DNA from: Fluviispira vulneris
GTDB lineage: Bacteria; Bdellovibrionota_B; Oligoflexia; Silvanigrellales; Silvanigrellaceae
DNA length: 64,000 nucleotides
Reading direction: 5' to 3'
NCBI RefSeq assembly: GCF_014281055.1
Contig: NZ_JACRSE010000001.1
Coordinates: 186,001-250,000, forward strand
Shown here: one piece after another, positions 1-64,000 of the stretch
How the letters are laid out: each line of letters opens with the position of its first letter
How positions within the stretch are numbered: position 1 is the stretch's first letter
Notes under the pieces: model-generated
The model's input: the letters and a program-made list of their open reading frames with translations, nothing else
The model's database searches: none
Told to the model about the DNA's origin: nothing
Program-made: the position numbers and the translations under genes

Positions 1-672
1 CTGAATTTCACCCTTCCAACTGTTTCCTTTTAAGATAGTGCGCCAAAGGTCGGCAAAAAACGCTCTAGAATGAGTGTGGGAATTTAAAATATTATGATTT
101 TTTCCTAAAAGTTCTTGACTTGTATATCCACTTAATTTGCAGAAATTTTCATTGACGAAAATAATATTTCCACTTTTATCTGTAATACTTATGCTTGCTG
201 CAGAATTTAAAGCATAACTTTGTTTTTCATAAAATAAAAATGCAGATTGTAAAGACTTTTCATACTTTTTTTCAGATGAAAAATCTTTAACTTTAACTAG
301 AATAAAATTTAAATTATGTATATTGTAATTTAAGAATGTAGCTGTTATTAAATAAAATTCCGAAGTTTCACTTTGATTATATTCAATTATAATATTTTTT
401 TTACTTTCTGAAATTTTTTCATAAATTGAAAAAATTTCAGTATATAAATTATCAAAGTTTTTTAATTCATTTATATTTCTAGCCTGTAAGCTGTCAAATA
501 TAATCGAGTTTTTTCCAGAAGAACAATGTTCAATAATTCCATTTGAATCAATAACTAAAAAAGGATCATCGATACTTGTGATTAAAGTTTGGAGTATGAT
601 TTCTTTCGCAGAATAACTATCACTGAGTGCAATTGGATTTTGAAATTCTTCTTCTTTGAGGTTTATTGACAT
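1..672 (-). CDS. PAS-domain signalling protein, 3' part missing (window edge)
   Basis: A minus-strand frame opens at ATG 672 and runs off the left edge after 224 codons with no stop. The N-terminal half looks like a degenerate PAS-like sensor segment (VIDSNGIIEHCS, near residues 40-50). The second half is a clear PAS domain: ITDKSGNIIFVNENFCKLSG, then YTSQELLGKNHNILNS, then the GNSWKGEI element typical of PAS folds in histidine kinases and GGDEF/EAL proteins. The output domain lies outside the window, so kinase versus cyclic-di-GMP enzyme cannot be decided. No transmembrane segment precedes the PAS domains, so it is probably cytoplasmic. It follows the outer-membrane protein gene by about 55 bases on the same strand and may be cotranscribed with it. 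Confidence 0.8.
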   Translation of the reverse strand, partial: MSINLKEEEFQNPIALSDSYSAKEIILQTLITSIDDPFLVIDSNGIIEHCSSGKNSIIFDSLQARNINELKNFDNLYTEIFSIYEKISESKKNIIIEYNQSETSEFYLITATFLNYNIHNLNFILVKVKDFSSEKKYEKSLQSAFLFYEKQSYALNSAASISITDKSGNIIFVNENFCKLSGYTSQELLGKNHNILNSHTHSRAFFADLWRTILKGNSWKGEIQ

Positions 673-726
673 AAATATACTTTCGCCAGAATTTTAGATA
701 ATCTTCTTAACCTATCGGCTTGAATT

Positions 727-1557
727 TTAGATTGATAAACCTACTTGAACCACTCTTCTCGATTCGTTAAAATTTTGTCTAGCATTTGCAGCAGGATTTT
801 TAATTGTAAAACTATTATTTTCAAAAAAACCACTGATTCTTAATATGCCAATTTCTATACCTCCCCCCACTTTATAACCTTGTTGAGCAGCATATGCCGA
901 TGGCAATGCACGCCATTCGTCATTTGAAAAAAGCCATGAACCTTCAATCCGAAGTGCTTGAGCTATATAAATCACCGCGCCTGCTTCCCAATTCCATTCT
1001 TCAAAATATTGGCCTTCCAGTGTTCTTTGTGTATTTCTTAAGTTGATAAACAGAGCTGAGTCTTGTTGATTCCTACCAAAAAATCGGATGGAAGGACCAA
1101 AAGAATCGAATTTTGAGACACCTCGCGACGGTTCTTCCCGGTGCTCGCCAAAAACTCCTAAAACAAGGTTTGGTGTCGTGACCTTAAAAATTCCCGAAAT
1201 GAAATTATTAAAATAAACACTCCCTCCTCCTCCTGAGCCTTCCCATGTGCTTCCATTGGTATCAAATGCGTTGTACCAATTTCCATAAACATAGGGCTCA
1301 AGTCGCGGTGAGTTTTTGGAGTCTTTTCCACTGGTGTAAAAGCGAATAAGAAGGTCAGATTGTTTTAATTTATTTCGCTCAAAGAAAAATGTGCTGAGAG
1401 ACCATCGTTCACTGTCACGCTCGTTCTGCCGTTTATAAGAAAAAGAAGCGCCTCCACTCGAACTATATCCCTGACAATATCCTTGTTTAGTATAAAAAAC
1501 TAGAGCAATAAATGTAATAATTTTTAGCCACCTACTTTTGGATATTTGTATTTGCAT
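727..1557 (-). CDS. Predicted outer-membrane/secreted protein, function unknown
   Basis: I do not recognise a named family. The 276-residue product starts with a basic stretch and a hydrophobic segment (IITFIALVFYT), then a likely signal-peptidase site before QGYSSSGGA. The rest alternates polar and aromatic residues in short strands separated by Gly/Ser/Asn turns (VYFNNFISGIFKV, LVLGVFGEH, FGPSIRFFG, LRIEGSWLFS, VGGGIEIGILRISGFF), as in small beta-barrels, and ends in a strand (RRVVQVGLSI). Start choice: an in-frame ATG at 1569 abuts the AAGAAAGG motif with no spacer, whereas ATG 1557 has that motif about 10 bases upstream, so 1557 is preferred. Barrel topology is inference. Confidence 0.6.
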   Translation of the reverse strand: MQIQISKSRWLKIITFIALVFYTKQGYCQGYSSSGGASFSYKRQNERDSERWSLSTFFFERNKLKQSDLLIRFYTSGKDSKNSPRLEPYVYGNWYNAFDTNGSTWEGSGGGGSVYFNNFISGIFKVTTPNLVLGVFGEHREEPSRGVSKFDSFGPSIRFFGRNQQDSALFINLRNTQRTLEGQYFEEWNWEAGAVIYIAQALRIEGSWLFSNDEWRALPSAYAAQQGYKVGGGIEIGILRISGFFENNSFTIKNPAANARQNFNESRRVVQVGLSI

Positions 1558-1754
1558 TTTTGTTCGCATCCTTTCTTAAAAAGGGAATGTGTCGCTGATT
1601 CCTTTTGATCGGAGATTTTTTCTATGCAAATGGATTATTGCACAATTGCTCTATTTGTGACATACTTCCTGCTTTGAATGGATGAATAAATTGTTTTATT
1701 AGCAAATGTTCTTCATGACTTTATAAGAAATAATAAGCTCAATTAAGGTGCAAA

Positions 1755-3158
1755 ATGACGACTTTACTTTCTCAATTAACTCAGCTTGCCGATATTCATG
1801 CGGATAAGGTTTCTCCAGCGCATATCACTGTTGCTGGTTGGGTTAGAACCAAGCGCGGTTCGAAAAAATTTTCTTTTATAGAACTCAATGATGGAACTTG
1901 TGCGAAGTCTTTGCAAATAGTGATTGATGCTTCTTTGGAGAATTATTCTGAGGTTGAAAAACTAACGACCGGCTGCTCTGTTAAAATTGAGGGAGAATTG
2001 GTTTTAAGTCCTGGAAAAGGACAGAAATATGAAATGCAAGCTAAAAAAGTTCATATTTACGGATTTGCCGATCCTGAGACTTTTCCTCTGCAAAAAAAGG
2101 AAATGAGTTTAGAATATTTGCGTGAAGTTGCTCATGTTCGTCCAAGAACATCAACTTTTTCAAGCGTTTTTAGAATAAGAAGCCGAGTGAGCACAGCGAT
2201 TCATCGTTTTTTTGAAGAACGTGGATTTTGTTATGCACACACCCCAATTTTGACCACAGCAGACGGTGAAGGGGCCGGAGAGTCTTTTAAGGTAACAAAT
2301 TTTGATTTTGATAAATTACCAAAAACAAAGGAAGGAAAAACTGATTTTTCCCAAGACTTTTTTGCTGAGCCAGCTATGTTGTGTGTAACTGGGCAACTTG
2401 AAGGTGAACTGATGGCGATGGGCCTTAATAAAATATATACGTTTGGGCCAACTTTTAGAGCAGAAAATTCAAACACTTCCCGCCATTTGGCTGAATTTTG
2501 GATGATTGAACCCGAAGTGGCATTTGCCGATCTCAATGACAACATGCAACTTGCGCAAGATATGATCCGTTATGTTGTGGCGGATATCCTTAAAAATTGT
2601 TCAGATGATATTGATGTCTGTGTGCAAAAAACACAGCACGATACTCGAGAATATTTACAAATGGCTCTTGAACGTCCATTTGTTCGCGTAAGTTATACAG
2701 AAGCAGTTGATATTTTAAGTAAGTGTAAAAGAGACTTTGAAAACCCAGTTTTTTGGGGATGTGATTTAAAAAGTGAACATGAACGTTACCTTTGTGAAGA
2801 GCACTTTAAATCACCTACAATTGTCTTTGATTATCCTGCAGAACTCAAAGCATTTTATATGTATTTAAATGATGATGGCAAAACAGTACGAGCAATGGAT
2901 ATTCTTATGCCTGGAATTGGTGAAGTTGTTGGTGGAAGTCAACGTGAAGACCGCGAAAGTGTGTTGATTGAGCGTATGAATCACTTAGGAATTGATACTC
3001 AATCCATGGAATGGTATGTGAGTTTAAGACGTTTTGGAACAGTTCCACACTCCGGTTTTGGCGTTGGCCTTGAAAGGCTGATTATGTGGATCACAGGAAT
3101 GAGTAATATTCGTGATGTAATTCCCTTTCCACGTACTCCTGGAAACTGTAAATATTAA
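1755..3158 (+). CDS. asnS: Asparaginyl-tRNA synthetase
   Basis: Class IIb aminoacyl-tRNA synthetase that charges tRNA-Asn with asparagine in the cytoplasm. At 467 residues it matches the usual bacterial length. The N-terminal OB-fold anticodon-binding domain (about residues 20-110) holds VAGWVRTKRGSKKFSFIELN. Class II motif 2 is FRAENSNTSRHLAEFWMIEPE (about 235-255, shown in part). Motif 3 near the end reads GFGVGLERLIMWITGMSNIR, followed by DVIPFPRTPG, the characteristic AsnRS terminus. The ATG is preceded by AAGGTG at a good distance. It is a monocistronic plus-strand gene between two minus-strand genes, and no clear terminator hairpin follows it. AspRS is excluded by the short length and the absence of a GAD insertion. 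Confidence 0.97.
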   Translation: MTTLLSQLTQLADIHADKVSPAHITVAGWVRTKRGSKKFSFIELNDGTCAKSLQIVIDASLENYSEVEKLTTGCSVKIEGELVLSPGKGQKYEMQAKKVHIYGFADPETFPLQKKEMSLEYLREVAHVRPRTSTFSSVFRIRSRVSTAIHRFFEERGFCYAHTPILTTADGEGAGESFKVTNFDFDKLPKTKEGKTDFSQDFFAEPAMLCVTGQLEGELMAMGLNKIYTFGPTFRAENSNTSRHLAEFWMIEPEVAFADLNDNMQLAQDMIRYVVADILKNCSDDIDVCVQKTQHDTREYLQMALERPFVRVSYTEAVDILSKCKRDFENPVFWGCDLKSEHERYLCEEHFKSPTIVFDYPAELKAFYMYLNDDGKTVRAMDILMPGIGEVVGGSQREDRESVLIERMNHLGIDTQSMEWYVSLRRFGTVPHSGFGVGLERLIMWITGMSNIRDVIPFPRTPGNCKY

Positions 3159-3267
3159 TTAGAATCTTATGTCCATTATGATTATATTTGATGCATCTTA
3201 GAATGCTTAGGTCGCATTAAGGTAGGATTAAAAGTATTTTAAAATAAAAACAAAAAATAATTTTAAT

Positions 3268-6261
3268 TTATTGAAAGCCTAAATCAAATATAATCTTTCC
3301 ACTCAAACCTATTTCATATTCTTTAGACAAAATATTTTCTGATTGTACAGGATTTAATCTATAAAATAGCCTTGCTTCTATAGCAAATTTATTATTTTGT
3401 TGAGTTAATTTTAATGCGCTTTCATAACCAAACTGTAGATTTGCAGGTGAAAATTGAACAGGCGCTGTCATCAAAGGGCCTGCTTCTACATGTGCGAATA
3501 GAGTATTGTACTTATAAAAGGTATAACTAGCTAGGACTTCAAATTTCTGAAAATTTCTTATAAGTGTATTAGCCTGATCGTAACCATCTGTTTGTAGTAA
3601 AACTTTTTCATGTAATGAATAATCATACATGATTTTCCAATTATCGTTTAAATCAAATTGCACACCTGCATTTGCATGAAACAGATAAAACTGTCTTTGA
3701 GAAAATACATATATGGGAGATTTTGTCATATCAAAATATGTTGCTCCTAAAGTAAAATGTGAGCGCAAATGATCTGTCCAGTTCTGTGTATGTTCAATTT
3801 GTGCATAGGGACTAGCAGAAGTATAAAATGTATCGTTGCTTCCATTATTTTGATTAGTCTCTTTTAAGGTGTAATAGGAAATACCATTCGTTATACCCAA
3901 AGAATTTGCTGTGTGTTTTCCAAAGAAAGAATTAATTTTTATTACATTTGATTCAAGAGATATCCCACCTTCATTTTTAGCTAGTAACATGTATGAATAG
4001 TTTTCTTGTGGGAGAATTTCTAAATCAGTATAATTATTTGTAGTAATATCTTCTGATATAGTGATAAAATCGTCATCTTTTTCTGATTTTCTTTTTAGAA
4101 TAAAATGCATATCTATATTTGTTTTTACAGAGTCCCATTGAAGATATATTTTATGCTCAATGAGTTCTGCATGAAAATTTGTCACTTTATCGGGGGGGCT
4201 GACAATAGTGATTTCAAATGAATCCTGAGAAATATGAGTCTCATCTACTGCTGATACAATATAATAATATCTCTGACCTTTTTTTGCATTGAAGTCTGTA
4301 ACTGATTTTTCAGTTAAATTATCCTGTATAATTTCGTAATTTTGCATACTCGATAGGCTTCGACTCAAGCGATATTTAATAGAATTATTTCCTTTGTCAA
4401 TATCCCAAGAAAGATGAATATTATTGTTCGTGTCGAGCTGAGCCCTAAAATTATAAGGGATAGGGGGTAAGGTATTTATTTTAATTTTGTTTGTGACAGT
4501 TGGCTTTATTTCGTCATCAATTATTTCAACATAATAGTAGTATGTACTGCCATTAAGTGCGGATTCATCAATGTAATTGCTTTCTGAAATATTATTTGCT
4601 ATTGTAACAAAATCCCTATTTTTATTTAGCGATCTTTTAACTCTATATTTTAATATTTTATTGCCAATATTTTTTGTCCAATTGAGTTTTACATTATTGT
4701 TTTCTATTTTACCAGTAAGAATTGGTTTTAAGTTTTTTGAGGAAATTTCAACTATATTTGAAAAAATATTTATTTCATTCTCATAATATATTTTGACTTT
4801 GTAATAGTATTTACTTCCTAGTGATATATTTTTATCTATATAAGCATTTTTTAAATAATTACTCACTATGACTTTAAATTTTTCCAACTCATTTTCTGAG
4901 CGAAGTATTTCATATTTAAATCCTTTAAAAATATTATTTGTGGACCAACTTAGATAAACTTTTCCATTATTCATAGTTGCTTTTAGGTGCGGTTGTTTCG
5001 GTTCAACAACTAAAGAGATTTCATTAGATTTAATTTTTTTCTCTTTTCCATAGTGCAAAATTACGGTATAAAAATACTGTGTTCCTGGTTGTAATTTGAT
5101 ATCTTCGTAATTATTTTTAGTTGTTAGTTTTTTTATTGTAAAATATGAGCTTTTACTTTTAATAGATCTTTTTATTTCATACATGTTTGAATATTCTTTA
5201 TTTTTTGTATCCCATGTGAGTTTTATGATGCCATTTTCAATTTTCCCTGTAAGTTGAATAGGTTGAATATCTATATTTGTAATATTTATATTGTTATATG
5301 CATTTTCATCATAATTTATTTTTGTTGGTTCATTGCTTTTATTTTCCAGAACACTCGCATTGTCTTTTTTATTATCCAAAAGACTCTCTTTGTCATTGCT
5401 ATTTTCCAGGTTATTCGTATTGTCTTTTCTGTTTTCTAATGCATCATTTTCGGAATTTTTATTATCTAATGATTTTCCATTATCAATAAATTCCATTTGG
5501 TTTTCGTTCTTTAGTTTAAGATTTAACTTTGAGTTCTCTCTACTTTTGTATAACTTTTCTAATTCAGCATAAGTATAAAAATTATTGGAGTTTTGGAAAA
5601 AATTCTTAGATAATTCTTTTGGCTTTTCTTTAAGAATTAATACAGATTTTTCATCTTTTTTCATTAAGTTAAGGGCTATTTTCATTGGAACATATAAGAG
5701 TATTTTTTCTCGTGGAAAGATAAGATCACCTTTTGTAATTCTTTTTTTAGGATTTAGTTCTATCGTAAAATTTAAAGATCCATAGGTACCATATATGGGG
5801 GTTGCATCTAATTTTTGCAGAAGCAAGCTTATCATATCACCATTTTTAACTGTATATATCAAGTAAACATATTCATCATTTCCTTTAAAATGGTTAAATT
5901 TTATTTTAAAATGTTCAATAGATTTTTTATATTCTGTATAGCTTACATTATCAGGTATTGATAATTCAAGGCTTTTAATTGGCAAAATAATTACATCATT
6001 TGGAAAAATAAGGTTGCCTTCTTCATGAATCGTTTCAGGATTAAGCTTAATTATCTCGGATAAATATCCTCTTTTTCCGTATATAGGAGTGAGTTTATTT
6101 TTTCTTAAAATAGATAGAACTGTGTCGCCCTCTTTAATTTTATATGTCGTATTATTTTTTTCTTGAGACAAACATATGCAAGATATTATTGATAATAATA
6201 ATATTAAAATTAAATTAAATAAATGTTTAATTCGCAAAGTATTTTGCTTTGCGCAGGTCAA
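3268..6261 (-). CDS. LysM x2 - FN3 x5 - C-terminal outer-membrane-barrel-like protein
   Basis: Multidomain envelope protein of about 997 residues. After a hydrophobic export signal come two LysM-like peptidoglycan-binding modules, each with an atypical insert: TPIYGKRGYLSEIIKLNP and TPIYGTYGSLNFTIELNP. Then follow an Asn/Lys/Glu-rich linker with 10-residue repeats, five fibronectin-III-like modules of about 85-90 residues (each with an L-x-W strand and a YYY/YFY strand), and about 210 residues of alternating aromatic strands ending FDLGFQ, read here as an outer-membrane barrel. Start choice: GGAGGA stands about 7 bases before TTG 6261, giving a normal signal peptide. An in-frame ATG at 6330 would add 23 residues without a comparable ribosome site. 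The signal ends SIISCICLSQ, so lipidation is possible but uncertain. It is divergent from the DsbA-like gene and is probably part of the same surface system. Confidence 0.75.
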   Translation of the reverse strand: MTCAKQNTLRIKHLFNLILILLLSIISCICLSQEKNNTTYKIKEGDTVLSILRKNKLTPIYGKRGYLSEIIKLNPETIHEEGNLIFPNDVIILPIKSLELSIPDNVSYTEYKKSIEHFKIKFNHFKGNDEYVYLIYTVKNGDMISLLLQKLDATPIYGTYGSLNFTIELNPKKRITKGDLIFPREKILLYVPMKIALNLMKKDEKSVLILKEKPKELSKNFFQNSNNFYTYAELEKLYKSRENSKLNLKLKNENQMEFIDNGKSLDNKNSENDALENRKDNTNNLENSNDKESLLDNKKDNASVLENKSNEPTKINYDENAYNNINITNIDIQPIQLTGKIENGIIKLTWDTKNKEYSNMYEIKRSIKSKSSYFTIKKLTTKNNYEDIKLQPGTQYFYTVILHYGKEKKIKSNEISLVVEPKQPHLKATMNNGKVYLSWSTNNIFKGFKYEILRSENELEKFKVIVSNYLKNAYIDKNISLGSKYYYKVKIYYENEINIFSNIVEISSKNLKPILTGKIENNNVKLNWTKNIGNKILKYRVKRSLNKNRDFVTIANNISESNYIDESALNGSTYYYYVEIIDDEIKPTVTNKIKINTLPPIPYNFRAQLDTNNNIHLSWDIDKGNNSIKYRLSRSLSSMQNYEIIQDNLTEKSVTDFNAKKGQRYYYIVSAVDETHISQDSFEITIVSPPDKVTNFHAELIEHKIYLQWDSVKTNIDMHFILKRKSEKDDDFITISEDITTNNYTDLEILPQENYSYMLLAKNEGGISLESNVIKINSFFGKHTANSLGITNGISYYTLKETNQNNGSNDTFYTSASPYAQIEHTQNWTDHLRSHFTLGATYFDMTKSPIYVFSQRQFYLFHANAGVQFDLNDNWKIMYDYSLHEKVLLQTDGYDQANTLIRNFQKFEVLASYTFYKYNTLFAHVEAGPLMTAPVQFSPANLQFGYESALKLTQQNNKFAIEARLFYRLNPVQSENILSKEYEIGLSGKIIFDLGFQ
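5329..5469 (-). repeat. 30-bp tandem coding repeats (10-residue Leu-Asx-Asn repeats)
   Basis: Within the LysM-FN3-barrel gene, about four and a half copies of a degenerate 30-base unit encode LDNKNSENDA, LENRKDNTNN, LENSNDKESL, LDNKKDNASV and LENKSNE. The unit starts with L-D/E-N and is strongly polar. It lies between the LysM modules and the FN3 modules and probably forms a flexible spacer whose length could vary between strains by slippage. Confidence 0.8.
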
Positions 6262-6418
6262 ATTGTCTTCCTCCAAAACTCTAAATTTATTCATATATTT
6301 CGGAATTTTTGATGCGTATTTGGTGGGCATTGTTTGTTAAAAAAAGAGGAGTTTTGACTAGGAATTTTTTGCATAAAACATGTCAAGATTTTGTTATATT
6401 TGCTCAAATTTATATTGA

Positions 6419-6424
6419 TATAAT
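6419..6424 (+). promoter_or_regulatory. Extended -10 promoter candidate for the DsbA-like gene
   Basis: TGATATAAT contains a perfect TATAAT (6419-6424) with the TGn extension at 6416-6418. It would start transcription about 27 bases before ATG 6458. No good -35 hexamer lies at 16-18 bases, consistent with an extended -10 promoter. The assignment rests on sequence only. Confidence 0.5.
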
Positions 6425-6457
6425 TATTAGAATAAAAAACAACTATGTGGAGAAAAC

Positions 6458-7546
6458 ATGGCTTTTTTAAAAAAATATATTTTACGAGTGCAGTATTTAA
6501 TTTTAATTCTTGGTTTTATAATAGGATTTATTACTCAAAAAATTTATGATGATTATAAAACAAGAATGAATAATAGAAGCTCATTTATTGAGGATAATTA
6601 TTTTGGAAAAAAAGTTTTTAAAGTTGATGGAAAAACTTGGACAACGACCTCATTGCCTTTAAATTCCCTGATAGAGTTAGAGAATTTAGAAAGTAATATT
6701 TTTAATGCTAGAAAAGAATTTTATGAAAAGACCGCTATGCTTATTGCGTTAGCAAATGATAATGAGAAACAGAGTGACTATGATAGTATCAAAAACTACG
6801 CTGATTTATTGAAAGTCTCCCAAGTTGATGAAGTTGAAGCAAAAAATTATTATGATGAGAATGTTCAAAAATATGGCCCTGCAGTTTTTTCTGGGCAAAA
6901 TTTTTCAGATCTTAAAAATCAATTAATTCAACAATTGACAGCAAAAAAAACCGCAGAAAAGTTAAAAGAAAAGTTAAAAGAATTTATTGCTAAAGAACGA
7001 ATCAAAATTTTTACCGACGACTCAAAGGAGAGCTTGATTGATGTAGATTTCTCTCTATATCCTACTCTTGGGAATTTAAATTCAAGTATAACAATTTCCT
7101 ACATTTTTGATTATGAAAATCCAAAAAGTTATGAGATGAATCAACGTATGAATGAGCTGGTCAAAAGATTTTCAGATAGAATAAAGTTTGTGTATATTCC
7201 TATAGCAAAATCTCTCAACGGCATGGGGGCAACCTTTACTAAGGGTGCCTATTGTATGCAAAAAATAGGTAACCACGCTTATTTTGCATACCATAACCGA
7301 TTAATGGAAACTCCAATTGAAACACTGAAGAAAAACTCCGAAGCAGCGCTTGTTCAAGTTGCTCAGTCTATCAATTTTTTAAAACCAAACTTTTTAAACT
7401 GTTTAAAAGAAAATAAAACCAATGAATTTCTCCATGGATTGCGCAATAATTTTTTGCATTCGCAGGAGTCGTTTTATTTAAATAGGAAATTATTACATAC
7501 AAATCTTAATGAACTCGAATATACATTAAAAAAGAAGTTATATTAG
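6458..7546 (+). CDS. Membrane-anchored DsbA-fold protein lacking the CXXC active site
   Basis: The 362-residue product has one N-terminal membrane anchor (YLILILGFIIGFITQ, about residues 13-28) and then a periplasmic body. Residues about 95-185 are helical and resemble the SurA/parvulin-type alpha-domain linker (SQVDEVEAKNYYDENVQKYG). Residues about 205-330 resemble the thioredoxin_4/DsbA fold: SSITISYIFDYENPKSYEMN, then KFVYIPIA, then GAYCMQKIGNHAYFAYHNRL. The position that normally carries CPxC reads ENPKS, so it cannot act as a dithiol oxidase. A chaperone or scaffold role is inference. GGAG precedes the ATG by 7 bases. It lies about 100 bases upstream of the giant lipoprotein gene on the same strand, which suggests that protein as its client. 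Confidence 0.7.
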   Translation: MAFLKKYILRVQYLILILGFIIGFITQKIYDDYKTRMNNRSSFIEDNYFGKKVFKVDGKTWTTTSLPLNSLIELENLESNIFNARKEFYEKTAMLIALANDNEKQSDYDSIKNYADLLKVSQVDEVEAKNYYDENVQKYGPAVFSGQNFSDLKNQLIQQLTAKKTAEKLKEKLKEFIAKERIKIFTDDSKESLIDVDFSLYPTLGNLNSSITISYIFDYENPKSYEMNQRMNELVKRFSDRIKFVYIPIAKSLNGMGATFTKGAYCMQKIGNHAYFAYHNRLMETPIETLKKNSEAALVQVAQSINFLKPNFLNCLKENKTNEFLHGLRNNFLHSQESFYLNRKLLHTNLNELEYTLKKKLY

Positions 7547-7644
7547 TTTTGTCATTCCAATGTCTTTATGCAAAAATTTCTATACAGATTTTTCATGATT
7601 TTATTTATTTTCAAGATAAATGAACTCGAGAAGGTCTGATTTTG

Positions 7645-10600
7645 ATGCGTTTACATATAAATTTCATAAAAATAATTTTTTTTTATACATTTGCTCAACT
7701 TTTTATTTTGGGCTGTAACTATAATCCGTTAGGGGGATCGCATTCAGATATTCAAAATGGTGATAACTATTTTTTAAATACTCCTTCATCATTTGATATA
7801 ACAGGTGTTCTTGTTTCTAATAATAAAATACAACTGGCATGGAGCTCATCGACCCGAGTAGATGATTATACTGTTTCTTATGGGACTTCTTCGGGAAATT
7901 ACTCTATCAATGCAAATAGCTGTACTGCGATTAAGCAAACAGTTTGCACGGTTGCAAACTTAACGAATGGGCAGATTCTATACATTAAAGTTTTTGCTCG
8001 AAATCGATATGGTAAAACAGCATCTAAAAGTGAAGCGGTTGCAACTCCTCAACCCTTTTCATTAAATGTTTTAAGCACTTCAAATGCGTCGATTATTAAA
8101 TGGATAGATGTTTCTGGCGGTCTTGGAAATACAACATACTCTCTTCAATACGGAACAAATTCTGCTTCACTCAATCAGTCCGTTGCATCCATATCAAATG
8201 CTTATTTATTAACTGGATTGCTCGATGGGAATACTTATTATTATACAGTAACAGCAACTAATCCAGCTGGCACAATAACAAGTCTTATGAGCTCTTCTCT
8301 TATAATCAATCCACCTTCAGCTCCTACTTTTGCAGGCGCACCATTGGTAAGCTCAAGTCAGGTGACATTAAATTGGAATGTAGCAGTAGGAGCAGGAACT
8401 CTACGTTATACTTTAGCAAAAAGTTCTAAGTCGGGTGGACCATATGAAAATGTTGCAACTTGCACACAAATAAATGCATTGACTTGTAGCGAAAGTGCAA
8501 GTTCTTTACTTGCAGGAAACTCCTATTATTATGTTGTTTATGCAACTAATGAAGGAGGTGACTCTCCTTTTTCAAGCGAAGCGATCGCTTTAACAATTCC
8601 TTCAATACCTACAGGTCTTAGTCTTTCTGCACCAAATAGTTCTACGAATAATCTTAGTTGGATGGGATCGAGTGGAAATGCAAATGTGACTTATAATATT
8701 TATCGTTCAACAGTAAGCCCTGTCGATACAAGCAATATTGCAAATAAAATAGCAAGTTTGAATTCCACGCAAATTGCACAAATTACAACTTATACTGACA
8801 GCGGCCCTTTTGTCGAAAATACGGTTTATTATTATGCATTAACTGCTTCGAATAGCAGTGGAACTTCGGGTGCTTCACAGCAAAAAAGTATAACTTCTGC
8901 ATTGCTTACAGCCTCGACTCTGACTTCTCCTTCAGTGACAAGTAGTAGTATTAATTTAAATTGGACGAGCGCTGCAGGAAATGCGAATGTTAATTATATA
9001 ATTTATCGCTCTCTGAGCAGTTCTGCAGGAAATTTGGGGAGCATAATTTATTCGAATACCCTGAGTGTGGGAGCAACTAAATCATATACTGACTCAGCAC
9101 TTTCAGAAAATACAAATTATTATTATACAATAATAGCAAATAATGATAGACCAAATTCTATAGGAATTCAGTCAGCTAAAACAACGATTATTACAAGTTT
9201 AGGGAGTCCGATTTCTTTAAGCTTACAATCTGTTACGACTTCATCCGCAAGTTTTAATTGGTCCATGGCTAATGGCAATTCGAGTGTAACTTATAGACTC
9301 TTTCGTTCTGCAACGAGTACAGTCAATACAACAATTGGAAATGAAATATATTCTTCAAATTCTGCTACAAGTTATACAGATACTTCTCTGTCTGCAAGTA
9401 CGAATTATTATTATGCAGTCACTGTCACAAATGGGCAAAATACGATTACATCTTCTCCAGCATTGCAAGTTGTTACTTTACCGAATACGCCTTCGGCTCC
9501 CACTGCTTCGGCAATCAATCGAGTTATTACATTGACTTGGGCACAAAGTCCTTCTGCAGGGAATGCTACTATTACTTATAACGTGCAAAGATATCGACTT
9601 GTAGGTGACACTCCTGTTGATGTGAGTGGCTGTCTAAATATTACCGATGCAAGTCGAACCTGTACGGACATTGTTCCGACTGCAGATGGACTGCCTTATT
9701 ATTATATTGTGAAAGCTGTTACTTTAGGTGGGAACTCTCCTTCTTATAGCGCTGCAAGTGTAGTCACCCCTGTGGCTCAATTTTCTTCATTTACGCCGAC
9801 AACGAATATTACAACATCTCCATCTGCGCAGATCACTTTGAACTGGAGTGGGGGTAGTGGTGCTACAAATTTCTTAGTGTATAGTTCTACAACTGCGGGT
9901 GGATCAGCACCACCTGCTGGCACAGCCACTACCTGCACAAGTACCCCATGTGTGCTTTCAGCAAGCGTAGGAAATATTTTTTATTACTCGTTGGTTGGAA
10001 GCAATACTGGCATTAATTCTACAGCTACAAGAACATCGAATGAAATTTCTGTAACAGTGAATGATACACCCATAACTTCTGTGGTAGCTCAAACATCGCA
10101 AGTGACTATTGGTTGGAGCAGTGTTCTTAACGCAACTAATTATAAGATTTATTATTCAACTTCATCAACTGCTGGAATAGCTGGTAAAACATTGGGTTGC
10201 GATGCGGGATTATCACTTTCCTGTACTGTGACAGGATTGACCAATGGCACTCAATACTATTTTGTCATTGCTATCACTCGATCTGTTGGTGGTACCTTTA
10301 TTGGTTCTGAGTTTTTAGCGACTCCCATAAGCTCATTTAGTATAACATCGCTTGCGTCAGCAAGTTCTACCTCAGCAAATATAACATGGGAATTAGCTTT
10401 GGGAGCAACGAGTTATGACATTAAATACGGAACAAGTTCTGGCAATTATTCAGAAGGAAATGTCTCAGTTGCGGCAAGTGTATCACAACCTTATTTAATC
10501 ACAGGATTGAGTGCAGGTTCTACTTATTATTTTATGGTAACAGCAAAAAATAATTCCGGAGCAGTTGATGCCATAAGTGAAGTACAACTGGTTCAACAAG

Positions 10601-13600
10601 TGGGAACCCCAACGGGTTTAAGCATAACTTCAGTTACAAAAAACTCTACAACGCTAAGTTGGAATATATTAACAGGTAATCCATTAACGACCTATAAAAT
10701 ATATCGCTCAGATATTAATTTAACTCCATTTGTAGCAAACCCAACTGCAGCAGTTTGTTCGGTTTCGTCTTTAACAAATACGAACACGTGTACAGATAGT
10801 GGTTTAAATGAAAATACAATTTATTATTATGTTATTTCTGCGTTGAATTCAGCTGGAGAATCAGCTGTCTCAACCCCCGCAGTTCAAGGAATCACTTCAC
10901 TTAACACAGCACCAACGAACTTATTCGTATCGAATGTAAATATAAATTCTGCTACGCTGAATTGGAATTTTAACCAAGGAAATGCTCCTGTTATATATAA
11001 TCTTTATCAATCAACGACAGGTGCGAATGGTTCGTGGGGCTCGGCTATCTATACAGGAAATAATCTCTCGACTTCAAGTACAGGTTTGTCAGAAAATACG
11101 ACTTATTATTATAAAGTTTCAGCAAAAAACAGTGCGTTGAATGCGACCGAGCAATTTTCTCCAGTTATTAATTTCACAACCGCATTACAGACTGCACCTA
11201 TTATAAATTCAGTGACAAATATAACGAATAACTCTGCAACGATAAATTGGTCATTGAGTGCTGGAACCGCACCGGTGACTTATAATTTATATCGATCTTT
11301 AACAAGCAATCCGAGCAATTGGGGCAGTCCAATCTTTACGGGAACCGGTTTGAGCTTTTCAGATAGCGGTCTTTCTGAAAATACAAATTATTATTACATG
11401 GTTTCGGCAACCAATAATGCTCCAGGAGCTATGGGAATTAATTCCAATGAATTTCAGATGAGTACGAAAATACAAAATCCTCCTGTAATTTCTGTTACTA
11501 ATGTAACTGACACTTCTGTTTCGTTGAAATGGACGAGTGTGCTCGGAAGCAATTCTGTAACTTATAAATTGTATCGTTCGACAGTACCAGGAGTGGTTGC
11601 AAATGGAGTTTTATTAGCAACAAACCCTTCAAATAATGTTTATACAGATACAACCGTAACAGATAGTAAAATTTATTATTATGTTGTTACTGCAACAAAT
11701 TCTCAAAATACTGTTACATCAACGCCTGAAACGCAGATCGTTACTTTACCAAAGATACCAAATTCACCTACTATTTCTGCTACAGGAAATACTGTTACTT
11801 TAAATTGGGTATCCAACTCGACTGGGAATGCATCAATAACATATAGTGTGAGTCGATCTCGTTCGGCTGCAAGTGGTTATGCACCTGTTAGCGGGTGTAC
11901 AAATATATCAAATCCATTAACCTGTGTTGATACCGTAAGTGCAGATGGTGCTGCTTTTTATTATACAATTTCGGCATCAAATTCAAATGGCAGTTCACTC
12001 TCTGCAAGTTCGCCAACTTCAGTTATTCCAATAACTGCGATCAGTTCTATAAATATATCAACGACAACAACACAAATTAATCTAGCATGGTCAGGAGGAT
12101 CTGGTGCGACAGGTTTTAAGGTTTATCAGTCATTGGTTGCCAATCAATCTTCTCCAAATAATTCTGGTACAGTCACCGCTTGCACTGCATCACCCTGTTC
12201 GTTTGCAGGGACTGCCAATCAAACCGTTTATTATACGATTGTTGGAAATAATACAGGAGTGAACTCCACTGCTCAAACTTTATCAGCTGAGGTCAGTGGA
12301 ACACCATTGAGCTCTGCGAACTTAATGGTTTCTGCAGGTTCATCGCAGGTAACTGTTTTATGGGACAATACAATTGCAAATGCAACAAACTTTAAAGTCT
12401 ATTATTCAACTGTACCCGGACAAGCATTATCTTCTGGTACTTTAGGTTGTGATGCGCTTTTAGGAAGTTCGTGTGTGATCAGTGGACTGACAAATGGTCA
12501 AGTTTATTATTTTGCATTATTAGTCACCCGTTCTGTTGGGGGGAATTTTCAAAGCACAGAAGTAACAGGGATACCCATTTCTACATTTTCAATTATTTCT
12601 ATTTCACCGACAGTTAATTCTGCAACTGTCACCTGGGGAAGTGCAGCAGGTGCGAATTCATATGATATCAGTTATGGCACAAGTTCTTTGCTATATACTA
12701 CAACTGTTACAGTAACTCCTGGAGCAGGCTCAACACAGTCTAGTCTTATTACCTCGTTGAATCCTGGAACCCAGTATTTCTTTACAGTAACGGCAAAAAA
12801 TGCCAATGGCTCTGTAATGGCAAATGCAGAAATGTCCACTGTGACAACACCAAACGCCCCTGCAAATATAAAGATCATAAGTTTAGGTTATAATAGTGCA
12901 ACAATTCAAGTAAATAATAATTTTGCAAATGTTGGGACGACTTATAAAATTTATCACTCAACCCAAAGTGGATTTAATACTTCCGATAATACGGCCGTTT
13001 TTGGCTGCTTTGCTTATGTGAATTCAGCAAGCCCCACAACATTATCGTGCGTGGATAATACAGGAATTGTTCAAAATACAAAATATTATTTTAAAGCAAT
13101 TGCAATAACAGATGCAATCGGAGGGAATTCAAGTCAAACTTCTGCTGACTCGAACGTAATAAGTGCAACTACCCAATTTGATCCAGCGAGTTCTTTTATT
13201 GTATCAGTATCTAACGTAACTGATAAAACTCTAACTTTGAGCTGGACACTTAGTGTGGGTAGTGAAAATATTACGTATACTGTTTTTCAATCTGATATTG
13301 CAAATGCTAGTGTTACTGGTGCTGCAATAAACTGTTCTCCTGCAATCACACCGACGGCTCCAGGAGCATTAAATACCTGTAACGTAACAGGATTATCAGA
13401 GAATAAAAATTATTATTTTGCTGTGACTGCATCGAATAATGCACCTAATCCAGCAAGTATTCTATTAACACCTGACGCATCTGCTACAACTCCTTTTTCT
13501 TCAACAACGAATCTAGCAATTACCTCTTCAAATGTTACAGGGACAAGTATCACTCTCAATTGGTTATTTAATATTGGCAACAGTCCTGTTAATTTCATAA

Positions 13601-16050
13601 TTAAACAAAATGGAAGTGCTGTAAATGCAGCGAACATATCGGGGTGTTCACTCAATAACGTAACAGCATCAAGCACGCAAATTTCTTGTATCGTTTCTGC
13701 ATTAACCGAAAATACAAATTATTCATTTGTAGTGCAGGCTACTAATAACGCAACAGGCGGAAGTTCTACGATTAGTTCGAATACACTTTCTTTGCCAACA
13801 TTACCAATAACAATTCCTTCAGGATTAAGTTTATCGATTCCAAGTGTAGGAAATATTCAAGCTCAATGGAATGCATATGCCGCTGGAAATGTGAATGTAA
13901 CTTATTTGGTTTATGCTTCGACAAATTCTTCAGTTGCTATAACATCTTCTAATTTATTTTGCACTGTTTTACCAAATAACGCTGTTCGAACTTCCTGTAC
14001 GAACAATCAAGTACAAAGTCTTAGTTTAGTCGTTGGCACAGTTTATTATTTTGTTATTGTAGCAAGTAATTCTTCTGGAAATTCATCACCTTCAAGTCCA
14101 TCGACAAGTTTTAAGTATGATGCTCCACAAATTACGGCTTCTCCAACAATAACAAATGGACCTGCTTCTGGTTCTGGAATTGTATCTGGCTCTGGTGTTT
14201 CTTTAGTTGGAAATATTGGTACGTGGACTGATACGAGTAATTGTACTTATCAATTTTATGCAAATATGATTGCCATTTCTGGCGCAACGGGTTCAATTAG
14301 TGCAACAAATCCAAACGTAACATATGTGACGACTAGCTCAGATATTTGTAAAATTATTTCCTTCAGTGTAACATGTACAAATCCAATATCATCAAACACT
14401 GCGTATAATTCTTCTCCTGATAACAGTGTTGGAATAAACACAACAGCAATTCTTAGTGATTATTCAAATCGAGTCAGTTTGATTGGTGGAAACACCTTAA
14501 ATATAACTGGGAAAAATCAAATAAAAAGCTTCATAAATCAAATTATAACCAATAAAATCCCTATACCCGATGTTTTTTATCCTTTGCTTGCAAGTCAAAA
14601 TGCAGGAATTGGGACAAAAATTTTTGATTTATATTGTGACCTGCATAATGGTACCATAGCATCTGGATTGACTTGGGATAATACAGGAGGAATAATTTCC
14701 AATTCATCAGGTCTAGCAACAATCCCAAGTTTATTTAGTAGCAGTTCATCAACATTAATAGCAGTAGCACGAAGTCCTACAACGACAGCAAATGATAGAG
14801 GTATAATTGGCTATACAGGATCTTCTACAAATAATAGTTTTGGCTATGGTGGAAACTTCTCATCAATTAAATTTGAAAATTTCTCCTCTAATCCTTCTGT
14901 GATAAGTTATCCATTTGCACCTTCTCGATTTGATTATTGGGCTGTTTCTTTAAATGGCACTTCCTTGAATATGCAAGTAAATGAATTTCAACATACAGAT
15001 ACATCGTCATCCACAAAAAATGGAGGATTAATTTTAGGATCTTTTAACAATACAGCTGGAACAGGTTTGCAAGATTATATGGCTATGGCAGCAGCTTGGA
15101 CTACTAATGCATTTAGTCTTTTAAATATGGAAACTGTCAGAAGAGCATTTCAATCTACATTAGGTTCATCTTTACAAAATTATCCGAAATTTATGTATAT
15201 AGGCAATAGTCAAACAACAAAAGCAAATATATGCAATATTCTGAGCGATGGCTCATTATCTGGATGTGTGGCGGGAACTCCAACATTTGTTACACCTGTT
15301 GGAACAGCGCGTTACAATAATTTTTTATATGTAACAAATAATTCCAGCGCAGGAATTTCTGTCTGTGTAATCAATCAAGTTACAGGTGCAATGACATCTC
15401 CTTGCACTTCAGTAACAACAGCGATGCCAACTTCATCTTATGGTGTTACGATAAGTAAAGGATTAAATTCTGTTTACTTATATGTTGGGGGTGTAACGAC
15501 AGTCACTAAATGTACGATTAATACAAGCACTGGGGCATTAACTAGTTGCACTGCAACTACGTTAGTTGGTATGCAGGTACAAGGTCTGTCATATGTTTAT
15601 TTAAACACTCCATATCTTTATGTTACCAACAGAAGTGGAAATGCTATTAATAAATGCAGTATTAATACTGCAACCGGAAATATTATCACTCCTTGCACTC
15701 CCTACGGTGGAATTGGATTGGGGGGGCCTACTGGAATAGCTGTATTTAATAATTATATGTATATTGCCAATGCAGGTTCAAATGCAGTTGTTAAATGCAC
15801 TGTGAACGTGAGTGATGGTTCGTTAACGAGTTGCGGCATAGCGACAAGTTCAACTGTGAATCCTCCTTCCTCAGGTTCATATAGTAGCACTGAGGGAGTT
15901 GCTATTATAAATGACACATTATATATAGCAAATTGGGGAAGCAATACAGTCATTAAATGCAAAATATCCATCACTGATGGATCTTTAAGTGGTTGTTTAT
16001 CTACAGGCTCGGGAGTGGCATTTTCTGGGCCAATTGGTATGAGTTTTTGA
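7645..16050 (+). CDS. Giant surface lipoprotein: 22 FN3-like modules, Ig-like, lectin-like and Cys-paired propeller regions
   Basis: The product has 2,801 residues. The signal peptide ends in a lipobox, LFILGC, with the acylated Cys near residue 24. I count 22 consecutive FN3-like modules (to about residue 2160), each with a W in strand B and a YYY-x-V-x-A-x-N strand; many have a Cys pair. Then come an Ig-like segment (about 2160-2265), a LamG/concanavalin-like region (about 2270-2515), and six propeller-type repeats of the form K-C-x-I-N-x-x-x-G-x-L-x-x-C separated by LYVTN/MYIAN strands, to the C-terminus. It is probably an outer-membrane-anchored adhesin or stalk. An ATG at 7645 and a TTG at 7642 are both 8-11 bases from GAGAAGG; ATG is preferred. 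Codon use is Thr/Ser/Asn-rich throughout. Its stop lies 8 bases from the convergent LysM gene. Binding target unknown. Confidence 0.8.
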   Translation: MRLHINFIKIIFFYTFAQLFILGCNYNPLGGSHSDIQNGDNYFLNTPSSFDITGVLVSNNKIQLAWSSSTRVDDYTVSYGTSSGNYSINANSCTAIKQTVCTVANLTNGQILYIKVFARNRYGKTASKSEAVATPQPFSLNVLSTSNASIIKWIDVSGGLGNTTYSLQYGTNSASLNQSVASISNAYLLTGLLDGNTYYYTVTATNPAGTITSLMSSSLIINPPSAPTFAGAPLVSSSQVTLNWNVAVGAGTLRYTLAKSSKSGGPYENVATCTQINALTCSESASSLLAGNSYYYVVYATNEGGDSPFSSEAIALTIPSIPTGLSLSAPNSSTNNLSWMGSSGNANVTYNIYRSTVSPVDTSNIANKIASLNSTQIAQITTYTDSGPFVENTVYYYALTASNSSGTSGASQQKSITSALLTASTLTSPSVTSSSINLNWTSAAGNANVNYIIYRSLSSSAGNLGSIIYSNTLSVGATKSYTDSALSENTNYYYTIIANNDRPNSIGIQSAKTTIITSLGSPISLSLQSVTTSSASFNWSMANGNSSVTYRLFRSATSTVNTTIGNEIYSSNSATSYTDTSLSASTNYYYAVTVTNGQNTITSSPALQVVTLPNTPSAPTASAINRVITLTWAQSPSAGNATITYNVQRYRLVGDTPVDVSGCLNITDASRTCTDIVPTADGLPYYYIVKAVTLGGNSPSYSAASVVTPVAQFSSFTPTTNITTSPSAQITLNWSGGSGATNFLVYSSTTAGGSAPPAGTATTCTSTPCVLSASVGNIFYYSLVGSNTGINSTATRTSNEISVTVNDTPITSVVAQTSQVTIGWSSVLNATNYKIYYSTSSTAGIAGKTLGCDAGLSLSCTVTGLTNGTQYYFVIAITRSVGGTFIGSEFLATPISSFSITSLASASSTSANITWELALGATSYDIKYGTSSGNYSEGNVSVAASVSQPYLITGLSAGSTYYFMVTAKNNSGAVDAISEVQLVQQVGTPTGLSITSVTKNSTTLSWNILTGNPLTTYKIYRSDINLTPFVANPTAAVCSVSSLTNTNTCTDSGLNENTIYYYVISALNSAGESAVSTPAVQGITSLNTAPTNLFVSNVNINSATLNWNFNQGNAPVIYNLYQSTTGANGSWGSAIYTGNNLSTSSTGLSENTTYYYKVSAKNSALNATEQFSPVINFTTALQTAPIINSVTNITNNSATINWSLSAGTAPVTYNLYRSLTSNPSNWGSPIFTGTGLSFSDSGLSENTNYYYMVSATNNAPGAMGINSNEFQMSTKIQNPPVISVTNVTDTSVSLKWTSVLGSNSVTYKLYRSTVPGVVANGVLLATNPSNNVYTDTTVTDSKIYYYVVTATNSQNTVTSTPETQIVTLPKIPNSPTISATGNTVTLNWVSNSTGNASITYSVSRSRSAASGYAPVSGCTNISNPLTCVDTVSADGAAFYYTISASNSNGSSLSASSPTSVIPITAISSINISTTTTQINLAWSGGSGATGFKVYQSLVANQSSPNNSGTVTACTASPCSFAGTANQTVYYTIVGNNTGVNSTAQTLSAEVSGTPLSSANLMVSAGSSQVTVLWDNTIANATNFKVYYSTVPGQALSSGTLGCDALLGSSCVISGLTNGQVYYFALLVTRSVGGNFQSTEVTGIPISTFSIISISPTVNSATVTWGSAAGANSYDISYGTSSLLYTTTVTVTPGAGSTQSSLITSLNPGTQYFFTVTAKNANGSVMANAEMSTVTTPNAPANIKIISLGYNSATIQVNNNFANVGTTYKIYHSTQSGFNTSDNTAVFGCFAYVNSASPTTLSCVDNTGIVQNTKYYFKAIAITDAIGGNSSQTSADSNVISATTQFDPASSFIVSVSNVTDKTLTLSWTLSVGSENITYTVFQSDIANASVTGAAINCSPAITPTAPGALNTCNVTGLSENKNYYFAVTASNNAPNPASILLTPDASATTPFSSTTNLAITSSNVTGTSITLNWLFNIGNSPVNFIIKQNGSAVNAANISGCSLNNVTASSTQISCIVSALTENTNYSFVVQATNNATGGSSTISSNTLSLPTLPITIPSGLSLSIPSVGNIQAQWNAYAAGNVNVTYLVYASTNSSVAITSSNLFCTVLPNNAVRTSCTNNQVQSLSLVVGTVYYFVIVASNSSGNSSPSSPSTSFKYDAPQITASPTITNGPASGSGIVSGSGVSLVGNIGTWTDTSNCTYQFYANMIAISGATGSISATNPNVTYVTTSSDICKIISFSVTCTNPISSNTAYNSSPDNSVGINTTAILSDYSNRVSLIGGNTLNITGKNQIKSFINQIITNKIPIPDVFYPLLASQNAGIGTKIFDLYCDLHNGTIASGLTWDNTGGIISNSSGLATIPSLFSSSSSTLIAVARSPTTTANDRGIIGYTGSSTNNSFGYGGNFSSIKFENFSSNPSVISYPFAPSRFDYWAVSLNGTSLNMQVNEFQHTDTSSSTKNGGLILGSFNNTAGTGLQDYMAMAAAWTTNAFSLLNMETVRRAFQSTLGSSLQNYPKFMYIGNSQTTKANICNILSDGSLSGCVAGTPTFVTPVGTARYNNFLYVTNNSSAGISVCVINQVTGAMTSPCTSVTTAMPTSSYGVTISKGLNSVYLYVGGVTTVTKCTINTSTGALTSCTATTLVGMQVQGLSYVYLNTPYLYVTNRSGNAINKCSINTATGNIITPCTPYGGIGLGGPTGIAVFNNYMYIANAGSNAVVKCTVNVSDGSLTSCGIATSSTVNPPSSGSYSSTEGVAIINDTLYIANWGSNTVIKCKISITDGSLSGCLSTGSGVAFSGPIGMSF
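9205..10605 (+). repeat. FN3 five-module block A (modules 6-10)
   Basis: This block encodes five FN3-like modules whose order and signatures recur at 11476-12855. Shared signatures are NGQNTITS...QVVTLPNTP, GNATITYNVQR, NWSGGSGATNF with TCTSTPC and GSNTGINSTA, LGCDAGLSLSC with TRSVGG, and SYDIKYGTSS. The period between the two blocks is eight modules. Divergence is high, so the duplication is old. Confidence 0.75.
11476..12855 (+). repeat. FN3 five-module block B (modules 14-18)
   Basis: Second copy of the five-module block at 9205-10605. Corresponding signatures are NSQNTVTS...QIVTLPKIP, GNASITYSVSR, AWSGGSGATGF with ACTASPC and GNNTGVNSTA, LGCDALLGSSC with TRSVGG, and SYDISYGTSS. Cysteine positions match block A module by module. 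Confidence 0.75.
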
Positions 16051-16058
16051 TATCTAAA

Positions 16059-18119
16059 TTAAGGTAACTCTCCAAAAAATTTAAATAGAATACCTATCTC
16101 AGTGTAATCGAATTTTACTGGAGGCACATAAGTATAATCTCTTAGGTAAAAAAGCTTCGTTTTAAAACCCCAACCTTTATCATTATATGACTGTACAAGT
16201 CCTAATTCATAACCTTGTCCAATATATGCATTATAAACTTCATTCGTAAATGGTGTGCTGAGTAAATAACTTAATTCCGATTGAAATGACAACTTATCAT
16301 AACTTAGGAAAGTATAGCCAATTGTGCTGCGCAAAAGTGTTGTGGACATTTTTTCAACTTGTAGCGTTGTATCATTTATTGAGCGAAAAACTACAAAATC
16401 TCCATAAGATAATTGAAAATTTCCATATAAATTTGGATAAAAATTATATTTTATACCAGCAAGAATATTTGTTAATCTTAGAATACTATCACCGATGACA
16501 ACATTTGTATCGGATTGCATTATTTGTGTTACTGATAAATTTATTCCAAAGTATGTTTCCAAATCTTTATTCCAGCGTTGAGTTAAACCAATTTCAGTAA
16601 AAATTATTGGGCGAGATAGAAGAGTTGATGTTAAATTATTATCTGTATTTTCGCCTTTAAGGCGTAGATATTTAACTCCCAATTCTGAATAAAAAAGATT
16701 AGGGTTTTCTTCAAAATTTTTATTTTTTTCAAGTTCAATTGTATTATCAGAAGCAAGCAATTTTTTTTCTTTATTATTGACAGTTGTTGGCATATTTGGC
16801 AGACATATGGTAGTGCCTTTTTCTAAGAATGCATTATCAAATGCAAGATTTTTATTGAGTTCTATGGTTTTCTGGTAAGATCCATTTTCACCAAAAAGAG
16901 GAATCATATTTTTTTTTCTTAAAATATGTATTATATTTTCTTCTTTCTCTGTTGTATATTTATCGCATTGTTGAATTTCAGCTTGGACTGCAGGATTGAT
17001 ATCTTCTTTATCAATTTTTTTCTTGTTTTTCTCAGGTTTTATTTTTGTATTTCTTTTTTTTTCTGCAAATTTTGCTATGGGTATATTTTTATCACTTAGT
17101 TTTTCTATTATTTTCTCTTTCTCCTCAATTTTCATAGGTGATCTTGTTTGCTCTGTTTCTGATACATCTACATTCGTTTGATGGTCTTGATTTTGTTTAA
17201 TTTCTTCTTCTAAATCTTCATTATTTGGGTTATTATATTTATCTTTAGAATCAATTTTATCATTATTTTTAGTAATGACTTTATCTTTAGAATCAATATT
17301 TTTATCTGTGTTTTTTCCATCATCCTCTGTGGGCAAAACAATAGGTAAAGAAGAATCTAAATGTAATATTTCTTCAGTCATTTTTTTATTTTCTTTAAGA
17401 ATGTCTTCATTTTTCTCTTGATTATCAGCTTTGTTATCTGCTAAATTATAATTATTTGTTTTGTCTGGTAGGCAGAGTGAATTTCCAGGACGAATAAGAT
17501 ATCCTTTTTTTCCCTCACGCTTATTTATTTTTAGGGTTTTTTGTAAACTGCCATTTTTGCCAAAGATCGGTCTTAGTTTATGGGTTTTTAGAATTTGGAT
17601 AATTGTATCACCATTTTTAACAGTATATGTAGTACATTTGTTATTGAATTTATTGTCAATTTCTTTATTGTTGTTATGTTTTTCTATTTCTAATTTTTGA
17701 GTTAAATTTTCCTTTTCTGCATCATTATTTAATGCATCCATATTAGAATTTTCATCTGTTTTTTTACTCACTTTAACATTATCTTTATCATTAACTATCT
17801 GCTTATTAAAGTCTTTTGGAAATCGTATACGAATTGGCAAGCATAACTTATCTCCCGCATGGATGAGTTCTTTTCGAGTTTTTTTATCCAAATTATTTAT
17901 TTCATAAGTTTTTTGCAGTGAGCCTTCTTTGCCGAAAACTGGGATGAGTGAGTTTTTTCTGAGTATTTGAATTATTGTTTCTTTATCTTTCACTTCATAT
18001 TGAGTGCATTGAGAATTTTCGGCGAAATTACTTTCAGCAAAAGCATGCAATTTAAATGAAAAAGAAATAAATAGAATAATATAAATAATTAATTTGTAGA
18101 AACTCAAATAAATATGCAC
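16059..18119 (-). CDS. Triple-LysM outer-membrane-barrel-like protein
   Basis: The 686-residue product has a signal peptide (residues about 1-29). Three LysM-like modules lie at about 38-95, 162-218 and 385-441. Each carries the same atypical insert (IPVFGKEGSLQKT, RPIFGKNGSLQKT, IPLFGENGSYQKT) and each is bracketed by a Cys pair (C38/C93, C162/C216, C385/C439) that could form one disulfide per module. The modules are separated by long Lys/Glu/Asn-rich linkers. The last 210 residues alternate aromatic and polar residues (YGNFQLSYGDFVVF, TTLLRSTIGYTFLSY, GFKTKLFYLRDY) and end GILFKFFGELP, as in barrels. The start is GTG with GGAG about 11 bases upstream. It is a sister of the 3268-6261 protein and lies convergent to the giant lipoprotein. 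An OmpA-like tether between wall and outer membrane is inference. Confidence 0.75.
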   Translation of the reverse strand: MHIYLSFYKLIIYIILFISFSFKLHAFAESNFAENSQCTQYEVKDKETIIQILRKNSLIPVFGKEGSLQKTYEINNLDKKTRKELIHAGDKLCLPIRIRFPKDFNKQIVNDKDNVKVSKKTDENSNMDALNNDAEKENLTQKLEIEKHNNNKEIDNKFNNKCTTYTVKNGDTIIQILKTHKLRPIFGKNGSLQKTLKINKREGKKGYLIRPGNSLCLPDKTNNYNLADNKADNQEKNEDILKENKKMTEEILHLDSSLPIVLPTEDDGKNTDKNIDSKDKVITKNNDKIDSKDKYNNPNNEDLEEEIKQNQDHQTNVDVSETEQTRSPMKIEEKEKIIEKLSDKNIPIAKFAEKKRNTKIKPEKNKKKIDKEDINPAVQAEIQQCDKYTTEKEENIIHILRKKNMIPLFGENGSYQKTIELNKNLAFDNAFLEKGTTICLPNMPTTVNNKEKKLLASDNTIELEKNKNFEENPNLFYSELGVKYLRLKGENTDNNLTSTLLSRPIIFTEIGLTQRWNKDLETYFGINLSVTQIMQSDTNVVIGDSILRLTNILAGIKYNFYPNLYGNFQLSYGDFVVFRSINDTTLQVEKMSTTLLRSTIGYTFLSYDKLSFQSELSYLLSTPFTNEVYNAYIGQGYELGLVQSYNDKGWGFKTKLFYLRDYTYVPPVKFDYTEIGILFKFFGELP

Positions 18120-18246
18120 TAGAAAATACTCTCCGAGTTATTCCTGCAATGCTCTATAAATCGGATGAATATATATAAGGGTTGAATTTTAAATGTTAAT
18201 TTTCAAAAAAATGTAAGAATAGAAATTTTTTTCCTAGGTATTAAAC

Positions 18247-21200
18247 TTAAGATTCTTCTTTTTCATTTTTTAGTTTTTTCAAGTGTATATTTTGCTTTGC
18301 TAAATATGTGTACATAGTTGGTACGACAAAGAGCGTAAATAAGGTACCAATTGTCAGTCCAGATGCTATAACAATTCCGATATCATGCCTGCTTGCAGCA
18401 CCTGCACCAGAAGCAATTATAAGAGGTATTACAGCTAAAACCATTGCGGCCGTTGTCATCAGTATTGGGCGTAAGCGAATTGAAGCTGCCTTTTCAATTG
18501 CTGTGCGAATGTCATAATTTTGCTCAAGACGCAATTGATTGGCGAATTCAACCATTAAAATCCCATGTTTCGTTATAAGACCAATAAGTGTAATAAGACC
18601 AATTTCTGTATAGATATTAATGGTAGCAAAACCTAAATTAAGTGGTATAAGTGCACCGCAAATTGCCATAGGCACACTGATCATGATGATAAGTGGATCT
18701 CTAAAACTTTCAAACTGAGCAGACAAAACTAGAAAAATAATGATCAAAGCAAAACCAAAAGTGAGAATCAGTGCATTTCCTTCCTGCTGTTCTGTTCTAG
18801 AATCACCAGAAAAATCGTAAGTCATCCCATAGGGCATAATTTTATCAGCAGCCTTTTTTAAAAAAGCAATACCTGTTGAAGTTGTTTGTCCTGGCATCAT
18901 GACGGCAGAAAATGTAGCAGAGTTGAGTTGCTGAAATTGATTTAGTGAATTGGGTTCAGAGCTGATATTAAAATTAATAAAGTTTGATAACGGAACAAAT
19001 GATCCAGAATTATTTTTTATATAAGTTTTCTTAAGATCAGAAGGATTGTAGCGATCATTATCTGCTAATTGAGGAATTATTTTATAACTTCTTCCGTCCA
19101 TGCTGAAAAGATTAGTATAATTACCACCTAAAAATGTCGATAATTGTTGGCCTATTTGCTGCATAGATATATTTCCATCAGCTGCTTTCGATTTGTCGAT
19201 TGCGATATTTAATTGTGGAGTTTCAAAACTCAAATCACTATCAACAACTATAAAAAGTCCGCTTTTTTTTGCAATAGCCTTTAGTTCTTCCATGACTAAA
19301 TAAATATTTGTGTAATTATCTGTTGATTTAAGTACCATTTGCAAAGGAAATCCTGAGCTACCTGTTGGCAAATCAGGTAAAGCAAAGATAAACGCTTTTA
19401 TACCTGATATTTCATTCAAATCATTTTGGATAATTGTTTGCAAATCTTTAGCACTTCTTTGTCGTTCACTCCATGGTTTGAATACAAATCCTGCAAAAGC
19501 ATCGGTTTCACTGCCTCTGCCATTTGCAATAAAGTGAGCTGCTCGTTCTGGATATTTACTAAATATATTATTGATTTGATCTGTGTATTTTTCTAAATAT
19601 CGGATATTTGCGTATTTTGGTGCTGTCGCAATTGTTAATAAAAATCCTTGATCTTCCTGCGGAGCAAGCTGCTTAGGTGTTAAAATAAAAAGAAAGAAAA
19701 CGCTGATAAGTACAACTCCTCCAAATAAAAGGACCACAGGTCTAAAATTTAGTATAGATTTTAATTTTTTTTCATAAAAATTTTGGAGATCAGTAAACTT
19801 ATGATCTATCCAATGGGCAAAGCCTTTGCTTGTGTCACCAGTTGTTAAAATTTTAGAACACATCATGGGCGATAATGTTAATGCAATCACACCTGAAACG
19901 ATGACTGAAGCAGCTAAAGTTAAAGCAAATTCTTTAAATAGCGCACCCGTTAACCCACCCATTAATCCGATAGGTGCATACACTGCACTGAGGGTGATGG
20001 TCATTGTTATAACCGGTAATGCTATTTCTTTTGCACCGATCAAAGAGGCTTCAAATGCATTTTTTCCTTCTTCTAAATGACGCTGGATATTTTCTACGAC
20101 AACGATGGCATCATCAACAACCAGTCCAATTGCTAGAACCATGGATAAAAGTGTGAGTAAATTAATTGTATATCCAAGTAAAAACATTATGGAACAGACA
20201 CCGACAAGAGAAAGCGGAATCGTTATAATTGGGATTATGACAGAGCGGAGTGAGCCTAAGAATAAGAAAATAACAATTATGACAATAATTGTTGCTTCAC
20301 CAAGAGTTTTAATAACATCTTTAATTGACGCTGAAATAAATTCTGTTGAGTCATACACAACGACTTGATTGAGAGAAGGGGGGAGTGATTTTAAAATATC
20401 TGGTAATATTTTTCTTACATCTTGCACAACGGTCAGGGGATTTGCTGTTGGAACAGAATTGACTCCAATAAAAACTCCTTTTTTCCCATTGAAAGTAACA
20501 GAAGAAGAATAGTTTTCTGAACCCAGTTCAACTTCTGAAATATTTCGCATCCGTATGAGTTTACCTTTTGTTTCTTTAACCACGAGATTGTTAAATTCTT
20601 CTACACTGTGTAAATCAGTTTCTGCTTTTATATTTGTGATGGTATATTGTCCTTTGAGCTGACCTGCCGCAGATAAATAACTATTTGATGTGAGAGCTTT
20701 ATTCACATCATCTGCAGTGATATTTAATGCTGCCATTTTGTCAGGTTGTAACCAAATGCGCATTGCAAAAGGATTTCCTCCAAGAATATCTGCACTGGCG
20801 ACACCTGATACAGATTGAATATTGGGTTGAACGATTCGAGTTAAAACGTCATATATTTGCTGACTCGATATTTTATCACTAGAATAACTTATATAAAGTA
20901 ACGCAATTGAGCTTCCAGTTGTTTTTGTGATAACTGGATTATTCGCATCTCGAGGTAATTGTCCTGTCACTGCATTTACTTTTGCTAAAATGTCAGCAAA
21001 TGCAGTTGCGGAATTAAAATTTAATTTTAAATGTGCTTGAATTGTGCTCACACCTTGGCTGCTCGTTGAATTTATATAATCGATCCCATCAGCCGATGCA
21101 ATGGAAGTTTGAAGCGGTTGAGTAATAAATCCCTGCATAAGTTGTGCATTGGCACCGGGATAAGTTGTCGTTACTGTTATCACAGTGTTTTCAACTTTAG

Positions 21201-21312
21201 GATATTGTCTCACATCCAAATTAAAAACAGATTTTAAACCGACTATAAAAATAAGAAGACTTACAACTGTAGATAAAACAGGTCTCTGAATAAAAATATC
21301 AGTGAATTTCAT
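18247..21312 (-). CDS. RND multidrug efflux permease (HAE1 family)
   Basis: Inner-membrane proton/drug antiporter of the AcrB/MexB type, about 1,021 residues, the usual size. It begins MKFTDIFIQRPVLSTVVSLL. TM4 carries GLVVDDAIVVVENI with the paired Asp of the proton relay, near residue 400. The TM10-12 region holds GLITKHGILMVEFAN. Two large periplasmic loops are present (YPGANAQLMQGFITQPL; DLPTGSSGFPLQMVLKS). Start choice: AGAGG lies 7 bases before ATG 21312, which gives the family's normal N-terminus; an in-frame start at 21327 adds only five residues. It is cotranscribed with the adaptor gene immediately upstream. No outer-membrane factor (TolC) is present here, so it must use one encoded elsewhere. 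Substrates cannot be read from sequence. Confidence 0.95.
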   Translation of the reverse strand: MKFTDIFIQRPVLSTVVSLLIFIVGLKSVFNLDVRQYPKVENTVITVTTTYPGANAQLMQGFITQPLQTSIASADGIDYINSTSSQGVSTIQAHLKLNFNSATAFADILAKVNAVTGQLPRDANNPVITKTTGSSIALLYISYSSDKISSQQIYDVLTRIVQPNIQSVSGVASADILGGNPFAMRIWLQPDKMAALNITADDVNKALTSNSYLSAAGQLKGQYTITNIKAETDLHSVEEFNNLVVKETKGKLIRMRNISEVELGSENYSSSVTFNGKKGVFIGVNSVPTANPLTVVQDVRKILPDILKSLPPSLNQVVVYDSTEFISASIKDVIKTLGEATIIVIIVIFLFLGSLRSVIIPIITIPLSLVGVCSIMFLLGYTINLLTLLSMVLAIGLVVDDAIVVVENIQRHLEEGKNAFEASLIGAKEIALPVITMTITLSAVYAPIGLMGGLTGALFKEFALTLAASVIVSGVIALTLSPMMCSKILTTGDTSKGFAHWIDHKFTDLQNFYEKKLKSILNFRPVVLLFGGVVLISVFFLFILTPKQLAPQEDQGFLLTIATAPKYANIRYLEKYTDQINNIFSKYPERAAHFIANGRGSETDAFAGFVFKPWSERQRSAKDLQTIIQNDLNEISGIKAFIFALPDLPTGSSGFPLQMVLKSTDNYTNIYLVMEELKAIAKKSGLFIVVDSDLSFETPQLNIAIDKSKAADGNISMQQIGQQLSTFLGGNYTNLFSMDGRSYKIIPQLADNDRYNPSDLKKTYIKNNSGSFVPLSNFINFNISSEPNSLNQFQQLNSATFSAVMMPGQTTSTGIAFLKKAADKIMPYGMTYDFSGDSRTEQQEGNALILTFGFALIIIFLVLSAQFESFRDPLIIMISVPMAICGALIPLNLGFATINIYTEIGLITLIGLITKHGILMVEFANQLRLEQNYDIRTAIEKAASIRLRPILMTTAAMVLAVIPLIIASGAGAASRHDIGIVIASGLTIGTLFTLFVVPTMYTYLAKQNIHLKKLKNEKEES

Positions 21313-21334
21313 TTTATTCCTCTGCACATAAAAT

Positions 21335-22435
21335 TTATAATTTTACAGAGTTATTAATAACAATAGATGAACCATCAACAAGTTTAAGCTGTCCACTGCT
21401 TACAATCATATCACCAGCTTTAATTCCTTCTAAAATGACCACAGTGTTGTCTCTTTTTTCCCCTGTTTTAACAAGGATACGACTGACTGTTCCTAATTCT
21501 TGTCCAGTTTCTGACTTTTTATCGCTGAGATGGACTAGAAAGGCAGAATCTCCATAGAGAGTGTAAGTTATTGCCGTTTGCGGTAAAGTGATCGTATTTG
21601 GAATTGGTGGTAAATATATTTTTGCATTTACAAACATGCCTGGTAATAATTTATTATCAATGTTTTCAATTGTAGCTTGTGCTTCGATAGTTCTGGTTGA
21701 TTCATCAATTTTAGAATCAATTGCGGTAATCGTTCCCTTAAAATTTAAATTAGGATATGCATCACTGACAACGATGACTTCCTGACGTAAAGCAATTTTA
21801 CTCACTTCTTGTTGTGGTAATGTGAAATGTGCATTTAAAATATGCGAAGATTGTAAACTGGCACAAGATAAACCTGGAGAAATATATTGTCCAACATTAA
21901 TAAGTTTTATTCCAATTTTTCCACTAAATGGAGCGCGAATTAACTTTTTAGCAATTGCAGAGCTTATATTTTCATAGTTTGCTTTGAGTTGCTTTGTTTT
22001 TGAAGATGAGTCATCAACCGATGCCTGTGATGTCGCACCTTGTGTGAATAATTTTTTTGTGCGCATATCTGTTACTTTAGCTAATTGCAATTGTGCACTG
22101 ATATCTTTTAATTGAGCTTGTTCACTGGCATCATCTAATTGCACAAGCGCCTGTCCTTGTTTCACAAATTCGCCAGATTTAAAATAAATTGCTTTTACTT
22201 GCCCCGAGACTTCAGAACTGATTTCTACTCCGTCTACCGCCTTTAAATTTCCAACCGAATATAAAAATGGTTGCCATGTTTCTGACTTTGCAATGGCAAC
22301 GGAAACAACTTGAGGGGGAGGAACAAACGACGCAAAATATTTTTTCATAAAATACTGACGCATAATATACCAACCGAATATTCCTCCAAAAACTATAAGA
22401 AGACCGACAAGCGTAAAGGTGATTCTTTTTGCCAT
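21335..22435 (-). CDS. RND efflux periplasmic adaptor (membrane fusion protein)
   Basis: The 366-residue adaptor links the RND permease to an outer-membrane channel. It has an N-terminal signal anchor (FTLVGLLIVFGGIFGWYI), a biotinyl-lipoyl-like domain (VDGVEISSEVSGQVKAIYFK, then GEFVKQGQALVQLDD, about residues 68-103), a short coiled-coil hairpin (QAQLKDISAQLQLAKVTDMR onward), then the second lipoyl half (IRAPFSGKIGIKLINVGQYI) and the beta-barrel (NKLLPGMFVNAKIYLPP). GAGGA precedes the ATG by about 6 bases. It is first in a two-gene operon with the permease. No TetR- or MarR-type regulator lies nearby, so control is not visible here. Confidence 0.95.
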   Translation of the reverse strand: MAKRITFTLVGLLIVFGGIFGWYIMRQYFMKKYFASFVPPPQVVSVAIAKSETWQPFLYSVGNLKAVDGVEISSEVSGQVKAIYFKSGEFVKQGQALVQLDDASEQAQLKDISAQLQLAKVTDMRTKKLFTQGATSQASVDDSSSKTKQLKANYENISSAIAKKLIRAPFSGKIGIKLINVGQYISPGLSCASLQSSHILNAHFTLPQQEVSKIALRQEVIVVSDAYPNLNFKGTITAIDSKIDESTRTIEAQATIENIDNKLLPGMFVNAKIYLPPIPNTITLPQTAITYTLYGDSAFLVHLSDKKSETGQELGTVSRILVKTGEKRDNTVVILEGIKAGDMIVSSGQLKLVDGSSIVINNSVKL

Positions 22436-22486
22436 GGGATTCCTCGTTCAATTTTATTTGAATATTTATAATTATTTACTAAAAAT

Positions 22487-22513
22487 CGCCATTCATCAAT
22501 GTGACGATGGCGC
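22487..22513 (-). terminator. Candidate terminator after sucA
   Basis: Read on the minus strand, CGCCAT and ATGGCG (6 bp, 14-base loop) form a hairpin followed by ATTTTTA, about 65 bases after the sucA stop and about 50 bases before the adaptor gene. The loop is long and the stem short, so this is a moderate call. Confidence 0.4.
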
Positions 22514-22578
22514 TTAGTTTGACGGATAAAATTGTCAGGCTGGAAAGCTATTTCAGTGGATAAAGTTGAATAAGAAAA

Positions 22579-25434
22579 TCACACTTCTGTGCTTGTATTT
22601 GCTTCAAGAGCGGCTTTTATGACTTGTTCTTGTTCAATAAAATGCCATTTTTCAATACCAACTGCTGGTGTTGCGCGTCTTCTTCGGCCGAAATATTCTA
22701 GATGGCTTGATATCCCTGATTTTTTTAGAACATTTTCAAGTTCATGACGAATAAAGCTCCAAGCACCCATATTTGCAGGCTCTTCTTGGACCCAAGCAAT
22801 GCATTTTGCAGATTTGTATTGTGAGAGTATGCTCACAGCTTTTTCCATGTGGAATGGATAAAGTTGTTCTATACGAATAATAGCGGTTGTCTCAGCCTTG
22901 TTTTTATATTCATCTTTTTCAAGGGCATCAAAGAGATCAAGTGATATTTTTCCAGTACAGAATAATACACGTTCAACTTTGTTTGATTTACCAATGCGTA
23001 GGTCGTCAAGAATTTCTTCAAAATGACCTGTAGCTAATTCTTCTAAAGTCGTTGAAGCGCGTGGGCTTCTCAAGAAGCTTTTTGGCGTCATTAAAATAAG
23101 AGGTTTTCTGAAATTACGATGCAATTGTCTTCTGAATGCATGATATATTTGCGCTGCATTTGTAAAGTAACAAACTTGCATGTTACCATCGGCACACAGT
23201 TGTAAAAATCTTTCAAGACGAGCACTTGAATGCTCTGCTCCTTGTCCTTCCATACCATGTGGAAGTAACAGAACGAGACCTTGTGTTTGACACCATTTTG
23301 TTTCGCCTGCAGCGATAAATTGATCGATTATAACTTGAGCTCCATTAGCAAAATCACCAAATTGTCCTTCCCATAGGACGAGTCCTTTTGCTTGGCGCAC
23401 AGCATAACCATATTCATAACCCATGGCTGCTTCTTCGGAGAGAAGTGTATTAATGACTTCAACTTTTGCTGTTTCAGAAGCGCATGGAGAAAGAAGAGTA
23501 TACAGACTCGCATCTTCAGAATCTACTAAAGTAACATGACGGTGTGAGAAAGTTCCTCTCTGTGCATCTTCACCTGCAAGACGAATGCTATAGCCTTCTT
23601 CAAGGAGGCTTGCATATGCGAGTAATTCTGCCATACCCCAGTCAACTTTCTTTTTTCCATCAGCCATTTCTTTGCGCTCTGCAATAATAATGCGACCGAG
23701 TTTTGGATTTACACGGAAGCTCTCTGGTACTGTGCAGATTTTTTGTGCAAGAGCTTTAATTTTATTCAGGGATAGTTGAGTTTTTACTGCTTTTAGCATG
23801 TCTTTTTCTGAAGCAAGTTTAAGTTCTCCCGCATCTCTTGGTGGAGTGAATTGCTCAATTTTTGCGTGACTATTTTTTACTTTATCAAAAGTAGCATTCA
23901 TTTCTGAGCGGAAATTGTCGTACACACTTTTTAAATCACCTTCTAAAAAACCATGTGCAGAGGATAAATATTTTGCATATTCTTCATATGGTGCAGGTTT
24001 ATCTTTGATTAATTTATATAAAAGTGGTTGAGTGAAAACGGGTTCATCTGCTTCATTGTGTCCATATCTACGGAAACAAACAAGATCAATATAAATATCT
24101 TTTTTAAATTTAGCTCGATAGTTTGCTGCTAAGACCATAAGGTTGTGCAGGGAATCAAGGTTGTCGGCATTGATATGGAACACAGGTGATCCCGTTACTT
24201 TAGCTACGTCTGTACAATAAGTAGAAGAACGAGAATCTTTTGGATCTGTTGTAAAGCCAACTTGATTGTTTGCTACTAGGTGAACTGTCCCACCGACATT
24301 ATAACCCTTTAAGGACATCATTTGCACTGTTTCAAATACAATGCCTTGTCCAGAAAATGCTGCATCTCCATGTAAAACAATCGAAGCAACTTTAGAGGTA
24401 TCGCCATTGTGATACATTGCTTGGCGGGCTCTTGTGTCTCCCATAACCACACTATCGACGTATTCAAGGTGACTTGGGTTAAATGGCATTGATACAGTAA
24501 CTTCATTCCCTGTACGAGATTTGCGTTCGGATTCATAACCATAGTGATATTTTACATCGCAGTCACCATGTAATCCATCATGATAGTATCCTTCCCATTC
24601 TGCGAAGAGTTTCTCAAGCGGCTTGCCAATTACATTGACTAAAAAGTTCAAACGACCACGATGGGCGATGGCCACAGTGCATTCTTTAACACCTAGTTTA
24701 GTCGATTCATCGATAAAAGATTCGACTGCAGGATATTGAGCGTCAGCACCTTCAATACTAAATCTTTTTTTACCAATGTATTTGGTTGCTATGGTTTTTT
24801 CGAGGGAATCAGCTTTTGCTAATTCAGAGTATATTGACTTCTGTGTTTCTTTTGAAATTGGATTGTAGATCTTTGAGAACTCAGCATGTAGCCATCTACG
24901 TTCTTCATCGGAATCAACGTGTTCTATTTCTGCACCAACAGTGCCTGCAAATCTTCTTTCCAGTTCAATCATGAGTTTTTCAAGGCTCATGGAACCTAGG
25001 CCTATCAAAGCGCCCGCATGTGTTGCGCGTTTTAAATCATTTGTGGTCAAACCGTAGGATTCAAGGGCTAAAATGGGAAATTTTTTAGGTGGAATTGGGA
25101 GTGGATTTGTCGTTGCCTGTAAATGACCGTTTGCTTTCCAGGCATGAACAAATTCAGCGACTTTCATTTCAAAAGCGAGTGCCTCGGATCCTGCAGATTC
25201 TGCAGCTTTAGAATTCGCTTGAACTTGGGTTTTTTCACTGACATTTTTTAATAGCTCTTGAAAATGAGGGGTATCATTAGCGAGAGCTGAAGCAGTTCCA
25301 AATCCTTCATTGAAGCCTTCAAAATAGGCTCGCCACTCGATTCCAACAGAGTTTGGATCCGAACTATAACGAGCAAACATTTCTTCAACATAGCCAGCGT
25401 TATTTTGAAAAATAGAATTAAAATTACCACTCAT
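22579..25434 (-). CDS. sucA: 2-oxoglutarate dehydrogenase E1 component
   Basis: Thiamine-diphosphate-dependent decarboxylase of the TCA cycle that converts 2-oxoglutarate and passes the succinyl group to E2. About 951 residues, close to the E. coli length. Visible elements are the N-terminal E2-contact segment (FNSIFQNNAGYVEEMFARY), the HRGRLNFLVNVIGKPL motif, NPSHLEYVDSVVMG, the ThDP-binding stretch around GDAAFSGQGIVFETVQM, and the C-terminal EEPANMGAWSFIRHELE. Start choice: ATG 25434 (MSGNFNSI) is preferred over an in-frame GTG at 25443 because AAGGA sits only 3 bases from that GTG. Unusually, neither sucB nor lpd follows; the next gene downstream encodes an efflux adaptor. The ABC transporter genes lie upstream on the same strand. 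Confidence 0.95.
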   Translation of the reverse strand: MSGNFNSIFQNNAGYVEEMFARYSSDPNSVGIEWRAYFEGFNEGFGTASALANDTPHFQELLKNVSEKTQVQANSKAAESAGSEALAFEMKVAEFVHAWKANGHLQATTNPLPIPPKKFPILALESYGLTTNDLKRATHAGALIGLGSMSLEKLMIELERRFAGTVGAEIEHVDSDEERRWLHAEFSKIYNPISKETQKSIYSELAKADSLEKTIATKYIGKKRFSIEGADAQYPAVESFIDESTKLGVKECTVAIAHRGRLNFLVNVIGKPLEKLFAEWEGYYHDGLHGDCDVKYHYGYESERKSRTGNEVTVSMPFNPSHLEYVDSVVMGDTRARQAMYHNGDTSKVASIVLHGDAAFSGQGIVFETVQMMSLKGYNVGGTVHLVANNQVGFTTDPKDSRSSTYCTDVAKVTGSPVFHINADNLDSLHNLMVLAANYRAKFKKDIYIDLVCFRRYGHNEADEPVFTQPLLYKLIKDKPAPYEEYAKYLSSAHGFLEGDLKSVYDNFRSEMNATFDKVKNSHAKIEQFTPPRDAGELKLASEKDMLKAVKTQLSLNKIKALAQKICTVPESFRVNPKLGRIIIAERKEMADGKKKVDWGMAELLAYASLLEEGYSIRLAGEDAQRGTFSHRHVTLVDSEDASLYTLLSPCASETAKVEVINTLLSEEAAMGYEYGYAVRQAKGLVLWEGQFGDFANGAQVIIDQFIAAGETKWCQTQGLVLLLPHGMEGQGAEHSSARLERFLQLCADGNMQVCYFTNAAQIYHAFRRQLHRNFRKPLILMTPKSFLRSPRASTTLEELATGHFEEILDDLRIGKSNKVERVLFCTGKISLDLFDALEKDEYKNKAETTAIIRIEQLYPFHMEKAVSILSQYKSAKCIAWVQEEPANMGAWSFIRHELENVLKKSGISSHLEYFGRRRRATPAVGIEKWHFIEQEQVIKAALEANTSTEV

Positions 25435-25531
25435 AATTTCCACAAGTCCTTATCAGGAAAGTAAACAGAATTTCAGGAATCATTGGCTTAGAGATTTTTT
25501 ACCCAAAGCGTTGTTGCACAGCCTAACAAAT

Positions 25532-26941
25532 TTAATCGGGTATAAACAATTTTTCTTCATCAGAATCGTAAATTAATAAATTGGCATAGCGGCACCATTT
25601 GAGAAGTGTTTGAAATTGAACGTCGTGGTCTTCAAATGGAAGCATCATTACGATTTGTTCAATGGCTATATCAGCTTCGAGACCTTCTTGTCCGGCATTT
25701 TTGACGAGAGCATAAATTGAATAAACAACCGGAAGTTTCAAAATTGCGCTGCGCATCATTTCACTGCGCACTTCGGTGTCATGTTCTGTAGCAAAGAGCC
25801 TTCCTTGTTCAGTCAAGACAACACGAATCCCTGGGGTTGTGATAAATCCAAGTGTTTCGCCAGCAGCAACAGCTGGTAGCACTTGGTCGACACTTTGTCC
25901 CATTTCTTCACATAAATCATATAGATCGGTTTCTTCATCTTCTGTGCTCAAACGGCTTACCAGACCTTCAACGAGAGTGAGGTTTGTATTGATAAGGGGC
26001 TTCACTCTCTTCTGTTTTGTTTGGCTAGTCTCTTTTGCTTTTTTATTTTCACTTGCAGGATGTTTTTCGCTACTTTTTATAACTACAGAGCTTTGTTCTT
26101 GAGTCAAATTCGTTTTTTGATTTGGAGTTATGTCAGGCACAAGAGTTTCGTAATCGTGCTCATCTGTTACTTTATCAAGGTGCAAGAGGCCAAATGCCTT
26201 TTCAAGTTGTTCTTCTATTTCTTTATATTCTTTAGAATTTGGCATACGTGGGCGAGGTAAATTTATTTCAATTGAACGGAAAATAGTTCCTGGATTTGAG
26301 GATAGAATAAGGATTCGATCTGCTAGCTGTAAGGCCTCTTCAAATCTATGTGTGACAAGTACGCTTGAACGGATTTTGCGATCAGGTTGCGACCAAATGC
26401 GTACGAGCTCAGCTCTAAGAGATTCGCTTGTCAATGGATCGAGCGCTGAAAAGGGCTCGTCCATGAACATAATCATGGGATCAGAAACCATAGCGCGCGC
26501 TAAACTCACTCTTTGTCGCATTCCACCACTCAATTCACGTGGAAAAGCATCTTCAAAACCTTTCAAACCAACCATTTGTATAATGCGATCAATTCTTTCA
26601 TTTTGTTCATTACGACTGAGTTTGGGCATGGAAACTGCTATATTTTCACGAATTGTCATCCATGGAAATAAGGCAAAACTTTGGAAGACAAAAGCCCCTA
26701 ATTGCATATTTTCTGGTGAGGGGGTCGCATAACTCACTGTTCCCCTGTCTGGCGTTAATAATCCCGCCATACAGCGTAGGAGAGTTGACTTACCGGAACC
26801 CGAAAGTCCTACCAAAGCAAGGAACTCTCCATCAAAAATATCTAAATTAATGCCTTCAAGAACAGTAAACATATTTCCGTTAGGTCGGCGATAATCTTTG
26901 CAGAGAGAGCGCACAGAAAGCACAACTTTTTTCTTTTTCAT
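25532..26941 (-). CDS. ABC transporter ATPase, NitT/TauT type, with C-terminal AAA-associated domain
   Basis: Cytoplasmic ATPase of 469 residues. Residues 1-240 are a SsuB/TauB-like ABC domain: Walker A GLSGSGKSTLL, Q-loop FVFQSFALFPW, signature LSGGMRQRVSLARA, Walker B MIMFMDEPFSALD, and H-loop LVTHR. After a Lys/Thr/Ser-rich linker, residues about 320-469 match the AAA-associated C-terminal domain found on a subset of these ATPases (LVEGLVSRLSTEDEETDLYD, ALVKNAGQEGLEADIAIEQI), whose role is not established. AAGGA lies 7 bases before the ATG. The gene follows the fused permease by 3 bases, so they form one transporter operon. No substrate-binding protein is encoded next to it, so the substrate (nitrate, sulfonate, metal or other) is unknown. 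Confidence 0.9.
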   Translation of the reverse strand: MKKKKVVLSVRSLCKDYRRPNGNMFTVLEGINLDIFDGEFLALVGLSGSGKSTLLRCMAGLLTPDRGTVSYATPSPENMQLGAFVFQSFALFPWMTIRENIAVSMPKLSRNEQNERIDRIIQMVGLKGFEDAFPRELSGGMRQRVSLARAMVSDPMIMFMDEPFSALDPLTSESLRAELVRIWSQPDRKIRSSVLVTHRFEEALQLADRILILSSNPGTIFRSIEINLPRPRMPNSKEYKEIEEQLEKAFGLLHLDKVTDEHDYETLVPDITPNQKTNLTQEQSSVVIKSSEKHPASENKKAKETSQTKQKRVKPLINTNLTLVEGLVSRLSTEDEETDLYDLCEEMGQSVDQVLPAVAAGETLGFITTPGIRVVLTEQGRLFATEHDTEVRSEMMRSAILKLPVVYSIYALVKNAGQEGLEADIAIEQIVMMLPFEDHDVQFQTLLKWCRYANLLIYDSDEEKLFIPD

Positions 26942-26944
26942 AAA

Positions 26945-28735
26945 TTAATCCTTAACTCGTTCGGCAAATATATATAATGTTCTCCAAACTGTGCGATTTA
27001 ATATAACAAGAGCAACGACTATACAGATAATTGCTGCAATAAGTTTTTGATAATTTCCTGAAGTTGTTGCGTGAACGAGTTCAGCACCAATTCCTTCTGA
27101 ACGCAACGAACCGCCTGGGTATTCAACTATTTCAGCAACAACGCTTGCGTTCCAAGCCCCTCCTGCTGCCGTGATCCATCCTGTCGCCAGTGAAGGTAAG
27201 ATAGCTGGAAAATAGAGCTTGCTAAAGCGGTGCCAGAGAGAAAATTTATATATTTGAGTTACAAGTTTTAATTCTGCAGGTATTCTCGATGCACCACCAA
27301 TGACGTTAAATAAAATATACCATTGGCTACCAACACACATCAGAAGAGTTGCGCTGATAAAACTAGGTAATTTTAAGAAACTCAACGCAAGAGCTAAAAA
27401 TGGAAAGAGAACAGGAGCAGGAAATGCTGCTAAGTTTTGGATGATGGGTTGGAAAATCCGTTCAAGGCGTGGATTTAAGCCAAGCCATAAACCAACGGGT
27501 ATTGTCCAAATTGTGCTAATAATAATTACAAAAAATACCTTTGAGCCTGTTAAAAAAACAGCATGAATTAACGTAAACCAATCTTTATTTGAAAGAGAAG
27601 CAAGCGATTGACCAAAAGAAGGAAGTTTAGGAAGAATTGAAAAAACAAGCCCTCCTACAGCAAAGGTAACAAGCCAAGGGAGCCAAGATGAATGTTTTAT
27701 TTTATTTACTTTATCAGTGCTTATCCAATTTGCCGGACTGATTACGGTGCCCCATTTTTCGATATTATCTATTAAATATTTACGGGTGGCGCCACTCTCA
27801 GCAATATCTGCTTTTGGAAATAGAAATAAAACTGTGCGTTTAAATCCAGTGGAAATAAGATCTGGAATACTTGTTTGATGAATAATATTTAAAAACCAAC
27901 TTTCATCTACAGCAGTGCTTTTCCCATCATCACCATCACGAAATCGTGTTACCCATGCAATTAAAGGTTTCCAAAGAAATAAATTTGTACCAATAATTAT
28001 AACAATAAGAACAAAAAGTGCTGAGCAAAAATTAAAATAATTTCCAGTTGTAAAAGTTTCTGAGATATAACTGCCAAGACCCGGAAGACGAAAATCTTTG
28101 TTGCCTAATGTAAATGCTTCACAGGTTGTTAAAAAGAACCACCCCCCCGCCATAGACATCATTCCATTATAAATTAAAGGGCGATATCCGTTCGGGAGAT
28201 CAACAAAAAAGAATTTTTGTACAACAGAGAGACGATAAATTTTCGAGACTTCTTTAAATTCAGGTTGAAGTGTTCTTTGTGACTCATAATAAGCAAAGGC
28301 AAGATTCCAAACTTGTCCCGTGAAAATAGTAAGTAAACAAGCTAACTCGAGCCCCCAGCGATTGCTTTGAAAAATTGAGATGAGGGCAAGGACAAAACCT
28401 GGAAGAAATGCTAGAACAGGCAAACTTTGTAAAACATCGAGAAGAGGAATTAAAAAGCGCTCAAGCGATTTATTATTTGCTGCAAGTGTTCCGTAAATAA
28501 TTGCAAAAATATAGCTTAAAAATAAAGCGAGCATACTACGGATAAATGAAAGAAGTGCATAATTTGGCAAAGCAGAAATAGATGTGTCTATTTTTACTTG
28601 CTCAATGAATGGTGAGCTTCCGGTTGATAAAAAGTTTGTAAAACCCATGCCTATAATTATAGCGATAAAAACAACAATTATGTCTGCGCGTAAAAATGCA
28701 GATCGGGAAGCTTGTACTTTGGCAAATTGTGTCAT
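26945..28735 (-). CDS. ABC transporter permease, two fused BPD_transp_1 units
   Basis: A 596-residue inner-membrane permease in which two binding-protein-dependent transport domains are fused head to tail. Each half has about six membrane helices and an EAA-type cytoplasmic loop that contacts the ATPase: KIYRLSVVQKFFFVDLPNG (first half, about residue 165) and QIYKFSLWHRFSKLYFPAI (second half, about residue 500). A cytoplasmic linker joins them near residues 270-345. Start choice: GAGG is 5 bases before ATG 28735, better than the in-frame GTG at 28741. A single polypeptide replaces the usual homodimer, so the complex is probably one permease plus two ATPase subunits. Confidence 0.9.
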   Translation of the reverse strand: MTQFAKVQASRSAFLRADIIVVFIAIIIGMGFTNFLSTGSSPFIEQVKIDTSISALPNYALLSFIRSMLALFLSYIFAIIYGTLAANNKSLERFLIPLLDVLQSLPVLAFLPGFVLALISIFQSNRWGLELACLLTIFTGQVWNLAFAYYESQRTLQPEFKEVSKIYRLSVVQKFFFVDLPNGYRPLIYNGMMSMAGGWFFLTTCEAFTLGNKDFRLPGLGSYISETFTTGNYFNFCSALFVLIVIIIGTNLFLWKPLIAWVTRFRDGDDGKSTAVDESWFLNIIHQTSIPDLISTGFKRTVLFLFPKADIAESGATRKYLIDNIEKWGTVISPANWISTDKVNKIKHSSWLPWLVTFAVGGLVFSILPKLPSFGQSLASLSNKDWFTLIHAVFLTGSKVFFVIIISTIWTIPVGLWLGLNPRLERIFQPIIQNLAAFPAPVLFPFLALALSFLKLPSFISATLLMCVGSQWYILFNVIGGASRIPAELKLVTQIYKFSLWHRFSKLYFPAILPSLATGWITAAGGAWNASVVAEIVEYPGGSLRSEGIGAELVHATTSGNYQKLIAAIICIVVALVILNRTVWRTLYIFAERVKD

Positions 28736-28822
28736 GCTCACCTCATCGATGGTATGAAGACAAACCCAATATGGGTGCTAACATCTTTTGTAAATCATAG
28801 GGGAGACTATAAAAGCAAGGTA

Positions 28823-29797
28823 TTAAGAAATAAAAAGTTTGGGGTCCTCAATTTTACAAGCTATTGAATAGAGATAGGGATCATTTTTTTCAATCGAAAT
28901 TCCTTCGCTATTTCTGATCGGATATTGCGGAAATATAATGAAACCGTTGTAAGGGCTGCGCAATGGTTTTTTCAATTCATCATAACCTAGAATTTGATCT
29001 TTTTTTATTTTTTGCAAATTAAAAAAACCATCCATTAATATTTTTTTGGGTGATGAAAAAGGTTCAGAATATCTGCGTTCTAAAAATGTAAAGTCAGAAT
29101 TTCTTCTGGCAATATTTTTAATCTCCTTACCGAATAAATAGATTTGATCCATACGATATAAACTTTTATGAATTGCTTTTAAACAACTTAATTCTGCACT
29201 TTTATAAAAACCTTTGACTCCAAGTTCAAATGTGATTCCGACTTTCTCAAGTTTTCGGACATATTCATCGGAACACATCCCTGCTGGGTTATATGCTTCG
29301 CCTTTTTTCCGCGTTACAAAATATTCAGTCAAGCCAATCGAACGTGCCCATAAGTAACTTTTTAAATGCATTTCAAAAATATAAAAGGGTTTTTTGCATC
29401 GGAGATTGGTCTGATGAAAATCAATAAAGACATCTGAATTATTAAGAACCTTCATGATTTCCAATGCACGTTTTTTTTCAAAAGTATTATTCTGTTCAGA
29501 ATTTTTTTCTGAAAAGGATCGATTGAGATCTGACTCAAGAAATCTTTTTTCTTGAAGTGCCGCTTGCTTGTTACCTAAAATGAAAGTAACAATACCTCCA
29601 TATTTTATTTTTTGTGTTGATAATTCTTGAATTATCCGATTGATTGCTGGTAATGAGCCAACTTCATCACCATGGATAAGACAACCAAACACGATGTGGT
29701 GATTATAGCGGCCAAAATTGAACGACACACTGTCCGCAATAGGGCCAGGAAACCGTTTTGTATAAGAATCGAATAGATTAAGTTGACTTTGCAACAT
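28823..29797 (-). CDS. Succinylglutamate desuccinylase/aspartoacylase-family Zn deacylase
   Basis: Carboxypeptidase-M14-like zinc hydrolase of 324 residues. The metal-binding pair is in FGCLIHGDEVGSLPAINR (His and Glu of HGDE, about residues 42-45), with the third ligand in VFIDFHQT (about residue 122). LESDLNRSF supplies the substrate-binding Arg/Asn pair, and VGITFELGVKGF carries the general-base Glu. The C-terminal third (residues about 230-324) forms the beta domain usual in AstE/AspA relatives. No other arginine-succinyltransferase-pathway gene is nearby, so the substrate may be another N-acyl amino acid. The ribosome site is weak. It is the first gene of the minus-strand block and lies divergent to plsC. 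Confidence 0.85.
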   Translation of the reverse strand: MLQSQLNLFDSYTKRFPGPIADSVSFNFGRYNHHIVFGCLIHGDEVGSLPAINRIIQELSTQKIKYGGIVTFILGNKQAALQEKRFLESDLNRSFSEKNSEQNNTFEKKRALEIMKVLNNSDVFIDFHQTNLRCKKPFYIFEMHLKSYLWARSIGLTEYFVTRKKGEAYNPAGMCSDEYVRKLEKVGITFELGVKGFYKSAELSCLKAIHKSLYRMDQIYLFGKEIKNIARRNSDFTFLERRYSEPFSSPKKILMDGFFNLQKIKKDQILGYDELKKPLRSPYNGFIIFPQYPIRNSEGISIEKNDPYLYSIACKIEDPKLFIS

Positions 29798-29959
29798 ATC
29801 AGGAGATCCATAATATTTTAGTTCTTAAGGTTTTCATTTTAGAGTAAATGACACGGAGTTATATGTCAAATTAATTGTATTCTGTTGATATTTTTAGGTC
29901 TTTACAAGGTTAAGTTAATCGTATATTTTTCAAGTGTTCTTTTCAGGATTGGATGGTTT

Positions 29960-30694
29960 ATGCTTGGTTTCTTAATTAAAATTCTTCGTTATTCATTGAT
30001 CGTTATTCTCTTTACATTAATCAATATATTTTGTCTCATTTTTTTTATTTTCAGATATAAAAATCCGAACAATAATTATCTATATTCAAGAATACTTTCG
30101 CATGTATTTATTAGACTTCTCGGGGTAAAAATTGAGTATAGAGGAAAAAATAATCTCAAAGTTATGAATTCCTCGGTCTTGATTGCGAATCACCAATCCT
30201 ATTTTGATTCAGTGGTATTTGGTGGGATTTTCCCCAACCAAACGGTTGTTATGGGTAAAAAATCTCTTATTTGGCTACCAATTTTTGGGTGGATTTTTCT
30301 TTTAGGTGGAAACCTTTTTATCAATCGAAAAAATCATGCGAAAGCTATGGATACGATGAAGGTCGTTGACACAGCTATTCAGCAGGGGCGTTCACTTTGG
30401 ATGTTTCCAGAAGGAACTCGCAGTCATGGACGTGGTCTCAACGGCTTCAAAAAAGGTGCTTTTTATGCAGCTATTCAAAACAGAGTAAATATTCAACCCA
30501 TTGTTTCTAGTACATTTAGAAATGCTATTGACATTTCAAAATGGAACTCAGGTAAAGTCCTCGTTGAAGTTCTTGATCCGATCCCAACAAAGGATGTCAA
30601 TGTTGAAGATATTGAAAATATTGTTAATAATGCTCATACTCTCATGAAGAATAAAATAGCGTCTTTGGATAAGGAAATTCATGGAGTCCATTAA
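29960..30694 (+). CDS. plsC: 1-acyl-sn-glycerol-3-phosphate acyltransferase
   Basis: Membrane-bound acyltransferase that converts lysophosphatidate to phosphatidate in phospholipid synthesis; about 244 residues, a normal length. The N-terminus is a hydrophobic hairpin (SLIVILFTLINIFCLIFFIF). The catalytic HX4D motif is NHQSYFDSVV, the second block is GNLFINRKNH, and the phosphate-binding block is MFPEGTRSHG. Start choice: the open frame extends upstream to TTG 29885, but ATG 29960 has AGGA/GGATGG just upstream and gives the usual N-terminus. The stop is 2 bases before the next gene, indicating a two-gene operon with the periplasmic binding protein. Confidence 0.92.
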   Translation: MLGFLIKILRYSLIVILFTLINIFCLIFFIFRYKNPNNNYLYSRILSHVFIRLLGVKIEYRGKNNLKVMNSSVLIANHQSYFDSVVFGGIFPNQTVVMGKKSLIWLPIFGWIFLLGGNLFINRKNHAKAMDTMKVVDTAIQQGRSLWMFPEGTRSHGRGLNGFKKGAFYAAIQNRVNIQPIVSSTFRNAIDISKWNSGKVLVEVLDPIPTKDVNVEDIENIVNNAHTLMKNKIASLDKEIHGVH

Positions 30695-30696
30695 AA

Positions 30697-31476
30697 ATGC
30701 TTAAAAAGAAATTTTTTCTCATTTTTTTAGTGTTTTTTTCGATTCAATTTAAACAATTAGCTTTCTCTCTTAAAAAAGAAACAATTAAAATCGCATTTTA
30801 TGACAGCTTTGCTCCCTTTTCTTTTAAAGAAAATGGCCAAACAAAAGGTATTTTTATCGACATTTCTCAGTTGATTTTACACGATATGATGGGATTTCAG
30901 GTGCAAGTGGATTCATTTCCTTGGGGGCGTGCGCAAGACTTGGTTAAAAAATCTGAATTTGACTCACATATAACTGCCAAAACGACTGAAAGAGAGAAAT
31001 TTCTACTTTTTCAGAATACTGAAATTATAAGTTCAAATGTAGCTTTGGTTTTTTCTAAAGATAATAAAAAGATTAAAGAAATTCTTAAAATCTCAAAAAA
31101 AGATGAATTAAATAATTTTAAAATGGTTGGATATATCGGAGATGGTTGGGCTAAAGAACAATTTCATGATGATAAAGATGTAAAGTTTTATAGAACGGCA
31201 AATTTAGTCGATGTACTAAAAATGGTCGACGATAATTCTGCGGATATATATGTCTCTAGCAATGAAAAAGCTGATAAATACTTAGCAAAAAGGCATGCGT
31301 TCAAAAATTTAAAATTTAGATCGATAGATTTTTTACAACCTGCGAGCATTCATTTTTATTTTTGCTTAAGAAAAAATTTTCCTGAATCAGAAAAAATAAT
31401 AAATGAATTTGAAAAAAATTATTTGAAGGCAAAAAAATCTGGAAAAATATCGAGTATTATTCAAAAGTATTATTAA
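30697..31476 (+). CDS. Periplasmic solute-binding protein, family 3 type (orphan)
   Basis: A 259-residue exported protein with a signal peptide (FFLIFLVFFSIQFKQLAFS) and the fold of bacterial family-3 solute-binding proteins: KIAFYDSFAPFSFKENGQ at the mature N-terminus, KGIFIDISQLI, SFPWGRAQDLVKKSEFDSHI and TAKTTEREKFLLF in lobe 1, and YIGDGWAKEQF at the hinge. No ABC permease or ATPase of the amino-acid type adjoins it, so it may be an orphan receptor rather than a transporter subunit. Ligand unknown. It is coupled to plsC (2-base gap) and is followed directly by a strong terminator. Confidence 0.8.
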   Translation: MLKKKFFLIFLVFFSIQFKQLAFSLKKETIKIAFYDSFAPFSFKENGQTKGIFIDISQLILHDMMGFQVQVDSFPWGRAQDLVKKSEFDSHITAKTTEREKFLLFQNTEIISSNVALVFSKDNKKIKEILKISKKDELNNFKMVGYIGDGWAKEQFHDDKDVKFYRTANLVDVLKMVDDNSADIYVSSNEKADKYLAKRHAFKNLKFRSIDFLQPASIHFYFCLRKNFPESEKIINEFEKNYLKAKKSGKISSIIQKYY

Positions 31477-31481
31477 AAAAT

Positions 31482-31519
31482 AAAAAGGGTGGTCTTCGCA
31501 GTTGGAAGCCACCCTTTTT
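31482..31519. terminator. Bidirectional rho-independent terminator
   Basis: AAAAAGGGTGG-TCTTC pairs with GAAG-CCACCCTTTTT across a short loop. A T-tract on one side and an A-tract on the other let it serve both the plus-strand binding-protein operon and the convergent rpmB. It is one of the three clearest terminators in the window. Confidence 0.92.
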
Positions 31520-31538
31520 ATTTTGCAGTAGATTGAAA

Positions 31539-31769
31539 TTAACCAAGTCTAATGCCTTCTTTAGCGCAATAAGCTTCAATACCAATTTTATTTACAGTAC
31601 GTAAAGCGCTTGTGCTAAGGCGAAATTTCACAAATTTGCCAAGACCTTGAGCATAAAATTTCTTTTCTTGTAAATTTGGGAGTAGACGAACTTTAGTTCT
31701 ATTTTTAGCGTGTGAAACGCGGTTGCCGACAAGACCGCTTTTACCAGAAAGCTCACATACACGTGACAT
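31539..31769 (-). CDS. rpmB: 50S ribosomal protein L28
   Basis: Ribosomal large-subunit protein of 76 residues: MSRVCELSGKSGLVGNRVSH, then AKNRTKVRLLPNLQ, then a C-terminal strand-helix ending KEGIRLG. It carries a single Cys, and the zinc-ribbon CxxC set found in some L28 proteins is absent. Start choice: GGAGG stands 7 bases before ATG 31769. The frame stays open another 41 codons upstream, but that stretch overlaps a good promoter and has no L28 similarity. rpmG (L33), its usual partner, is not adjacent. Confidence 0.96.
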   Translation of the reverse strand: MSRVCELSGKSGLVGNRVSHAKNRTKVRLLPNLQEKKFYAQGLGKFVKFRLSTSALRTVNKIGIEAYCAKEGIRLG

Positions 31770-31827
31770 AGCAAAACCTCCAAGAGTTTTTTCTTCAAAA
31801 AATGAGTTTAACAACTGGCTTAATGGA

Positions 31828-31855
31828 AGTATAAAACCCCAAGAAGTCGTCGCAA
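31828..31855 (-). promoter_or_regulatory. Sigma-70-type promoter of rpmB
   Basis: On the minus strand, TTGCGA (31850-31855), a 16-base spacer and TATACT (31828-31833) lie about 50 bases before the L28 start. The match to consensus is good (4/6 and 5/6). A promoter here also argues against the longer L28 reading frame. Confidence 0.6.
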
Positions 31856-31931
31856 GCTTAAAGGCTGTAGCAGATATTCTAAGAGGAGGCAAGAGTCTTT
31901 CAATGCATGCGCATAAGATTCTTTTGGGATA

Positions 31932-31961
31932 TTGACAGATTCCCTATTGCGTCCATATTTG
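31932..31961 (+). promoter_or_regulatory. Promoter candidate for lon
   Basis: A consensus -35 box TTGACA (31932-31937) is followed after 18 bases by TATTTG (31956-31961), a weak -10. No recognisable heat-shock (sigma-32) element or CIRCE repeat is visible upstream of lon. Confidence 0.45.
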
Positions 31962-32018
31962 CACAGAACGTAAATAAATTCCTTTGGTAAGTGCTATCAA
32001 AGGCGGTAAGAGGATATC

Positions 32019-34667
32019 ATGGAAGACAAAAAAAGCGATAGATTATCTCCGAACGATAAAAATAAAAAACAAGCAAAAGAGCCAGTCATAAAGCAAGACT
32101 CTGAGAAACTACCTGTAGTTATTAATAAAAAAATTAAAGTTATTCCAGGTAAAGCTAAAGAAGTATTAGATAAATCGGACGAAAATGATTCCTCAGAAAA
32201 TATTTTAAAAATTGTTCCCGTCAAAAATATTGTCTTATTTCCTCACAATGTTCTTCCGTTTACAGCTGGAAAAGAGTGGACAACTGAATCTGTTGACCGC
32301 GCTATTCGAATTGGTGGAAAAATTGGGATTTTGGCACAGATAAACCCAGACACGCATTCGCCTGAACCAAGTGAACTTTATACAGTTGGTACAGAGGCTA
32401 AAATATTAAAAATAATGAAGTTTCCTGATAATACATATGGTGCAGTTATCCAAGGAGTCAGGCGTTTTAAAATTCGCAATTTCATCAGCACTGAAAAGGA
32501 TCGCATTTCTGCTGAGGTTGAGTACATTCCTGATTTCCAACCTGCTGAAGAAAATATAGAGGCAATTGCAATTGGCCGTGCATTAAAGCAGTTGGTGCAA
32601 AAAGCAATTAGCCTTTCTCCCAACATTCCCAATGAAGCCAGCTTATTTATAGATAATGTTCAAGATTCTGCATATTTAGCTGACTTGATTGTACCTTATT
32701 TAAGCGTTGATTTTAGAAGCAAGCAAGCATTGCTTGAAATTGAAGAGTTAGAAGAACGCCTTAAACAAGTGCATACGCTGCTTATGCGTGAGATTGAAGT
32801 TTTAGAAATTTCACAAAAAATCAACTCCGATGTACGCTCAGAAATGGGCAAACAGCAGAGAAAATATTACGTGAGAGAACAGCTTAAACTTTTGCAAAAA
32901 GAGCTTGGAGAACTGGACGGGCGGAGCACAAATGGTTCAAGCGATCCAATCGATCTCCATGAGAAAATATTAAATAGCAAAATGTCACCTGAAGTTCGTG
33001 AAATTGCTTTGAAAGAAGTGGAAAGAATGGGGCTCATGCAGCCTGGTTCCCCTGAGTTCATGGTCAGCCACACTTATATCACGTGGCTGCTCGATATTCC
33101 TTGGGAAATTCATACTCAACATGAGATCAACCTAAAGGAAGCAAAATCTATATTAGATCAAGATCATCATGGTTTAGATAAAGTTAAGAAAAGAATTTTA
33201 GAGTTTTTAGCTGTATGTGCCTTGAAAGATTCTTTAAAAGGCCCAATTCTCCTTTTTGTTGGTCCTCCAGGTGTTGGAAAAACAAGCCTAGGCAAATCTA
33301 TTGCAAAAGCATTGGGGCGTAAATTTGCTCGAATTGCGCTTGGTGGTGTGCGTGATGAAGCTGAAATTCGTGGTCACAGAAGAACTTATATCGGAAGTAT
33401 GCCAGGTAAAATTGCTGATGCATTGAAAAAAGTAGGAACGATGGATCCTGTTATCTTATTTGATGAAATTGATAAACTTGCCAATGATGGTCGTGGTGAT
33501 CCTTCAAGTGCTCTACTTGAAGTTCTTGATCCAGAACAGAACAGCACGTTCACAGATCATTATTTAAATGTTCCCCTTGATTTAAGTAAAGTTTTCTTTA
33601 TTGCGACTGCAAATAGCTTGCATTCTATTCCTGCTCCTTTGCGTGACAGAATGGAAATTGTCGAATTGAGTAGTTACACAATAGAGGAAAAGTCACATAT
33701 TGCCTTTGAACATCTTTTACCGCAGGTGATTGAATCACACGGTATGGCCAATGTAATCGATGTTAAAATCAATCAAGAAACGATGAAAAATCTCATTCAT
33801 CTTTACACACGTGAAGCAGGAGTGAGACAATTAAAACGTGAATTGGCAGGAATTATTCGTTCAATTGCACGAGAGTATGTTGAAGCTGGGTATGATAAAG
33901 TAAAAGAAAAATCGGAAAAATCTTTAACTGATATGAAACGTACTGAAAGGCTTATTACTCTCGCAGAAATCAAAAAGTTTTTAGGACCCGAAATATTTTC
34001 AGATAAAAAACGGCCACCGGAGTTACCGGTAGGAGTTGCAACAGGTCTCGCTTGGACCCCAAATGGTGGTGATGTTTTGTACATCGAAACGGCTTCAAGT
34101 GCTCCAGGTTCAGGGAAATTTGGTCTGACAGGCCAACTTGGAGATGTTATGAAAGAATCAGTTCAGACAGCATTTGCATATATCCGTTCAAATGCAAAGC
34201 TTTGTGGAGTCAATTCAAATAGTGTGATTAAAAAAGATCTTCATATTCACTTTCCTGAAGGTGCTGTTAAGAAAGATGGGCCAAGTGCTGGGGTAGCGGC
34301 ATTCTTAGGAATGGTCAGTCAATTCACTGGGAAACCCATCGCATCCGATCTTGCTATGACGGGAGAAATTTCACTGCGAGGTGATGTTTTAGCCGTGGGT
34401 GGAATAAAAGAAAAATTACTTGCTGCGCATCGATATGGAATTAAAAAGGTTTTAATTCCTCAAGAGAATGAAAGAGATCTTGAAGAGATACCGAATGAAG
34501 TGCTAAAAGAAATGAAAGTTATGCCTGTATCTACATTAAATGAAGTGCTGTCGATTGCATTTGCAAAGAATAAGAAAATAAAGAACAAGTCAGCACCAAA
34601 GAAACAGGAAAATAATAGAAAAGTTATTAAAGTTTCGCGAGCTAAGTCAACGAGGACTTACAAGTGA
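32019..34667 (+). CDS. lon: ATP-dependent protease Lon
   Basis: Cytoplasmic AAA+ serine protease that degrades misfolded and regulatory proteins; 882 residues, about 100 longer than E. coli Lon. The extra length is a charged, low-complexity N-terminus (residues 1-65) and a Lys-rich tail. The substrate-binding domain starts at KIVPVKNIVLFPHNVLPF. Walker A is VGPPGVGKTSLGK, Walker B VILFDEIDKL, and the protease dyad is in VKKDGPSAGVAA (Ser) and GGIKEKLLAA (Lys). AAGAGGA precedes the ATG by 4-5 bases. Its stop overlaps the start of the cysteine desulfurase gene, so the two are translationally coupled. Confidence 0.97.
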   Translation: MEDKKSDRLSPNDKNKKQAKEPVIKQDSEKLPVVINKKIKVIPGKAKEVLDKSDENDSSENILKIVPVKNIVLFPHNVLPFTAGKEWTTESVDRAIRIGGKIGILAQINPDTHSPEPSELYTVGTEAKILKIMKFPDNTYGAVIQGVRRFKIRNFISTEKDRISAEVEYIPDFQPAEENIEAIAIGRALKQLVQKAISLSPNIPNEASLFIDNVQDSAYLADLIVPYLSVDFRSKQALLEIEELEERLKQVHTLLMREIEVLEISQKINSDVRSEMGKQQRKYYVREQLKLLQKELGELDGRSTNGSSDPIDLHEKILNSKMSPEVREIALKEVERMGLMQPGSPEFMVSHTYITWLLDIPWEIHTQHEINLKEAKSILDQDHHGLDKVKKRILEFLAVCALKDSLKGPILLFVGPPGVGKTSLGKSIAKALGRKFARIALGGVRDEAEIRGHRRTYIGSMPGKIADALKKVGTMDPVILFDEIDKLANDGRGDPSSALLEVLDPEQNSTFTDHYLNVPLDLSKVFFIATANSLHSIPAPLRDRMEIVELSSYTIEEKSHIAFEHLLPQVIESHGMANVIDVKINQETMKNLIHLYTREAGVRQLKRELAGIIRSIAREYVEAGYDKVKEKSEKSLTDMKRTERLITLAEIKKFLGPEIFSDKKRPPELPVGVATGLAWTPNGGDVLYIETASSAPGSGKFGLTGQLGDVMKESVQTAFAYIRSNAKLCGVNSNSVIKKDLHIHFPEGAVKKDGPSAGVAAFLGMVSQFTGKPIASDLAMTGEISLRGDVLAVGGIKEKLLAAHRYGIKKVLIPQENERDLEEIPNEVLKEMKVMPVSTLNEVLSIAFAKNKKIKNKSAPKKQENNRKVIKVSRAKSTRTYK

Positions 34668-35905
34668 AGACGATTTATTTAGATCACAATGCAACAAGCC
34701 CGCCAACGGCAGAGCATTTACAATCGTTAATGACAAAATTAGCTCAGTGCTCAGGCAATCCTTCGAGTCCGCATTCTGTTGGGCGCTCGGCATCAGTTGC
34801 AATCACAGAAGCAAGGAGAAGTCTTGCTCAAGCTTTAAAAGTCGATGTTGCAGAAATTCTTTTTGTTTCTGGAGGTTCAGAGGCTGACAATCTCGGAGTC
34901 ACAGGTGTTTTGCGGCAAAATAATATCTCTTTTGAAAATCAGCACGTAGTTGCTAGCCGAATAGAACATCCTGCAGTACGTGAGCAATTGGAGTATCTCC
35001 AGAATGCAGAGGGGTTAAACCTCAGTTGGGTGAAAGCAAGTGTGGATGGTTTTGTTTCTGCAAACGATATCGTAAAAAGTATAAATAACAAGACAAGATT
35101 GATCACTCTTATGGCTGCAAACAGTGAAATAGGCTCTATCCAGCCGACCAAATTGTTAGGTGATTTCTTGCATTATAAACGTTGGGGAACTGTGCCTGAT
35201 TCTGCAGAATTAAATAAAATTGAAGAATTAAGTCTTAGTCTCAGCAGTGAAGTCACATCTGAAAACCTAAAAAACATTCATTTTCACGTCGATGCGGTTC
35301 AAGCTTTTGGTAAATTAAAAATAGAAAAATGGTTTTCGTTAGGTATAGATTCCTGCGCGTTATCTGCACATAAATTAGGTGCTTTGCAAGGGATTGGTGC
35401 TTTGTTTTTACGACGTGGGAGAAAATTCAAGCCATTTATTTTAGGTGGAGCACAAGAAAAAAATCGAAGAGCTGGAACCGAGAATCTTCCAGGTATTGTG
35501 AGTTTTGGAATGGTGACACAAAATATTTTATCCGATCATTGGTGGGAAAGTATCGCTCGAATGGAAGAGTTAAAAAATAATTTTTATAAAGAGCTTGTAA
35601 AAATATCTTCCATAGTTATGAACTCACCCGCAGAAAATGCATTGCCAAATACTATCAATTTCTCAGTCAGTGACAAAGGGTTACGAGGTGAAGATTTGCT
35701 GGTAGAACTTGATATGCAAGGAATTTGCGCAAGCTCGGGTTCAGCTTGTAGCAGTGGCGCTAATTTACCCTCAAAAGTTATATTGGAACTCGGAAAAGGG
35801 AATACTGTTGCAAAAAATGCGATTCGCTTATCTTTGTCAACAAGCACAACACGAGACGAAATCGATCGTGTCTTAGAATGTTTAAAGAATTATCTTTTAA
35901 AATAA
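34664..35905 (+). CDS. Cysteine desulfurase (NifS/IscS family)
   Basis: PLP enzyme that removes sulfur from cysteine for Fe-S or thio-cofactor synthesis; 413 residues. The N-terminus YLDHNATSP is diagnostic. The PLP Lys lies in SAHKLGALQGIGALF, and the catalytic Cys loop is CASSGSACSSGA (about residue 352). An insertion of about 35-40 residues (LLGDFLHYKRWGTVPDSAEL onward, about 165-205) separates the usual NSEIGSIQP block from FHVDAVQAFGK, which is not typical. Start choice: GTG 34664 overlaps the lon stop (GTGA), with no ATG nearby. No iscU, iscR or tRNA-thiolation gene (mnmA) is adjacent, so its sulfur acceptor is unclear. A role in tRNA thiolation is as plausible as Fe-S assembly. Confidence 0.92.
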   Translation: MKTIYLDHNATSPPTAEHLQSLMTKLAQCSGNPSSPHSVGRSASVAITEARRSLAQALKVDVAEILFVSGGSEADNLGVTGVLRQNNISFENQHVVASRIEHPAVREQLEYLQNAEGLNLSWVKASVDGFVSANDIVKSINNKTRLITLMAANSEIGSIQPTKLLGDFLHYKRWGTVPDSAELNKIEELSLSLSSEVTSENLKNIHFHVDAVQAFGKLKIEKWFSLGIDSCALSAHKLGALQGIGALFLRRGRKFKPFILGGAQEKNRRAGTENLPGIVSFGMVTQNILSDHWWESIARMEELKNNFYKELVKISSIVMNSPAENALPNTINFSVSDKGLRGEDLLVELDMQGICASSGSACSSGANLPSKVILELGKGNTVAKNAIRLSLSTSTTRDEIDRVLECLKNYLLK

Positions 35906-35925
35906 TAATAATTTAAATTATTATT
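35904..35925. terminator. AT-only palindrome between convergent genes
   Basis: A perfect 22-base palindrome of A and T centred on TTTAAA lies between the stops of the cysteine desulfurase and the convergent aminotransferase, with a short T-run on the plus strand after it. It may be a weak bidirectional terminator. Without G-C pairs the call is tentative. Confidence 0.4.
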
Positions 35926-35943
35926 TTTATGATTAAAATCGAT

Positions 35944-37146
35944 TTATTCAGCTCTGTGTATTATATGCTCTATGCTTTTCAGTGCGCGACTGAATTTTTC
36001 ACTTGCGCAGCCAAGTCCGAGACGAAATCCGAATCCTTTATTTATTGAAGAAAGCTTAATACCGTTATATTCAAACTCATTTTGAAAAGAAAAGCGTCCA
36101 AATTCCATGCTGGATAGTGGTAAAATAAATACACCACCATCTATTATTTTTTTTATTAGTTTATCAGCTTCCTCTTGACTATGTACGTTTTTAAATCCCA
36201 ATGCAGTTACAAGTCCACCCACTGGAGTGGCACCATAAACCGTTTGTGAAATAGCCAAATAATCTTTTAAAATTTGTTTATTTTTTATCCACTCTTCTTT
36301 TACAGTTTTAAATAAATAACTTTCTTTATTTTTTAATACTTCATAAGAAATCCATTCTGTAATTGGATTGACCGTATGGGTTGTGTAATTCTTCTCATTT
36401 TGCATAATGTCTAATACTTTTTTATTGCCCACACACCAGCCAATGCGTAAGCCAGGGACGCCAAAACATTTAATAAAAGAACCCGTGATAAATACATTTT
36501 CACTTGTATCAAAAAGAGTTTCCCCTAAAGTTTCTGATTCGGATGATAAAAAGCGATAATGTTCATCTCCAATTATATTACAAGTAATTTCCTTAGCTAA
36601 TTTTTTGAGTTCGAGTAAAAAAGTTTTTTCTAAAACCAAGCCTGATGGGTTGTGAGGATTATTTATAAGTAAACAATCTGGATTATTTTCTTTTATTATT
36701 TTTTTCCATTCATAAATATCTGCAAATGGTTTTCCATGTTCAGAGAAACGAATTGGCAACGGAATGATTTGTGCGCCAAGAGCACTTGGAATTTCATAAA
36801 GTAATTGAAATGCTGGAAGTGGTAATGCTATTTTTTTAGGCAATAGATAACGAAACAATAAAAAAAGTGCTTCACTCGTACCAGTTGTAATTAAAACATT
36901 GTCTATTTGAGCGCCAGGATGCATATCAGCAACTAATTTGCGCAAGTCCTCTCTGCCACGATTGGGGCTGTCGTTTAAGACAGTGCCTAAAAAAATCTCA
37001 GAAGATTTTTCTTCTGATACACCTGAACCTAAGAGCAAATCCTTGACAGAGCGAGGTGAACCACCTGATTCTCCAAGATTAAATGGCGCATTAAACCGAT
37101 ATGTTTCAAGCCAATCCTCCATTATAAAGGTTTTTAGAGCTTTCAT
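35944..37146 (-). CDS. Pyridoxal-phosphate aminotransferase, class I/II fold
   Basis: Fold-type I PLP enzyme of about 400 residues. The PLP Lys sits in GSFIKCFGVPGLRIGWCVG, the aminotransferase class I signature. NNPHNPSGLV and NIIGDEHYRFL provide the cofactor-contacting Asn, Asp and Tyr-type positions, and GFGFRLGLG near the end provides the carboxylate Arg. The N-terminus MEDWLETYRFNAPFNLGESG recalls capreomycidine-synthase-like aminotransferases, but that is a weak resemblance and no biosynthetic cluster surrounds it. Start choice: GGAG is 7 bases before ATG 37146; the frame opens 11 codons earlier without a ribosome site. Substrate unknown. Confidence 0.85.
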   Translation of the reverse strand: MKALKTFIMEDWLETYRFNAPFNLGESGGSPRSVKDLLLGSGVSEEKSSEIFLGTVLNDSPNRGREDLRKLVADMHPGAQIDNVLITTGTSEALFLLFRYLLPKKIALPLPAFQLLYEIPSALGAQIIPLPIRFSEHGKPFADIYEWKKIIKENNPDCLLINNPHNPSGLVLEKTFLLELKKLAKEITCNIIGDEHYRFLSSESETLGETLFDTSENVFITGSFIKCFGVPGLRIGWCVGNKKVLDIMQNEKNYTTHTVNPITEWISYEVLKNKESYLFKTVKEEWIKNKQILKDYLAISQTVYGATPVGGLVTALGFKNVHSQEEADKLIKKIIDGGVFILPLSSMEFGRFSFQNEFEYNGIKLSSINKGFGFRLGLGCASEKFSRALKSIEHIIHRAE

Positions 37147-37232
37147 TTTTTTCTCCAGCTTCTTGACGTATTTATGCAAAAAGCCCCATGATATCTATGT
37201 GATTGTTTTTAGTATGAAGGGGTTAAGCACAC

Positions 37233-37925
37233 GTGTTTTATTTAAAAATTTTACCATTTCTTTCCAAATTAATAAAATCCCATTTTAAGGGATTTATAAT
37301 TATCTTTTTTTTATTTAATTGTATAGCTTGTAATTCTATAGATTTAAAAGATCAAGACTCAAGCAATTCTACATATTCCGTGCCCCCCCTTGAAGACAAA
37401 AAATATGGTTCCATTTTAGCAAAATGGTATCGGGAAAATTCAATTTATAGAGATTTAGAGATGCTCTTTAAATCTTCCGCCACGTTGATGTCTCCCGAAA
37501 TGAAAGAAGCTTATGAAAAAAGATTAATAGAGACACAAGGTGTCGGAGTAAAAATCGATAAAAATATTATGGGTGATGCAACTTCATTCGTAATAGTGGT
37601 TAACCATTTTATTAAAACTAAGGCTTTATTAGAATTATATGATAATAAGTTATGGAACTTACAACTTTTTATAGATGGAAAATCTTACTCACCTGAAAGC
37701 GTGATACCTTACAAAAATAAAGATATATTATCCTCGTATTTTCCTGATAACTCTCACTGGAGTCGATTTTATGTAGTAATTTTTAAACTTCCTTCACATG
37801 TGATTGATGAGATTTCTGCAGAACAAAATGTTGGGAAAAGGAATTTGCCTCAAAACGGAGATAGAACTATTGTCTTCACAATGAATTCAGGGGAAGTACA
37901 AATCAAATTCTCTTGGAATCGTTAA
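37233..37925 (+). CDS. Putative lipoprotein, function unknown
   Basis: No family recognised. The 230-residue product has a basic start and a hydrophobic segment (GFIIIFFLFNCIACNS). The second Cys of CIAC is a possible lipidation site, though the -3 Cys is not canonical. The mature part is soluble-looking, with alternating strands (TSFVIVVNHFIKTKALLELY; WNLQLFIDGKSYSP; WSRFYVVIFKLPSHVI) and ends in an immunoglobulin-like strand (GEVQIKFSWNR). The only usable start is GTG 37233, with AAGGGG about 11 bases upstream. It precedes the SCP2-like gene by about 28 bases, so it may head a three-gene unit. Confidence 0.6.
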   Translation: MFYLKILPFLSKLIKSHFKGFIIIFFLFNCIACNSIDLKDQDSSNSTYSVPPLEDKKYGSILAKWYRENSIYRDLEMLFKSSATLMSPEMKEAYEKRLIETQGVGVKIDKNIMGDATSFVIVVNHFIKTKALLELYDNKLWNLQLFIDGKSYSPESVIPYKNKDILSSYFPDNSHWSRFYVVIFKLPSHVIDEISAEQNVGKRNLPQNGDRTIVFTMNSGEVQIKFSWNR

Positions 37926-37953
37926 AAAATAGTTTTATTGGAAGGAATATATT

Positions 37954-38439
37954 TTGGGATTATTACAGAATTTTGAATCTGAAGCAAATCATCTGACAGA
38001 AGAGCAACGTCTTTGGAAAATTGCAGATGGATTTCGTTTTTGGGTGTGTTCTGAACTCAGAAATCTTGAGTTTTCAGAGCGCATATCACTCAGAGGGGAT
38101 TATCTATTTGTTGTTGATAATAAACCTCGATTTATCGTCATGATAGATGAAATCGGTTCTTGGTCCGTTGCATTGACCAACGACGACAAACATGTACGTT
38201 TTACTGTCGACGAAAATTGCCCTTGGCCAGTAGATCTTTCACAAATTAATAACGTCATTATGGGATCATCCCGTTCAACAATATATACGGATTCTTTAAC
38301 ATTGCATAAATTATTAATAGGAACTTTGAAGGCGCGTATTGCTTTTGTAACTGGTAAAGTTACAATCACGGGTGATCTTGCAGCATTTTTAAAAATGGTA
38401 TCTTTATTAAAACGCAATGGAGTTAAGCCTGGAGTATGA
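37954..38439 (+). CDS. SCP2 sterol-binding-like domain protein
   Basis: Small soluble protein of 161 residues. The C-terminal part (LLIGTLKARIAFVTGKVTIT, then GDLAAFLKMVSLLKRNG) matches the lipid-binding SCP2 fold, in which the last helix closes a hydrophobic tunnel. The start is TTG 37954 with GAAGGA about 7 bases upstream. The stop overlaps the following dehydrogenase start by 4 bases (ATGA), so the two are translationally coupled. A lipid-carrier partner for that dehydrogenase is a reasonable inference, but the lipid is unknown. Confidence 0.7.
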   Translation: MGLLQNFESEANHLTEEQRLWKIADGFRFWVCSELRNLEFSERISLRGDYLFVVDNKPRFIVMIDEIGSWSVALTNDDKHVRFTVDENCPWPVDLSQINNVIMGSSRSTIYTDSLTLHKLLIGTLKARIAFVTGKVTITGDLAAFLKMVSLLKRNGVKPGV

Positions 38440-39248
38440 AAAATCTCGAAATCAATAGCGTTGGCAATGCAGGAAATGTGCTTATTACGGGCGCATCGAG
38501 TGGCATTGGCCTTGAATTTGCTCATATTTTTGCAAAGGAAAATTATAATCTTCTTTTAATTGCGCGGAGTGAAGATAAACTTCAGCACTTAGCCAATGAA
38601 TTAAGCGAAAAATATAAAATTAGTTGTAAAATAATTGCCTGTGATCTTGCAAAAATAGGAGCTGCTCAAGAAATTTACAAACGAACAAAAACTTTAGGAA
38701 TTAAAGTAGATATTCTTGTAAATAATGCTGGATTTGGGGCACATGGTTTTTTTAAAAATATTGAGTTAAAAACTGAATCTGATATGATTCAAGTAAATAT
38801 TACAAGTTTGACAGAATTGACAAAGCTTTTTTTGACGCCAATGCTCGAAAAAGGTTCAGGGAAAATATTAAATGTCGCTTCGACGGCCGCTTATCAACCC
38901 GGACCTCTTATGGCTGTTTATTATGCTACAAAAGCTTATGTTCTGTCATTTTCAGAAGCATTAGCCAATGAATTAGCTGGTACGGGAGTCTCAGTCACTG
39001 TGCTCTGCCCTGGGCCTACTCAATCTGGGTTTCAGGCAGCAGCAAAGATGGGTAATGATTTAAAATTATTCCATTCGACCATGACAGCCGACTCTTCGAC
39101 CGTGGCATATGCAGGTTATAAAGGACTTCTGTCTTCTCAACGTGTTGTAATCCCAGGTATAAGTAATAAGATTGGGACGTTTTCTGCTAAGCTCCTGCCG
39201 AGAAGTTTTGCAGCTTCAGTTGCCCGTTGGTTGCAGGAAAAAAGATAA
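38436..39248 (+). CDS. Short-chain dehydrogenase/reductase (DltE-like)
   Basis: Classical SDR of 270 residues. The NAD(P) site is VLITGASSGIGLEFAH, NNAG is in LVNNAGFGAHGFF, and the catalytic Ser, Tyr and Lys are in NVASTAAYQPGPLMAVYYAT (Ser, then Tyr-x3-Lys in YYATKAY). The basic residue after the Gly motif (LLLIARSEDKL) favours NADP. The C-terminal part (LCPGPTQSGF) is typical. The ATG overlaps the SCP2-like gene stop. Its own stop is 2 bases from the stop of a convergent gene. The substrate is probably a lipid or keto-acyl compound, judged only from the neighbour. Confidence 0.88.
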   Translation: MKNLEINSVGNAGNVLITGASSGIGLEFAHIFAKENYNLLLIARSEDKLQHLANELSEKYKISCKIIACDLAKIGAAQEIYKRTKTLGIKVDILVNNAGFGAHGFFKNIELKTESDMIQVNITSLTELTKLFLTPMLEKGSGKILNVASTAAYQPGPLMAVYYATKAYVLSFSEALANELAGTGVSVTVLCPGPTQSGFQAAAKMGNDLKLFHSTMTADSSTVAYAGYKGLLSSQRVVIPGISNKIGTFSAKLLPRSFAASVARWLQEKR

Positions 39249-39250
39249 AT

Positions 39251-39682
39251 TTATTTACGACTGATTCTTTCTCTTTCTTCTAGGCTCAATTCAAATCTCT
39301 TCCTAGGCAATTTAATATTATGAGCTGGTGCGGTTGGAATTTTATCAATTCCAATAGAATCATGAGAACCATAATCCAAAAGTTCAGATGCATTTTTTGT
39401 TTTCGGAAATGGTGAATCTTCGTCGAAAAAAGTATTTTTCTTTTTGTTATCTATTTTATTTGCTTGTACTGATTTTGGTTTTGCAGTTGCACCTAAATTT
39501 CCAAATATTTCTTGAGTTTTAGCTCTCAGTTCTAGAGTCATTTCGAATAAATCAACAACTCTATGAGTTATTTTTTCGAGACTGTCTTCTGTTAATATGA
39601 GGCCAAAACGGCCTTCAACACCACTCTCTTCAATGATTTCACGGATAGCTTGACTTGTTGCGGTGCGGAATATTTGGCTCAT
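39251..39682 (-). CDS. Conserved-looking small cytoplasmic protein, function unknown
   Basis: I do not recognise the family. The 143-residue product has no signal or membrane segment. Residues 1-75 are helical (SQIFRTATSQAIREIIEESG; LEKITHRVVDLFEMTLELRA) and residues 80-143 are a charged, probably disordered tail rich in Lys, Asp and Pro. Start choice: a textbook AAGGAG stands 5 bases before ATG 39682; the frame is open 44 codons further upstream but lacks a ribosome site. The gene lies opposite mutM and convergent to the SDR gene. Confidence 0.65.
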   Translation of the reverse strand: MSQIFRTATSQAIREIIEESGVEGRFGLILTEDSLEKITHRVVDLFEMTLELRAKTQEIFGNLGATAKPKSVQANKIDNKKKNTFFDEDSPFPKTKNASELLDYGSHDSIGIDKIPTAPAHNIKLPRKRFELSLEERERISRK

Positions 39683-39939
39683 CTGTTCTCCTTTTGTTTG
39701 ATTACTGCTCTTATAAACAGCATATATTTCTTTTGTTTTTAAAAATGGGAAGGCGTCAATCTCTGCCTGTGAAAAATCTTCCTTTGTATGATTTTTAAAA
39801 CACTTTGAAATCAATATGTTGTAACCAATGAAAGAACTTGAAATTCAGTTCTTCTGAGCTTAGTCTTGCCCATTGAATGGGCTTCTTTTCTTGTTTAAAT
39901 TGAGCTCTCATAACATAAAGTTTTTGTGACGGAGATCCT

Positions 39940-40752
39940 ATGCCTGAGCTACCAGAGGTGCAAAATTTTGCTCAATCCATTCATTCCAATTATGTAGGAA
40001 AAAAATTTAAAAATATTGTATTTCATAGAGACAATTTAAGATATCCATTTGAAAAGGAAAAATTAGAGAGAATTTTTGCCAGTGGCAATGAGTTTTTAAA
40101 TTGCTATCGCGAAGGCAAACAAATTATTCTTGAAACATCAAGTGGAGCTGTGAAGGTCAGTTTGGGTATGACAGGCGCATTTAAAGCAGCAAATCAAAGT
40201 GATGTCGAAAAGCATCAACATGTTACTTTAAACTTTAAAAATGGTGAGTCTCTTGCCTTTGTTGACCCAAGAAGATTTGGCTTCTGGAAAATATGTGAAT
40301 CAAATGAGCAGAAAGAAACAAGTTGTGATCCTCTTTTAGAAAAGGATCTTCTTAAGTTATTTTTATCTGAGACTGTCAAAAATAAAAATATTTCTGTTAA
40401 AGATATGCTTATGGATCAAAAATTAATAGGTGGAATTGGTAATATTTATGCACTCGAAGCTCTTTTTCTTGCTGGTATTTTGCCAACGACACGTTGTGTA
40501 GATTTATCGATCTTGAAATGGAAAAGTTTGGCTAAAGAAATTCCAATCATACTTAATCTAGCAATTAATTTAGGTGGCTCTAGTATTTCAACTTATCGAT
40601 CATTTAAAGGTGACAAAGGTTCATTTCAAAATCTACATAAAGTTTATGGAAGAGAAAATGAAAAATGTTTAAAGAGTGGGTGTCAAGGATATATAAAAAG
40701 AATTGCTCAAAGTGGGCGCAGTTCTTGGTTTTGTCCTGTTTGCCAATTTTAA
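39940..40752 (+). CDS. mutM: Formamidopyrimidine-DNA glycosylase
   Basis: Bifunctional DNA glycosylase/AP lyase that removes 8-oxoguanine; 270 residues, the family norm. It starts PELPEVQ, so the catalytic N-terminal Pro and Glu are present after Met removal. REGKQIILE holds the conserved Lys of the first domain. KDMLMDQKLIGGIGNIYALE is the helix-two-turn-helix. The C-terminal zinc finger has four Cys (CLKSGC and CPVC), with the strand RIAQSGRSSWFC between them. It is followed by the ManA-like cupin gene after 12 bases, probably an operon. Nei is less likely because the Fpg-type PELPEV start and finger are complete. Confidence 0.95.
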   Translation: MPELPEVQNFAQSIHSNYVGKKFKNIVFHRDNLRYPFEKEKLERIFASGNEFLNCYREGKQIILETSSGAVKVSLGMTGAFKAANQSDVEKHQHVTLNFKNGESLAFVDPRRFGFWKICESNEQKETSCDPLLEKDLLKLFLSETVKNKNISVKDMLMDQKLIGGIGNIYALEALFLAGILPTTRCVDLSILKWKSLAKEIPIILNLAINLGGSSISTYRSFKGDKGSFQNLHKVYGRENEKCLKSGCQGYIKRIAQSGRSSWFCPVCQF

Positions 40753-40764
40753 AGTAAGGATTAT

Positions 40765-42255
40765 ATGAATTACGAATCACCCTTAATAAATATGGAATAT
40801 GCTGTTCTTTATTCTGATTTAAGTACAGATCCAGAAAGAACGGCTCAAAATGTTCTTAACTATTTAAATAAGCAAATTAATGTAAAAAATTTAAAACAAT
40901 TTTATTGTGTTGTTCCTTTTAATCTCGAGCAACCATGGCAAAATAATTCTATATCTTTGATTATTATATATTCGCTTGTAAATTATAAAGATCAGCTAAC
41001 AATCGAATCATTTATTGTCAAAGAATTATCACCGACTTTTTTTATAAAAGATCTTCATTCACATAAAAATTATGAGTTTGAGTGTGGGGAGGATTTTTTC
41101 AAGAATACCATAACCGTAAATTGTGATTCATTATTGTTTGATGAAATTACAATTACTCAAAAAAATAATGCTATTTTTAAAATTAATGAACCATTTATCT
41201 TTGAACCAGTCTCAATCCAAAAACCTTGGGGACAAGAAATATGGTTTACTGGGGTTGAAAAAAGAGGTGTTTCTTGTATCCGACCTTTCGCAAATCGGGA
41301 TGAAAGTCTGCCTTTACCTTGGGTTTTTTCTGCTATGCCTCAAACTCTACAAGGGACAAGATTTGCAGGGAAAAACTTGACTCTGGTGAAAATACTTGAC
41401 CCTCTGCCAGATGAAGTTTTTGGTGATCTTTATTTTGAATTGCATGAGGAGAAAAATGAAGTTTATGTTGTCACAGAAATTTCTGCGGAAAGTGGTCGGA
41501 TAAAATTGGGGGCTAACCCTGATAAACTTAAAATGTTTAAGGATACTAAAGATTATAAAGAATTATTTTTGAACAGTGTTAAAAAATATGAAGCAATTCG
41601 ACGGGATATAGATGCAATTTTCGATGATTTTCGTAAAGATGAAGGTATTGAATTGAATTTACCAATATCTGCCGATAAAATAAAATCTTGGCAAGAGAGA
41701 ATTCCAAAAGATATGCTTGATATAGAAAGAAAACTTCGTCAGGAAATGGATTCTTTTGTTGGATATCTAAATTTAAATATCGGTGATGTTGTCTGTGTGC
41801 CAACTTATCTTCCGCATGCCTTACAACATGGTGTCAAAGTAATTGAGTTTCAAACACCAACCTATGAACGTAAAATTATAAGTTTTGCGCAAAAGGTTTT
41901 AACTCAATCAACATGGGATACTGTAGAGGCCATTTCAATTATGAATGTCCTTCCTCCTGTGTGCTCTGAACTTAGAGTCATTGATAATAATGATAAATTT
42001 TTAGAAGAAATTGTTTGTTCATTTAATGAATTTGACTCAACAAGAGTGACTGTAAAACAGGATTGTGTCTATCATTTTTTACAGAACGACGATTATAAAA
42101 TATTGTTTTTGCTAAAAGGACAAATTAAACTTATAAACGAAATTTCAGAAGAATTTTCCTGTGAAGTTGGTCAATGCCTATACCTTTCAGCAGGCAAAAA
42201 CTTTAAAGTGAAGCTCAGTAAAGACTCAGTTTTTTTAGTGTGTTACCCAAAATAA
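40765..42255 (+). CDS. Mannose-6-phosphate-isomerase-like cupin protein
   Basis: The 496-residue protein has an N-terminal part (about residues 1-135) that I do not recognise, followed by a class I phosphomannose-isomerase-like part: SIQKPWGQEIWFTGVEKRG, then LYFELHEEKNEVYVVTEISA (His/Glu pair like the zinc ligands), and GDVVCVPTYLPHALQHGVKV with the cupin His, then EFQTPTYER. A C-terminal small beta domain ends the chain (EISEEFSCEVGQCLYLS). The residue sets fit a metal-dependent sugar-phosphate isomerase, but the N-terminal extension and the unusual cupin loop leave the substrate open. It follows mutM by 12 bases. No other mannose-metabolism gene is adjacent. Confidence 0.7.
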   Translation: MNYESPLINMEYAVLYSDLSTDPERTAQNVLNYLNKQINVKNLKQFYCVVPFNLEQPWQNNSISLIIIYSLVNYKDQLTIESFIVKELSPTFFIKDLHSHKNYEFECGEDFFKNTITVNCDSLLFDEITITQKNNAIFKINEPFIFEPVSIQKPWGQEIWFTGVEKRGVSCIRPFANRDESLPLPWVFSAMPQTLQGTRFAGKNLTLVKILDPLPDEVFGDLYFELHEEKNEVYVVTEISAESGRIKLGANPDKLKMFKDTKDYKELFLNSVKKYEAIRRDIDAIFDDFRKDEGIELNLPISADKIKSWQERIPKDMLDIERKLRQEMDSFVGYLNLNIGDVVCVPTYLPHALQHGVKVIEFQTPTYERKIISFAQKVLTQSTWDTVEAISIMNVLPPVCSELRVIDNNDKFLEEIVCSFNEFDSTRVTVKQDCVYHFLQNDDYKILFLLKGQIKLINEISEEFSCEVGQCLYLSAGKNFKVKLSKDSVFLVCYPK

Positions 42256-42371
42256 ATGCCTCCTAAGCGCAAATTTTAAGTTCCCATATAAAACTCCGAT
42301 ACCTGCCTGAACCGTATTCAAGGGAAATTGAATATGTTCTGTCCAAATGTGCTTGAGTTTGGGGAAGTTGC

Positions 42372-44441
42372 ATGAAATTGGCTCCAAAAATAATAATACT
42401 TTTACTTGCCGTTACGTTCGGGGTTATGACAATTTATAGTATTATTCAAATTAAAAATATGGAGCAAGAACTTATAAAAGATGCAAAAGAAAATCATTCT
42501 CTAATGCTCTCAAATTCTCTGGGGTTTTTATCCAAATCTCTGTGGGAATTGGATAAAGATATATCTATTCGAGGTATGAAGCCATTATTTGAAACAGGTA
42601 CAGTAAAAAACATATTAATCTTCGATTACACTGGGAGTTTATTTAATGGACTCTATAGAAATAATAATGATATTGAAGTAATTGATGCACAAAATATTCA
42701 AAAAATATATAACATGGATATTTCTAAAATAAATTCAAAAAAAATGCCTTTCACTATTATCCCTTCTAAACTTCTATTTAAACCTGAAAAGTTAACAGAC
42801 ACGACCTACGAAATTACAGGATCTTTATGGTGGAAAGAAACAGAGTTTTCAGAACCCCGATTTTTGGGTCTAGCCATCATGCATTTTTCGACAGAATTTA
42901 TTGCTTTGAGATTGAACGAACAAAAGATAGGTTTTGTTTATTTAACGGTTGGTTTATGTGTCTCTATTATTTTATTAACTTATGCTTATCTAGAAATTGA
43001 AATTATCACTCCTATTCGAAAGCTTATGATAGCCAGTTTAAACGTAGCATCCGGAGTTTTTACAAAGATTAAAACAACAAAAGGAAAAGATGAGATTAAT
43101 AAATTAACAGAAAATTTTAATTATATGATTGTTAAAATTGAAAATAGTTTGAGTTTAATCAGAGGACTCTCTGAAGCATCTCAAGAAATTGTAAAATGTA
43201 AAGATTTACAAGAAATATCGGAAGTATATAGCAATTATTGTCAAAAGTTAATTCTCGCTAAGAAAGTGAGTGTGTGGCTCGACACAAGCAATGCATTATC
43301 CAACGCTGCTCGCGGAATGAGACGACTTTCTGATGACAAAGAGCTTGAACAAAATGATCCTATCCTAAAACTTATTCTTACATCTGTTGAAGAGTTTCAT
43401 GATAAATTTGATAATATTAAAAACGAAGAAAAAAATAATAAAATTGTCATTCCTCTTTTAAATTCAAAAGGTGTCATGCTTGGACTCATTGAAATTGAAT
43501 TTTCGTTGTCTGAATTCAAATATGGGGAAGAAGAAAATAGAATTGTAAAAGGGTTAGGTGTTTCTTTATCAACAGCGATTGAAAACTACTGGCATGTGTT
43601 AAAAGAAAAAGAAAGAGCGAATATTGAAAGAGACTTTGAACTTGCGAGTGCTGTGCAAGATTCAATTTTATCGAATGAAATTCCAGATTCACTTCATTTT
43701 GACTTTTCAACATTTTATAAGACAGCCAGTCAATGTGGTGGAGATTGGTATGGAGTTTATGAAGTTGCGCCTGATAAAATTCTCGTTTTATTTGGCGATG
43801 TCACAGGTCATGGAACACCGGCAGCTCTGATCACTGCTGTCACTCGCGGGGCTGCTGATATAATAAAACAGTTTATACTATCGGGTAGCATGAAAGTGGA
43901 TGAGAAATTACCTGGACATGTGCTCGAATTTATCAATGAGTGTATAACAGAGACTGGGAGAAAAACTTATTATATGACTATGGTCTCCGCTTTAATTGAT
44001 TTTAGTGCACAGCAAATAATAGCAGCATCGGCGGGGCATACTCCTCCAGCTTTGATTACGTTGAATTCAGGACAACCAGAAGTCAAATACATTTATCCTA
44101 AACTCGGCTCAAGGCTTGGCTATGAAAAGGGAGCGAAATATGAGACACAGGCTTTTCCATTTCTTCCAGGCGAACAGATTATTTTTTATACGGATGGAAT
44201 CATAGAAGGAGAAAATTCATCTGCAAAAGAATATGGAATGAAAAAATTTAAACAGTCGATGAAAAATCATTGTGCGAATAAGCCTGATTTATTTATCAAA
44301 AGTATCATTCATGATGCTTATTTATTTTTTGAAGGTATTCCACAAAAAGATGATATTGCTCTAATGATTATTAGGTTTTTAACTGAACAAGAAAAAGAGT
44401 TGAAAAAAGAAGCGCAGAATCCAAAAATGAGAGCCGCATAA
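42372..44441 (+). CDS. Membrane sensor PP2C-type serine phosphatase (SpoIIE/RsbU family)
   Basis: Signal protein of 689 residues. An N-terminal helix and a second helix near residues 190-210 bracket a periplasmic sensor (SIRGMKPLFETGTVKNILIF). HAMP follows (ITPIRKLMIASLNVASG), then a GAF-like domain (about 260-405), then a PP2C/SpoIIE phosphatase: QCGGDWYGVYEV, LFGDVTGHGTPAALI (metal-binding Asp), FYTDGIIEG. Such proteins dephosphorylate anti-anti-sigma factors. No STAS or anti-sigma partner is encoded beside it, so the target is distant. The last residues (EKELKKEAQNPKMRAA) are charged. A 616-base gene-free interval follows. Confidence 0.88.
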   Translation: MKLAPKIIILLLAVTFGVMTIYSIIQIKNMEQELIKDAKENHSLMLSNSLGFLSKSLWELDKDISIRGMKPLFETGTVKNILIFDYTGSLFNGLYRNNNDIEVIDAQNIQKIYNMDISKINSKKMPFTIIPSKLLFKPEKLTDTTYEITGSLWWKETEFSEPRFLGLAIMHFSTEFIALRLNEQKIGFVYLTVGLCVSIILLTYAYLEIEIITPIRKLMIASLNVASGVFTKIKTTKGKDEINKLTENFNYMIVKIENSLSLIRGLSEASQEIVKCKDLQEISEVYSNYCQKLILAKKVSVWLDTSNALSNAARGMRRLSDDKELEQNDPILKLILTSVEEFHDKFDNIKNEEKNNKIVIPLLNSKGVMLGLIEIEFSLSEFKYGEEENRIVKGLGVSLSTAIENYWHVLKEKERANIERDFELASAVQDSILSNEIPDSLHFDFSTFYKTASQCGGDWYGVYEVAPDKILVLFGDVTGHGTPAALITAVTRGAADIIKQFILSGSMKVDEKLPGHVLEFINECITETGRKTYYMTMVSALIDFSAQQIIAASAGHTPPALITLNSGQPEVKYIYPKLGSRLGYEKGAKYETQAFPFLPGEQIIFYTDGIIEGENSSAKEYGMKKFKQSMKNHCANKPDLFIKSIIHDAYLFFEGIPQKDDIALMIIRFLTEQEKELKKEAQNPKMRAA

Positions 44442-45057
44442 CAAAATTTTGTCGCTCGCTCTGTCTGAAATCAAGACAATTATATATTAAAAATATTTTT
44501 TAATTGCTGCCTTAAAAAGATAAAGGCTATATAAGATTTAATATCGCATAAAAAATCAATGTGATCAAATTTTTATTATGAAATTACCAAATGTCTTTTT
44601 TTTTTACAGAAGTAGCAAAGCTTGTTCATATAAATATGAGAGGGCATATTAATTGCAAGATTTATGAGCTTCTCTTATCAATTAATACACCTACCTAGCA
44701 TTGTCTCTCTCGCATTTTCTCACCTTTTTTTATCAATCAATCCTGCCAAAAAAAGAAGCTCATATGATTTTTAGCATCAGTGAGTCATTTATTATTAGCA
44801 AAATTTTTAATTCTCATCAAGAATAATTTATATTTTTTATATGGTTTATACTTTCAATTTATAGAAAAATTAATTGGTAATCATGAATAATAAACCTTTA
44901 AAATGTTCAAAAAGATATAATATCTATATTTTATAACCCCAATCTAGATACTATATTCGCCTTTAGACTGGACACATAGAAATGCATACTGTTAAAAATG
45001 TGGATGGATAGACTCAAGATGAGTTTACTTTTAATTCAAATCGAAAAAGGTAAAAAA
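44442..45057. other. Gene-free AT-rich interval of 616 bases
   Basis: No convincing ORF, tRNA or riboswitch is seen. It holds a 10-base inverted repeat, ATGAGCTTCT at 44664-44673 and AGAAGCTCAT at 44754-44763, separated by 80 bases, and two related direct motifs TATCAATTAATA and TATCAATCAAT within that interval. There is no lysine-riboswitch signature in front of lysA. A small RNA or operator cannot be excluded. Confidence 0.5.
44664..44763. repeat. 10-bp inverted repeat (80-bp spacing)
   Basis: Perfect arms ATGAGCTTCT (44664-44673) and AGAAGCTCAT (44754-44763), about 300 bases upstream of lysA. The interior is pyrimidine-rich. It could be a regulator site or the ends of a small structured RNA; nothing more can be said. 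Confidence 0.45.
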
Positions 45058-46419
45058 ATGCGTCCTTTTTTTAATCTCAAAGCTGTCTCTGAACGGACTT
45101 CCGGTCAAGGCTTTTTCATAGACTCTGTTCCATTGTCACAAATTCTAGGTTTAAGCACAACTCCTGTTTATGTCACAAGTTTAAATGCTATAGAAGAAAG
45201 AATTAGCATTTATAAAAAATCATTGGAAAATTATTTTATAAATCATTCTATTTTTTATGCAATGAAAGCAAATTATGCTGAAACGATTTTGCAGCATATA
45301 GAAGAAACAGGCGCTGGGGTTGATATTGTTTCAATTGGAGAATGGCGTGCTGCGCGGCATGCAGGCTTTTCTCCCCAAAAAATTTGTTTTGCGGGAGTTG
45401 GTAAAAAAGAAGAGGAGTGGATAGAAGCTATCGAAGGAGGAATTGGGTATATAAATGTTGAACATTTAACAGAACTTCAAGATATTCTTAATTACATATC
45501 CACAAATAAATTGAATTTATCGACTCTTCCTATTCTATCCTTGCGCTTAAACCCTTGTGTTGAAGTCAGAACGCATCCCCATCTTAAAACAGGTGCTCTT
45601 GATTCAAAATTTGGCATTTTGTTTGAGCATTTTGTAAACTGGATAAACACTGTCCAACAGAATTTTTCGTCTCAACATGAGTTTGCAAATTGGCTTTCTC
45701 CATTAAAGGGAATTCATGTGCACGTAGGTTCTCAGCTGATGGAAAATAAAATTTTTTCCTTAGTTATTGATAAAGTCCTTGAGTGCGCACTTTTCATGTT
45801 TTCAAAAAATATGCATCCTATGCATTTGGATTTGGGAGGAGGGCTTGGAGTTCCATACGAAGGGGTTCATCCTAGCGGAGATGATATTAAGAAACATATC
45901 GAATTATTTAGTACAATTTTAGTAAATAATATAAAAAAATATGAAATATTACAAGATAAATGGGGTAAAAAATGTGAAAACCTCAATGTATGTTTCGAAC
46001 CCGGAAGAAGCATCGTTGCGAGCTCAACTGTTTTCATAACTAAAGTGCTATATACGAAGCATAATTCTGAAGCTCATCATTTTTGTTATGTTGATGGTGC
46101 TATGAATGATTTTCCACGACCAAGTCTTTATAATGCAAAACATCATTGTGAAGTGATCGATTTTCATGAAATAGAAAAAACTGAAAATAAAGTTCATTGG
46201 AAAATTGTTGGACCTGTTTGTGAAAGTGGTGATTTCTTATCGAGTGATGCATTATTACCAGATCTTAAAAAAAATGACGTAATTGCATTTTTTGAAGCAG
46301 GAGCATATTGTCGTTCTATGGCTAATAACTATAATTTAAGAAAACTTCCATCTGAGATATTCATAAAGGATGGAAAAATAATAAAAATAATCAATAATAA
46401 ATTACCTCCTTTGCAATAG
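45058..46419 (+). CDS. lysA: Diaminopimelate decarboxylase
   Basis: PLP enzyme that forms lysine from meso-diaminopimelate, the last step of lysine synthesis; about 453 residues. The PLP Lys is in YAMKANYAET. Other family marks are DIVSIGEWRAA, HVHVGSQL, LDLGGGLGVPY, FEPGRSIVA, GPVCESGDF (the Cys that acts in trans on the dimer partner) and the terminal FEAGAYCRSMANNYN. THPHLKTGALDSKFGI is the DapDC-type substrate segment, separating it from arginine and ornithine decarboxylases. Start choice: AAAGG is 7 bases before ATG 45058; in-frame codons upstream have no ribosome site. The recombinase gene follows after 26 bases. Confidence 0.93.
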   Translation: MRPFFNLKAVSERTSGQGFFIDSVPLSQILGLSTTPVYVTSLNAIEERISIYKKSLENYFINHSIFYAMKANYAETILQHIEETGAGVDIVSIGEWRAARHAGFSPQKICFAGVGKKEEEWIEAIEGGIGYINVEHLTELQDILNYISTNKLNLSTLPILSLRLNPCVEVRTHPHLKTGALDSKFGILFEHFVNWINTVQQNFSSQHEFANWLSPLKGIHVHVGSQLMENKIFSLVIDKVLECALFMFSKNMHPMHLDLGGGLGVPYEGVHPSGDDIKKHIELFSTILVNNIKKYEILQDKWGKKCENLNVCFEPGRSIVASSTVFITKVLYTKHNSEAHHFCYVDGAMNDFPRPSLYNAKHHCEVIDFHEIEKTENKVHWKIVGPVCESGDFLSSDALLPDLKKNDVIAFFEAGAYCRSMANNYNLRKLPSEIFIKDGKIIKIINNKLPPLQ

Positions 46420-46445
46420 GTTGGTATTTTGGAGAATATTTTCAA

Positions 46446-47420
46446 TTGCTAGATATAATAGAAGATACAAGCGAAAAAAAAGAAATTATTGGTGAAGATA
46501 TATATGAAAAAGTAATTTGGTTCCTCTCAACTTTTAGAAGTAAAAATACGAGAGAATCGTATGAAAATGATCTGCAAGATTTTTTTTATTTCTGCTTTTT
46601 TAATTTAAATTGCAAAATAATTGAATTAAACCAGATTACAGAGCGGATTATCTTATTGTGGAAATATGATATATCAAAATTAAAACCTGCGACTGTACGA
46701 AGAAAATTATCATCACTGTCTTCGTTTTTTAATTTTCTAGTCAAAAGAAAATTTTATGATAGAAATATAATGATATTAGTTAAGAGATCAAATGTAAGTA
46801 AAGAAAGTAAAAAAAATATACTGACTTTAAATGAAGTCATACAAGTCATAAATCACCTTCATTCAAAATGCTCTGAATACAAACACAAAAATTTTCGCCT
46901 TTATGGAAATTGGCGCTTACGCTATACAGCTTTATATACGTTGTTCACTGTTGGAATGCGAGTTGATGAACTTTGCTTATTAAAAATAAACTCCTTAGAA
47001 AAAATTGGAGATGTATGGCGTTTAAATATGTTAGCAAAAGGAAATATCCAACATAGTCCCATTATCCATTCTGAAACAGCGGTTGTTTTAATGGATTATA
47101 TAAAAGAATTTCGTTCTGGAGCTACATATGATGAGCCCCTGTTGATAAGAACACAGGCAACTAAAAAATTGACAAGATTAAGTCGTTCATCAATTTATGA
47201 TATGGTTAAAATTAGTGTAAAAAATGCCGGAATTTCTAAGGAAATGAGCCCACATAGTTGCCGTGCAACTCTTGCATCGCTTTTACATCAAAATGGTGTT
47301 CCCATAATAGAAATAAAAAATCTTTTAAATCATAAATTAGTGACTACGACTGCAATTTATTTAAAAAACACGAATGAAGAGCTACAAGCTGCAATCAAAA
47401 AATTTGAATTATTTGATTAA
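46446..47420 (+). CDS. Tyrosine recombinase, XerC/XerD-like
   Basis: Site-specific recombinase of 324 residues. The N-terminal SAM-like core-binding domain (FRSKNTRESYENDLQDFFYF, about 30-115) is followed by a catalytic domain with VGMRVDELCLL (Arg I), PHSCRATLAS (His and Arg II), LNHKLVTTTAIYLKN (His and the nucleophile Tyr). All catalytic positions are present, so it is probably active. The start is TTG 46446, with GGAG 11 bases upstream. It is separated from lysA by 26 bases. No attachment-site repeat, excisionase or phage gene lies near, so a chromosome-dimer-resolution role is as likely as a mobile-element origin. Confidence 0.85.
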   Translation: MLDIIEDTSEKKEIIGEDIYEKVIWFLSTFRSKNTRESYENDLQDFFYFCFFNLNCKIIELNQITERIILLWKYDISKLKPATVRRKLSSLSSFFNFLVKRKFYDRNIMILVKRSNVSKESKKNILTLNEVIQVINHLHSKCSEYKHKNFRLYGNWRLRYTALYTLFTVGMRVDELCLLKINSLEKIGDVWRLNMLAKGNIQHSPIIHSETAVVLMDYIKEFRSGATYDEPLLIRTQATKKLTRLSRSSIYDMVKISVKNAGISKEMSPHSCRATLASLLHQNGVPIIEIKNLLNHKLVTTTAIYLKNTNEELQAAIKKFELFD

Positions 47421-47569
47421 AACTATAAAGATTTTAAAATCATGACTTTATGAATGAGTTCATGATCTTCTGCTTACTGTCAAATAAAAAGACAATCAAA
47501 ATCAAAATTGTAATTAAAAATCTATTGTCGTATAGAAAATTTGTCTTATTTACTGAGTAAGGAAGAACC

Positions 47570-48628
47570 ATGATTGGAGTGGATCAAATAAGTAACCGGA
47601 ATATTTTAAAATTAGTCAGGATTCAAACCGCGCTATTATTTTTAATGAGTTTACCTGTATTTGCTAAGACGAATGATATTCTAATCAATGTTTTTTTTAA
47701 TGATAAAAATGTGCTCATAGAAAAATCAGAGAGTGATTTTCTTGTGCCAGTAAATGAAGAAACCATCAGAGAAAGCTTTGCTGTTTTTTCTGAACATAAA
47801 AATTTTACCCTTGATGATTCTAAAGTCCGCATAGAAAATATATCAGAATTTAAGGTTTGTGATAAAGCAATTGAATTTCATAAAAAAACGATATCATTTC
47901 ATGATCCTGATAAATTATTAGAAACCTATACTCAATGTAAATATAAAATTACAAATAATAAAACAAAGCAGTCCGTATTTTTAAGGATTGGTTTAAATAG
48001 GACATTTCGCTCATGGTGTAGAAAAAAAGACACTTCAAGTTTTGAAATCAAAAAGACTGTAGATGCAATTCTAGATATTCTTCACGTGAAGTGTTGCAAT
48101 GATTATTCTGTTAAAAAGTCCTTAGTTATAGCAAAGATGTTAAATTTAGCTGATAAGAAAATTGTTGATGTTTCGCCTGTAGGGAGTTTTACAAATTTAC
48201 GAGCCCTCTGGCTCAATGATAATTTAATTTCGAACATAACCCCTTTGACTTCATTAAAAAACTTATCTGTTATAAGCTTATCAAATAATAAACTTTCAAG
48301 TATTCAATCGATAAAATATTTAAAAAATTCTCGTTGGGTATTTTTAAATCAAAATCATATCACAAAAATAAATGCGATAACAAAACTCGAAAATATGAAA
48401 GTTTTTACAGCAGAAAATAATGATATTATTGATATTTCACCTCTCCTTAACTTAAGAATGGATGTTAAAGTTAAAATAGATGGCAACCCATTCGATAAGA
48501 AAATTTGCAAAGATTTTTTAGCAAAAAAATCTTCAAACTTACATAAAGATTTATTAAATGATATTTGTCACGATTATATAAAAATAGTTCCTGCAAAAAT
48601 TGCTAAGATACAACAAAAAAGTTTATAA
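47570..48628 (+). CDS. Exported leucine-rich-repeat protein (internalin-like repeats)
   Basis: The 352-residue product has a signal peptide (ALLFLMSLPVFAK) and an N-terminal domain of about 160 residues with Cys pairs. About four to five LRRs of the 22-residue SDS22/internalin type follow (about 195-305): NLADKKIVDVSPVGSFTNLR, ALWLNDNLISNITPLTSLKN, VISLSNNKLSSIQSIKYLKN, VFLNQNHITKINAITKLENM. A short C-terminal cap with Cys follows. Such repeats bind proteins at the cell surface or in the periplasm. No anchoring motif is seen. Its stop is 1 base from the convergent cytochrome gene. Ligand unknown. Confidence 0.8.
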   Translation: MIGVDQISNRNILKLVRIQTALLFLMSLPVFAKTNDILINVFFNDKNVLIEKSESDFLVPVNEETIRESFAVFSEHKNFTLDDSKVRIENISEFKVCDKAIEFHKKTISFHDPDKLLETYTQCKYKITNNKTKQSVFLRIGLNRTFRSWCRKKDTSSFEIKKTVDAILDILHVKCCNDYSVKKSLVIAKMLNLADKKIVDVSPVGSFTNLRALWLNDNLISNITPLTSLKNLSVISLSNNKLSSIQSIKYLKNSRWVFLNQNHITKINAITKLENMKVFTAENNDIIDISPLLNLRMDVKVKIDGNPFDKKICKDFLAKKSSNLHKDLLNDICHDYIKIVPAKIAKIQQKSL

Positions 48629-48629
48629 G

Positions 48630-49667
48630 TTACCACCAAAAACGAGTTTTAAATGGGCCAAATTTGGCTCTGCTATACTCATTTTTGTCTTTAAAATTTT
48701 CAGGAATAGCAAATCCTTCTGGTCTAAATTCTTTAAGTGGATATAATAATTCTCGGTTTTTTTCTTTTCTTCGTGATAAACTATGATTTACATATGCAGA
48801 TATATCGTAAGCATCATCTATTTTAAGTAAAGGGTTTTCATGCGTCGCACCATTTGGCATATTTGTGTATAAAAAAGAAGTTAAAAGTGGAATCATATAC
48901 ATATGTCCACCATCACTGTAAGTATCATTGCCAGCGATCGGTGGAAATATATATCCTTCGCCTTTGTCAAAATTGGGTTTTTTAATGCCCAAACCTTCAG
49001 AACCATGGCAGCTTGAACAGTGCATGTTATAAAGTTCTTTGCCTTTCACAGGATCTGCTGCTCTCTTAGGCAAATGAATATTATTATCCAACTTAGTAAA
49101 GTTCATATTCATATTTGGAATTGTTTTCGTTCCAAGCCAATTTATATATGCGACTATAGCAACCATTTCTTTCGAATTATCTGGCATTTTTTGTGGGTTT
49201 GTTCCAAGCATTCCGCGTATAATTGTTTCAATGGATTTTACAGTCATCGATTTAATATCAAGTTGCGGAAACTCATTTTTACTATTTATCCAAGGAATTG
49301 AAAACTTTTTAGTGCCAGGTAAGCCACTTGGTCCTATTTGATGGCAGTGCACACAGTTCAAATTATTTGCAGAAATTCTTAAATTCTTATTTTGAGCGTT
49401 TGGTCCGATTAATTGTGAAGTATCTGTTACTAAACTGATACCATAACGAATGAGCTCGCCTTCTTTTCCTTTTGGAATATCATTTTTATTCGGTTCAACC
49501 CAGTTTTGTTTTTTCCGTTTCTCAGTCATTTCAATAAGTTTTTTAGCTTCTGCAAATTGAGTGATTTTTGTTCCAAGTGGGTATTTTTTTAAATCCCAAG
49601 AATTTTGGGCAAAGCAAGAAAAAGAAATTAAGCTAATGAGCGTGAAAGAAACTTTGTATGCTTTCAT
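48630..49667 (-). CDS. TsdA-like dihaem cytochrome c
   Basis: Periplasmic dihaem cytochrome of 345 residues with a signal peptide (SLISFSCFAQ). Haem sites are CVHCH (residues 105-109) and CSSCH (217-221). Flanking blocks resemble thiosulfate dehydrogenase/tetrathionate reductase TsdA: GELIRYGISLV before haem 1, VAIVAYINWLG between the domains, and YIFPPIAGNDTYSDGG followed by FLYTNMPNGA, whose Met could be a distal ligand, in domain 2. Whether it oxidises thiosulfate or reduces tetrathionate cannot be read. No sox or other sulfur gene adjoins. It is monocistronic, convergent with the LRR gene. Confidence 0.78.
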   Translation of the reverse strand: MKAYKVSFTLISLISFSCFAQNSWDLKKYPLGTKITQFAEAKKLIEMTEKRKKQNWVEPNKNDIPKGKEGELIRYGISLVTDTSQLIGPNAQNKNLRISANNLNCVHCHQIGPSGLPGTKKFSIPWINSKNEFPQLDIKSMTVKSIETIIRGMLGTNPQKMPDNSKEMVAIVAYINWLGTKTIPNMNMNFTKLDNNIHLPKRAADPVKGKELYNMHCSSCHGSEGLGIKKPNFDKGEGYIFPPIAGNDTYSDGGHMYMIPLLTSFLYTNMPNGATHENPLLKIDDAYDISAYVNHSLSRRKEKNRELLYPLKEFRPEGFAIPENFKDKNEYSRAKFGPFKTRFWW

Positions 49668-49760
49668 AAAACATCCTATTTTTTAATATTTTATTTTAAC
49701 AAAAAAATATAATATTAAAAAGTTGGATATTTGTAGTTCTATTAATCAATATTTTGACTG

Positions 49761-51662
49761 TTAAGGAACAGGCAAACCATTTTGTTTCATAATAAAGAGG
49801 GCATTTGTTGTCGGACATGGTCCCTCTTTAATTAGATAGTCAAATGCAAGTGCTTCGCCCTCAATATGTTCTCTAAAGTGCATATTGATTAAACGATTAT
49901 CATTTTTATCGAGTTCTGTTAAAGCCAAATCATGCGTCGAGATAAAACCAAATGAATTTTTTTCAAATAATGCATGTATTATATGCCAGCTGCCAATATA
50001 ACGTTCTTTGTTATTTGTTCCTCTAAAAATTTCATCGATTAGGAAAAAACCAGGATTTTTATTGTTTTCTGTAAGAGAATTTAAAATAAAATGCAATCTT
50101 TTCACTTCTGCATAAAAATAACTCGTACCATCGGACAGAGAGTCATCAATGCGTATTGCGCAGAGAAGTCGAAAGGCAGGGAAAATGAATTTATCAGCAA
50201 AGACAGGAGCCCCCATATTTGCAAGAACAATATTTGTGCCAAGAGTTCTTAAAAAAGTACTTTTGCCAGCCATATTACTACCGGTGAGCAATACTACAGG
50301 AGAGTTTTTATTTAATTTTATTGAGTTGCAAATTCGCTTATGAGTCGCAATTAAAGGGTGTCCAATATTTTCGCATTCAATCTGCTGATTATTTGCCTGT
50401 GTTCTTTCAAATAATGAGAGAAAACGGCTTTTTGGATTTTCACTTGCTAAGCGAGCAAAACTTGCTATGAGATCAAAATCATTCAATTCATTTTCCCATA
50501 ATTTAAGTTTAGCAATGAAATCTTTAATTTTAAATTGTAAAATAAGACAGACGAGAGCATCAAAAGGGAGAAAAATATGTAATGTCACCCAAAAAATAGG
50601 ATTTCCTCGTAATGAAACAATATCTAGTAATAGATTTAAGGATTTTATTTGTCTTTTAGCATTTTTTTTCAGAAATGAAAATTGCAATTTTTCAGCTAGA
50701 GATTCATTCTTATTTAAGTTTGCTATTATTTCTTGAATTGTTTTTGAGGATTGAGAAACTTTTGTTGCTAATTGAGTTATGGGAGAAAATATTATTGCTC
50801 CAAAAATAAGAAATCCAGTATAGAGAAAAATTGGATTTAAAAATGCTTCGGTATTCCCAGTCATTAAAAATTGCTTAAAAGAAGGTAAAAGAATGACAAA
50901 CCATGCAAGAATACTTCCAAGTGCATAAAGAATACGAAATGAATTTAAAAAGAAAGTATCATTTTCTGACTTTCTATTTAGTTCATCACTTTCATTTTCA
51001 ATCTTTTTTTCATTCAATTTATAATAATTTTGTAAAAAAGATTCATTTAATCTCATTGCTTCAAAATGTCTTAAAAGTTTTGTTTTTGTTGTTAAAGTTT
51101 GAGCTTTATTTGAGCGTGCTATAACAGTGTTAGCATCTTCAGGCTGAATACCTGACTCTAATAAGAGGGAAAATAGCTTTTCTGAACCACTTTTAGTTGA
51201 GCAGGTGTCTAACAAGGAATAGAGTTGGGTGTGAATATCAAGATCAGAGGAATAGACGTGGGCATTTGGAACTTTTATACATTCATCATGCCAAGGCGAC
51301 TTATGAGATGCAATAAATGCAAAATCTCTTTGTGACCTAGCTTCGGATAGATTGTAGCTTAATGCTAAAGCTTTCCATTTTTTTTGCTTAGCTTGGATAG
51401 CATTGTGTGCCCATGAAGTTATTAAGCAAAAGAAAAGAAAGAGAATAATAAGAGTAAAAATCGTCGTAGAGCTCGATTTTTGAGCATAATTTACAACTAT
51501 TGCTAAAATTGTGATGGTGCTGATAAGGCGAAAGAGCGCGAAGCGATTGTCTAAGGTTTTGAGTTTATTATAATAGTTTAGAGCACGCTCCTGTGCCCGT
51601 ATAAAAGGTGACATTTTCCCATAGTATTTTATGTCATTATTTTTAAGTAGATCTTCGTTCAT
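49761..51662 (-). CDS. Membrane-embedded MutS-like ATPase
   Basis: About 633 residues. The N-terminal 300 residues contain hydrophobic helices in two groups (FRLISTITILAIVVNYA, FTLIILFLFFCLITSW; ILYALGSILAWFVILLP, FLYTGFLIFGAIIFSP). The C-terminal part has a MutS-type ATPase: Walker A LTGSNMAGKSTFLRTLGTN, Walker B FFLIDEIFRGTNNKERY, then HIIHALFEKNSFGFISTHDL. The MutS mismatch-recognition domain I (Phe-x-Glu) and the MutS2 Smr domain are absent, so it is not a housekeeping mismatch sensor. The start is uncertain: ATG 51662 is preferred to GTG 51677, but neither has a strong ribosome site. Function unknown. Confidence 0.75.
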   Translation of the reverse strand: MNEDLLKNNDIKYYGKMSPFIRAQERALNYYNKLKTLDNRFALFRLISTITILAIVVNYAQKSSSTTIFTLIILFLFFCLITSWAHNAIQAKQKKWKALALSYNLSEARSQRDFAFIASHKSPWHDECIKVPNAHVYSSDLDIHTQLYSLLDTCSTKSGSEKLFSLLLESGIQPEDANTVIARSNKAQTLTTKTKLLRHFEAMRLNESFLQNYYKLNEKKIENESDELNRKSENDTFFLNSFRILYALGSILAWFVILLPSFKQFLMTGNTEAFLNPIFLYTGFLIFGAIIFSPITQLATKVSQSSKTIQEIIANLNKNESLAEKLQFSFLKKNAKRQIKSLNLLLDIVSLRGNPIFWVTLHIFLPFDALVCLILQFKIKDFIAKLKLWENELNDFDLIASFARLASENPKSRFLSLFERTQANNQQIECENIGHPLIATHKRICNSIKLNKNSPVVLLTGSNMAGKSTFLRTLGTNIVLANMGAPVFADKFIFPAFRLLCAIRIDDSLSDGTSYFYAEVKRLHFILNSLTENNKNPGFFLIDEIFRGTNNKERYIGSWHIIHALFEKNSFGFISTHDLALTELDKNDNRLINMHFREHIEGEALAFDYLIKEGPCPTTNALFIMKQNGLPVP

Positions 51663-51896
51663 TGTCGGTTCTTTCACTCAGGAAAATTAAAAAAAATTAA
51701 ACGATTCAACCTTTTGAAGCTTACAGAGAAATTATTGTAAGGACAACACCGTTGTCTTTTAGACTCTCAATGATTAATATTTAGACAGATAACATTAAAG
51801 TGTCTAGAGTATATACAGTTTTATTGAAAAATTACCTTTAAAAGACAATATAAATATAGCTTTATCAATGGCACAATATTTGCTATATAAATAAGC

Positions 51897-51919
51897 ATAA
51901 GCTTGCTTCCTAAGCTTAT
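51897..51919 (+). promoter_or_regulatory. 5' leader hairpin upstream of the lysozyme-like gene
   Basis: ATAAGCTT and AAGCTTAT form an 8-bp perfect stem with a 7-base loop, ending 43 bases before ATG 51963. It lies downstream of a weak promoter candidate (TTGAAA 51824, TATAAA 51849, spacer 19). It may be an mRNA-stabilising leader or an operator; the assignment is tentative. Confidence 0.4.
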
Positions 51920-51962
51920 AAGCATTTAACACTCAATTTTAAAACCTCATAAAGGATATTAA

Positions 51963-52433
51963 ATGAAATTGTTTTTTACTATATTTTCGATTTTATTGAG
52001 CTTTTCTTCTTTTGCAATGCCATTAAAAAGAAAAGATATCAAAACAAATCGTCAGTTAACAAAAGAGCAGGTGGCCAATACATTGGAACGTGCTGGTTTT
52101 CCTCGTGAAATAGTACCAGTTGTCACCTGTATTGCTGAATTTGAATCAAATTTTAATCCTAAAGCGATTAATAAACACAACACGAATAACACCAAAGATC
52201 ATGGTTTATTTCAAATTAATGATATTTGGATGGCAAAATGTAAAATGTCGGCAAAAGATTTGCAAAATCCATTCATGAATGCCAGATGTGCTTTTAAAGT
52301 TTACCAGCAACAGGGATTGACGGCTTGGGTGACATATAAGAAATTTAAGAGAACTTGCCTCTCTTATCAAATTCCAAACTATAGCACAACTCATTTAGCT
52401 GACGTTATTGTGCAAAATAATCAGTTGATGTGA
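51963..52433 (+). CDS. Secreted c-type-lysozyme-like protein
   Basis: Secreted 156-residue protein with a signal peptide (MKLFFTIFSILLSFSSFA). The core resembles animal c-type lysozyme (GH22): TCIAEFESNFNPKAINKHN, then TKDHGLFQINDIW. Glu61 aligns with hen Glu35 and Asp79 with Asp52 (one insertion). Four Cys (56, 93, 109, 132) fall at positions matching the C30-C115 and C76-C94 disulfides, and AWVTY near the end matches AWVAW. The alternative is the GH23 lytic-transglycosylase branch of IpgF/IagB proteins, which share ESNFNPKAIN and the QIN motif. Either way it should cleave peptidoglycan. The ATG follows AAAGGA. A strong terminator follows, so it is a single gene. No immunity protein is visible. 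Confidence 0.72.
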   Translation: MKLFFTIFSILLSFSSFAMPLKRKDIKTNRQLTKEQVANTLERAGFPREIVPVVTCIAEFESNFNPKAINKHNTNNTKDHGLFQINDIWMAKCKMSAKDLQNPFMNARCAFKVYQQQGLTAWVTYKKFKRTCLSYQIPNYSTTHLADVIVQNNQLM

Positions 52434-52478
52434 TAGAGAATATCTGACATCTGACCTTTATTGATTTAGAGTATTATT

Positions 52479-52516
52479 AAAGGAACGCGCTCCGGCGTGT
52501 TCCTTTATTTTTTTTT
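52479..52516 (+). terminator. Rho-independent terminator after the lysozyme-like gene
   Basis: AAAGGAACGCGC pairs with GCGTGTTCCTTT (one G-T wobble) around a TCCG loop, then a T-run to 52516. Very strong. Confidence 0.95.
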
Positions 52517-52528
52517 ATGGAGAAAAAA

Positions 52529-52888
52529 ATGCAAAAAAATATTTTTTCCATTTTAGCAGGAATATTTAGTTTTATTGCTCTTGTTATAGGGGTATTAAAA
52601 TTATTTCCCCATTTTCAAAAAGGCTCACCCGATCAAACTTGGATTTTTTTAATAATCACAGTTTGTCCTTTAATGACTTTAATTTATTCAATCGCAGGGA
52701 CTGATGAAGAATCAAAGTCGGTTTCTCCCAATGCTTTTAGCCTTGTATTAACGGTACCTAGTATCGTAGCTGCATTGTACTTACATCTTTGGGTAAGTGT
52801 GTTTTGCATGCTTCTCGTCGCAATTTTTTCTTTAAGACAATTACTAAAAAATGACAATGAAAGTAATGGTAGCTCGCATCATCATTAA
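52529..52888 (+). CDS. Small multi-pass membrane protein, function unknown
   Basis: Not recognised. The 119-residue product has three or four hydrophobic helices: FSILAGIFSFIALVIGVLKL, WIFLIITVCPLMTLIYSIAG, SLVLTVPSIVAALYLHLW and VFCMLLVAIFSLRQLL, then a short hydrophilic His-rich tail. Start choice: ATG 52529 has GGAG 7 bases upstream; the ATG at 52517 is itself part of that GGAG site. It lies 18 bases before the HDOD gene, possibly cotranscribed with HDOD and CheR. Confidence 0.65.
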   Translation: MQKNIFSILAGIFSFIALVIGVLKLFPHFQKGSPDQTWIFLIITVCPLMTLIYSIAGTDEESKSVSPNAFSLVLTVPSIVAALYLHLWVSVFCMLLVAIFSLRQLLKNDNESNGSSHHH

Positions 52889-52906
52889 TTAGGAAAGACC
52901 TTTATT

Positions 52907-53755
52907 ATGAAAATGCATCTTCCTGAAGGTTTTAAGCTCCCTGCAATGCCTCAAATAGCAAGAGAATGCCTTGTTTATTTGTATAATCCTAACGCAGATA
53001 CGGGTGTTCTTTCAAAGTCATTAGCACGGGATATTGGAATTTCAGCAAGTATTTTAAAACTCGCAAATTCATCGCAATTTCTATTAGGAAAAGGCGCGCC
53101 AACCAGTGATTTAAATACAGCTATTATGAGAATTGGTCATGATAGTTTAAGACAACTTATGATCCTTCATGCTCTTGAGGAGACTTTTGTTTTTAAAGAC
53201 TCCATGTTTTTTGATTTTAAAAGTTTTACGAAGCATTGCTCATTTGTAAGCTTATTGTGTACTGATTTTGCAAAAAAGATAAGTCCAGATTCTATTGCTG
53301 ATATCCAAATGGCAGGCCTAATGCATGATGTGGGTTTGGCTATTATGGGAAGTTTATTTCATGAAAATTTAACCATGATGGTAAAATTTTGTTTTGAAAA
53401 TAAAATTGATTTTGCCACAGCAGAGTCTCAATTAGGACTTGAATCTCATTCAAAGCTTGGATCAAGAGCTCTTGCTACCTGGGAAATCCCTGACCGTGTC
53501 AAACTTATTGTAAGTTTACATGATTCGAGAAAACCAGAAGATAGAAAAGATCTTGAACCAGAAACTGCAAAATTACTTGATATCTTGATTTTATCAGACA
53601 TCCTTGCGCACAGTTATGGTTTTGGTTTTAAAGAATATAAACGTGACACTCGTATTGAACTTTCCATGCTAAAGAGAATGGGACTCACTGCCGATGATGT
53701 GAAAGAAATAGTGAAAACTGCATTAGAAACGGAAGCTGCGTTGCACTCTTCTTAA
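52907..53755 (+). CDS. HDOD-domain signalling protein
   Basis: The 282-residue protein is almost entirely an HDOD domain: MHLPEGFKLPAMPQIARECL, DIGISASILKLANSSQFLLG, TAIMRIGHDSLRQLMILHAL, then DIQMAGLMHDVGLAIMGSL, keeping the His-Asp pair, and ALATWEIPDRVKLIVSLHD. HDOD proteins act in motility, stress and cyclic-di-nucleotide signalling, often as non-catalytic adaptors. It is followed after 19 bases by a CheR-type methyltransferase, so the pair probably acts in one chemotaxis-like or adaptation pathway. The input and output partners are not in view. Confidence 0.9.
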   Translation: MKMHLPEGFKLPAMPQIARECLVYLYNPNADTGVLSKSLARDIGISASILKLANSSQFLLGKGAPTSDLNTAIMRIGHDSLRQLMILHALEETFVFKDSMFFDFKSFTKHCSFVSLLCTDFAKKISPDSIADIQMAGLMHDVGLAIMGSLFHENLTMMVKFCFENKIDFATAESQLGLESHSKLGSRALATWEIPDRVKLIVSLHDSRKPEDRKDLEPETAKLLDILILSDILAHSYGFGFKEYKRDTRIELSMLKRMGLTADDVKEIVKTALETEAALHSS

Positions 53756-53774
53756 CACAAAAGGAAACTGAGCT

Positions 53775-54578
53775 ATGGGTGTCGATTCGTTTACTCCTGA
53801 AGAAAGAGAACAGATATATGCCATGGCAGAAAACATGACTGGAAACTGTCAGCAGGGATCTTATAGACGAGATATTATTATCTCAAATATATTAAGAAGA
53901 GTTCAAGTTAAAAAGGCAGAAAATTTACAAGCATATTTACAAGCAGCCATAGCAAATGATGAAGAGTTTGCCCAATTGCTCAGTGCATTTACCATTCATA
54001 CAACAGAATGGTTTCGAGAACTCCCCCATTATAAAAAATTTGAGACTATACTGTCTGAAAGATTTAAAGGAACAAAGAAATTTAGGATGCAATCAGGTGG
54101 TTGCTCAACAGGCGAGGAAGTCTATTCATTTAGCATAGTGCTCGAATCTTTTAAATCTATGCATCCTGGTTTTGATTTTGAATTTCAGGCTTTTGACATA
54201 GATCCTGTTTCTGTTAACTTAGCAAAAAAAGCTGTTTATCCAATGAAAGATTTTAATAAAATTCCTGCAAATTATCAAAATTTAGTGAAAAAAATTGCTA
54301 ATGAAGATAGCTTTGCACCTGACGCAAATATTAAAGCTAAAACCCGTTTTTTTACTGATAATTTAGTAAAATTACAAAGTTTGCCACCATCTTTCGAAGC
54401 TGTTGTTTGTCGCAATGTTCTTATTTATTTTACACCAGATAAAGTAAAAGAAATAATTGGAAAACTTGTTGAAAGACTTGTAAAAGGTGGAATATTAATT
54501 ATTGGTCACAGTGACAGTGTTGATGCAAAAGCATTTAACTTGAAATCACTAGGGAACTCAATGTTTGAAAAACTTTAA
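53775..54578 (+). CDS. cheR: CheR-type protein glutamate methyltransferase
   Basis: SAM-dependent methyltransferase of 267 residues that methylates glutamates on chemoreceptors. The N-terminal helical domain ends in TIHTTEWFRELPHYKKF, corresponding to the TxFFR motif of CheR (here TEWFRE). The SAM-binding block is QSGGCSTGEEVYSFSIV, AFDIDPVSVNLAKKAVY carries the acidic residue, and EAVVCRNVLIYFTPDKV and GGILIIGHSD are further family blocks. No CheB, CheA or receptor gene is adjacent. It is the last gene of the HDOD unit, and its stop is 3 bases from the convergent ndh. Confidence 0.9.
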   Translation: MGVDSFTPEEREQIYAMAENMTGNCQQGSYRRDIIISNILRRVQVKKAENLQAYLQAAIANDEEFAQLLSAFTIHTTEWFRELPHYKKFETILSERFKGTKKFRMQSGGCSTGEEVYSFSIVLESFKSMHPGFDFEFQAFDIDPVSVNLAKKAVYPMKDFNKIPANYQNLVKKIANEDSFAPDANIKAKTRFFTDNLVKLQSLPPSFEAVVCRNVLIYFTPDKVKEIIGKLVERLVKGGILIIGHSDSVDAKAFNLKSLGNSMFEKL

Positions 54579-54581
54579 ATC

Positions 54582-55856
54582 TTAATTATCGTGATTTTTC
54601 CATTCTTGTTTCGTTATCAAACGAGCCCCTCTGCCAAATGTAATATATGACCAAAGCCATTGAAAAAATACAAAAACTTTATTACGAAATCCAACTAAAT
54701 ACAATATATGAATAAACAACCATGCTATCCATGCAATTTTCCCATGAGCTTTAAATCCAGAAAACTCTGAAATTGCTCGACCTCTTCCGATTGTAGCCAT
54801 CTGTCCCTTATCGAAATACGAAAATGCTAAGAGCTCTTTGCCTTCACAGCTTCTCATAATATTTTTAGCAGTGTGAATCCCTTGTTGAATTGCAACTGGT
54901 GCAAGGCCGGGAAGGGGACGATGATCTTTGCCTAAGACACTTGCTTGGTCACCAAGCACAAATACATTTTTGTATTCAGGCAAATGTAAAAATGGGGTAA
55001 CGATAACTCTGCCCGCTCTATCCAGTTCACTGCCAAGCAGAGCCCCTGTAGATGAAGGTTGGACTCCTGCAGCCCAAATTACCGTTCTTGAAGGAATAAA
55101 CTCATTGCCTATGTGCACTCCTTGGCTATCAATTGAGCTCACTCGCGTGCCAGTTTTAACCGTGACACCAATATTTAATAGATCTTTTTTAGCCTGTTCC
55201 GAAAGTTCTGGAGAAAAACTTGAAAGTATACGCTCACCTGCTTCAATTAATATGATACTTGTGCTTTTTAAATCAATGTTTTTAAACTCTTTATTTAAAG
55301 TATAATGAGCCATTTCTGAAAGTGAGCCTGCGAGTTCAACACCGGTCGGTCCTCCGCCAACCACGATAAAAGTGAGATATTCTCTTATCTTTTTAGGATC
55401 ATTTTCTCTTTCAGCAAGTTCAAAAGCTGTGAGCACTCTTCTGCGAATTTCAGTCGCTTGCTCAATGCTTTTTAATCCTGGTGCGTAATCTTCCCAATCA
55501 TCTCGCCCAAAATAACTATGGGTTGCGCCGCACGCAAGAATAAGATAATCATATTTATATTCGGTAAATTCTGTTTTAACTTTTTGATTTTGTAAATTAA
55601 TTTTTGTTACTTTGCCTAATGTGACATTGATATTCTCGTATTTAGCTAAAATCGATCGAATAGGCGATGCTATTTCTGCGGGGCTCAAACCTGCCATAGC
55701 GACTTGATATAATAATGGTTGAAATAAATGATAATTTTTTTTATCTAATAATGTCACTTGAATTTCTTTATATTTTCCAAGCTGTTTAGCAGCATTAATT
55801 CCTGCAAAACCAGCTCCTACAATTACGATATGTGCCGATGTCATTTTATTATTCAT
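54582..55856 (-). CDS. ndh: Type II NADH dehydrogenase (NDH-2)
   Basis: Monotopic inner-membrane flavoenzyme that passes electrons from NADH to quinone without pumping protons; 424 residues, normal for the family. The FAD site is IVIVGAGFAGINAAKQL, the NADH site is IVVGGGPTGVELAGSLSEM, and the second FAD contact is NVFVLGDQASVLG. PGLAPVAIQQGIHTAKNI contacts the quinone side. The C-terminus (IAWIAWLFIHILYLVGFRNK) is the membrane-binding helix. Start choice: GAGG is 6 bases before ATG 55856. The frame stays open 45 codons further but adds residues with no family match. Divergent from tdk. Confidence 0.92.
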   Translation of the reverse strand: MNNKMTSAHIVIVGAGFAGINAAKQLGKYKEIQVTLLDKKNYHLFQPLLYQVAMAGLSPAEIASPIRSILAKYENINVTLGKVTKINLQNQKVKTEFTEYKYDYLILACGATHSYFGRDDWEDYAPGLKSIEQATEIRRRVLTAFELAERENDPKKIREYLTFIVVGGGPTGVELAGSLSEMAHYTLNKEFKNIDLKSTSIILIEAGERILSSFSPELSEQAKKDLLNIGVTVKTGTRVSSIDSQGVHIGNEFIPSRTVIWAAGVQPSSTGALLGSELDRAGRVIVTPFLHLPEYKNVFVLGDQASVLGKDHRPLPGLAPVAIQQGIHTAKNIMRSCEGKELLAFSYFDKGQMATIGRGRAISEFSGFKAHGKIAWIAWLFIHILYLVGFRNKVFVFFQWLWSYITFGRGARLITKQEWKNHDN

Positions 55857-55982
55857 AGGAACCTCATACATATTATTACCACAAAAAAATAATAACTTTA
55901 AATCATGTAAAGTTGCAATTACTGTTATTTTATAATAGCCCAAGCAAGGCGCAAACAATTGGCTATGGAAGAGGAGTGTGCT

Positions 55983-56540
55983 GTGGCTCATAAGTTATCA
56001 GGGGCAACTGTCGAAGTTATTTGTGGATGTATGTTTAGTGGCAAAACTGAAGAACTGATCCGTGTTTTAAAAAGAGCGACCATTGCAAAACAAAGAATAC
56101 TCGTGTTCAAACACTCATCTGACATAAGATATTCTGATGAAAGCATATGCAGTCACAGTGGAGTTAAAATTCCATCCATTCTCATTCAAAAAACAGCAGA
56201 AATATTTAATTATAATTTAGATAACATTGATGTGGTAGGAATTGATGAAGCTCAATTTTTTACAGATGAAATCATAGGCGACGTAGAGAAAATTCTTGAA
56301 ATGGGTATTAGAGTTGTTATAGCGGGCTTAGATATGGATTTTAGAAAAAGACCATTTGGAAAAATGCCTGAATTATTAGCAATGGCAAATAAGGTGACAA
56401 AATTATCAGCTATTTGTTCAGTTTGCGCAGAAGATGCTCAATACACTCAGAGACTTTTTCCCTCAGATGAAACAGTTTTTGTGGGAGCTATTGAAAGTTA
56501 TGAACCGCGCTGCCGTAAGCATCACAGCATTTTTAAATAG
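55983..56540 (+). CDS. tdk: Thymidine kinase
   Basis: Salvage enzyme that phosphorylates thymidine using ATP; about 185 residues. P-loop ICGCMFSGKTEELIR, DVVGIDEAQFF, LDMDFRKRPFG, and a zinc ribbon made by CSVC (CSVCAEDAQYTQR) plus CRKHH (Cys and His). Type II (TK1-like) architecture. Start choice: AAGAGGAG is 6 bases before GTG 55983; an ATG at 55965 and a TTG at 55959 lie within or before that site. It sits alone between divergent ndh and convergent thrC. Confidence 0.93.
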   Translation: MAHKLSGATVEVICGCMFSGKTEELIRVLKRATIAKQRILVFKHSSDIRYSDESICSHSGVKIPSILIQKTAEIFNYNLDNIDVVGIDEAQFFTDEIIGDVEKILEMGIRVVIAGLDMDFRKRPFGKMPELLAMANKVTKLSAICSVCAEDAQYTQRLFPSDETVFVGAIESYEPRCRKHHSIFK

Positions 56541-56559
56541 ATAGAGTATCTATTTAAAG
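56531..56559. terminator. Hairpin between convergent tdk and thrC
   Basis: TTTAAATAGATA and TATCTATTTAAA form a 12-bp perfect stem around a GAG loop. It includes the tdk stop codon and reaches the thrC stop. No T-run follows on either strand, so it may be a weak terminator or an RNA 3'-end stabiliser rather than a classical one. Confidence 0.45.
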
Positions 56560-57843
56560 TTAAATGTTAAAATATTTTGCTGCAATTTTCTCTATATCAC
56601 TTAATTCCGCTTTTACTTCCCAATGCATAGATTCTCTATTCAGTAAGTTTTGCATTTGTTCAGGAATCGGAATTTTTTCTTGAATAATGGGTTCAATAAT
56701 GTCATCAAATTTACATGGATCCGCTGTAGAAACCACTATCCAACTGTGCGCTGATTTATTTTTTCTCACAAAAAAACCTGTTGCAGTGTGCGGACATATT
56801 ATTCTTTTATAATTGTTGTAAAAATTTCCTATTGTCTGTTTAATTTCCACATTGCTAACACTTATAGATGAAACATTTTTTTTAAAGATGGAATAATCCT
56901 GAAACAACTGAGAAAGTCTTTCAAAATTACTTGGGTTTCCAACGTCCATGGCATTGGCAAGGGTTAGAACACTTTTACGAGGGCTAAAAACCCCTGATTC
57001 AATATAATCATTTATGACTCTATTTTCATTTGTAGCTAAAGAGATTTCACGAATTGGAAAACCCATTTCTTTAGCCCAATAAGCTGCTGTGGCATTGCCG
57101 AGATTACCTGTTGGGATAATAAAACCAACCGACGTTTTATTTTTATTAAAGTAAGCAAAGCTTGAATAGGCATAATAGATCATTTGTGGAAGCAATCTTC
57201 CAATATTTATGCTATTAGCACTGCTAATATTCATGACATTTTGCCACCAATTTTCATTGAAAGCTTGCTTAACGAGACGCTGACAGTCATCAAATGTGCC
57301 AAGCACTGCTAGCGATAAAATATTTTTTCCCCAACACGTGATTTGTTTTTCTTGCTTTTCAGATATTTTTCCTTTTGGATACAAGACTATAACTTGTGTA
57401 TTTTCTTTTTTGTAAAATGCACTTGCAACTGCAGAACCTGTGTCACCCGAAGTTGCAACCATAATTGTTGATTTGTTTTTATGCGAAATTTTATTTAAGC
57501 ATTCTGCTAAAAAGCGAGCTCCAAAGTCTTTAAAAGAAAGGGTAGGGCCTTGACATAAATCAAGCATTTGTGTGTTGCTATCAATTGTTTCTATTTTAAC
57601 TGGAAAAATAAATGCATTTGCACAAATTTCCCTTAAATTCTTTTCAAGTATATCATTTTTAAAAAAATTCTGTAAAAGTTTTTCAGCAAAATCAATATAA
57701 GACATTTGTGAATTATAATCTGTTAAATTTACTTTTGGAAAATATTCTGGAATAAATAATCCACCATCTTCCGCAAGACCCTTCTGTAAAGCTTCAGATA
57801 AAGAATAGAGTTTATTTTTATTTCGGGTGCTAATATAGTGCAT
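56560..57843 (-). CDS. thrC: Threonine synthase
   Basis: PLP lyase that converts O-phosphohomoserine to threonine, the final step; 427 residues (E. coli type). The N-terminus MHYISTRNKNKLYSLSEAL is typical; QGPTLSFKDFGARFLAE holds the PLP Lys; MVATSGDTGSAVASAFY binds the phosphate; IIPTGNLGNATAAYWAKEM is the next block. It is the last gene of the thrABC operon: 13 bases after thrB. Confidence 0.95.
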   Translation of the reverse strand: MHYISTRNKNKLYSLSEALQKGLAEDGGLFIPEYFPKVNLTDYNSQMSYIDFAEKLLQNFFKNDILEKNLREICANAFIFPVKIETIDSNTQMLDLCQGPTLSFKDFGARFLAECLNKISHKNKSTIMVATSGDTGSAVASAFYKKENTQVIVLYPKGKISEKQEKQITCWGKNILSLAVLGTFDDCQRLVKQAFNENWWQNVMNISSANSINIGRLLPQMIYYAYSSFAYFNKNKTSVGFIIPTGNLGNATAAYWAKEMGFPIREISLATNENRVINDYIESGVFSPRKSVLTLANAMDVGNPSNFERLSQLFQDYSIFKKNVSSISVSNVEIKQTIGNFYNNYKRIICPHTATGFFVRKNKSAHSWIVVSTADPCKFDDIIEPIIQEKIPIPEQMQNLLNRESMHWEVKAELSDIEKIAAKYFNI

Positions 57844-57856
57844 AATTATTTAATCC

Positions 57857-58801
57857 TTAATGAGATTCAACAACAAAAGCATTTTTCGAATTCATTTTAG
57901 AAATCCAAAATTCAGATTTAATTTCATGAGTTTGAAAAGCCTTTTGCATATTTTCAGCAATAGATATTGCTAATTCTTTTGTTTCTGCCAGCGCAAATAA
58001 CGTAGGTCCTGAACCGGAGAAAGAAGAAACAAGAGCTCCTGAATCAAGTGCTGCCTTTTTCACCTCGTAAAATCCAGGAACGAGATGGGCTCTTTGTGGT
58101 TCAATAAGAAAATCCTGGGCTGATTTTTTGAGTAATGCATAGTTTTTTTGGTAAAGTGCCGCAATAAAAGAAGCAGTATTTGCAGATTGTTTAATACATT
58201 CTTTCAGCGAAACATTGGTGTTTAAAACCCCCCGAGCATACTTGGTTTCGACCTTTAAGTAAGGATGTATTAGCACACAATGTAAATTGGGTACGGGCAA
58301 TTCAACGACATGAATCGGATCGGTCGACTGTATGAGGGTGATTCCACCATAGAGGCACGGTACGATATTGTCAGCATGTCGTTGTCCGCACGCAGCTTCT
58401 TCTCCTAGGAGAGCGTAATTTGATAATTCTTGTAATGACAGCGGTTTCTTAAGGAAAGCATTGCATGCAGTGAGAGCCGCAACGGCAGAAGCCGCAGAGC
58501 CACCCATACCAGAGCCAAGCGCAATACCTTTTTTAATTGAAATAGAAAAACCATTTTGTAATTTTAAATCTTCACATAACTTTTTGATCACAACTGAAGC
58601 CGTATTTTTATTTGGATCCAATGGTAGTTTCTCTTCACAGTCAATATTTTCAATTATTATTTTAGTATCAGGTCTTTTTTTTAATGTAACAAAATCTCCG
58701 ACTCCATCAAATGAAAAACCTAAAATATCAAAACCAATTGAAACATTCGCGCAAGTTGCAGGCGCAAATGCTGTAACAGAATTTAAATTTTCTTTTAGCA
58801 T
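57857..58801 (-). CDS. thrB: Homoserine kinase
   Basis: GHMP kinase that phosphorylates homoserine; 314 residues. APATCANVSIGFDILGFSFD begins the fold; the ATP-binding GHMP motif 2 is IALGSGMGGSAASAVAAL; motif 3 is SSFSGSGPTLFALAE. It lies 13 bases from thrC and 15 bases from thrA. Its order between thrA and thrC is the enterobacterial one. Confidence 0.96.
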   Translation of the reverse strand: MLKENLNSVTAFAPATCANVSIGFDILGFSFDGVGDFVTLKKRPDTKIIIENIDCEEKLPLDPNKNTASVVIKKLCEDLKLQNGFSISIKKGIALGSGMGGSAASAVAALTACNAFLKKPLSLQELSNYALLGEEAACGQRHADNIVPCLYGGITLIQSTDPIHVVELPVPNLHCVLIHPYLKVETKYARGVLNTNVSLKECIKQSANTASFIAALYQKNYALLKKSAQDFLIEPQRAHLVPGFYEVKKAALDSGALVSSFSGSGPTLFALAETKELAISIAENMQKAFQTHEIKSEFWISKMNSKNAFVVESH

Positions 58802-58816
58802 TTTACTTTCCTTTAT

Positions 58817-61264
58817 TTACGCAAGTGACGAGGCTAATCTTAATAGATCGGCAAAAATTCCAGATGCAGTTACTTCTGCTCCAGCGCCTGGGCCTTGAAT
58901 AATGAGAGGTTGCTTAGAATATCTGCGAGTATAAAAAATAAGCATATTGTCAGTGCCTTCTAAGCGACTAAAGGGATGGCTTTGTGCGTATGAATTTAAA
59001 TTAATTTTGACTTCTCCTAACTTTGATATTGAGCCTACGTAACAAATTTTTTCATTTTTTGCATTTGCTTTCTCAACAAATAGTTTCATTTTATGATCAA
59101 ATTCTGGCAGCCTTTCTAAAAATTCATTAACGCTACACTCTTCAAGTTCTTTAGGAATTAAACTGTGAATATTAATATTTTCAAGGGAAATATCAAAACC
59201 TATTTCACGGGCTAAACAGATTAATTTTCTCGCTACATCTTGACCCGAGAGATCGATTCTAGGATCGGGTTCTGTAAAACCTTGTTGTTTTGCTGCATAA
59301 ACAACCTCTGAAAACTTTTTGCCTTTAGCTAATTCAGAGAAAATATAACTTAAAGTACCAGAAACGATTCCCTCGATACTTATGATCTCATCTCCAGTTT
59401 TAATAAAATCTTGTAAAGTGCTAATAACGGGTAAACCTGCACAAACTGTAGCTTCGTAATAGTAATGGCATTTCTTTTCTTTAGCAAAAGATTTTAAAGT
59501 TTTATAATAAGTTAAATCACCACCATTTGCATGTTTATTGGGAGTGATAATATGTAAACCTTTATTTATAAATGAAAGATATTTCTGTGCAATATTTATA
59601 TCTGCTGTACAATCGATAAGCACTCCATGCGCAGATTCATCGCAGGCAAGGTGAGAAGAAAATTTTTCAATATTTATACTTTCAGAATGTTTTGCTAAAT
59701 ACTCTTGGCAGGATGATATATCCATTGATTTATCAGATAAATACATTTTTTTAGAGTTCATAATACCACGTACTGATAAGTCAATTTGATATTTAGATTT
59801 TAATTCTACAGATGCGCTTCTTAATTGCTCAAAAAATGCTTTTCCGACAGAGCCAAGTCCGATCAAACCAATAGCAAGAGTTTTATGGGAGAGATAAAAA
59901 CCTGAGTGAACGGCATTGAGTGCTTTATTTATATCTTTCTTATTAATGACTACTGAAATATTTCTTTCTGACGAACCTTGAGCTATGGCATTGATATTGA
60001 TATTAGCTTTTGCAAGTGTAGAACAAAGTTTGCCTGCAACTCCAACGGAGCCTATCATTTCATCGCCAATAATTGCTAAAATTGAACATTCATATTCAGC
60101 TGAAATATTTTCAATTTGCCCTTTTTCGATCTCAAATTGTAAGTTTTCTGAAAGTGTTTCAAGTGTCAATTCAGCATATTCACGAGCAACTGCAAAGCAG
60201 ATTGAGTGTTCAGAACTTGCTTGAGAGATAAGTATAACAGAGATATTTTTTTGTTGTATAATTGAAAAAATACGTGCAGCAATTCCTGAAACACCGATCA
60301 TGCCAGCACCTTCAATGTTTATAAGTGCGACATCATCTATACCTGTAACACCTTTTATAAGGTGATCAGATGTGCGAGGTTTATCCGAAATTTCTGTTCC
60401 TTTAACTAAAGAATTAAAGCTATTTTTAATATAAATAGGAATTCCTTCTTCTTGTGCAGGTGATATTGTGCGAGGGTGGATTACCTTAGCACCAAAATAA
60501 GCTAATTCAAGAGCTTCTTTGTATGAAAGTGATTCAATAGGAAAAGCATCTTTTACTCTGCTTGGATTTGCACTTAATATACCATCGACATCTTTCCAAA
60601 TATATAATGCTTTTGCTTTAAAAAGTTTAGCAAAAACGGAAGCAGAAAAGTCGCTTCCATTTCTACCTAAAGTTGTTCTTTTACCTGATTCATTACCGGC
60701 AATAAATCCAGTGACTATTAATTTATCAAAATTATTATTTTGTAAAAAATTATTTAGTAGTTCAGAGCTTTTTTCCCATTGAATAGAAATAATATTGTTA
60801 GCATATTGCGTTCTTAAAACTTCAGTGGCGTCAAGATATCTTGAATTATAGAATTGCGATAAATACAGAGAAAGTATCTGTGCTGACCATTGCTCACCAA
60901 ATCCTAAAATAAAATCTTGTATTTCTTTTGAATAACTAGATATATGCATGACTGCAAGTAGTGTATTTCGGATTGTAAGAAAATCATCTTTTATTTTATT
61001 TTTTAAATTAGATGTAGAAACATTGAATTGGAGAGAGTCAATTATTTCTAAATGTGCATTTTCAAGAGACTCAAGTAGCGCAAGAAAATTTTTCCCATGT
61101 GCAGCATTGTTTAAGACCATCTGTAAAGTCGAAGTTGCATCTTTAATTGCTGAAACTACAATTACTTCTTTTCCATTGTTTAAAAGTTTTTTAATGGCCA
61201 GAAATCTTTCAGCATTGGCTATACTTGAACCACCAAATTTATGTACGATGATATCGTTATTCAT
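58817..61264 (-). CDS. thrA: Bifunctional aspartokinase I/homoserine dehydrogenase I
   Basis: Fusion enzyme of 815 residues that performs the first and third steps of threonine synthesis. Aspartokinase: HKFGGSSIANAERFLAIK at the start, FIAGNESGKRTTLGRNGSDF (about 190-210). Two ACT-type regulatory domains follow (about 315-460: VTGIDDVALINIEGAGMIGV; CSILAIIGDEMIGSVGVAGK), the site of threonine feedback in this family. Homoserine dehydrogenase begins at AIGLIGLGSVGKAFFEQL, with TPNKHANGGDLTYY and IEGIVSGTLSYIFSELAKGK. AAGGGA stands 8 bases before the ATG. The thrL leader ORF lies upstream. The fused form and operon order are those of Gammaproteobacteria. Confidence 0.97.
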   Translation of the reverse strand: MNNDIIVHKFGGSSIANAERFLAIKKLLNNGKEVIVVSAIKDATSTLQMVLNNAAHGKNFLALLESLENAHLEIIDSLQFNVSTSNLKNKIKDDFLTIRNTLLAVMHISSYSKEIQDFILGFGEQWSAQILSLYLSQFYNSRYLDATEVLRTQYANNIISIQWEKSSELLNNFLQNNNFDKLIVTGFIAGNESGKRTTLGRNGSDFSASVFAKLFKAKALYIWKDVDGILSANPSRVKDAFPIESLSYKEALELAYFGAKVIHPRTISPAQEEGIPIYIKNSFNSLVKGTEISDKPRTSDHLIKGVTGIDDVALINIEGAGMIGVSGIAARIFSIIQQKNISVILISQASSEHSICFAVAREYAELTLETLSENLQFEIEKGQIENISAEYECSILAIIGDEMIGSVGVAGKLCSTLAKANININAIAQGSSERNISVVINKKDINKALNAVHSGFYLSHKTLAIGLIGLGSVGKAFFEQLRSASVELKSKYQIDLSVRGIMNSKKMYLSDKSMDISSCQEYLAKHSESINIEKFSSHLACDESAHGVLIDCTADINIAQKYLSFINKGLHIITPNKHANGGDLTYYKTLKSFAKEKKCHYYYEATVCAGLPVISTLQDFIKTGDEIISIEGIVSGTLSYIFSELAKGKKFSEVVYAAKQQGFTEPDPRIDLSGQDVARKLICLAREIGFDISLENINIHSLIPKELEECSVNEFLERLPEFDHKMKLFVEKANAKNEKICYVGSISKLGEVKINLNSYAQSHPFSRLEGTDNMLIFYTRRYSKQPLIIQGPGAGAEVTASGIFADLLRLASSLA

Positions 61265-61299
61265 GTTTTATATCCCTTTAATGATAATATTTTTATAAT

Positions 61300-61323
61300 A
61301 TAAAATTATTAAAATAATTTTAT
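61300..61323 (-). promoter_or_regulatory. AT-only hairpin between thrL and thrA
   Basis: ATAAAATTAT and ATAATTTTAT form a 10-bp stem (11 with an adjacent T-A pair) with a 4-base loop, about 35 bases after the thrL stop and 35 bases before thrA. It sits where an attenuator terminator should be, but it has no G-C pairs and no clear U-tract follows. Confidence 0.4.
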
Positions 61324-61356
61324 AAATAGTATTGATATTTATTTTTTAATTTTTGC

Positions 61357-61476
61357 TTAAATAAACGTGATTGTTGTATGCGTGGTGAAAGTAATGGGGG
61401 TGTTTTTAATTGATGAAATTTTTTTATAATTAAAAGACGCTCGCACTTTTAAGAATATCGGCTCAGAAGACTTCAT
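61357..61476 (-). CDS. thrL: thr operon leader peptide (39 aa, Thr/Ile-rich)
   Basis: A short ORF 92 bases upstream of thrA on the same strand. ATG 61476 is preceded by GAAAGGTG with 6 bases of spacing, a good ribosome site. The peptide starts MKSSEPIFLKVRASFNYKK and ends with 15 residues NTPITFTTHTTITFI: seven Thr and three Ile, as in E. coli ThrL (MKRISTTITTTITITT...). It would make the ribosome stall when charged tRNA-Thr or tRNA-Ile is scarce, allowing read-through into thrABC. It is longer than E. coli ThrL (39 versus 21 residues) and has the regulatory codons at the end. The downstream region lacks a GC-rich terminator, so the attenuator structure is not proven. Confidence 0.75.
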   Translation of the reverse strand: MKSSEPIFLKVRASFNYKKISSIKNTPITFTTHTTITFI

Positions 61477-61865
61477 AATTAACACCTTTCAAAGAAACCG
61501 CATTTGAAGTAATAAATTCTAATTTTTTACTTCTGTCTTTTTATGTTCTCTTCTTTAGAACTTGAAGAGAGTTTAAATTTATAATTTATTTAAAATTGAA
61601 ATTCAAGGTATTATAATGTTTTTTAGTAAAATTAAATTCCATTGCTTAATTTTTATGAATATGTAAACAAGCATGCATCTTAATAAATTGTGTTCTTTAA
61701 CTCGGAGTCCTCTCTTTTTATAAAATGACTTATCTTTCCAAATAAGCTAGCTTAATAAAGTCCTATGAACTTAGGGTTGCATTTTTCTTTTAGAGTGTTT
61801 TAAGAATGATTATAGAGTTTACCAAAATGCAGGTGACTCATTCTGCTAGTGAGAAAGGGAATATA
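61477..61865. other. Divergent intergenic region between thrL and fabV
   Basis: 389 bases without a convincing gene. It must hold the promoter of the thr operon (minus) and of fabV (plus). No strong -35/-10 pair stands out on either strand. An in-frame ATG at 61806 would extend fabV but has no ribosome site. Confidence 0.5.
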
Positions 61866-63056
61866 ATGATTATTGAACCAAAAATCCGTGGATTTATATG
61901 CACAACAGCTCATCCAATTGGGTGTGCTCAGCACGTGCAAGATCAAATAAATTTTGTTAAAAGCAATGCTAAAATAAAAGGTGCGCAAAAAGTTCTCGTG
62001 ATAGGTGCTTCAACTGGTTATGGGCTTGCGAGTCGTATAGCGGCAGCCTATGGCAATGGTGCTGCTACTATTGGTGTCTTTTTTGAAAAACCTGCAGATG
62101 GCGCTCGGACAGCGACGGCTGGGTGGTACAATACCGCTGCCTTCGAAAAGGCAGCGCACAGCGAAGGTCTTTATGCAAAAAGTATCAATGGTGATGCCTT
62201 TTCGAATGAAATTAAACAAAAAACGATTGAGCTTATTAAAAAAGATTTAGGAAAAGTTGACCTTGTTGTTTATAGCTTAGCTTCACCAAGAAGGACCCAC
62301 CCAACGACAGGCGAAAACTTTTCTTCTGCACTTAAACCTATTGGTAAAACATATTCAGAGAAATCTATTAACCCTATGACAGGGGAAATCAAATCTGTGA
62401 GTATTGAACCAGCAGGTGAAGGAGATATTGAAAACACTGTGCGTGTTATGGGTGGGGAAGACTGGGAAATGTGGATCGATGCTCTGCAAAATGCCGGTGT
62501 CTTAGCAGATAATGCTTTAACTGTAGCATATTCTTATATCGGTCCCGTTTTAACTTATCCTATTTATCGTGAAGGAACGATTGGTAAAGCAAAAGAGCAT
62601 TTAGAAAAAACAGCTGGTCTTATTTCAGATAAATTGCATAAAATTGGTGGCAAAGCATTTGTTTCTGTGAATAAAGCGGTTGTCACTCAATCGAGTTCTG
62701 CTATTCCAGTCGTTCCTTTGTATATATCTCTCCTTTTCCGTATCATGAAAAATAAAAATATTCATGAAGACTGTATAGAGCAAGCTTATAGATTATTTAA
62801 TGAGCATTTATACTCCGGAAAAAATATCAATACGGATAAAAAAGGTCTTATTCGTATTGATGATTGGGAAATGAGAGATGATGTGCAGGGTGAAGTTTCT
62901 AAGCTTTGGGAAAAAGTGAATTCAGAAAATATCAACGATTTTTCCGATTTATCTGGATATCGTAATGATTTTTATAAACTTTTTGGTTTTGGCCTCCCAC
63001 AAGTTGATTATAAAGCAGATGTTGAAATTAAGGTTGAGATCCCATCCATCTCATAG
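61866..63056 (+). CDS. fabV: Trans-2-enoyl-ACP/CoA reductase FabV
   Basis: NADH-dependent enoyl reductase that performs the last step of the fatty-acid elongation cycle; 396 residues, the family norm. KVLVIGASTGYGLASRIAAA is the cofactor site, with FFEKPADGARTATAGWYNTA after it. The catalytic YX8K motif is the Tyr of YPIY followed by REGTIGKA and Lys. WEMWIDALQNAGVL and GGKAFVSVNKAVVTQSSSAI are family blocks. FabV enzymes are usually much less sensitive to triclosan than FabI. Start choice: AAAGGGA is 5 bases before ATG 61866; 20 extra in-frame codons upstream have no such site. A strong terminator follows. Confidence 0.95.
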   Translation: MIIEPKIRGFICTTAHPIGCAQHVQDQINFVKSNAKIKGAQKVLVIGASTGYGLASRIAAAYGNGAATIGVFFEKPADGARTATAGWYNTAAFEKAAHSEGLYAKSINGDAFSNEIKQKTIELIKKDLGKVDLVVYSLASPRRTHPTTGENFSSALKPIGKTYSEKSINPMTGEIKSVSIEPAGEGDIENTVRVMGGEDWEMWIDALQNAGVLADNALTVAYSYIGPVLTYPIYREGTIGKAKEHLEKTAGLISDKLHKIGGKAFVSVNKAVVTQSSSAIPVVPLYISLLFRIMKNKNIHEDCIEQAYRLFNEHLYSGKNINTDKKGLIRIDDWEMRDDVQGEVSKLWEKVNSENINDFSDLSGYRNDFYKLFGFGLPQVDYKADVEIKVEIPSIS

Positions 63057-63089
63057 TTTTAGGCAGAAAGAGTCCGAATTGGGTTTGTT

Positions 63090-63127
63090 AAGAGTCCGAA
63101 ATAGATGCATTATTTCGGACTCTTTTT
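63090..63127 (+). terminator. Rho-independent terminator after fabV
   Basis: AAGAGTCCGAAATA pairs with TATTTCGGACTCTT (14 bp, 7-base loop) before a T-run. An extra copy of AAGAGTCCGAA at 63068-63078 can pair with the same 3' arm. Confidence 0.93.
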
Positions 63128-63321
63128 TGTATTGTGCAAGCAAAGTCATTATTTTGTCGTACATATGTTAATAAGATCATAAATTTTTTTTCTGCATTTC
63201 AGATTGATAATTTTAACCCCATTGCAGTACAATTAACTAAATGAATTTCACTATTTTTTTTTGAAAAAGAGAATGATTTTTAATTTTGAGTTGTTTAATA
63301 ATTTTATTTGATGAGGTAACT

Positions 63322-63951
63322 ATGAATTCAACACTTGATATTATCAAACAAAGGACATCAGTAAATAAATTTGATCCTACAAAAACTATAAGTGAGAATG
63401 AAATAAAAGATCTTGTAAGTTATGCTTGTGAAGCTCCTTCTTCGTTTAATATTCAACATTGGCGTTTTATTGCTTTAACAAATAAGACTGAAAAAGAAAA
63501 ATTAAAAGCCGTGGCATTCAACCAAGAAAAAATCACTGATGCAGCCGTTACATTTATTGTGTTAGGTGATATGAAAGGTATTGAAAAAATGCCAGAAATT
63601 TTATCATCGATAAAGAAAACCAATTTGATTGATCAGCAAATACTTGATGCCTGGCAGCAAATGGCAAATGGGATGTATAAAGAAAATCCAATTCTCGAAA
63701 GAGACGAAGCGATTCGTTCAGCCTCATTGGCGGCTATGACGCTCATGCTTGCTGCTCAAGCAAAAGGCTATGCAAGTGGTGCGATGATCGGTTTCGATCC
63801 TGAAGGTGTTAAGAAAGAATTTCAAATTCCAGATCGTTATGTGCCAGTTATGCTCATTGCTGTTGGATATCTAAGTAAAGGGAATTGGCCTAGAAAACCA
63901 AGACTGCCTTTAGACAGTATTTTAAGTTTTAATAAAATAAAACAATTTTAA
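63322..63951 (+). CDS. Nitroreductase-family FMN protein
   Basis: About 209 residues with the nitroreductase fold. The FMN phosphate contact is IIKQRTSVNKFD, the isoalloxazine side is ACEAPSSFNIQHWRFIAL, and the C-terminal block ASGAMIGFDPEGVKKEFQIP, then YVPVMLIAVGYLSKGNWPRK, is that of the NfnB/YdgI-type subgroup. It works as a homodimer. Start choice: GAGG is 5-6 bases before ATG 63322; the frame extends to 63286 without a ribosome site. Physiological substrate unknown. Confidence 0.88.
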   Translation: MNSTLDIIKQRTSVNKFDPTKTISENEIKDLVSYACEAPSSFNIQHWRFIALTNKTEKEKLKAVAFNQEKITDAAVTFIVLGDMKGIEKMPEILSSIKKTNLIDQQILDAWQQMANGMYKENPILERDEAIRSASLAAMTLMLAAQAKGYASGAMIGFDPEGVKKEFQIPDRYVPVMLIAVGYLSKGNWPRKPRLPLDSILSFNKIKQF

Positions 63952-64000
63952 TAATATGTCTTAAAGACGAATAAAAATCTATGGCAAACCTATATAATAA

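Follow-up and report, generated by a model that had tools for sequence, protein, structure and literature searches.

A conserved block of four predicted envelope genes around a giant FN3 lipoprotein in one genus of the Silvanigrellales

Four neighboring genes of the window, the 64,000-nucleotide stretch of DNA analyzed here, appear to constitute one lineage-specific envelope unit, a conclusion that is well supported by synteny. ORF calling located this block at positions 3268 to 18119, and we labeled its products LFB (LysM/FN3/barrel protein; 3268 to 6330, minus strand), TRX (DsbA-fold protein; 6458 to 7546, plus strand), GIANT (FN3 lipoprotein; 7645 to 16050, plus strand), and LB (LysM/barrel protein; 16059 to 18119, minus strand), in agreement with the positions and strands given in a preliminary description of this DNA. 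The GIANT ORF can be read from 7642 or 7645 to 16050, and its length of 2801 amino acids is counted from the ATG at 7645. GIANT and LB are convergent and separated by 8 bp, and LFB and TRX diverge from an intergenic region of 127 bp (6331 to 6457) that is a likely control site for both transcripts; a promoter scan of this region gave a score at the level of shuffled sequences. Because the block contains both convergent and divergent genes, it does not form a single operon. The literature searched contained no description of the four-gene set, which is consistent with the earlier claim that this set is undescribed.

Conservation, distribution, and divergence of the block

Loci were identified by the presence of an LFB-type protein next to which a giant FN3 ORF lies in the opposite orientation. 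For the synteny test, 36 to 84 kb around the LFB-type proteins were taken from each genome, and ORFs were called and then clustered. The order and orientation LFB (minus), TRX (plus), GIANT (plus), and LB (minus), or its mirror image, was found in all seven well-assembled genomes of the genus (Silvanigrellales). These are G000, which carries the window (186001 to 250000 of contig C1), and G002 to G007, and they include Fluviispira multicolorata (G005), Spirobacillus cienkowskii (a MAG, G004), and an assembly consisting of one 2.81-Mb contig (G007). The block occupies two unrelated chromosomal settings: in G000 and G005 its neighbors are AsnRS on one side and an RND pump on the other, and in the other five genomes (G002, G003, G004, G006, and G007) it is flanked by a different gene set. 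When G000 was compared with G002, G003, G006, or G007, near-full-length reciprocal best matches were restricted to the four block genes and one XerC/D-like recombinase, and LFB, LB, and GIANT differed in repeat number across the reciprocal best matches between settings. Since the neighbors differ and the four genes stay together, the block holds as a unit. Its homologs were not scattered across the seven genomes, and the proposal of the preliminary description that the four genes form one apparatus gained support from this constant arrangement in both settings. The recombinase gene is located at 28823 to 29797 of the window, approximately 10 kb from the block. The RND pump genes (18247 to 22435) were considered as a part of the unit and rejected, as they adjoin the block in G000 and G005 only.

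The block is narrowly distributed. A profile of the LB barrel matched 7 of the 58 class genomes, all belonging to one genus, and none of the 50 genomes outside this genus; a phylum-wide profile search covered the same 58 genomes. An eighth genome of the genus (G001) had no match to the barrel profile; its assembly is 72% complete and comprises 1.5 Mb. Taken whole, the conserved 560-residue C terminus of GIANT matched only the seven cluster giants in the 58 genomes, and the propeller part alone also matched smaller proteins of the genus. Beyond the phylum, a low-sensitivity contig scan with a single short peptide pattern, which is a weak test of absence, returned only F. multicolorata and S. 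cienkowskii, and a plasmid search with LB gave no match.

Sequence identities between G000 and G005 were 53% for LFB, 53% for TRX, 52% for LB, and 73% for GIANT, and those of the neighboring AsnRS, AcrB, HlyD, SucA, and CheY-like protein were 81 to 89%. In this pair of genomes, LFB, TRX, and LB diverge at an equal pace that is faster than that of the housekeeping neighbors. The corresponding values between G002 and G003 were 76% (LFB), 74% (TRX), 73% (LB), and 87% (GIANT), and in the very close pair G004 and G007 the most divergent protein was GIANT, with 89% identity versus 95 to 98%. In the seven genomes, the equal pace of LFB, TRX, and LB fits what would be expected for parts that are adapted to each other.

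The paired LysM-barrel proteins

LFB (1020 amino acids) comprises a signal peptide, two LysM-like repeats (amino acids 62 to 117 and 158 to 213; 5692 to 6147), five FN3 domains (amino acids 350 to 799; 3934 to 5283), and a C-terminal outer-membrane barrel domain of approximately 220 amino acids (3271 to 3930). LB (686 amino acids) contains a signal peptide, three LysM repeats that start at amino acids 38, 162, and 385 and are separated by low-complexity linkers (16770 to 18008), and a 10-stranded C-terminal outer-membrane barrel (16062 to 16709), all on the minus strand as in LFB. The FN3 domains of LFB were recognized by Pfam (3.6e-13) and by a lineage-trained FN3 model, which identified five in LFB and 22 in the GIANT of the window. 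The Pfam LysM profile matched LB above the cut-off (1.1e-8; amino acids 165 to 218) and LFB below it (16.2 versus 20.9 bits), and in a search of its own genome the LysM part of LFB matched that of LB with an E value of 7e-10. The Pfam match of LFB to OMP_b-brl was weak and also below the cut-off (18.8 versus 28.7 bits). Since these scores are under the curated cut-offs, the assignments of LysM and barrel in LFB are based on comparisons.

Co-evolution of the genes had been deduced from a shared FN3 style of LFB and GIANT and a shared LysM style of LFB and LB. The former was confirmed: GIANT is the sole FN3 protein matched by LFB in its own genome and, in a genome scan, the sole protein in which Pfam FN3 reached E<=1e-4. 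The latter (PIYGKxGSL) is real, yet it is lineage-wide, and a similar LysM form was found in an unlinked LysM protein of 335 amino acids and in family-level LysM proteins without barrels. For this reason, the shared LysM style alone is no proof of co-evolution.

Structure prediction for the last 225 residues of LB resulted in ten long strands (pLDDT 73, pTM 0.69); this model was built on three sequences, and the other four models were worse. Its best match among solved structures was OpcA (E value of 7e-7, TM of 0.58 to 0.60, and about 10% identity), and the rest of the 50 matches listed were outer-membrane barrels or barrel-machinery entries, with some autotransporter barrels lower in the list. 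The barrel regions of LFB and LB were aligned by hhalign over 212 columns with a probability of 99.7 and an E value of 1.2e-26. LFB and LB are thus predicted to carry paralogous barrels of the 10-strand type, in agreement with the C-terminal barrels of the preliminary description; for LB this prediction comes from the model itself and for LFB from homology. The suggestion that these barrels act as pores was not upheld, because a barrel of 10 strands is narrow and the best-matching protein, OpcA, is an adhesin.

In a tree of the barrels, LFB-type and LB-type sequences formed two clades with 100/100 support. G002, G003, and G006 contained a second locus in which one member of each barrel clade was located side by side, with no adjoining giant; LFB2 of this locus has LysM and two FN3 domains, and LB2 has no LysM. 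Since the second locus again holds one of each barrel, LFB and LB appear to work as a pair that represents a stable subunit, and the fact that no giant adjoins it indicates that the pair can serve without GIANT.

Both ends of even-stranded outer-membrane barrels are periplasmic. The strand number of the modeled barrel being even, the LysM arms and the FN3 domains of LFB, the latter as a putative spacer, should be located in the periplasm. This predicted topology supports wall binding by LysM, as envisaged in the preliminary description, and argues against the export by LFB of its own arm. In LFB and LB, Pfam revealed no autotransporter match and no OmpA C-terminal peptidoglycan-binding domain, LysM being present instead; DUF560 and TPR were likewise without a match in the window proteins, and the LB model has no pore helix.

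The CXXC-less DsbA paralog and the giant lipoprotein

TRX (362 amino acids) is predicted to be membrane or signal anchored and consists of a helical N-terminal part and a DsbA-fold domain without CXXC. Of the 58 class genomes, 56 contained members of the corresponding DsbA/Thioredoxin_4 family, and most of these had at least two copies. The fold of TRX was confirmed via relatives, which matched PF13462 and solved DsbA-like chains, and a housekeeping CXXC copy showed clear Pfam matches to Thioredoxin_4 and DsbA. We aligned the cluster copies with paralogs from the genus, the family, and the class. At the position of the active-site CXXC, TRX of the window has N-P-K-S (amino acids 221 to 224; 7118 to 7129, plus strand), and CXXC was replaced by N/D/E-x-K-S in the seven cluster copies and in one extra copy of G006; all other aligned paralogs keep CXXC. 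These eight copies formed a single clade (100/100) next to the CXXC copies of the same genus, which points to a duplication inside the lineage with loss of catalysis. Two further family-conserved cysteines outside the active site are retained. The preliminary assignment of TRX as a DsbA-fold protein hence stands for the fold, but a functional DsbA is contradicted: judged by its sequence, TRX is probably no functional oxidoreductase. It may be a non-catalytic chaperone or escort for GIANT. The extra copy in G006 adjoins the gene of another Cys-rich, propeller-type lipoprotein, and the same neighborhood encodes a protein of 456 amino acids that is barrel-like by eye and has no Pfam match. GIANT, the putative client of TRX, carries 43 to 83 cysteines across the relatives.

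GIANT comprises, from its N terminus, a lipoprotein signal, 22 FN3 domains (7771 to 14109), a conserved C-terminal region (14368 to 15186), and a six-bladed, Cys-rich beta-propeller (15187 to 16047), all on the plus strand. Alignment by eye identified a type II signal peptide with Cys at position +1, and in all seven giants the lipobox is followed by the strictly conserved motif C-[ND]-[YF]-N-P-L-G-G (7714 to 7737), in which the residue at +2 of the lipid-attachment Cys is N or D; both this motif and the linker ahead of the first FN3 domain are strongly conserved. In Escherichia coli, Asp at +2 keeps lipoproteins in the inner membrane, a rule that may not hold in this phylum. Pfam FN3 matched 14 stretches of GIANT (1.9e-69), and the lineage-trained model counted 22 FN3 domains in G000 and G005, 28 in G004 and G007, 34 in G006, and 38 in G002 and G003. 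As an FN3 domain is 3.5 to 4 nm long, the rod would measure roughly 80 to 150 nm.

The propeller was modeled with a pLDDT of about 80 as six four-strand blades, of which the last strand closes the first, and Foldseek matched it to the YWTD propellers of LRP6/LDLR and to bacterial lactonases; alignments for structure prediction were three sequences deep. The Pfam Lactonase match was below the cut-off in the GIANT of the window, and the best value (5e-7) was obtained in a relative. The region ahead of the propeller is conserved in seven relatives and was modeled with a pLDDT of about 30; we do not assign it the LamG fold suggested by eye, since the model is unusable at this value. The LysM, FN3, barrel, and propeller parts named in the preliminary description were recovered by Pfam, the lineage FN3 model, the LB barrel model, and the fold search with the propeller. 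GIANT combines the FN3 array and the beta-propeller of an adhesin-type protein. The four-gene cluster contains no translocator, and the predicted 10-strand barrels are too narrow for the passage of folded FN3 domains.

Possible functions and comparison with known systems

We tentatively favor, with slightly more doubt than confidence, a reading in which the four genes are an envelope module specific to this lineage, by which a giant FN3 fiber is made and anchored. (i) GIANT would be made as a lipoprotein, and its Cys-rich FN3 array would be held in the periplasm by the dedicated TRX, which would bind clients like a DsbA/SurA-type protein without oxidizing them, the disulfides being supplied by the housekeeping CXXC paralog. 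(ii) LFB and LB would insert into the outer membrane as small closed barrels, and their LysM arms, together with the FN3 domains of LFB, would extend into the periplasm and hold on to peptidoglycan, so that two proteins would link the outer membrane to the wall at the base of the fiber. (iii) GIANT would be lipid anchored in the outer membrane beside the barrel pair and project outward, with the propeller at the tip as binding head. The most likely use of such a fiber would be to attach the cell to a surface, to prey, or to host tissue. Surface display and function are deductions; a propeller and a rod do not prove adhesion, and the weakest step of the fiber model is the location of GIANT.

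We retain a periplasmic alternative because N or D at +2 in all seven giants could mean retention inside the cell. GIANT would then be an FN3 belt along the wall, tied by the LysM-barrel pair, that shapes the coiled cell, a reading that can be likened to CrvA, a periplasmic curvature filament. It agrees with the absence of an exporter from the cluster, with the periplasmic location required for the LysM/FN3 arms of LFB and LB if the barrels are even-stranded, and with a distribution of the module limited to a group known for its coiled or helical cell shape (PMC12321486). However, the receptor-type propeller head and the 22 to 38 FN3 domains are characteristic of cell-surface proteins, and the FN3 number varies widely between species, so that we consider this scaffold unlikely. 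We know of no shape gene resembling GIANT, which also counts against it. One version of it, a belt of tens to >100 nm with a LysM-barrel clamp, assembled by a dead DsbA and contributing to the coiled form of the Silvanigrellales, is quite improbable; if true, it would represent a novel type of device for shaping cells.

The barrel pair might alternatively be a device for display, in which LFB and LB, while they assemble, take up the lipid end of GIANT and thread it or hand it through, as reported for RcsF with OmpA in E. coli; RcsF-OmpA complexes are reported (PMC7553776). The invariable position of the lipoprotein gene beside two barrel genes and the strong conservation of the N-terminal motif and the pre-FN3 linker are compatible with this idea, but the second LFB/LB locus lacks an adjoining giant, and the idea is hence a doubtful one.

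Chitin and peptidoglycan are both possible ligands of LysM. In another reading, LFB is autotransporter-like: its barrel would export the LysM/FN3 arm, at the tip of which LysM would bind GlcNAc polymers of foreign origin, such as crustacean chitin or prey peptidoglycan. The order of an N-terminal passenger and a C-terminal barrel is that of autotransporters, some of which occur lower in the fold list, and the relative S. cienkowskii infects Daphnia (PMC12321486). The barrel, however, has 10 strands rather than 12 and was modeled without a pore helix, there is no autotransporter Pfam match, and the best fold match is OpcA; we regard this reading as decidedly improbable. That four envelope genes without common function are neighbors by chance, as their convergent and divergent arrangement and the lineage-wide LysM style might suggest, is very improbable in view of the seven-of-seven block in two unrelated settings that share almost nothing else, and of the matched divergence rates.

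The host group comprises red, coiled freshwater bacteria that are little studied and include a parasite of Daphnia as well as clinical isolates from humans. In this lineage, the module might serve in surface attachment or underlie the unusual coiled cell form, which has been reported for these bacteria (PMC12321486). It offers a putative tether between outer membrane and wall, in which an OmpA-like layout is reversed and which comes in conserved pairs, and a dead DsbA paralog that was apparently recruited to one giant client, making a pseudo-oxidoreductase as dedicated chaperone a testable idea.

A number of known systems can be compared with the block. (i) TRX shares with DsbA/Thioredoxin_4 proteins the fold, the two conserved non-active-site cysteines, and an N-terminal extension like that of the housekeeping paralog, but its active-site CXXC is replaced in all cluster copies. 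(ii) OpcA, the 10-strand adhesin of Neisseria, resembles the LB barrel in fold only and has no LysM or FN3 arm. (iii) In the SprB/SprF system of Bacteroidota (type IX secretion), a giant repeat adhesin adjoins an outer-membrane barrel, which is a likeness of function only. The block differs from it in that Pfam gave no match of the PorP/SprF type and in that GIANT is a lipoprotein. (iv) Type XI secretion (Slam, DUF560) also has a barrel gene adjoining a lipoprotein gene, as is GIANT with its lipobox; however, the window proteins have no DUF560/TPR match, and there are two barrels, of 10 predicted strands, with LysM arms. (v) Unlike classical autotransporters (type Va), LFB and LB lack the autotransporter beta domain and pore helix. 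(vi) Inverse autotransporters (intimin/invasin, type Ve) are alike in N-terminal LysM, outer-membrane barrel, and Ig-like/FN3 domains; the N-terminal LysM found in many of them is present in LB by Pfam and below the cut-off in LFB. In LFB and LB, however, the barrel forms the last 210 to 220 residues, approximately, instead of preceding the passenger, it has 10 predicted strands (LB model, moderate confidence) rather than 12, the FN3 domains of LFB are on the presumed periplasmic side, and GIANT is a separate lipoprotein. (vii) OmpA/Pal-type tethers correspond in the outer-membrane attachment and the peptidoglycan-binding periplasmic part predicted here, but in LFB and LB the order is reversed, with LysM first and the barrel last, LysM replaces the OmpA C-terminal domain, LFB has a long FN3 spacer, and the two proteins are conserved as a pair next to a giant lipoprotein. 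As proposed, the module is a type of anchored giant surface fiber that is built from known domains, and their combination appears to be new.

Additional genes in the window

A 280-amino-acid protein with a signal peptide, barrel-like by eye, is encoded at window 727-1569 on the minus strand. It matched no Pfam or NCBIfam family, and its Fluviispira multicolorata counterpart shares ~72% identity. When the two chromosomal settings of the block are compared, a XerC/D-like recombinase (window 28823-29797, minus strand) is the only protein from outside the block that pairs as a reciprocal best match over nearly its full length; this may reflect coincidence or a trace of mobility.

Other LysM proteins

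A 335-amino-acid protein of the source genome, unlinked to the block (G000:C1:482165-482410; L094:6136-7143), has the LysM style of the block proteins and a conserved, Cys-rich C terminus; it is also found in F. multicolorata, and similar proteins occur in G002, G006, and G007. The C-terminal region of a 440-amino-acid protein of G003 with two LysM domains (L041:8467-9786) resembles a barrel of a different type, and this protein may represent an additional type of LysM-barrel protein.

Block-type genes at other loci

In three relatives, one LFB-type gene (LysM, two FN3, and barrel) and one LB-type gene (barrel only) adjoin at a second locus unlinked to the block (L028:8521-11060; L035:742-3171; L025:18198-19220, the pair continuing beyond the right edge of L025), with no giant gene nearby. 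G006 encodes an additional DsbA-fold copy without CXXC, neighbored by a Cys-rich propeller-type lipoprotein and a barrel-like 456-amino-acid protein (L099:12469-18624). This locus is possibly a smaller second system of the same kind as the four-gene block.

Follow-up and report, generated by a model that had tools for sequence, protein, structure and literature searches.

Genomic Locus and Gene Product

The analysed window is a 64,000-nucleotide stretch of the Fluviispira vulneris genome (3.60 Mb, 98.9% complete). On its forward strand, which also carries the other window features described below, an ATG-initiated gene at positions 51,963–52,433 encodes a 156-amino-acid protein classified as a four-cysteine c-type-like lysozyme on the basis of the open reading frame list, Pfam matches, a phmmer search of PDB sequences and profile scores. 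The translation, read by eye, contains a predicted Sec signal peptide at residues 1–18 (51,963–52,016), in which a hydrophobic core is followed by SFA and which has no lipobox cysteine. The predicted mature protein has a calculated mass of about 16.0 kDa and a pI of 9.7.

A pattern scan revealed a terminator-like hairpin with a 13-pair stem followed by nine T residues at 52,478–52,507, in the interval that separates the lysozyme gene from its neighbour. Since one such pattern was found against 0.3 expected, the terminator that the original prediction had ascribed to the gene is real as a pattern. The scan for sigma-70 promoters was uninformative (8 sites versus 4.7 expected). In each of the seven genomes with a standalone copy, the lysozyme gene is directly followed by one for a small hydrophobic membrane protein of 123 amino acids (52,517–52,888 in the window), with 44–79% identity and no clear match to any family. 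The lysozyme had also been said to lack an immunity gene; in agreement with this, a search of the whole genome for the lysozyme inhibitors MliC and Ivy, the two families considered, returned no match, and the adjoining gene is the conserved neighbour just described.

Assignment to the GH22 Lysozymes

The c-type lysozyme model PF00062 (GH22) was the best of six Pfam matches, with 51.1 bits against a cut-off of 27 (E = 2.1e-13), followed by SLT_3 (PF18896; 47.3 bits, cut-off 27) and SLT (PF01464; 31.8 bits), the last being above its cut-off but covering residues 53–113 only; the GH22 model thus outscores the GH23 one. Searches of PHROGs and NCBIfam produced only weak matches, including NCBIfam IagB (24 bits; cut-off 208). 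The best PDB match found by phmmer was the digestive lysozyme of Musca, 3cb7 (E = 6.4e-14, residues 32–130), and another Musca digestive lysozyme entry, 2fbd, matched residues 33–127 with an E-value of 2.1e-12. Every one of the 14 PDB matches at E ≤ 1e-7 was a lysozyme, and with profile A1 c-type lysozymes accounted for all of the best 60 of 279 matches. The highest identity to an animal protein was 37%. Against a home-made profile of animal c-type lysozymes the domain scored 63.1 bits, while the best of 196 reported shuffles (200 made) reached 10.2. Taken together with the lack of PF00062 matches in all 14 control genomes, these results bear out the view that a bacterial protein of the c-type lysozyme kind is encoded here.

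A home-made profile of cysteine-free SLT_3/FlgJ sequences gave the domain a higher score, 87.0 bits against 63.1 bits with the animal profile, and the same order of scores was obtained for 20 of the 24 aligned four-cysteine sequences, that of the window included. Because of these scores, and because the AU test described below retains a grouping with SLT_3/FlgJ sequences, the four-cysteine family is, as judged from sequence, intermediate: on one side stand the SLT_3 lysozymes of phages and bacteria, which are cysteine-free, and on the other the c-type enzymes of animals.

Catalytic Residues and Cysteines

In a 49-row alignment the bacterial family was represented by 24 rows, comprising five standalone proteins of the genus, three fusions with an M23-like domain, three other members of Silvanigrellales or of the class, and 13 proteins of Myxococcota. 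As predicted, Glu61 (52,143–52,145) and Asp79 (52,197–52,199) occupy the columns of the catalytic Glu35 and of Asp52 of hen lysozyme; Glu is present in 24/24 and Asp in 23/24 of the bacterial rows. Gly81 and Gln84 are aligned to the hairpin Gly54 and Gln57, which together with Glu35 and Asp52 are given as c-type signature positions in PMC2976769.

Cys56 (52,128–52,130), Cys93 (52,239–52,241), Cys109 (52,287–52,289) and Cys132 (52,356–52,358) are the counterparts of hen Cys30, Cys76, Cys94 and Cys115, and cysteines are found at these four positions in all 24 bacterial rows. The proposal that the four cysteines lie at the sites of the C30–C115 and C76–C94 disulfides therefore holds for the 49-row alignment; its part concerning Cys132 depends on the alignment, since in the 72-row alignment Cys132 and hen Cys115 fall in different columns because the loop before this cysteine is three residues longer in the window protein. 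Cysteines at hen positions 6, 64 and 80 were found in none of the 24 bacterial rows, and position 127 lies outside the alignment. The nine animal rows, all taken from PDB entries and several of them C-terminally incomplete, have Cys64 and Cys80 without exception, and Cys6 is present in all eight that cover this position. None of the four family cysteines occurs in the five IagB/VirB1-type rows, and the six SLT_3 rows likewise have no cysteines at these positions. The Asp is absent from the three SLT rows and present in all five IagB/VirB1-type rows, so that its occurrence alone is no proof of a hydrolase.

On these sequence features the window gene is a member of a four-cysteine bacterial subfamily of GH22 distributed in Silvanigrellales and Myxococcota. 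Given the absence of Cys6, Cys64 and Cys80 from the bacterial rows, its product is classified as a GH22 relative outside the canonical eight-cysteine subgroup of animal c-type lysozymes.

Predicted Fold

The AF2 model of the window protein (pLDDT 87.8, pTM 0.83) was compared with known structures using Foldseek and VIA-align, and the matches listed were c-type lysozymes or complexes containing one; no GH23 structure was among the listed VIA-align matches, which does not mean that none exists. The predicted fold was closest to 2fbd (Z 16.2, rmsd 2.0 Å over 110 residues, 33% identity), and the proposed comparison with hen lysozyme yielded a Z of about 15. The protein is thus predicted to have the c-type lysozyme fold.

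Phylogenetic Position

In the tree based on 72 rows, the four-cysteine bacteria and the animals form one clade with support of 98/99 against 31 phage, SLT_3 and FlgJ rows. Support was 98/88 after the eight cysteine columns had been removed, and only 64/29 in one alternative alignment of the 49-row set. Within the joint clade, a grouping of the genus proteins with the M23 fusions has support of 99/88, and one of the animals with Myxococcota and the other Silvanigrellales has 93/87 (84/84 without the cysteine columns). The animals themselves form a clade supported at 100/100, with no bacterial rows inside it. They were nested in the bacterial family in four trees, including both 72-row ones, and in three of the four variants of the 49-row set; in the fourth variant, from which the SLT and VirB1 rows were omitted, the bacterial four-cysteine rows make up one side of a branch with support of 17/0.

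The AU test never rejected a topology in which the bacterial four-cysteine rows stand apart from the animals (p = 0.177, 0.318 and 0.306 for 37, 49 and 72 rows), nor one grouping the five rows of the window's clade directly with the animals alone (p = 0.178 and 0.179 for 37 and 49 rows), and it retained a grouping of this clade with SLT_3/FlgJ rows (p = 0.23, 49 rows). The special kinship of the four-cysteine bacterial family with the animal c-type lysozymes is well supported by these sequence comparisons. The animals fall inside the bacterial family, yet a position outside it also passes the AU test (p = 0.31), an outcome that allows either direction for any transfer; the bacterial family may be close to the source of the animal c-type enzymes.

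The 72-row set contained 23 phage rows of the 35 read from 45 viral loci, 22 of these loci being left out. Also omitted from the trees were near-identical or duplicate loci (L003, L005–L007, L010, L012, L040–L043, L046, L047, L073 and L075), locus L011, which matches half of the model and has a long insert, and loci L022, L023, L026, L028–L032, L034, L036, L056, L044, L045 and L058, together with the Nitrospirota loci L059–L066.

Distribution and Inheritance

Matches to PF00062 were found in 11 of 58 genomes of the window's phylum, including all eight of the genus. Seven of these eight carry the standalone lysozyme gene, and the eighth, a 72% complete genome, has an M23 fusion only. In the phylum of a Myxococcales MAG such matches occurred in 2 of 377 genomes, and in one order there in 12 of 183. 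The phylum of an actinobacterial MAG yielded one match in 396 genomes, below the cut-off, and that of a Nitrospirae MAG 17 in 395 genomes, four of them above the cut-off; the two aligned members from the latter phylum have none of the family cysteines. The description of GH22 as largely an animal family is fair, with the reservation that a table in the review PMC6403190 already lists PF00062 for three bacterial genera, Labilithrix, Frankia and Enterococcus, with the structure entered as n.d.

With 80% identity Fluviispira multicolorata is the nearest named relative, ahead of Spirobacillus cienkowskii with 69%, which points to an organism of the Silvanigrellaceae kind; orthologues in the genus are 64–80% identical. 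All seven genomes with the standalone gene have the same neighbours, namely genes for a MutS-like protein, the 123-residue membrane protein and an HDOD protein; at loci L014 and L015 (12 kb each) these are followed further on by CheR, NDH-2-like and thymidine-kinase-like genes, the last two named from their translations. The G+C content of the lysozyme gene, 0.329, is close to that of the window (0.339). For two close orthologues dN was 0.022 and dS 0.60, dS values calculated by the NG86 method being saturated for several other pairs. The gene has been inherited vertically and kept under purifying selection in the genus.

Alternative Explanations of the Animal Likeness

The resemblance to animal lysozymes had originally been attributed either to transfer from a host or to an IagB/IpgF-type GH23 protein that has converged on, or shares ancestry with, the c-type enzymes. 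Transfer from an animal, for example an insect or a crustacean, would agree with fly lysozymes being the closest solved relatives and with the presence, among relatives of the genus, of Spirobacillus cienkowskii, a parasite of Daphnia. We nevertheless regard it as very improbable. Orthologues in conserved synteny in 7/8 genomes of the genus argue against a recent gift, the G+C content is native, Cys64 and Cys80, present in 9/9 animal rows, are missing, and identity to any animal protein does not exceed 37%; moreover, relatives occur in both Silvanigrellales and Myxococcota, and in most of the trees it is the animals that are nested among bacteria; no bacterial row enters the 100/100 animal clade.

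Even less credible is the idea of a lytic transglycosylase (GH23, of the type of IagB, IpgF, VirB1 and EtgA) with a chance likeness to c-type enzymes, despite the common Glu and Asp positions, the common xGLxQIN block, an SLT score above the Pfam cut-off and the weak match to NCBIfam IagB. An IagB-type plasmid protein, L054, does match c-type lysozymes as well, but its best PDB match is EtgA (84 bits), and the lysozymes follow at 34 bits over residues 46–99 only, against residues 32–130 in the window protein. The Glu–Asp–hairpin core alone can thus produce moderate lysozyme matches, and what decides is full-length coverage and the C-terminal half. All four IagB/VirB1-type plasmid proteins (L051–L054) score 72.6–89.1 bits with SLT and at most 21.8 bits with the PF00062 model, in one case without any match, which is the reverse of the pattern found here. 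The AU test rejects a union of the window's five-row clade with the IagB/VirB1 rows in all three data sets (p = 0.0009, 0.039 and 0.035 for 37, 49 and 72 rows), and the family cysteines occur in 0/5 of those rows. Membership in the IagB/IpgF/VirB1 group was rejected on the HMM scores, the cysteines and the AU tests, so that the result originally named as refuting, a firm place inside that group with cysteines common there, did not materialise; convergence of such a protein finds no support on the same grounds. Shared ancestry proved right in the wide sense, with the family placed between SLT_3 lysozymes, which are cysteine-free, and the animal enzymes. A further reading is that the protein belongs to SLT_3 (PF18896), known from phage tails and actinobacteria, and resembles animal lysozymes through deep common inheritance with no special kinship. 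The SLT_3 score of 47.3 bits, the preference of 20/24 family rows for the SLT_3/FlgJ profile, and the AW and NGSxDxGLFQIN blocks common to many phage proteins speak for this reading; the clade uniting four-cysteine bacteria with animals, strong in the 72-row trees with or without cysteine columns and weak (64/29) in one alternative alignment, and the rank of PF00062 as best Pfam model make it unlikely, though less so than the other two.

Fusions at Secretion Loci and the Proposed Function

Three proteins combine an M23-like domain with the four-cysteine lysozyme domain. On the Pigmentibacter ruber plasmid AP029160.1, the fusion gene (L039:3542–4330) is flanked by a gene with weak likeness to TrbI/VirB10 and by one for a VirD4-type coupling protein similar to TrwB/TraD. 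The second one (L127:7305–8060, genome G006) follows a TrbI-like gene, and both clusters resemble those of conjugation or type IV secretion systems; the third (L128:2495–3241, genome G001) adjoins type III secretion genes for the ATPase SctN and for SctV, the latter a fragment. Secretion loci of this kind are the usual place of an IagB or VirB1 transglycosylase, and the fused paralogues hint at work on the cell envelope.

The window gene probably encodes an exported c-type-like GH22 lysozyme of the bacterial four-cysteine subfamily that hydrolyses its substrate in the manner of the hen enzyme; homology and residue conservation indicate that the product should be an exported muramidase. After Sec export the disulfides C56–C132 and C93–C109 would form, a step that could be carried out by the DsbA-family protein encoded in the genome. 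Glu61 would then act as the general acid and Asp79 as the nucleophile or an electrostatic stabiliser, and the MurNAc–GlcNAc beta-1,4 bonds of peptidoglycan would be cleaved as by hen lysozyme, giving hydrolytic products rather than 1,6-anhydro ends. Five ordinary SLT proteins are encoded in the genome besides this lysozyme. The biological role is the least certain element: because the fused paralogues sit in secretion-type loci, we consider a cell-envelope muramidase that opens or remodels the bacterium's own wall more likely than an enzyme secreted for digestion or antagonism; the window gene itself has no secretion-type neighbours.

Comparison with Known Systems

The Musca domestica lysozymes 2fbd and 3cb7 share with the window protein the predicted fold, the 18-residue spacing of Glu and Asp, the sites of Cys30, Cys76, Cys94 and Cys115 and the AWxxY/W block. 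The window protein differs from these and other animal GH22 c-type enzymes in its low identity (37%), the missing Cys6, Cys64 and Cys80, a shorter loop past the catalytic hairpin, a bacterial signal peptide and a C-terminal tail. Domains of SLT_3 also possess the Glu, the Asp, the NGSxDxGLFQIN hairpin and a Trp near hen Trp108, but they have no conserved cysteines and usually occur in large virion or secreted proteins. The GH23 proteins IagB, IpgF, VirB1 and EtgA resemble the window protein as small exported domains with the Glu, the Asp and the QIN hairpin, and they reside in loci like those of type III and type IV secretion systems, where a paralogue from the window family, in fused form, is found as well; in contrast, the C-terminal half of the IagB/VirB1 group is of the SLT type, the five aligned rows bearing the motif [AC]Y[NH][AS] there, and the cysteines differ. 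DslA of Bdellovibrio bacteriovorus (PMC7511926) is another lysozyme-superfamily enzyme from the wider Bdellovibrionota; it is described there as closest to GH23, with a second catalytic Glu on strand 1 and, in its own numbering, two disulfides.

The bacterial GH22 entries in PMC6403190 have PF00062 in common with the window protein and, in the table concerned, are listed only, with no functional or evolutionary treatment. According to the relevant part of PMC12855814 (2026), goose-type lysozyme can be traced to bacteria, and the c-type is grouped with phage-type families. No study of a bacterial c-type-like lysozyme such as that of the window was found in the open-licence PMC text, where, besides the review table, an unrelated paper on a citrus pathogen came up. 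PF00062 in bacteria was thus known as a table row, and, as judged from this literature, the four-cysteine bacterial GH22 subfamily appears to be new.

Few enzymes have been studied as thoroughly as animal c-type lysozyme, and a bacterial family that has exactly two of its four disulfide pairs, and that groups with it with or without the cysteine columns, is a concrete candidate for its stem. One could tentatively hypothesise, as a possibility short of an expectation, that animal c-type lysozymes, and hence alpha-lactalbumin, go back by horizontal transfer to a bacterial stem, namely the four-cysteine enzymes of Silvanigrellales and Myxococcota, with C30–C115 and C76–C94 inherited and C6–C127 and C64–C80 added in animals, and that bacteria also recruited the domain, joined with an M23-like one, for wall opening in type III and type IV secretion, ordinarily the job of IagB or VirB1. 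The family makes the order in which c-type lysozymes gained their disulfides testable, and it offers both a natural c-type lysozyme with minimal disulfides and an example of a c-type-like domain encoded beside secretion systems.

Variation among Relatives

One Myxococcota protein, L049, has Lys at the Asp52 site and Ala at that of Asn59, and retains the Glu and all four cysteines; judging by these residues, it is possibly inactive or of changed mechanism. Other Myxococcota four-cysteine lysozymes (L048, L068–L071 and L073–L075) appear lipoprotein-like by eye, with a cysteine after the signal peptide, and many of them have in common a cysteine-containing C-terminal extension some 55 residues long. 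Lysozyme-like domains were also seen in Nitrospirae proteins (L025–L029), of which L025, the one scanned, matches SLT and SLT_3, comes close to the cut-off of the PF00062 model and carries an N-terminal Rod-binding domain, an architecture similar to that of FlgJ. The relatives on 45 viral contigs (L082–L126) mostly lack the family cysteines, and many lie within large open reading frames of up to 1,418 amino acids; their TMVAIAKAES and NGSxDRGLFQINSVH blocks are very like those of the Myxococcota enzymes.
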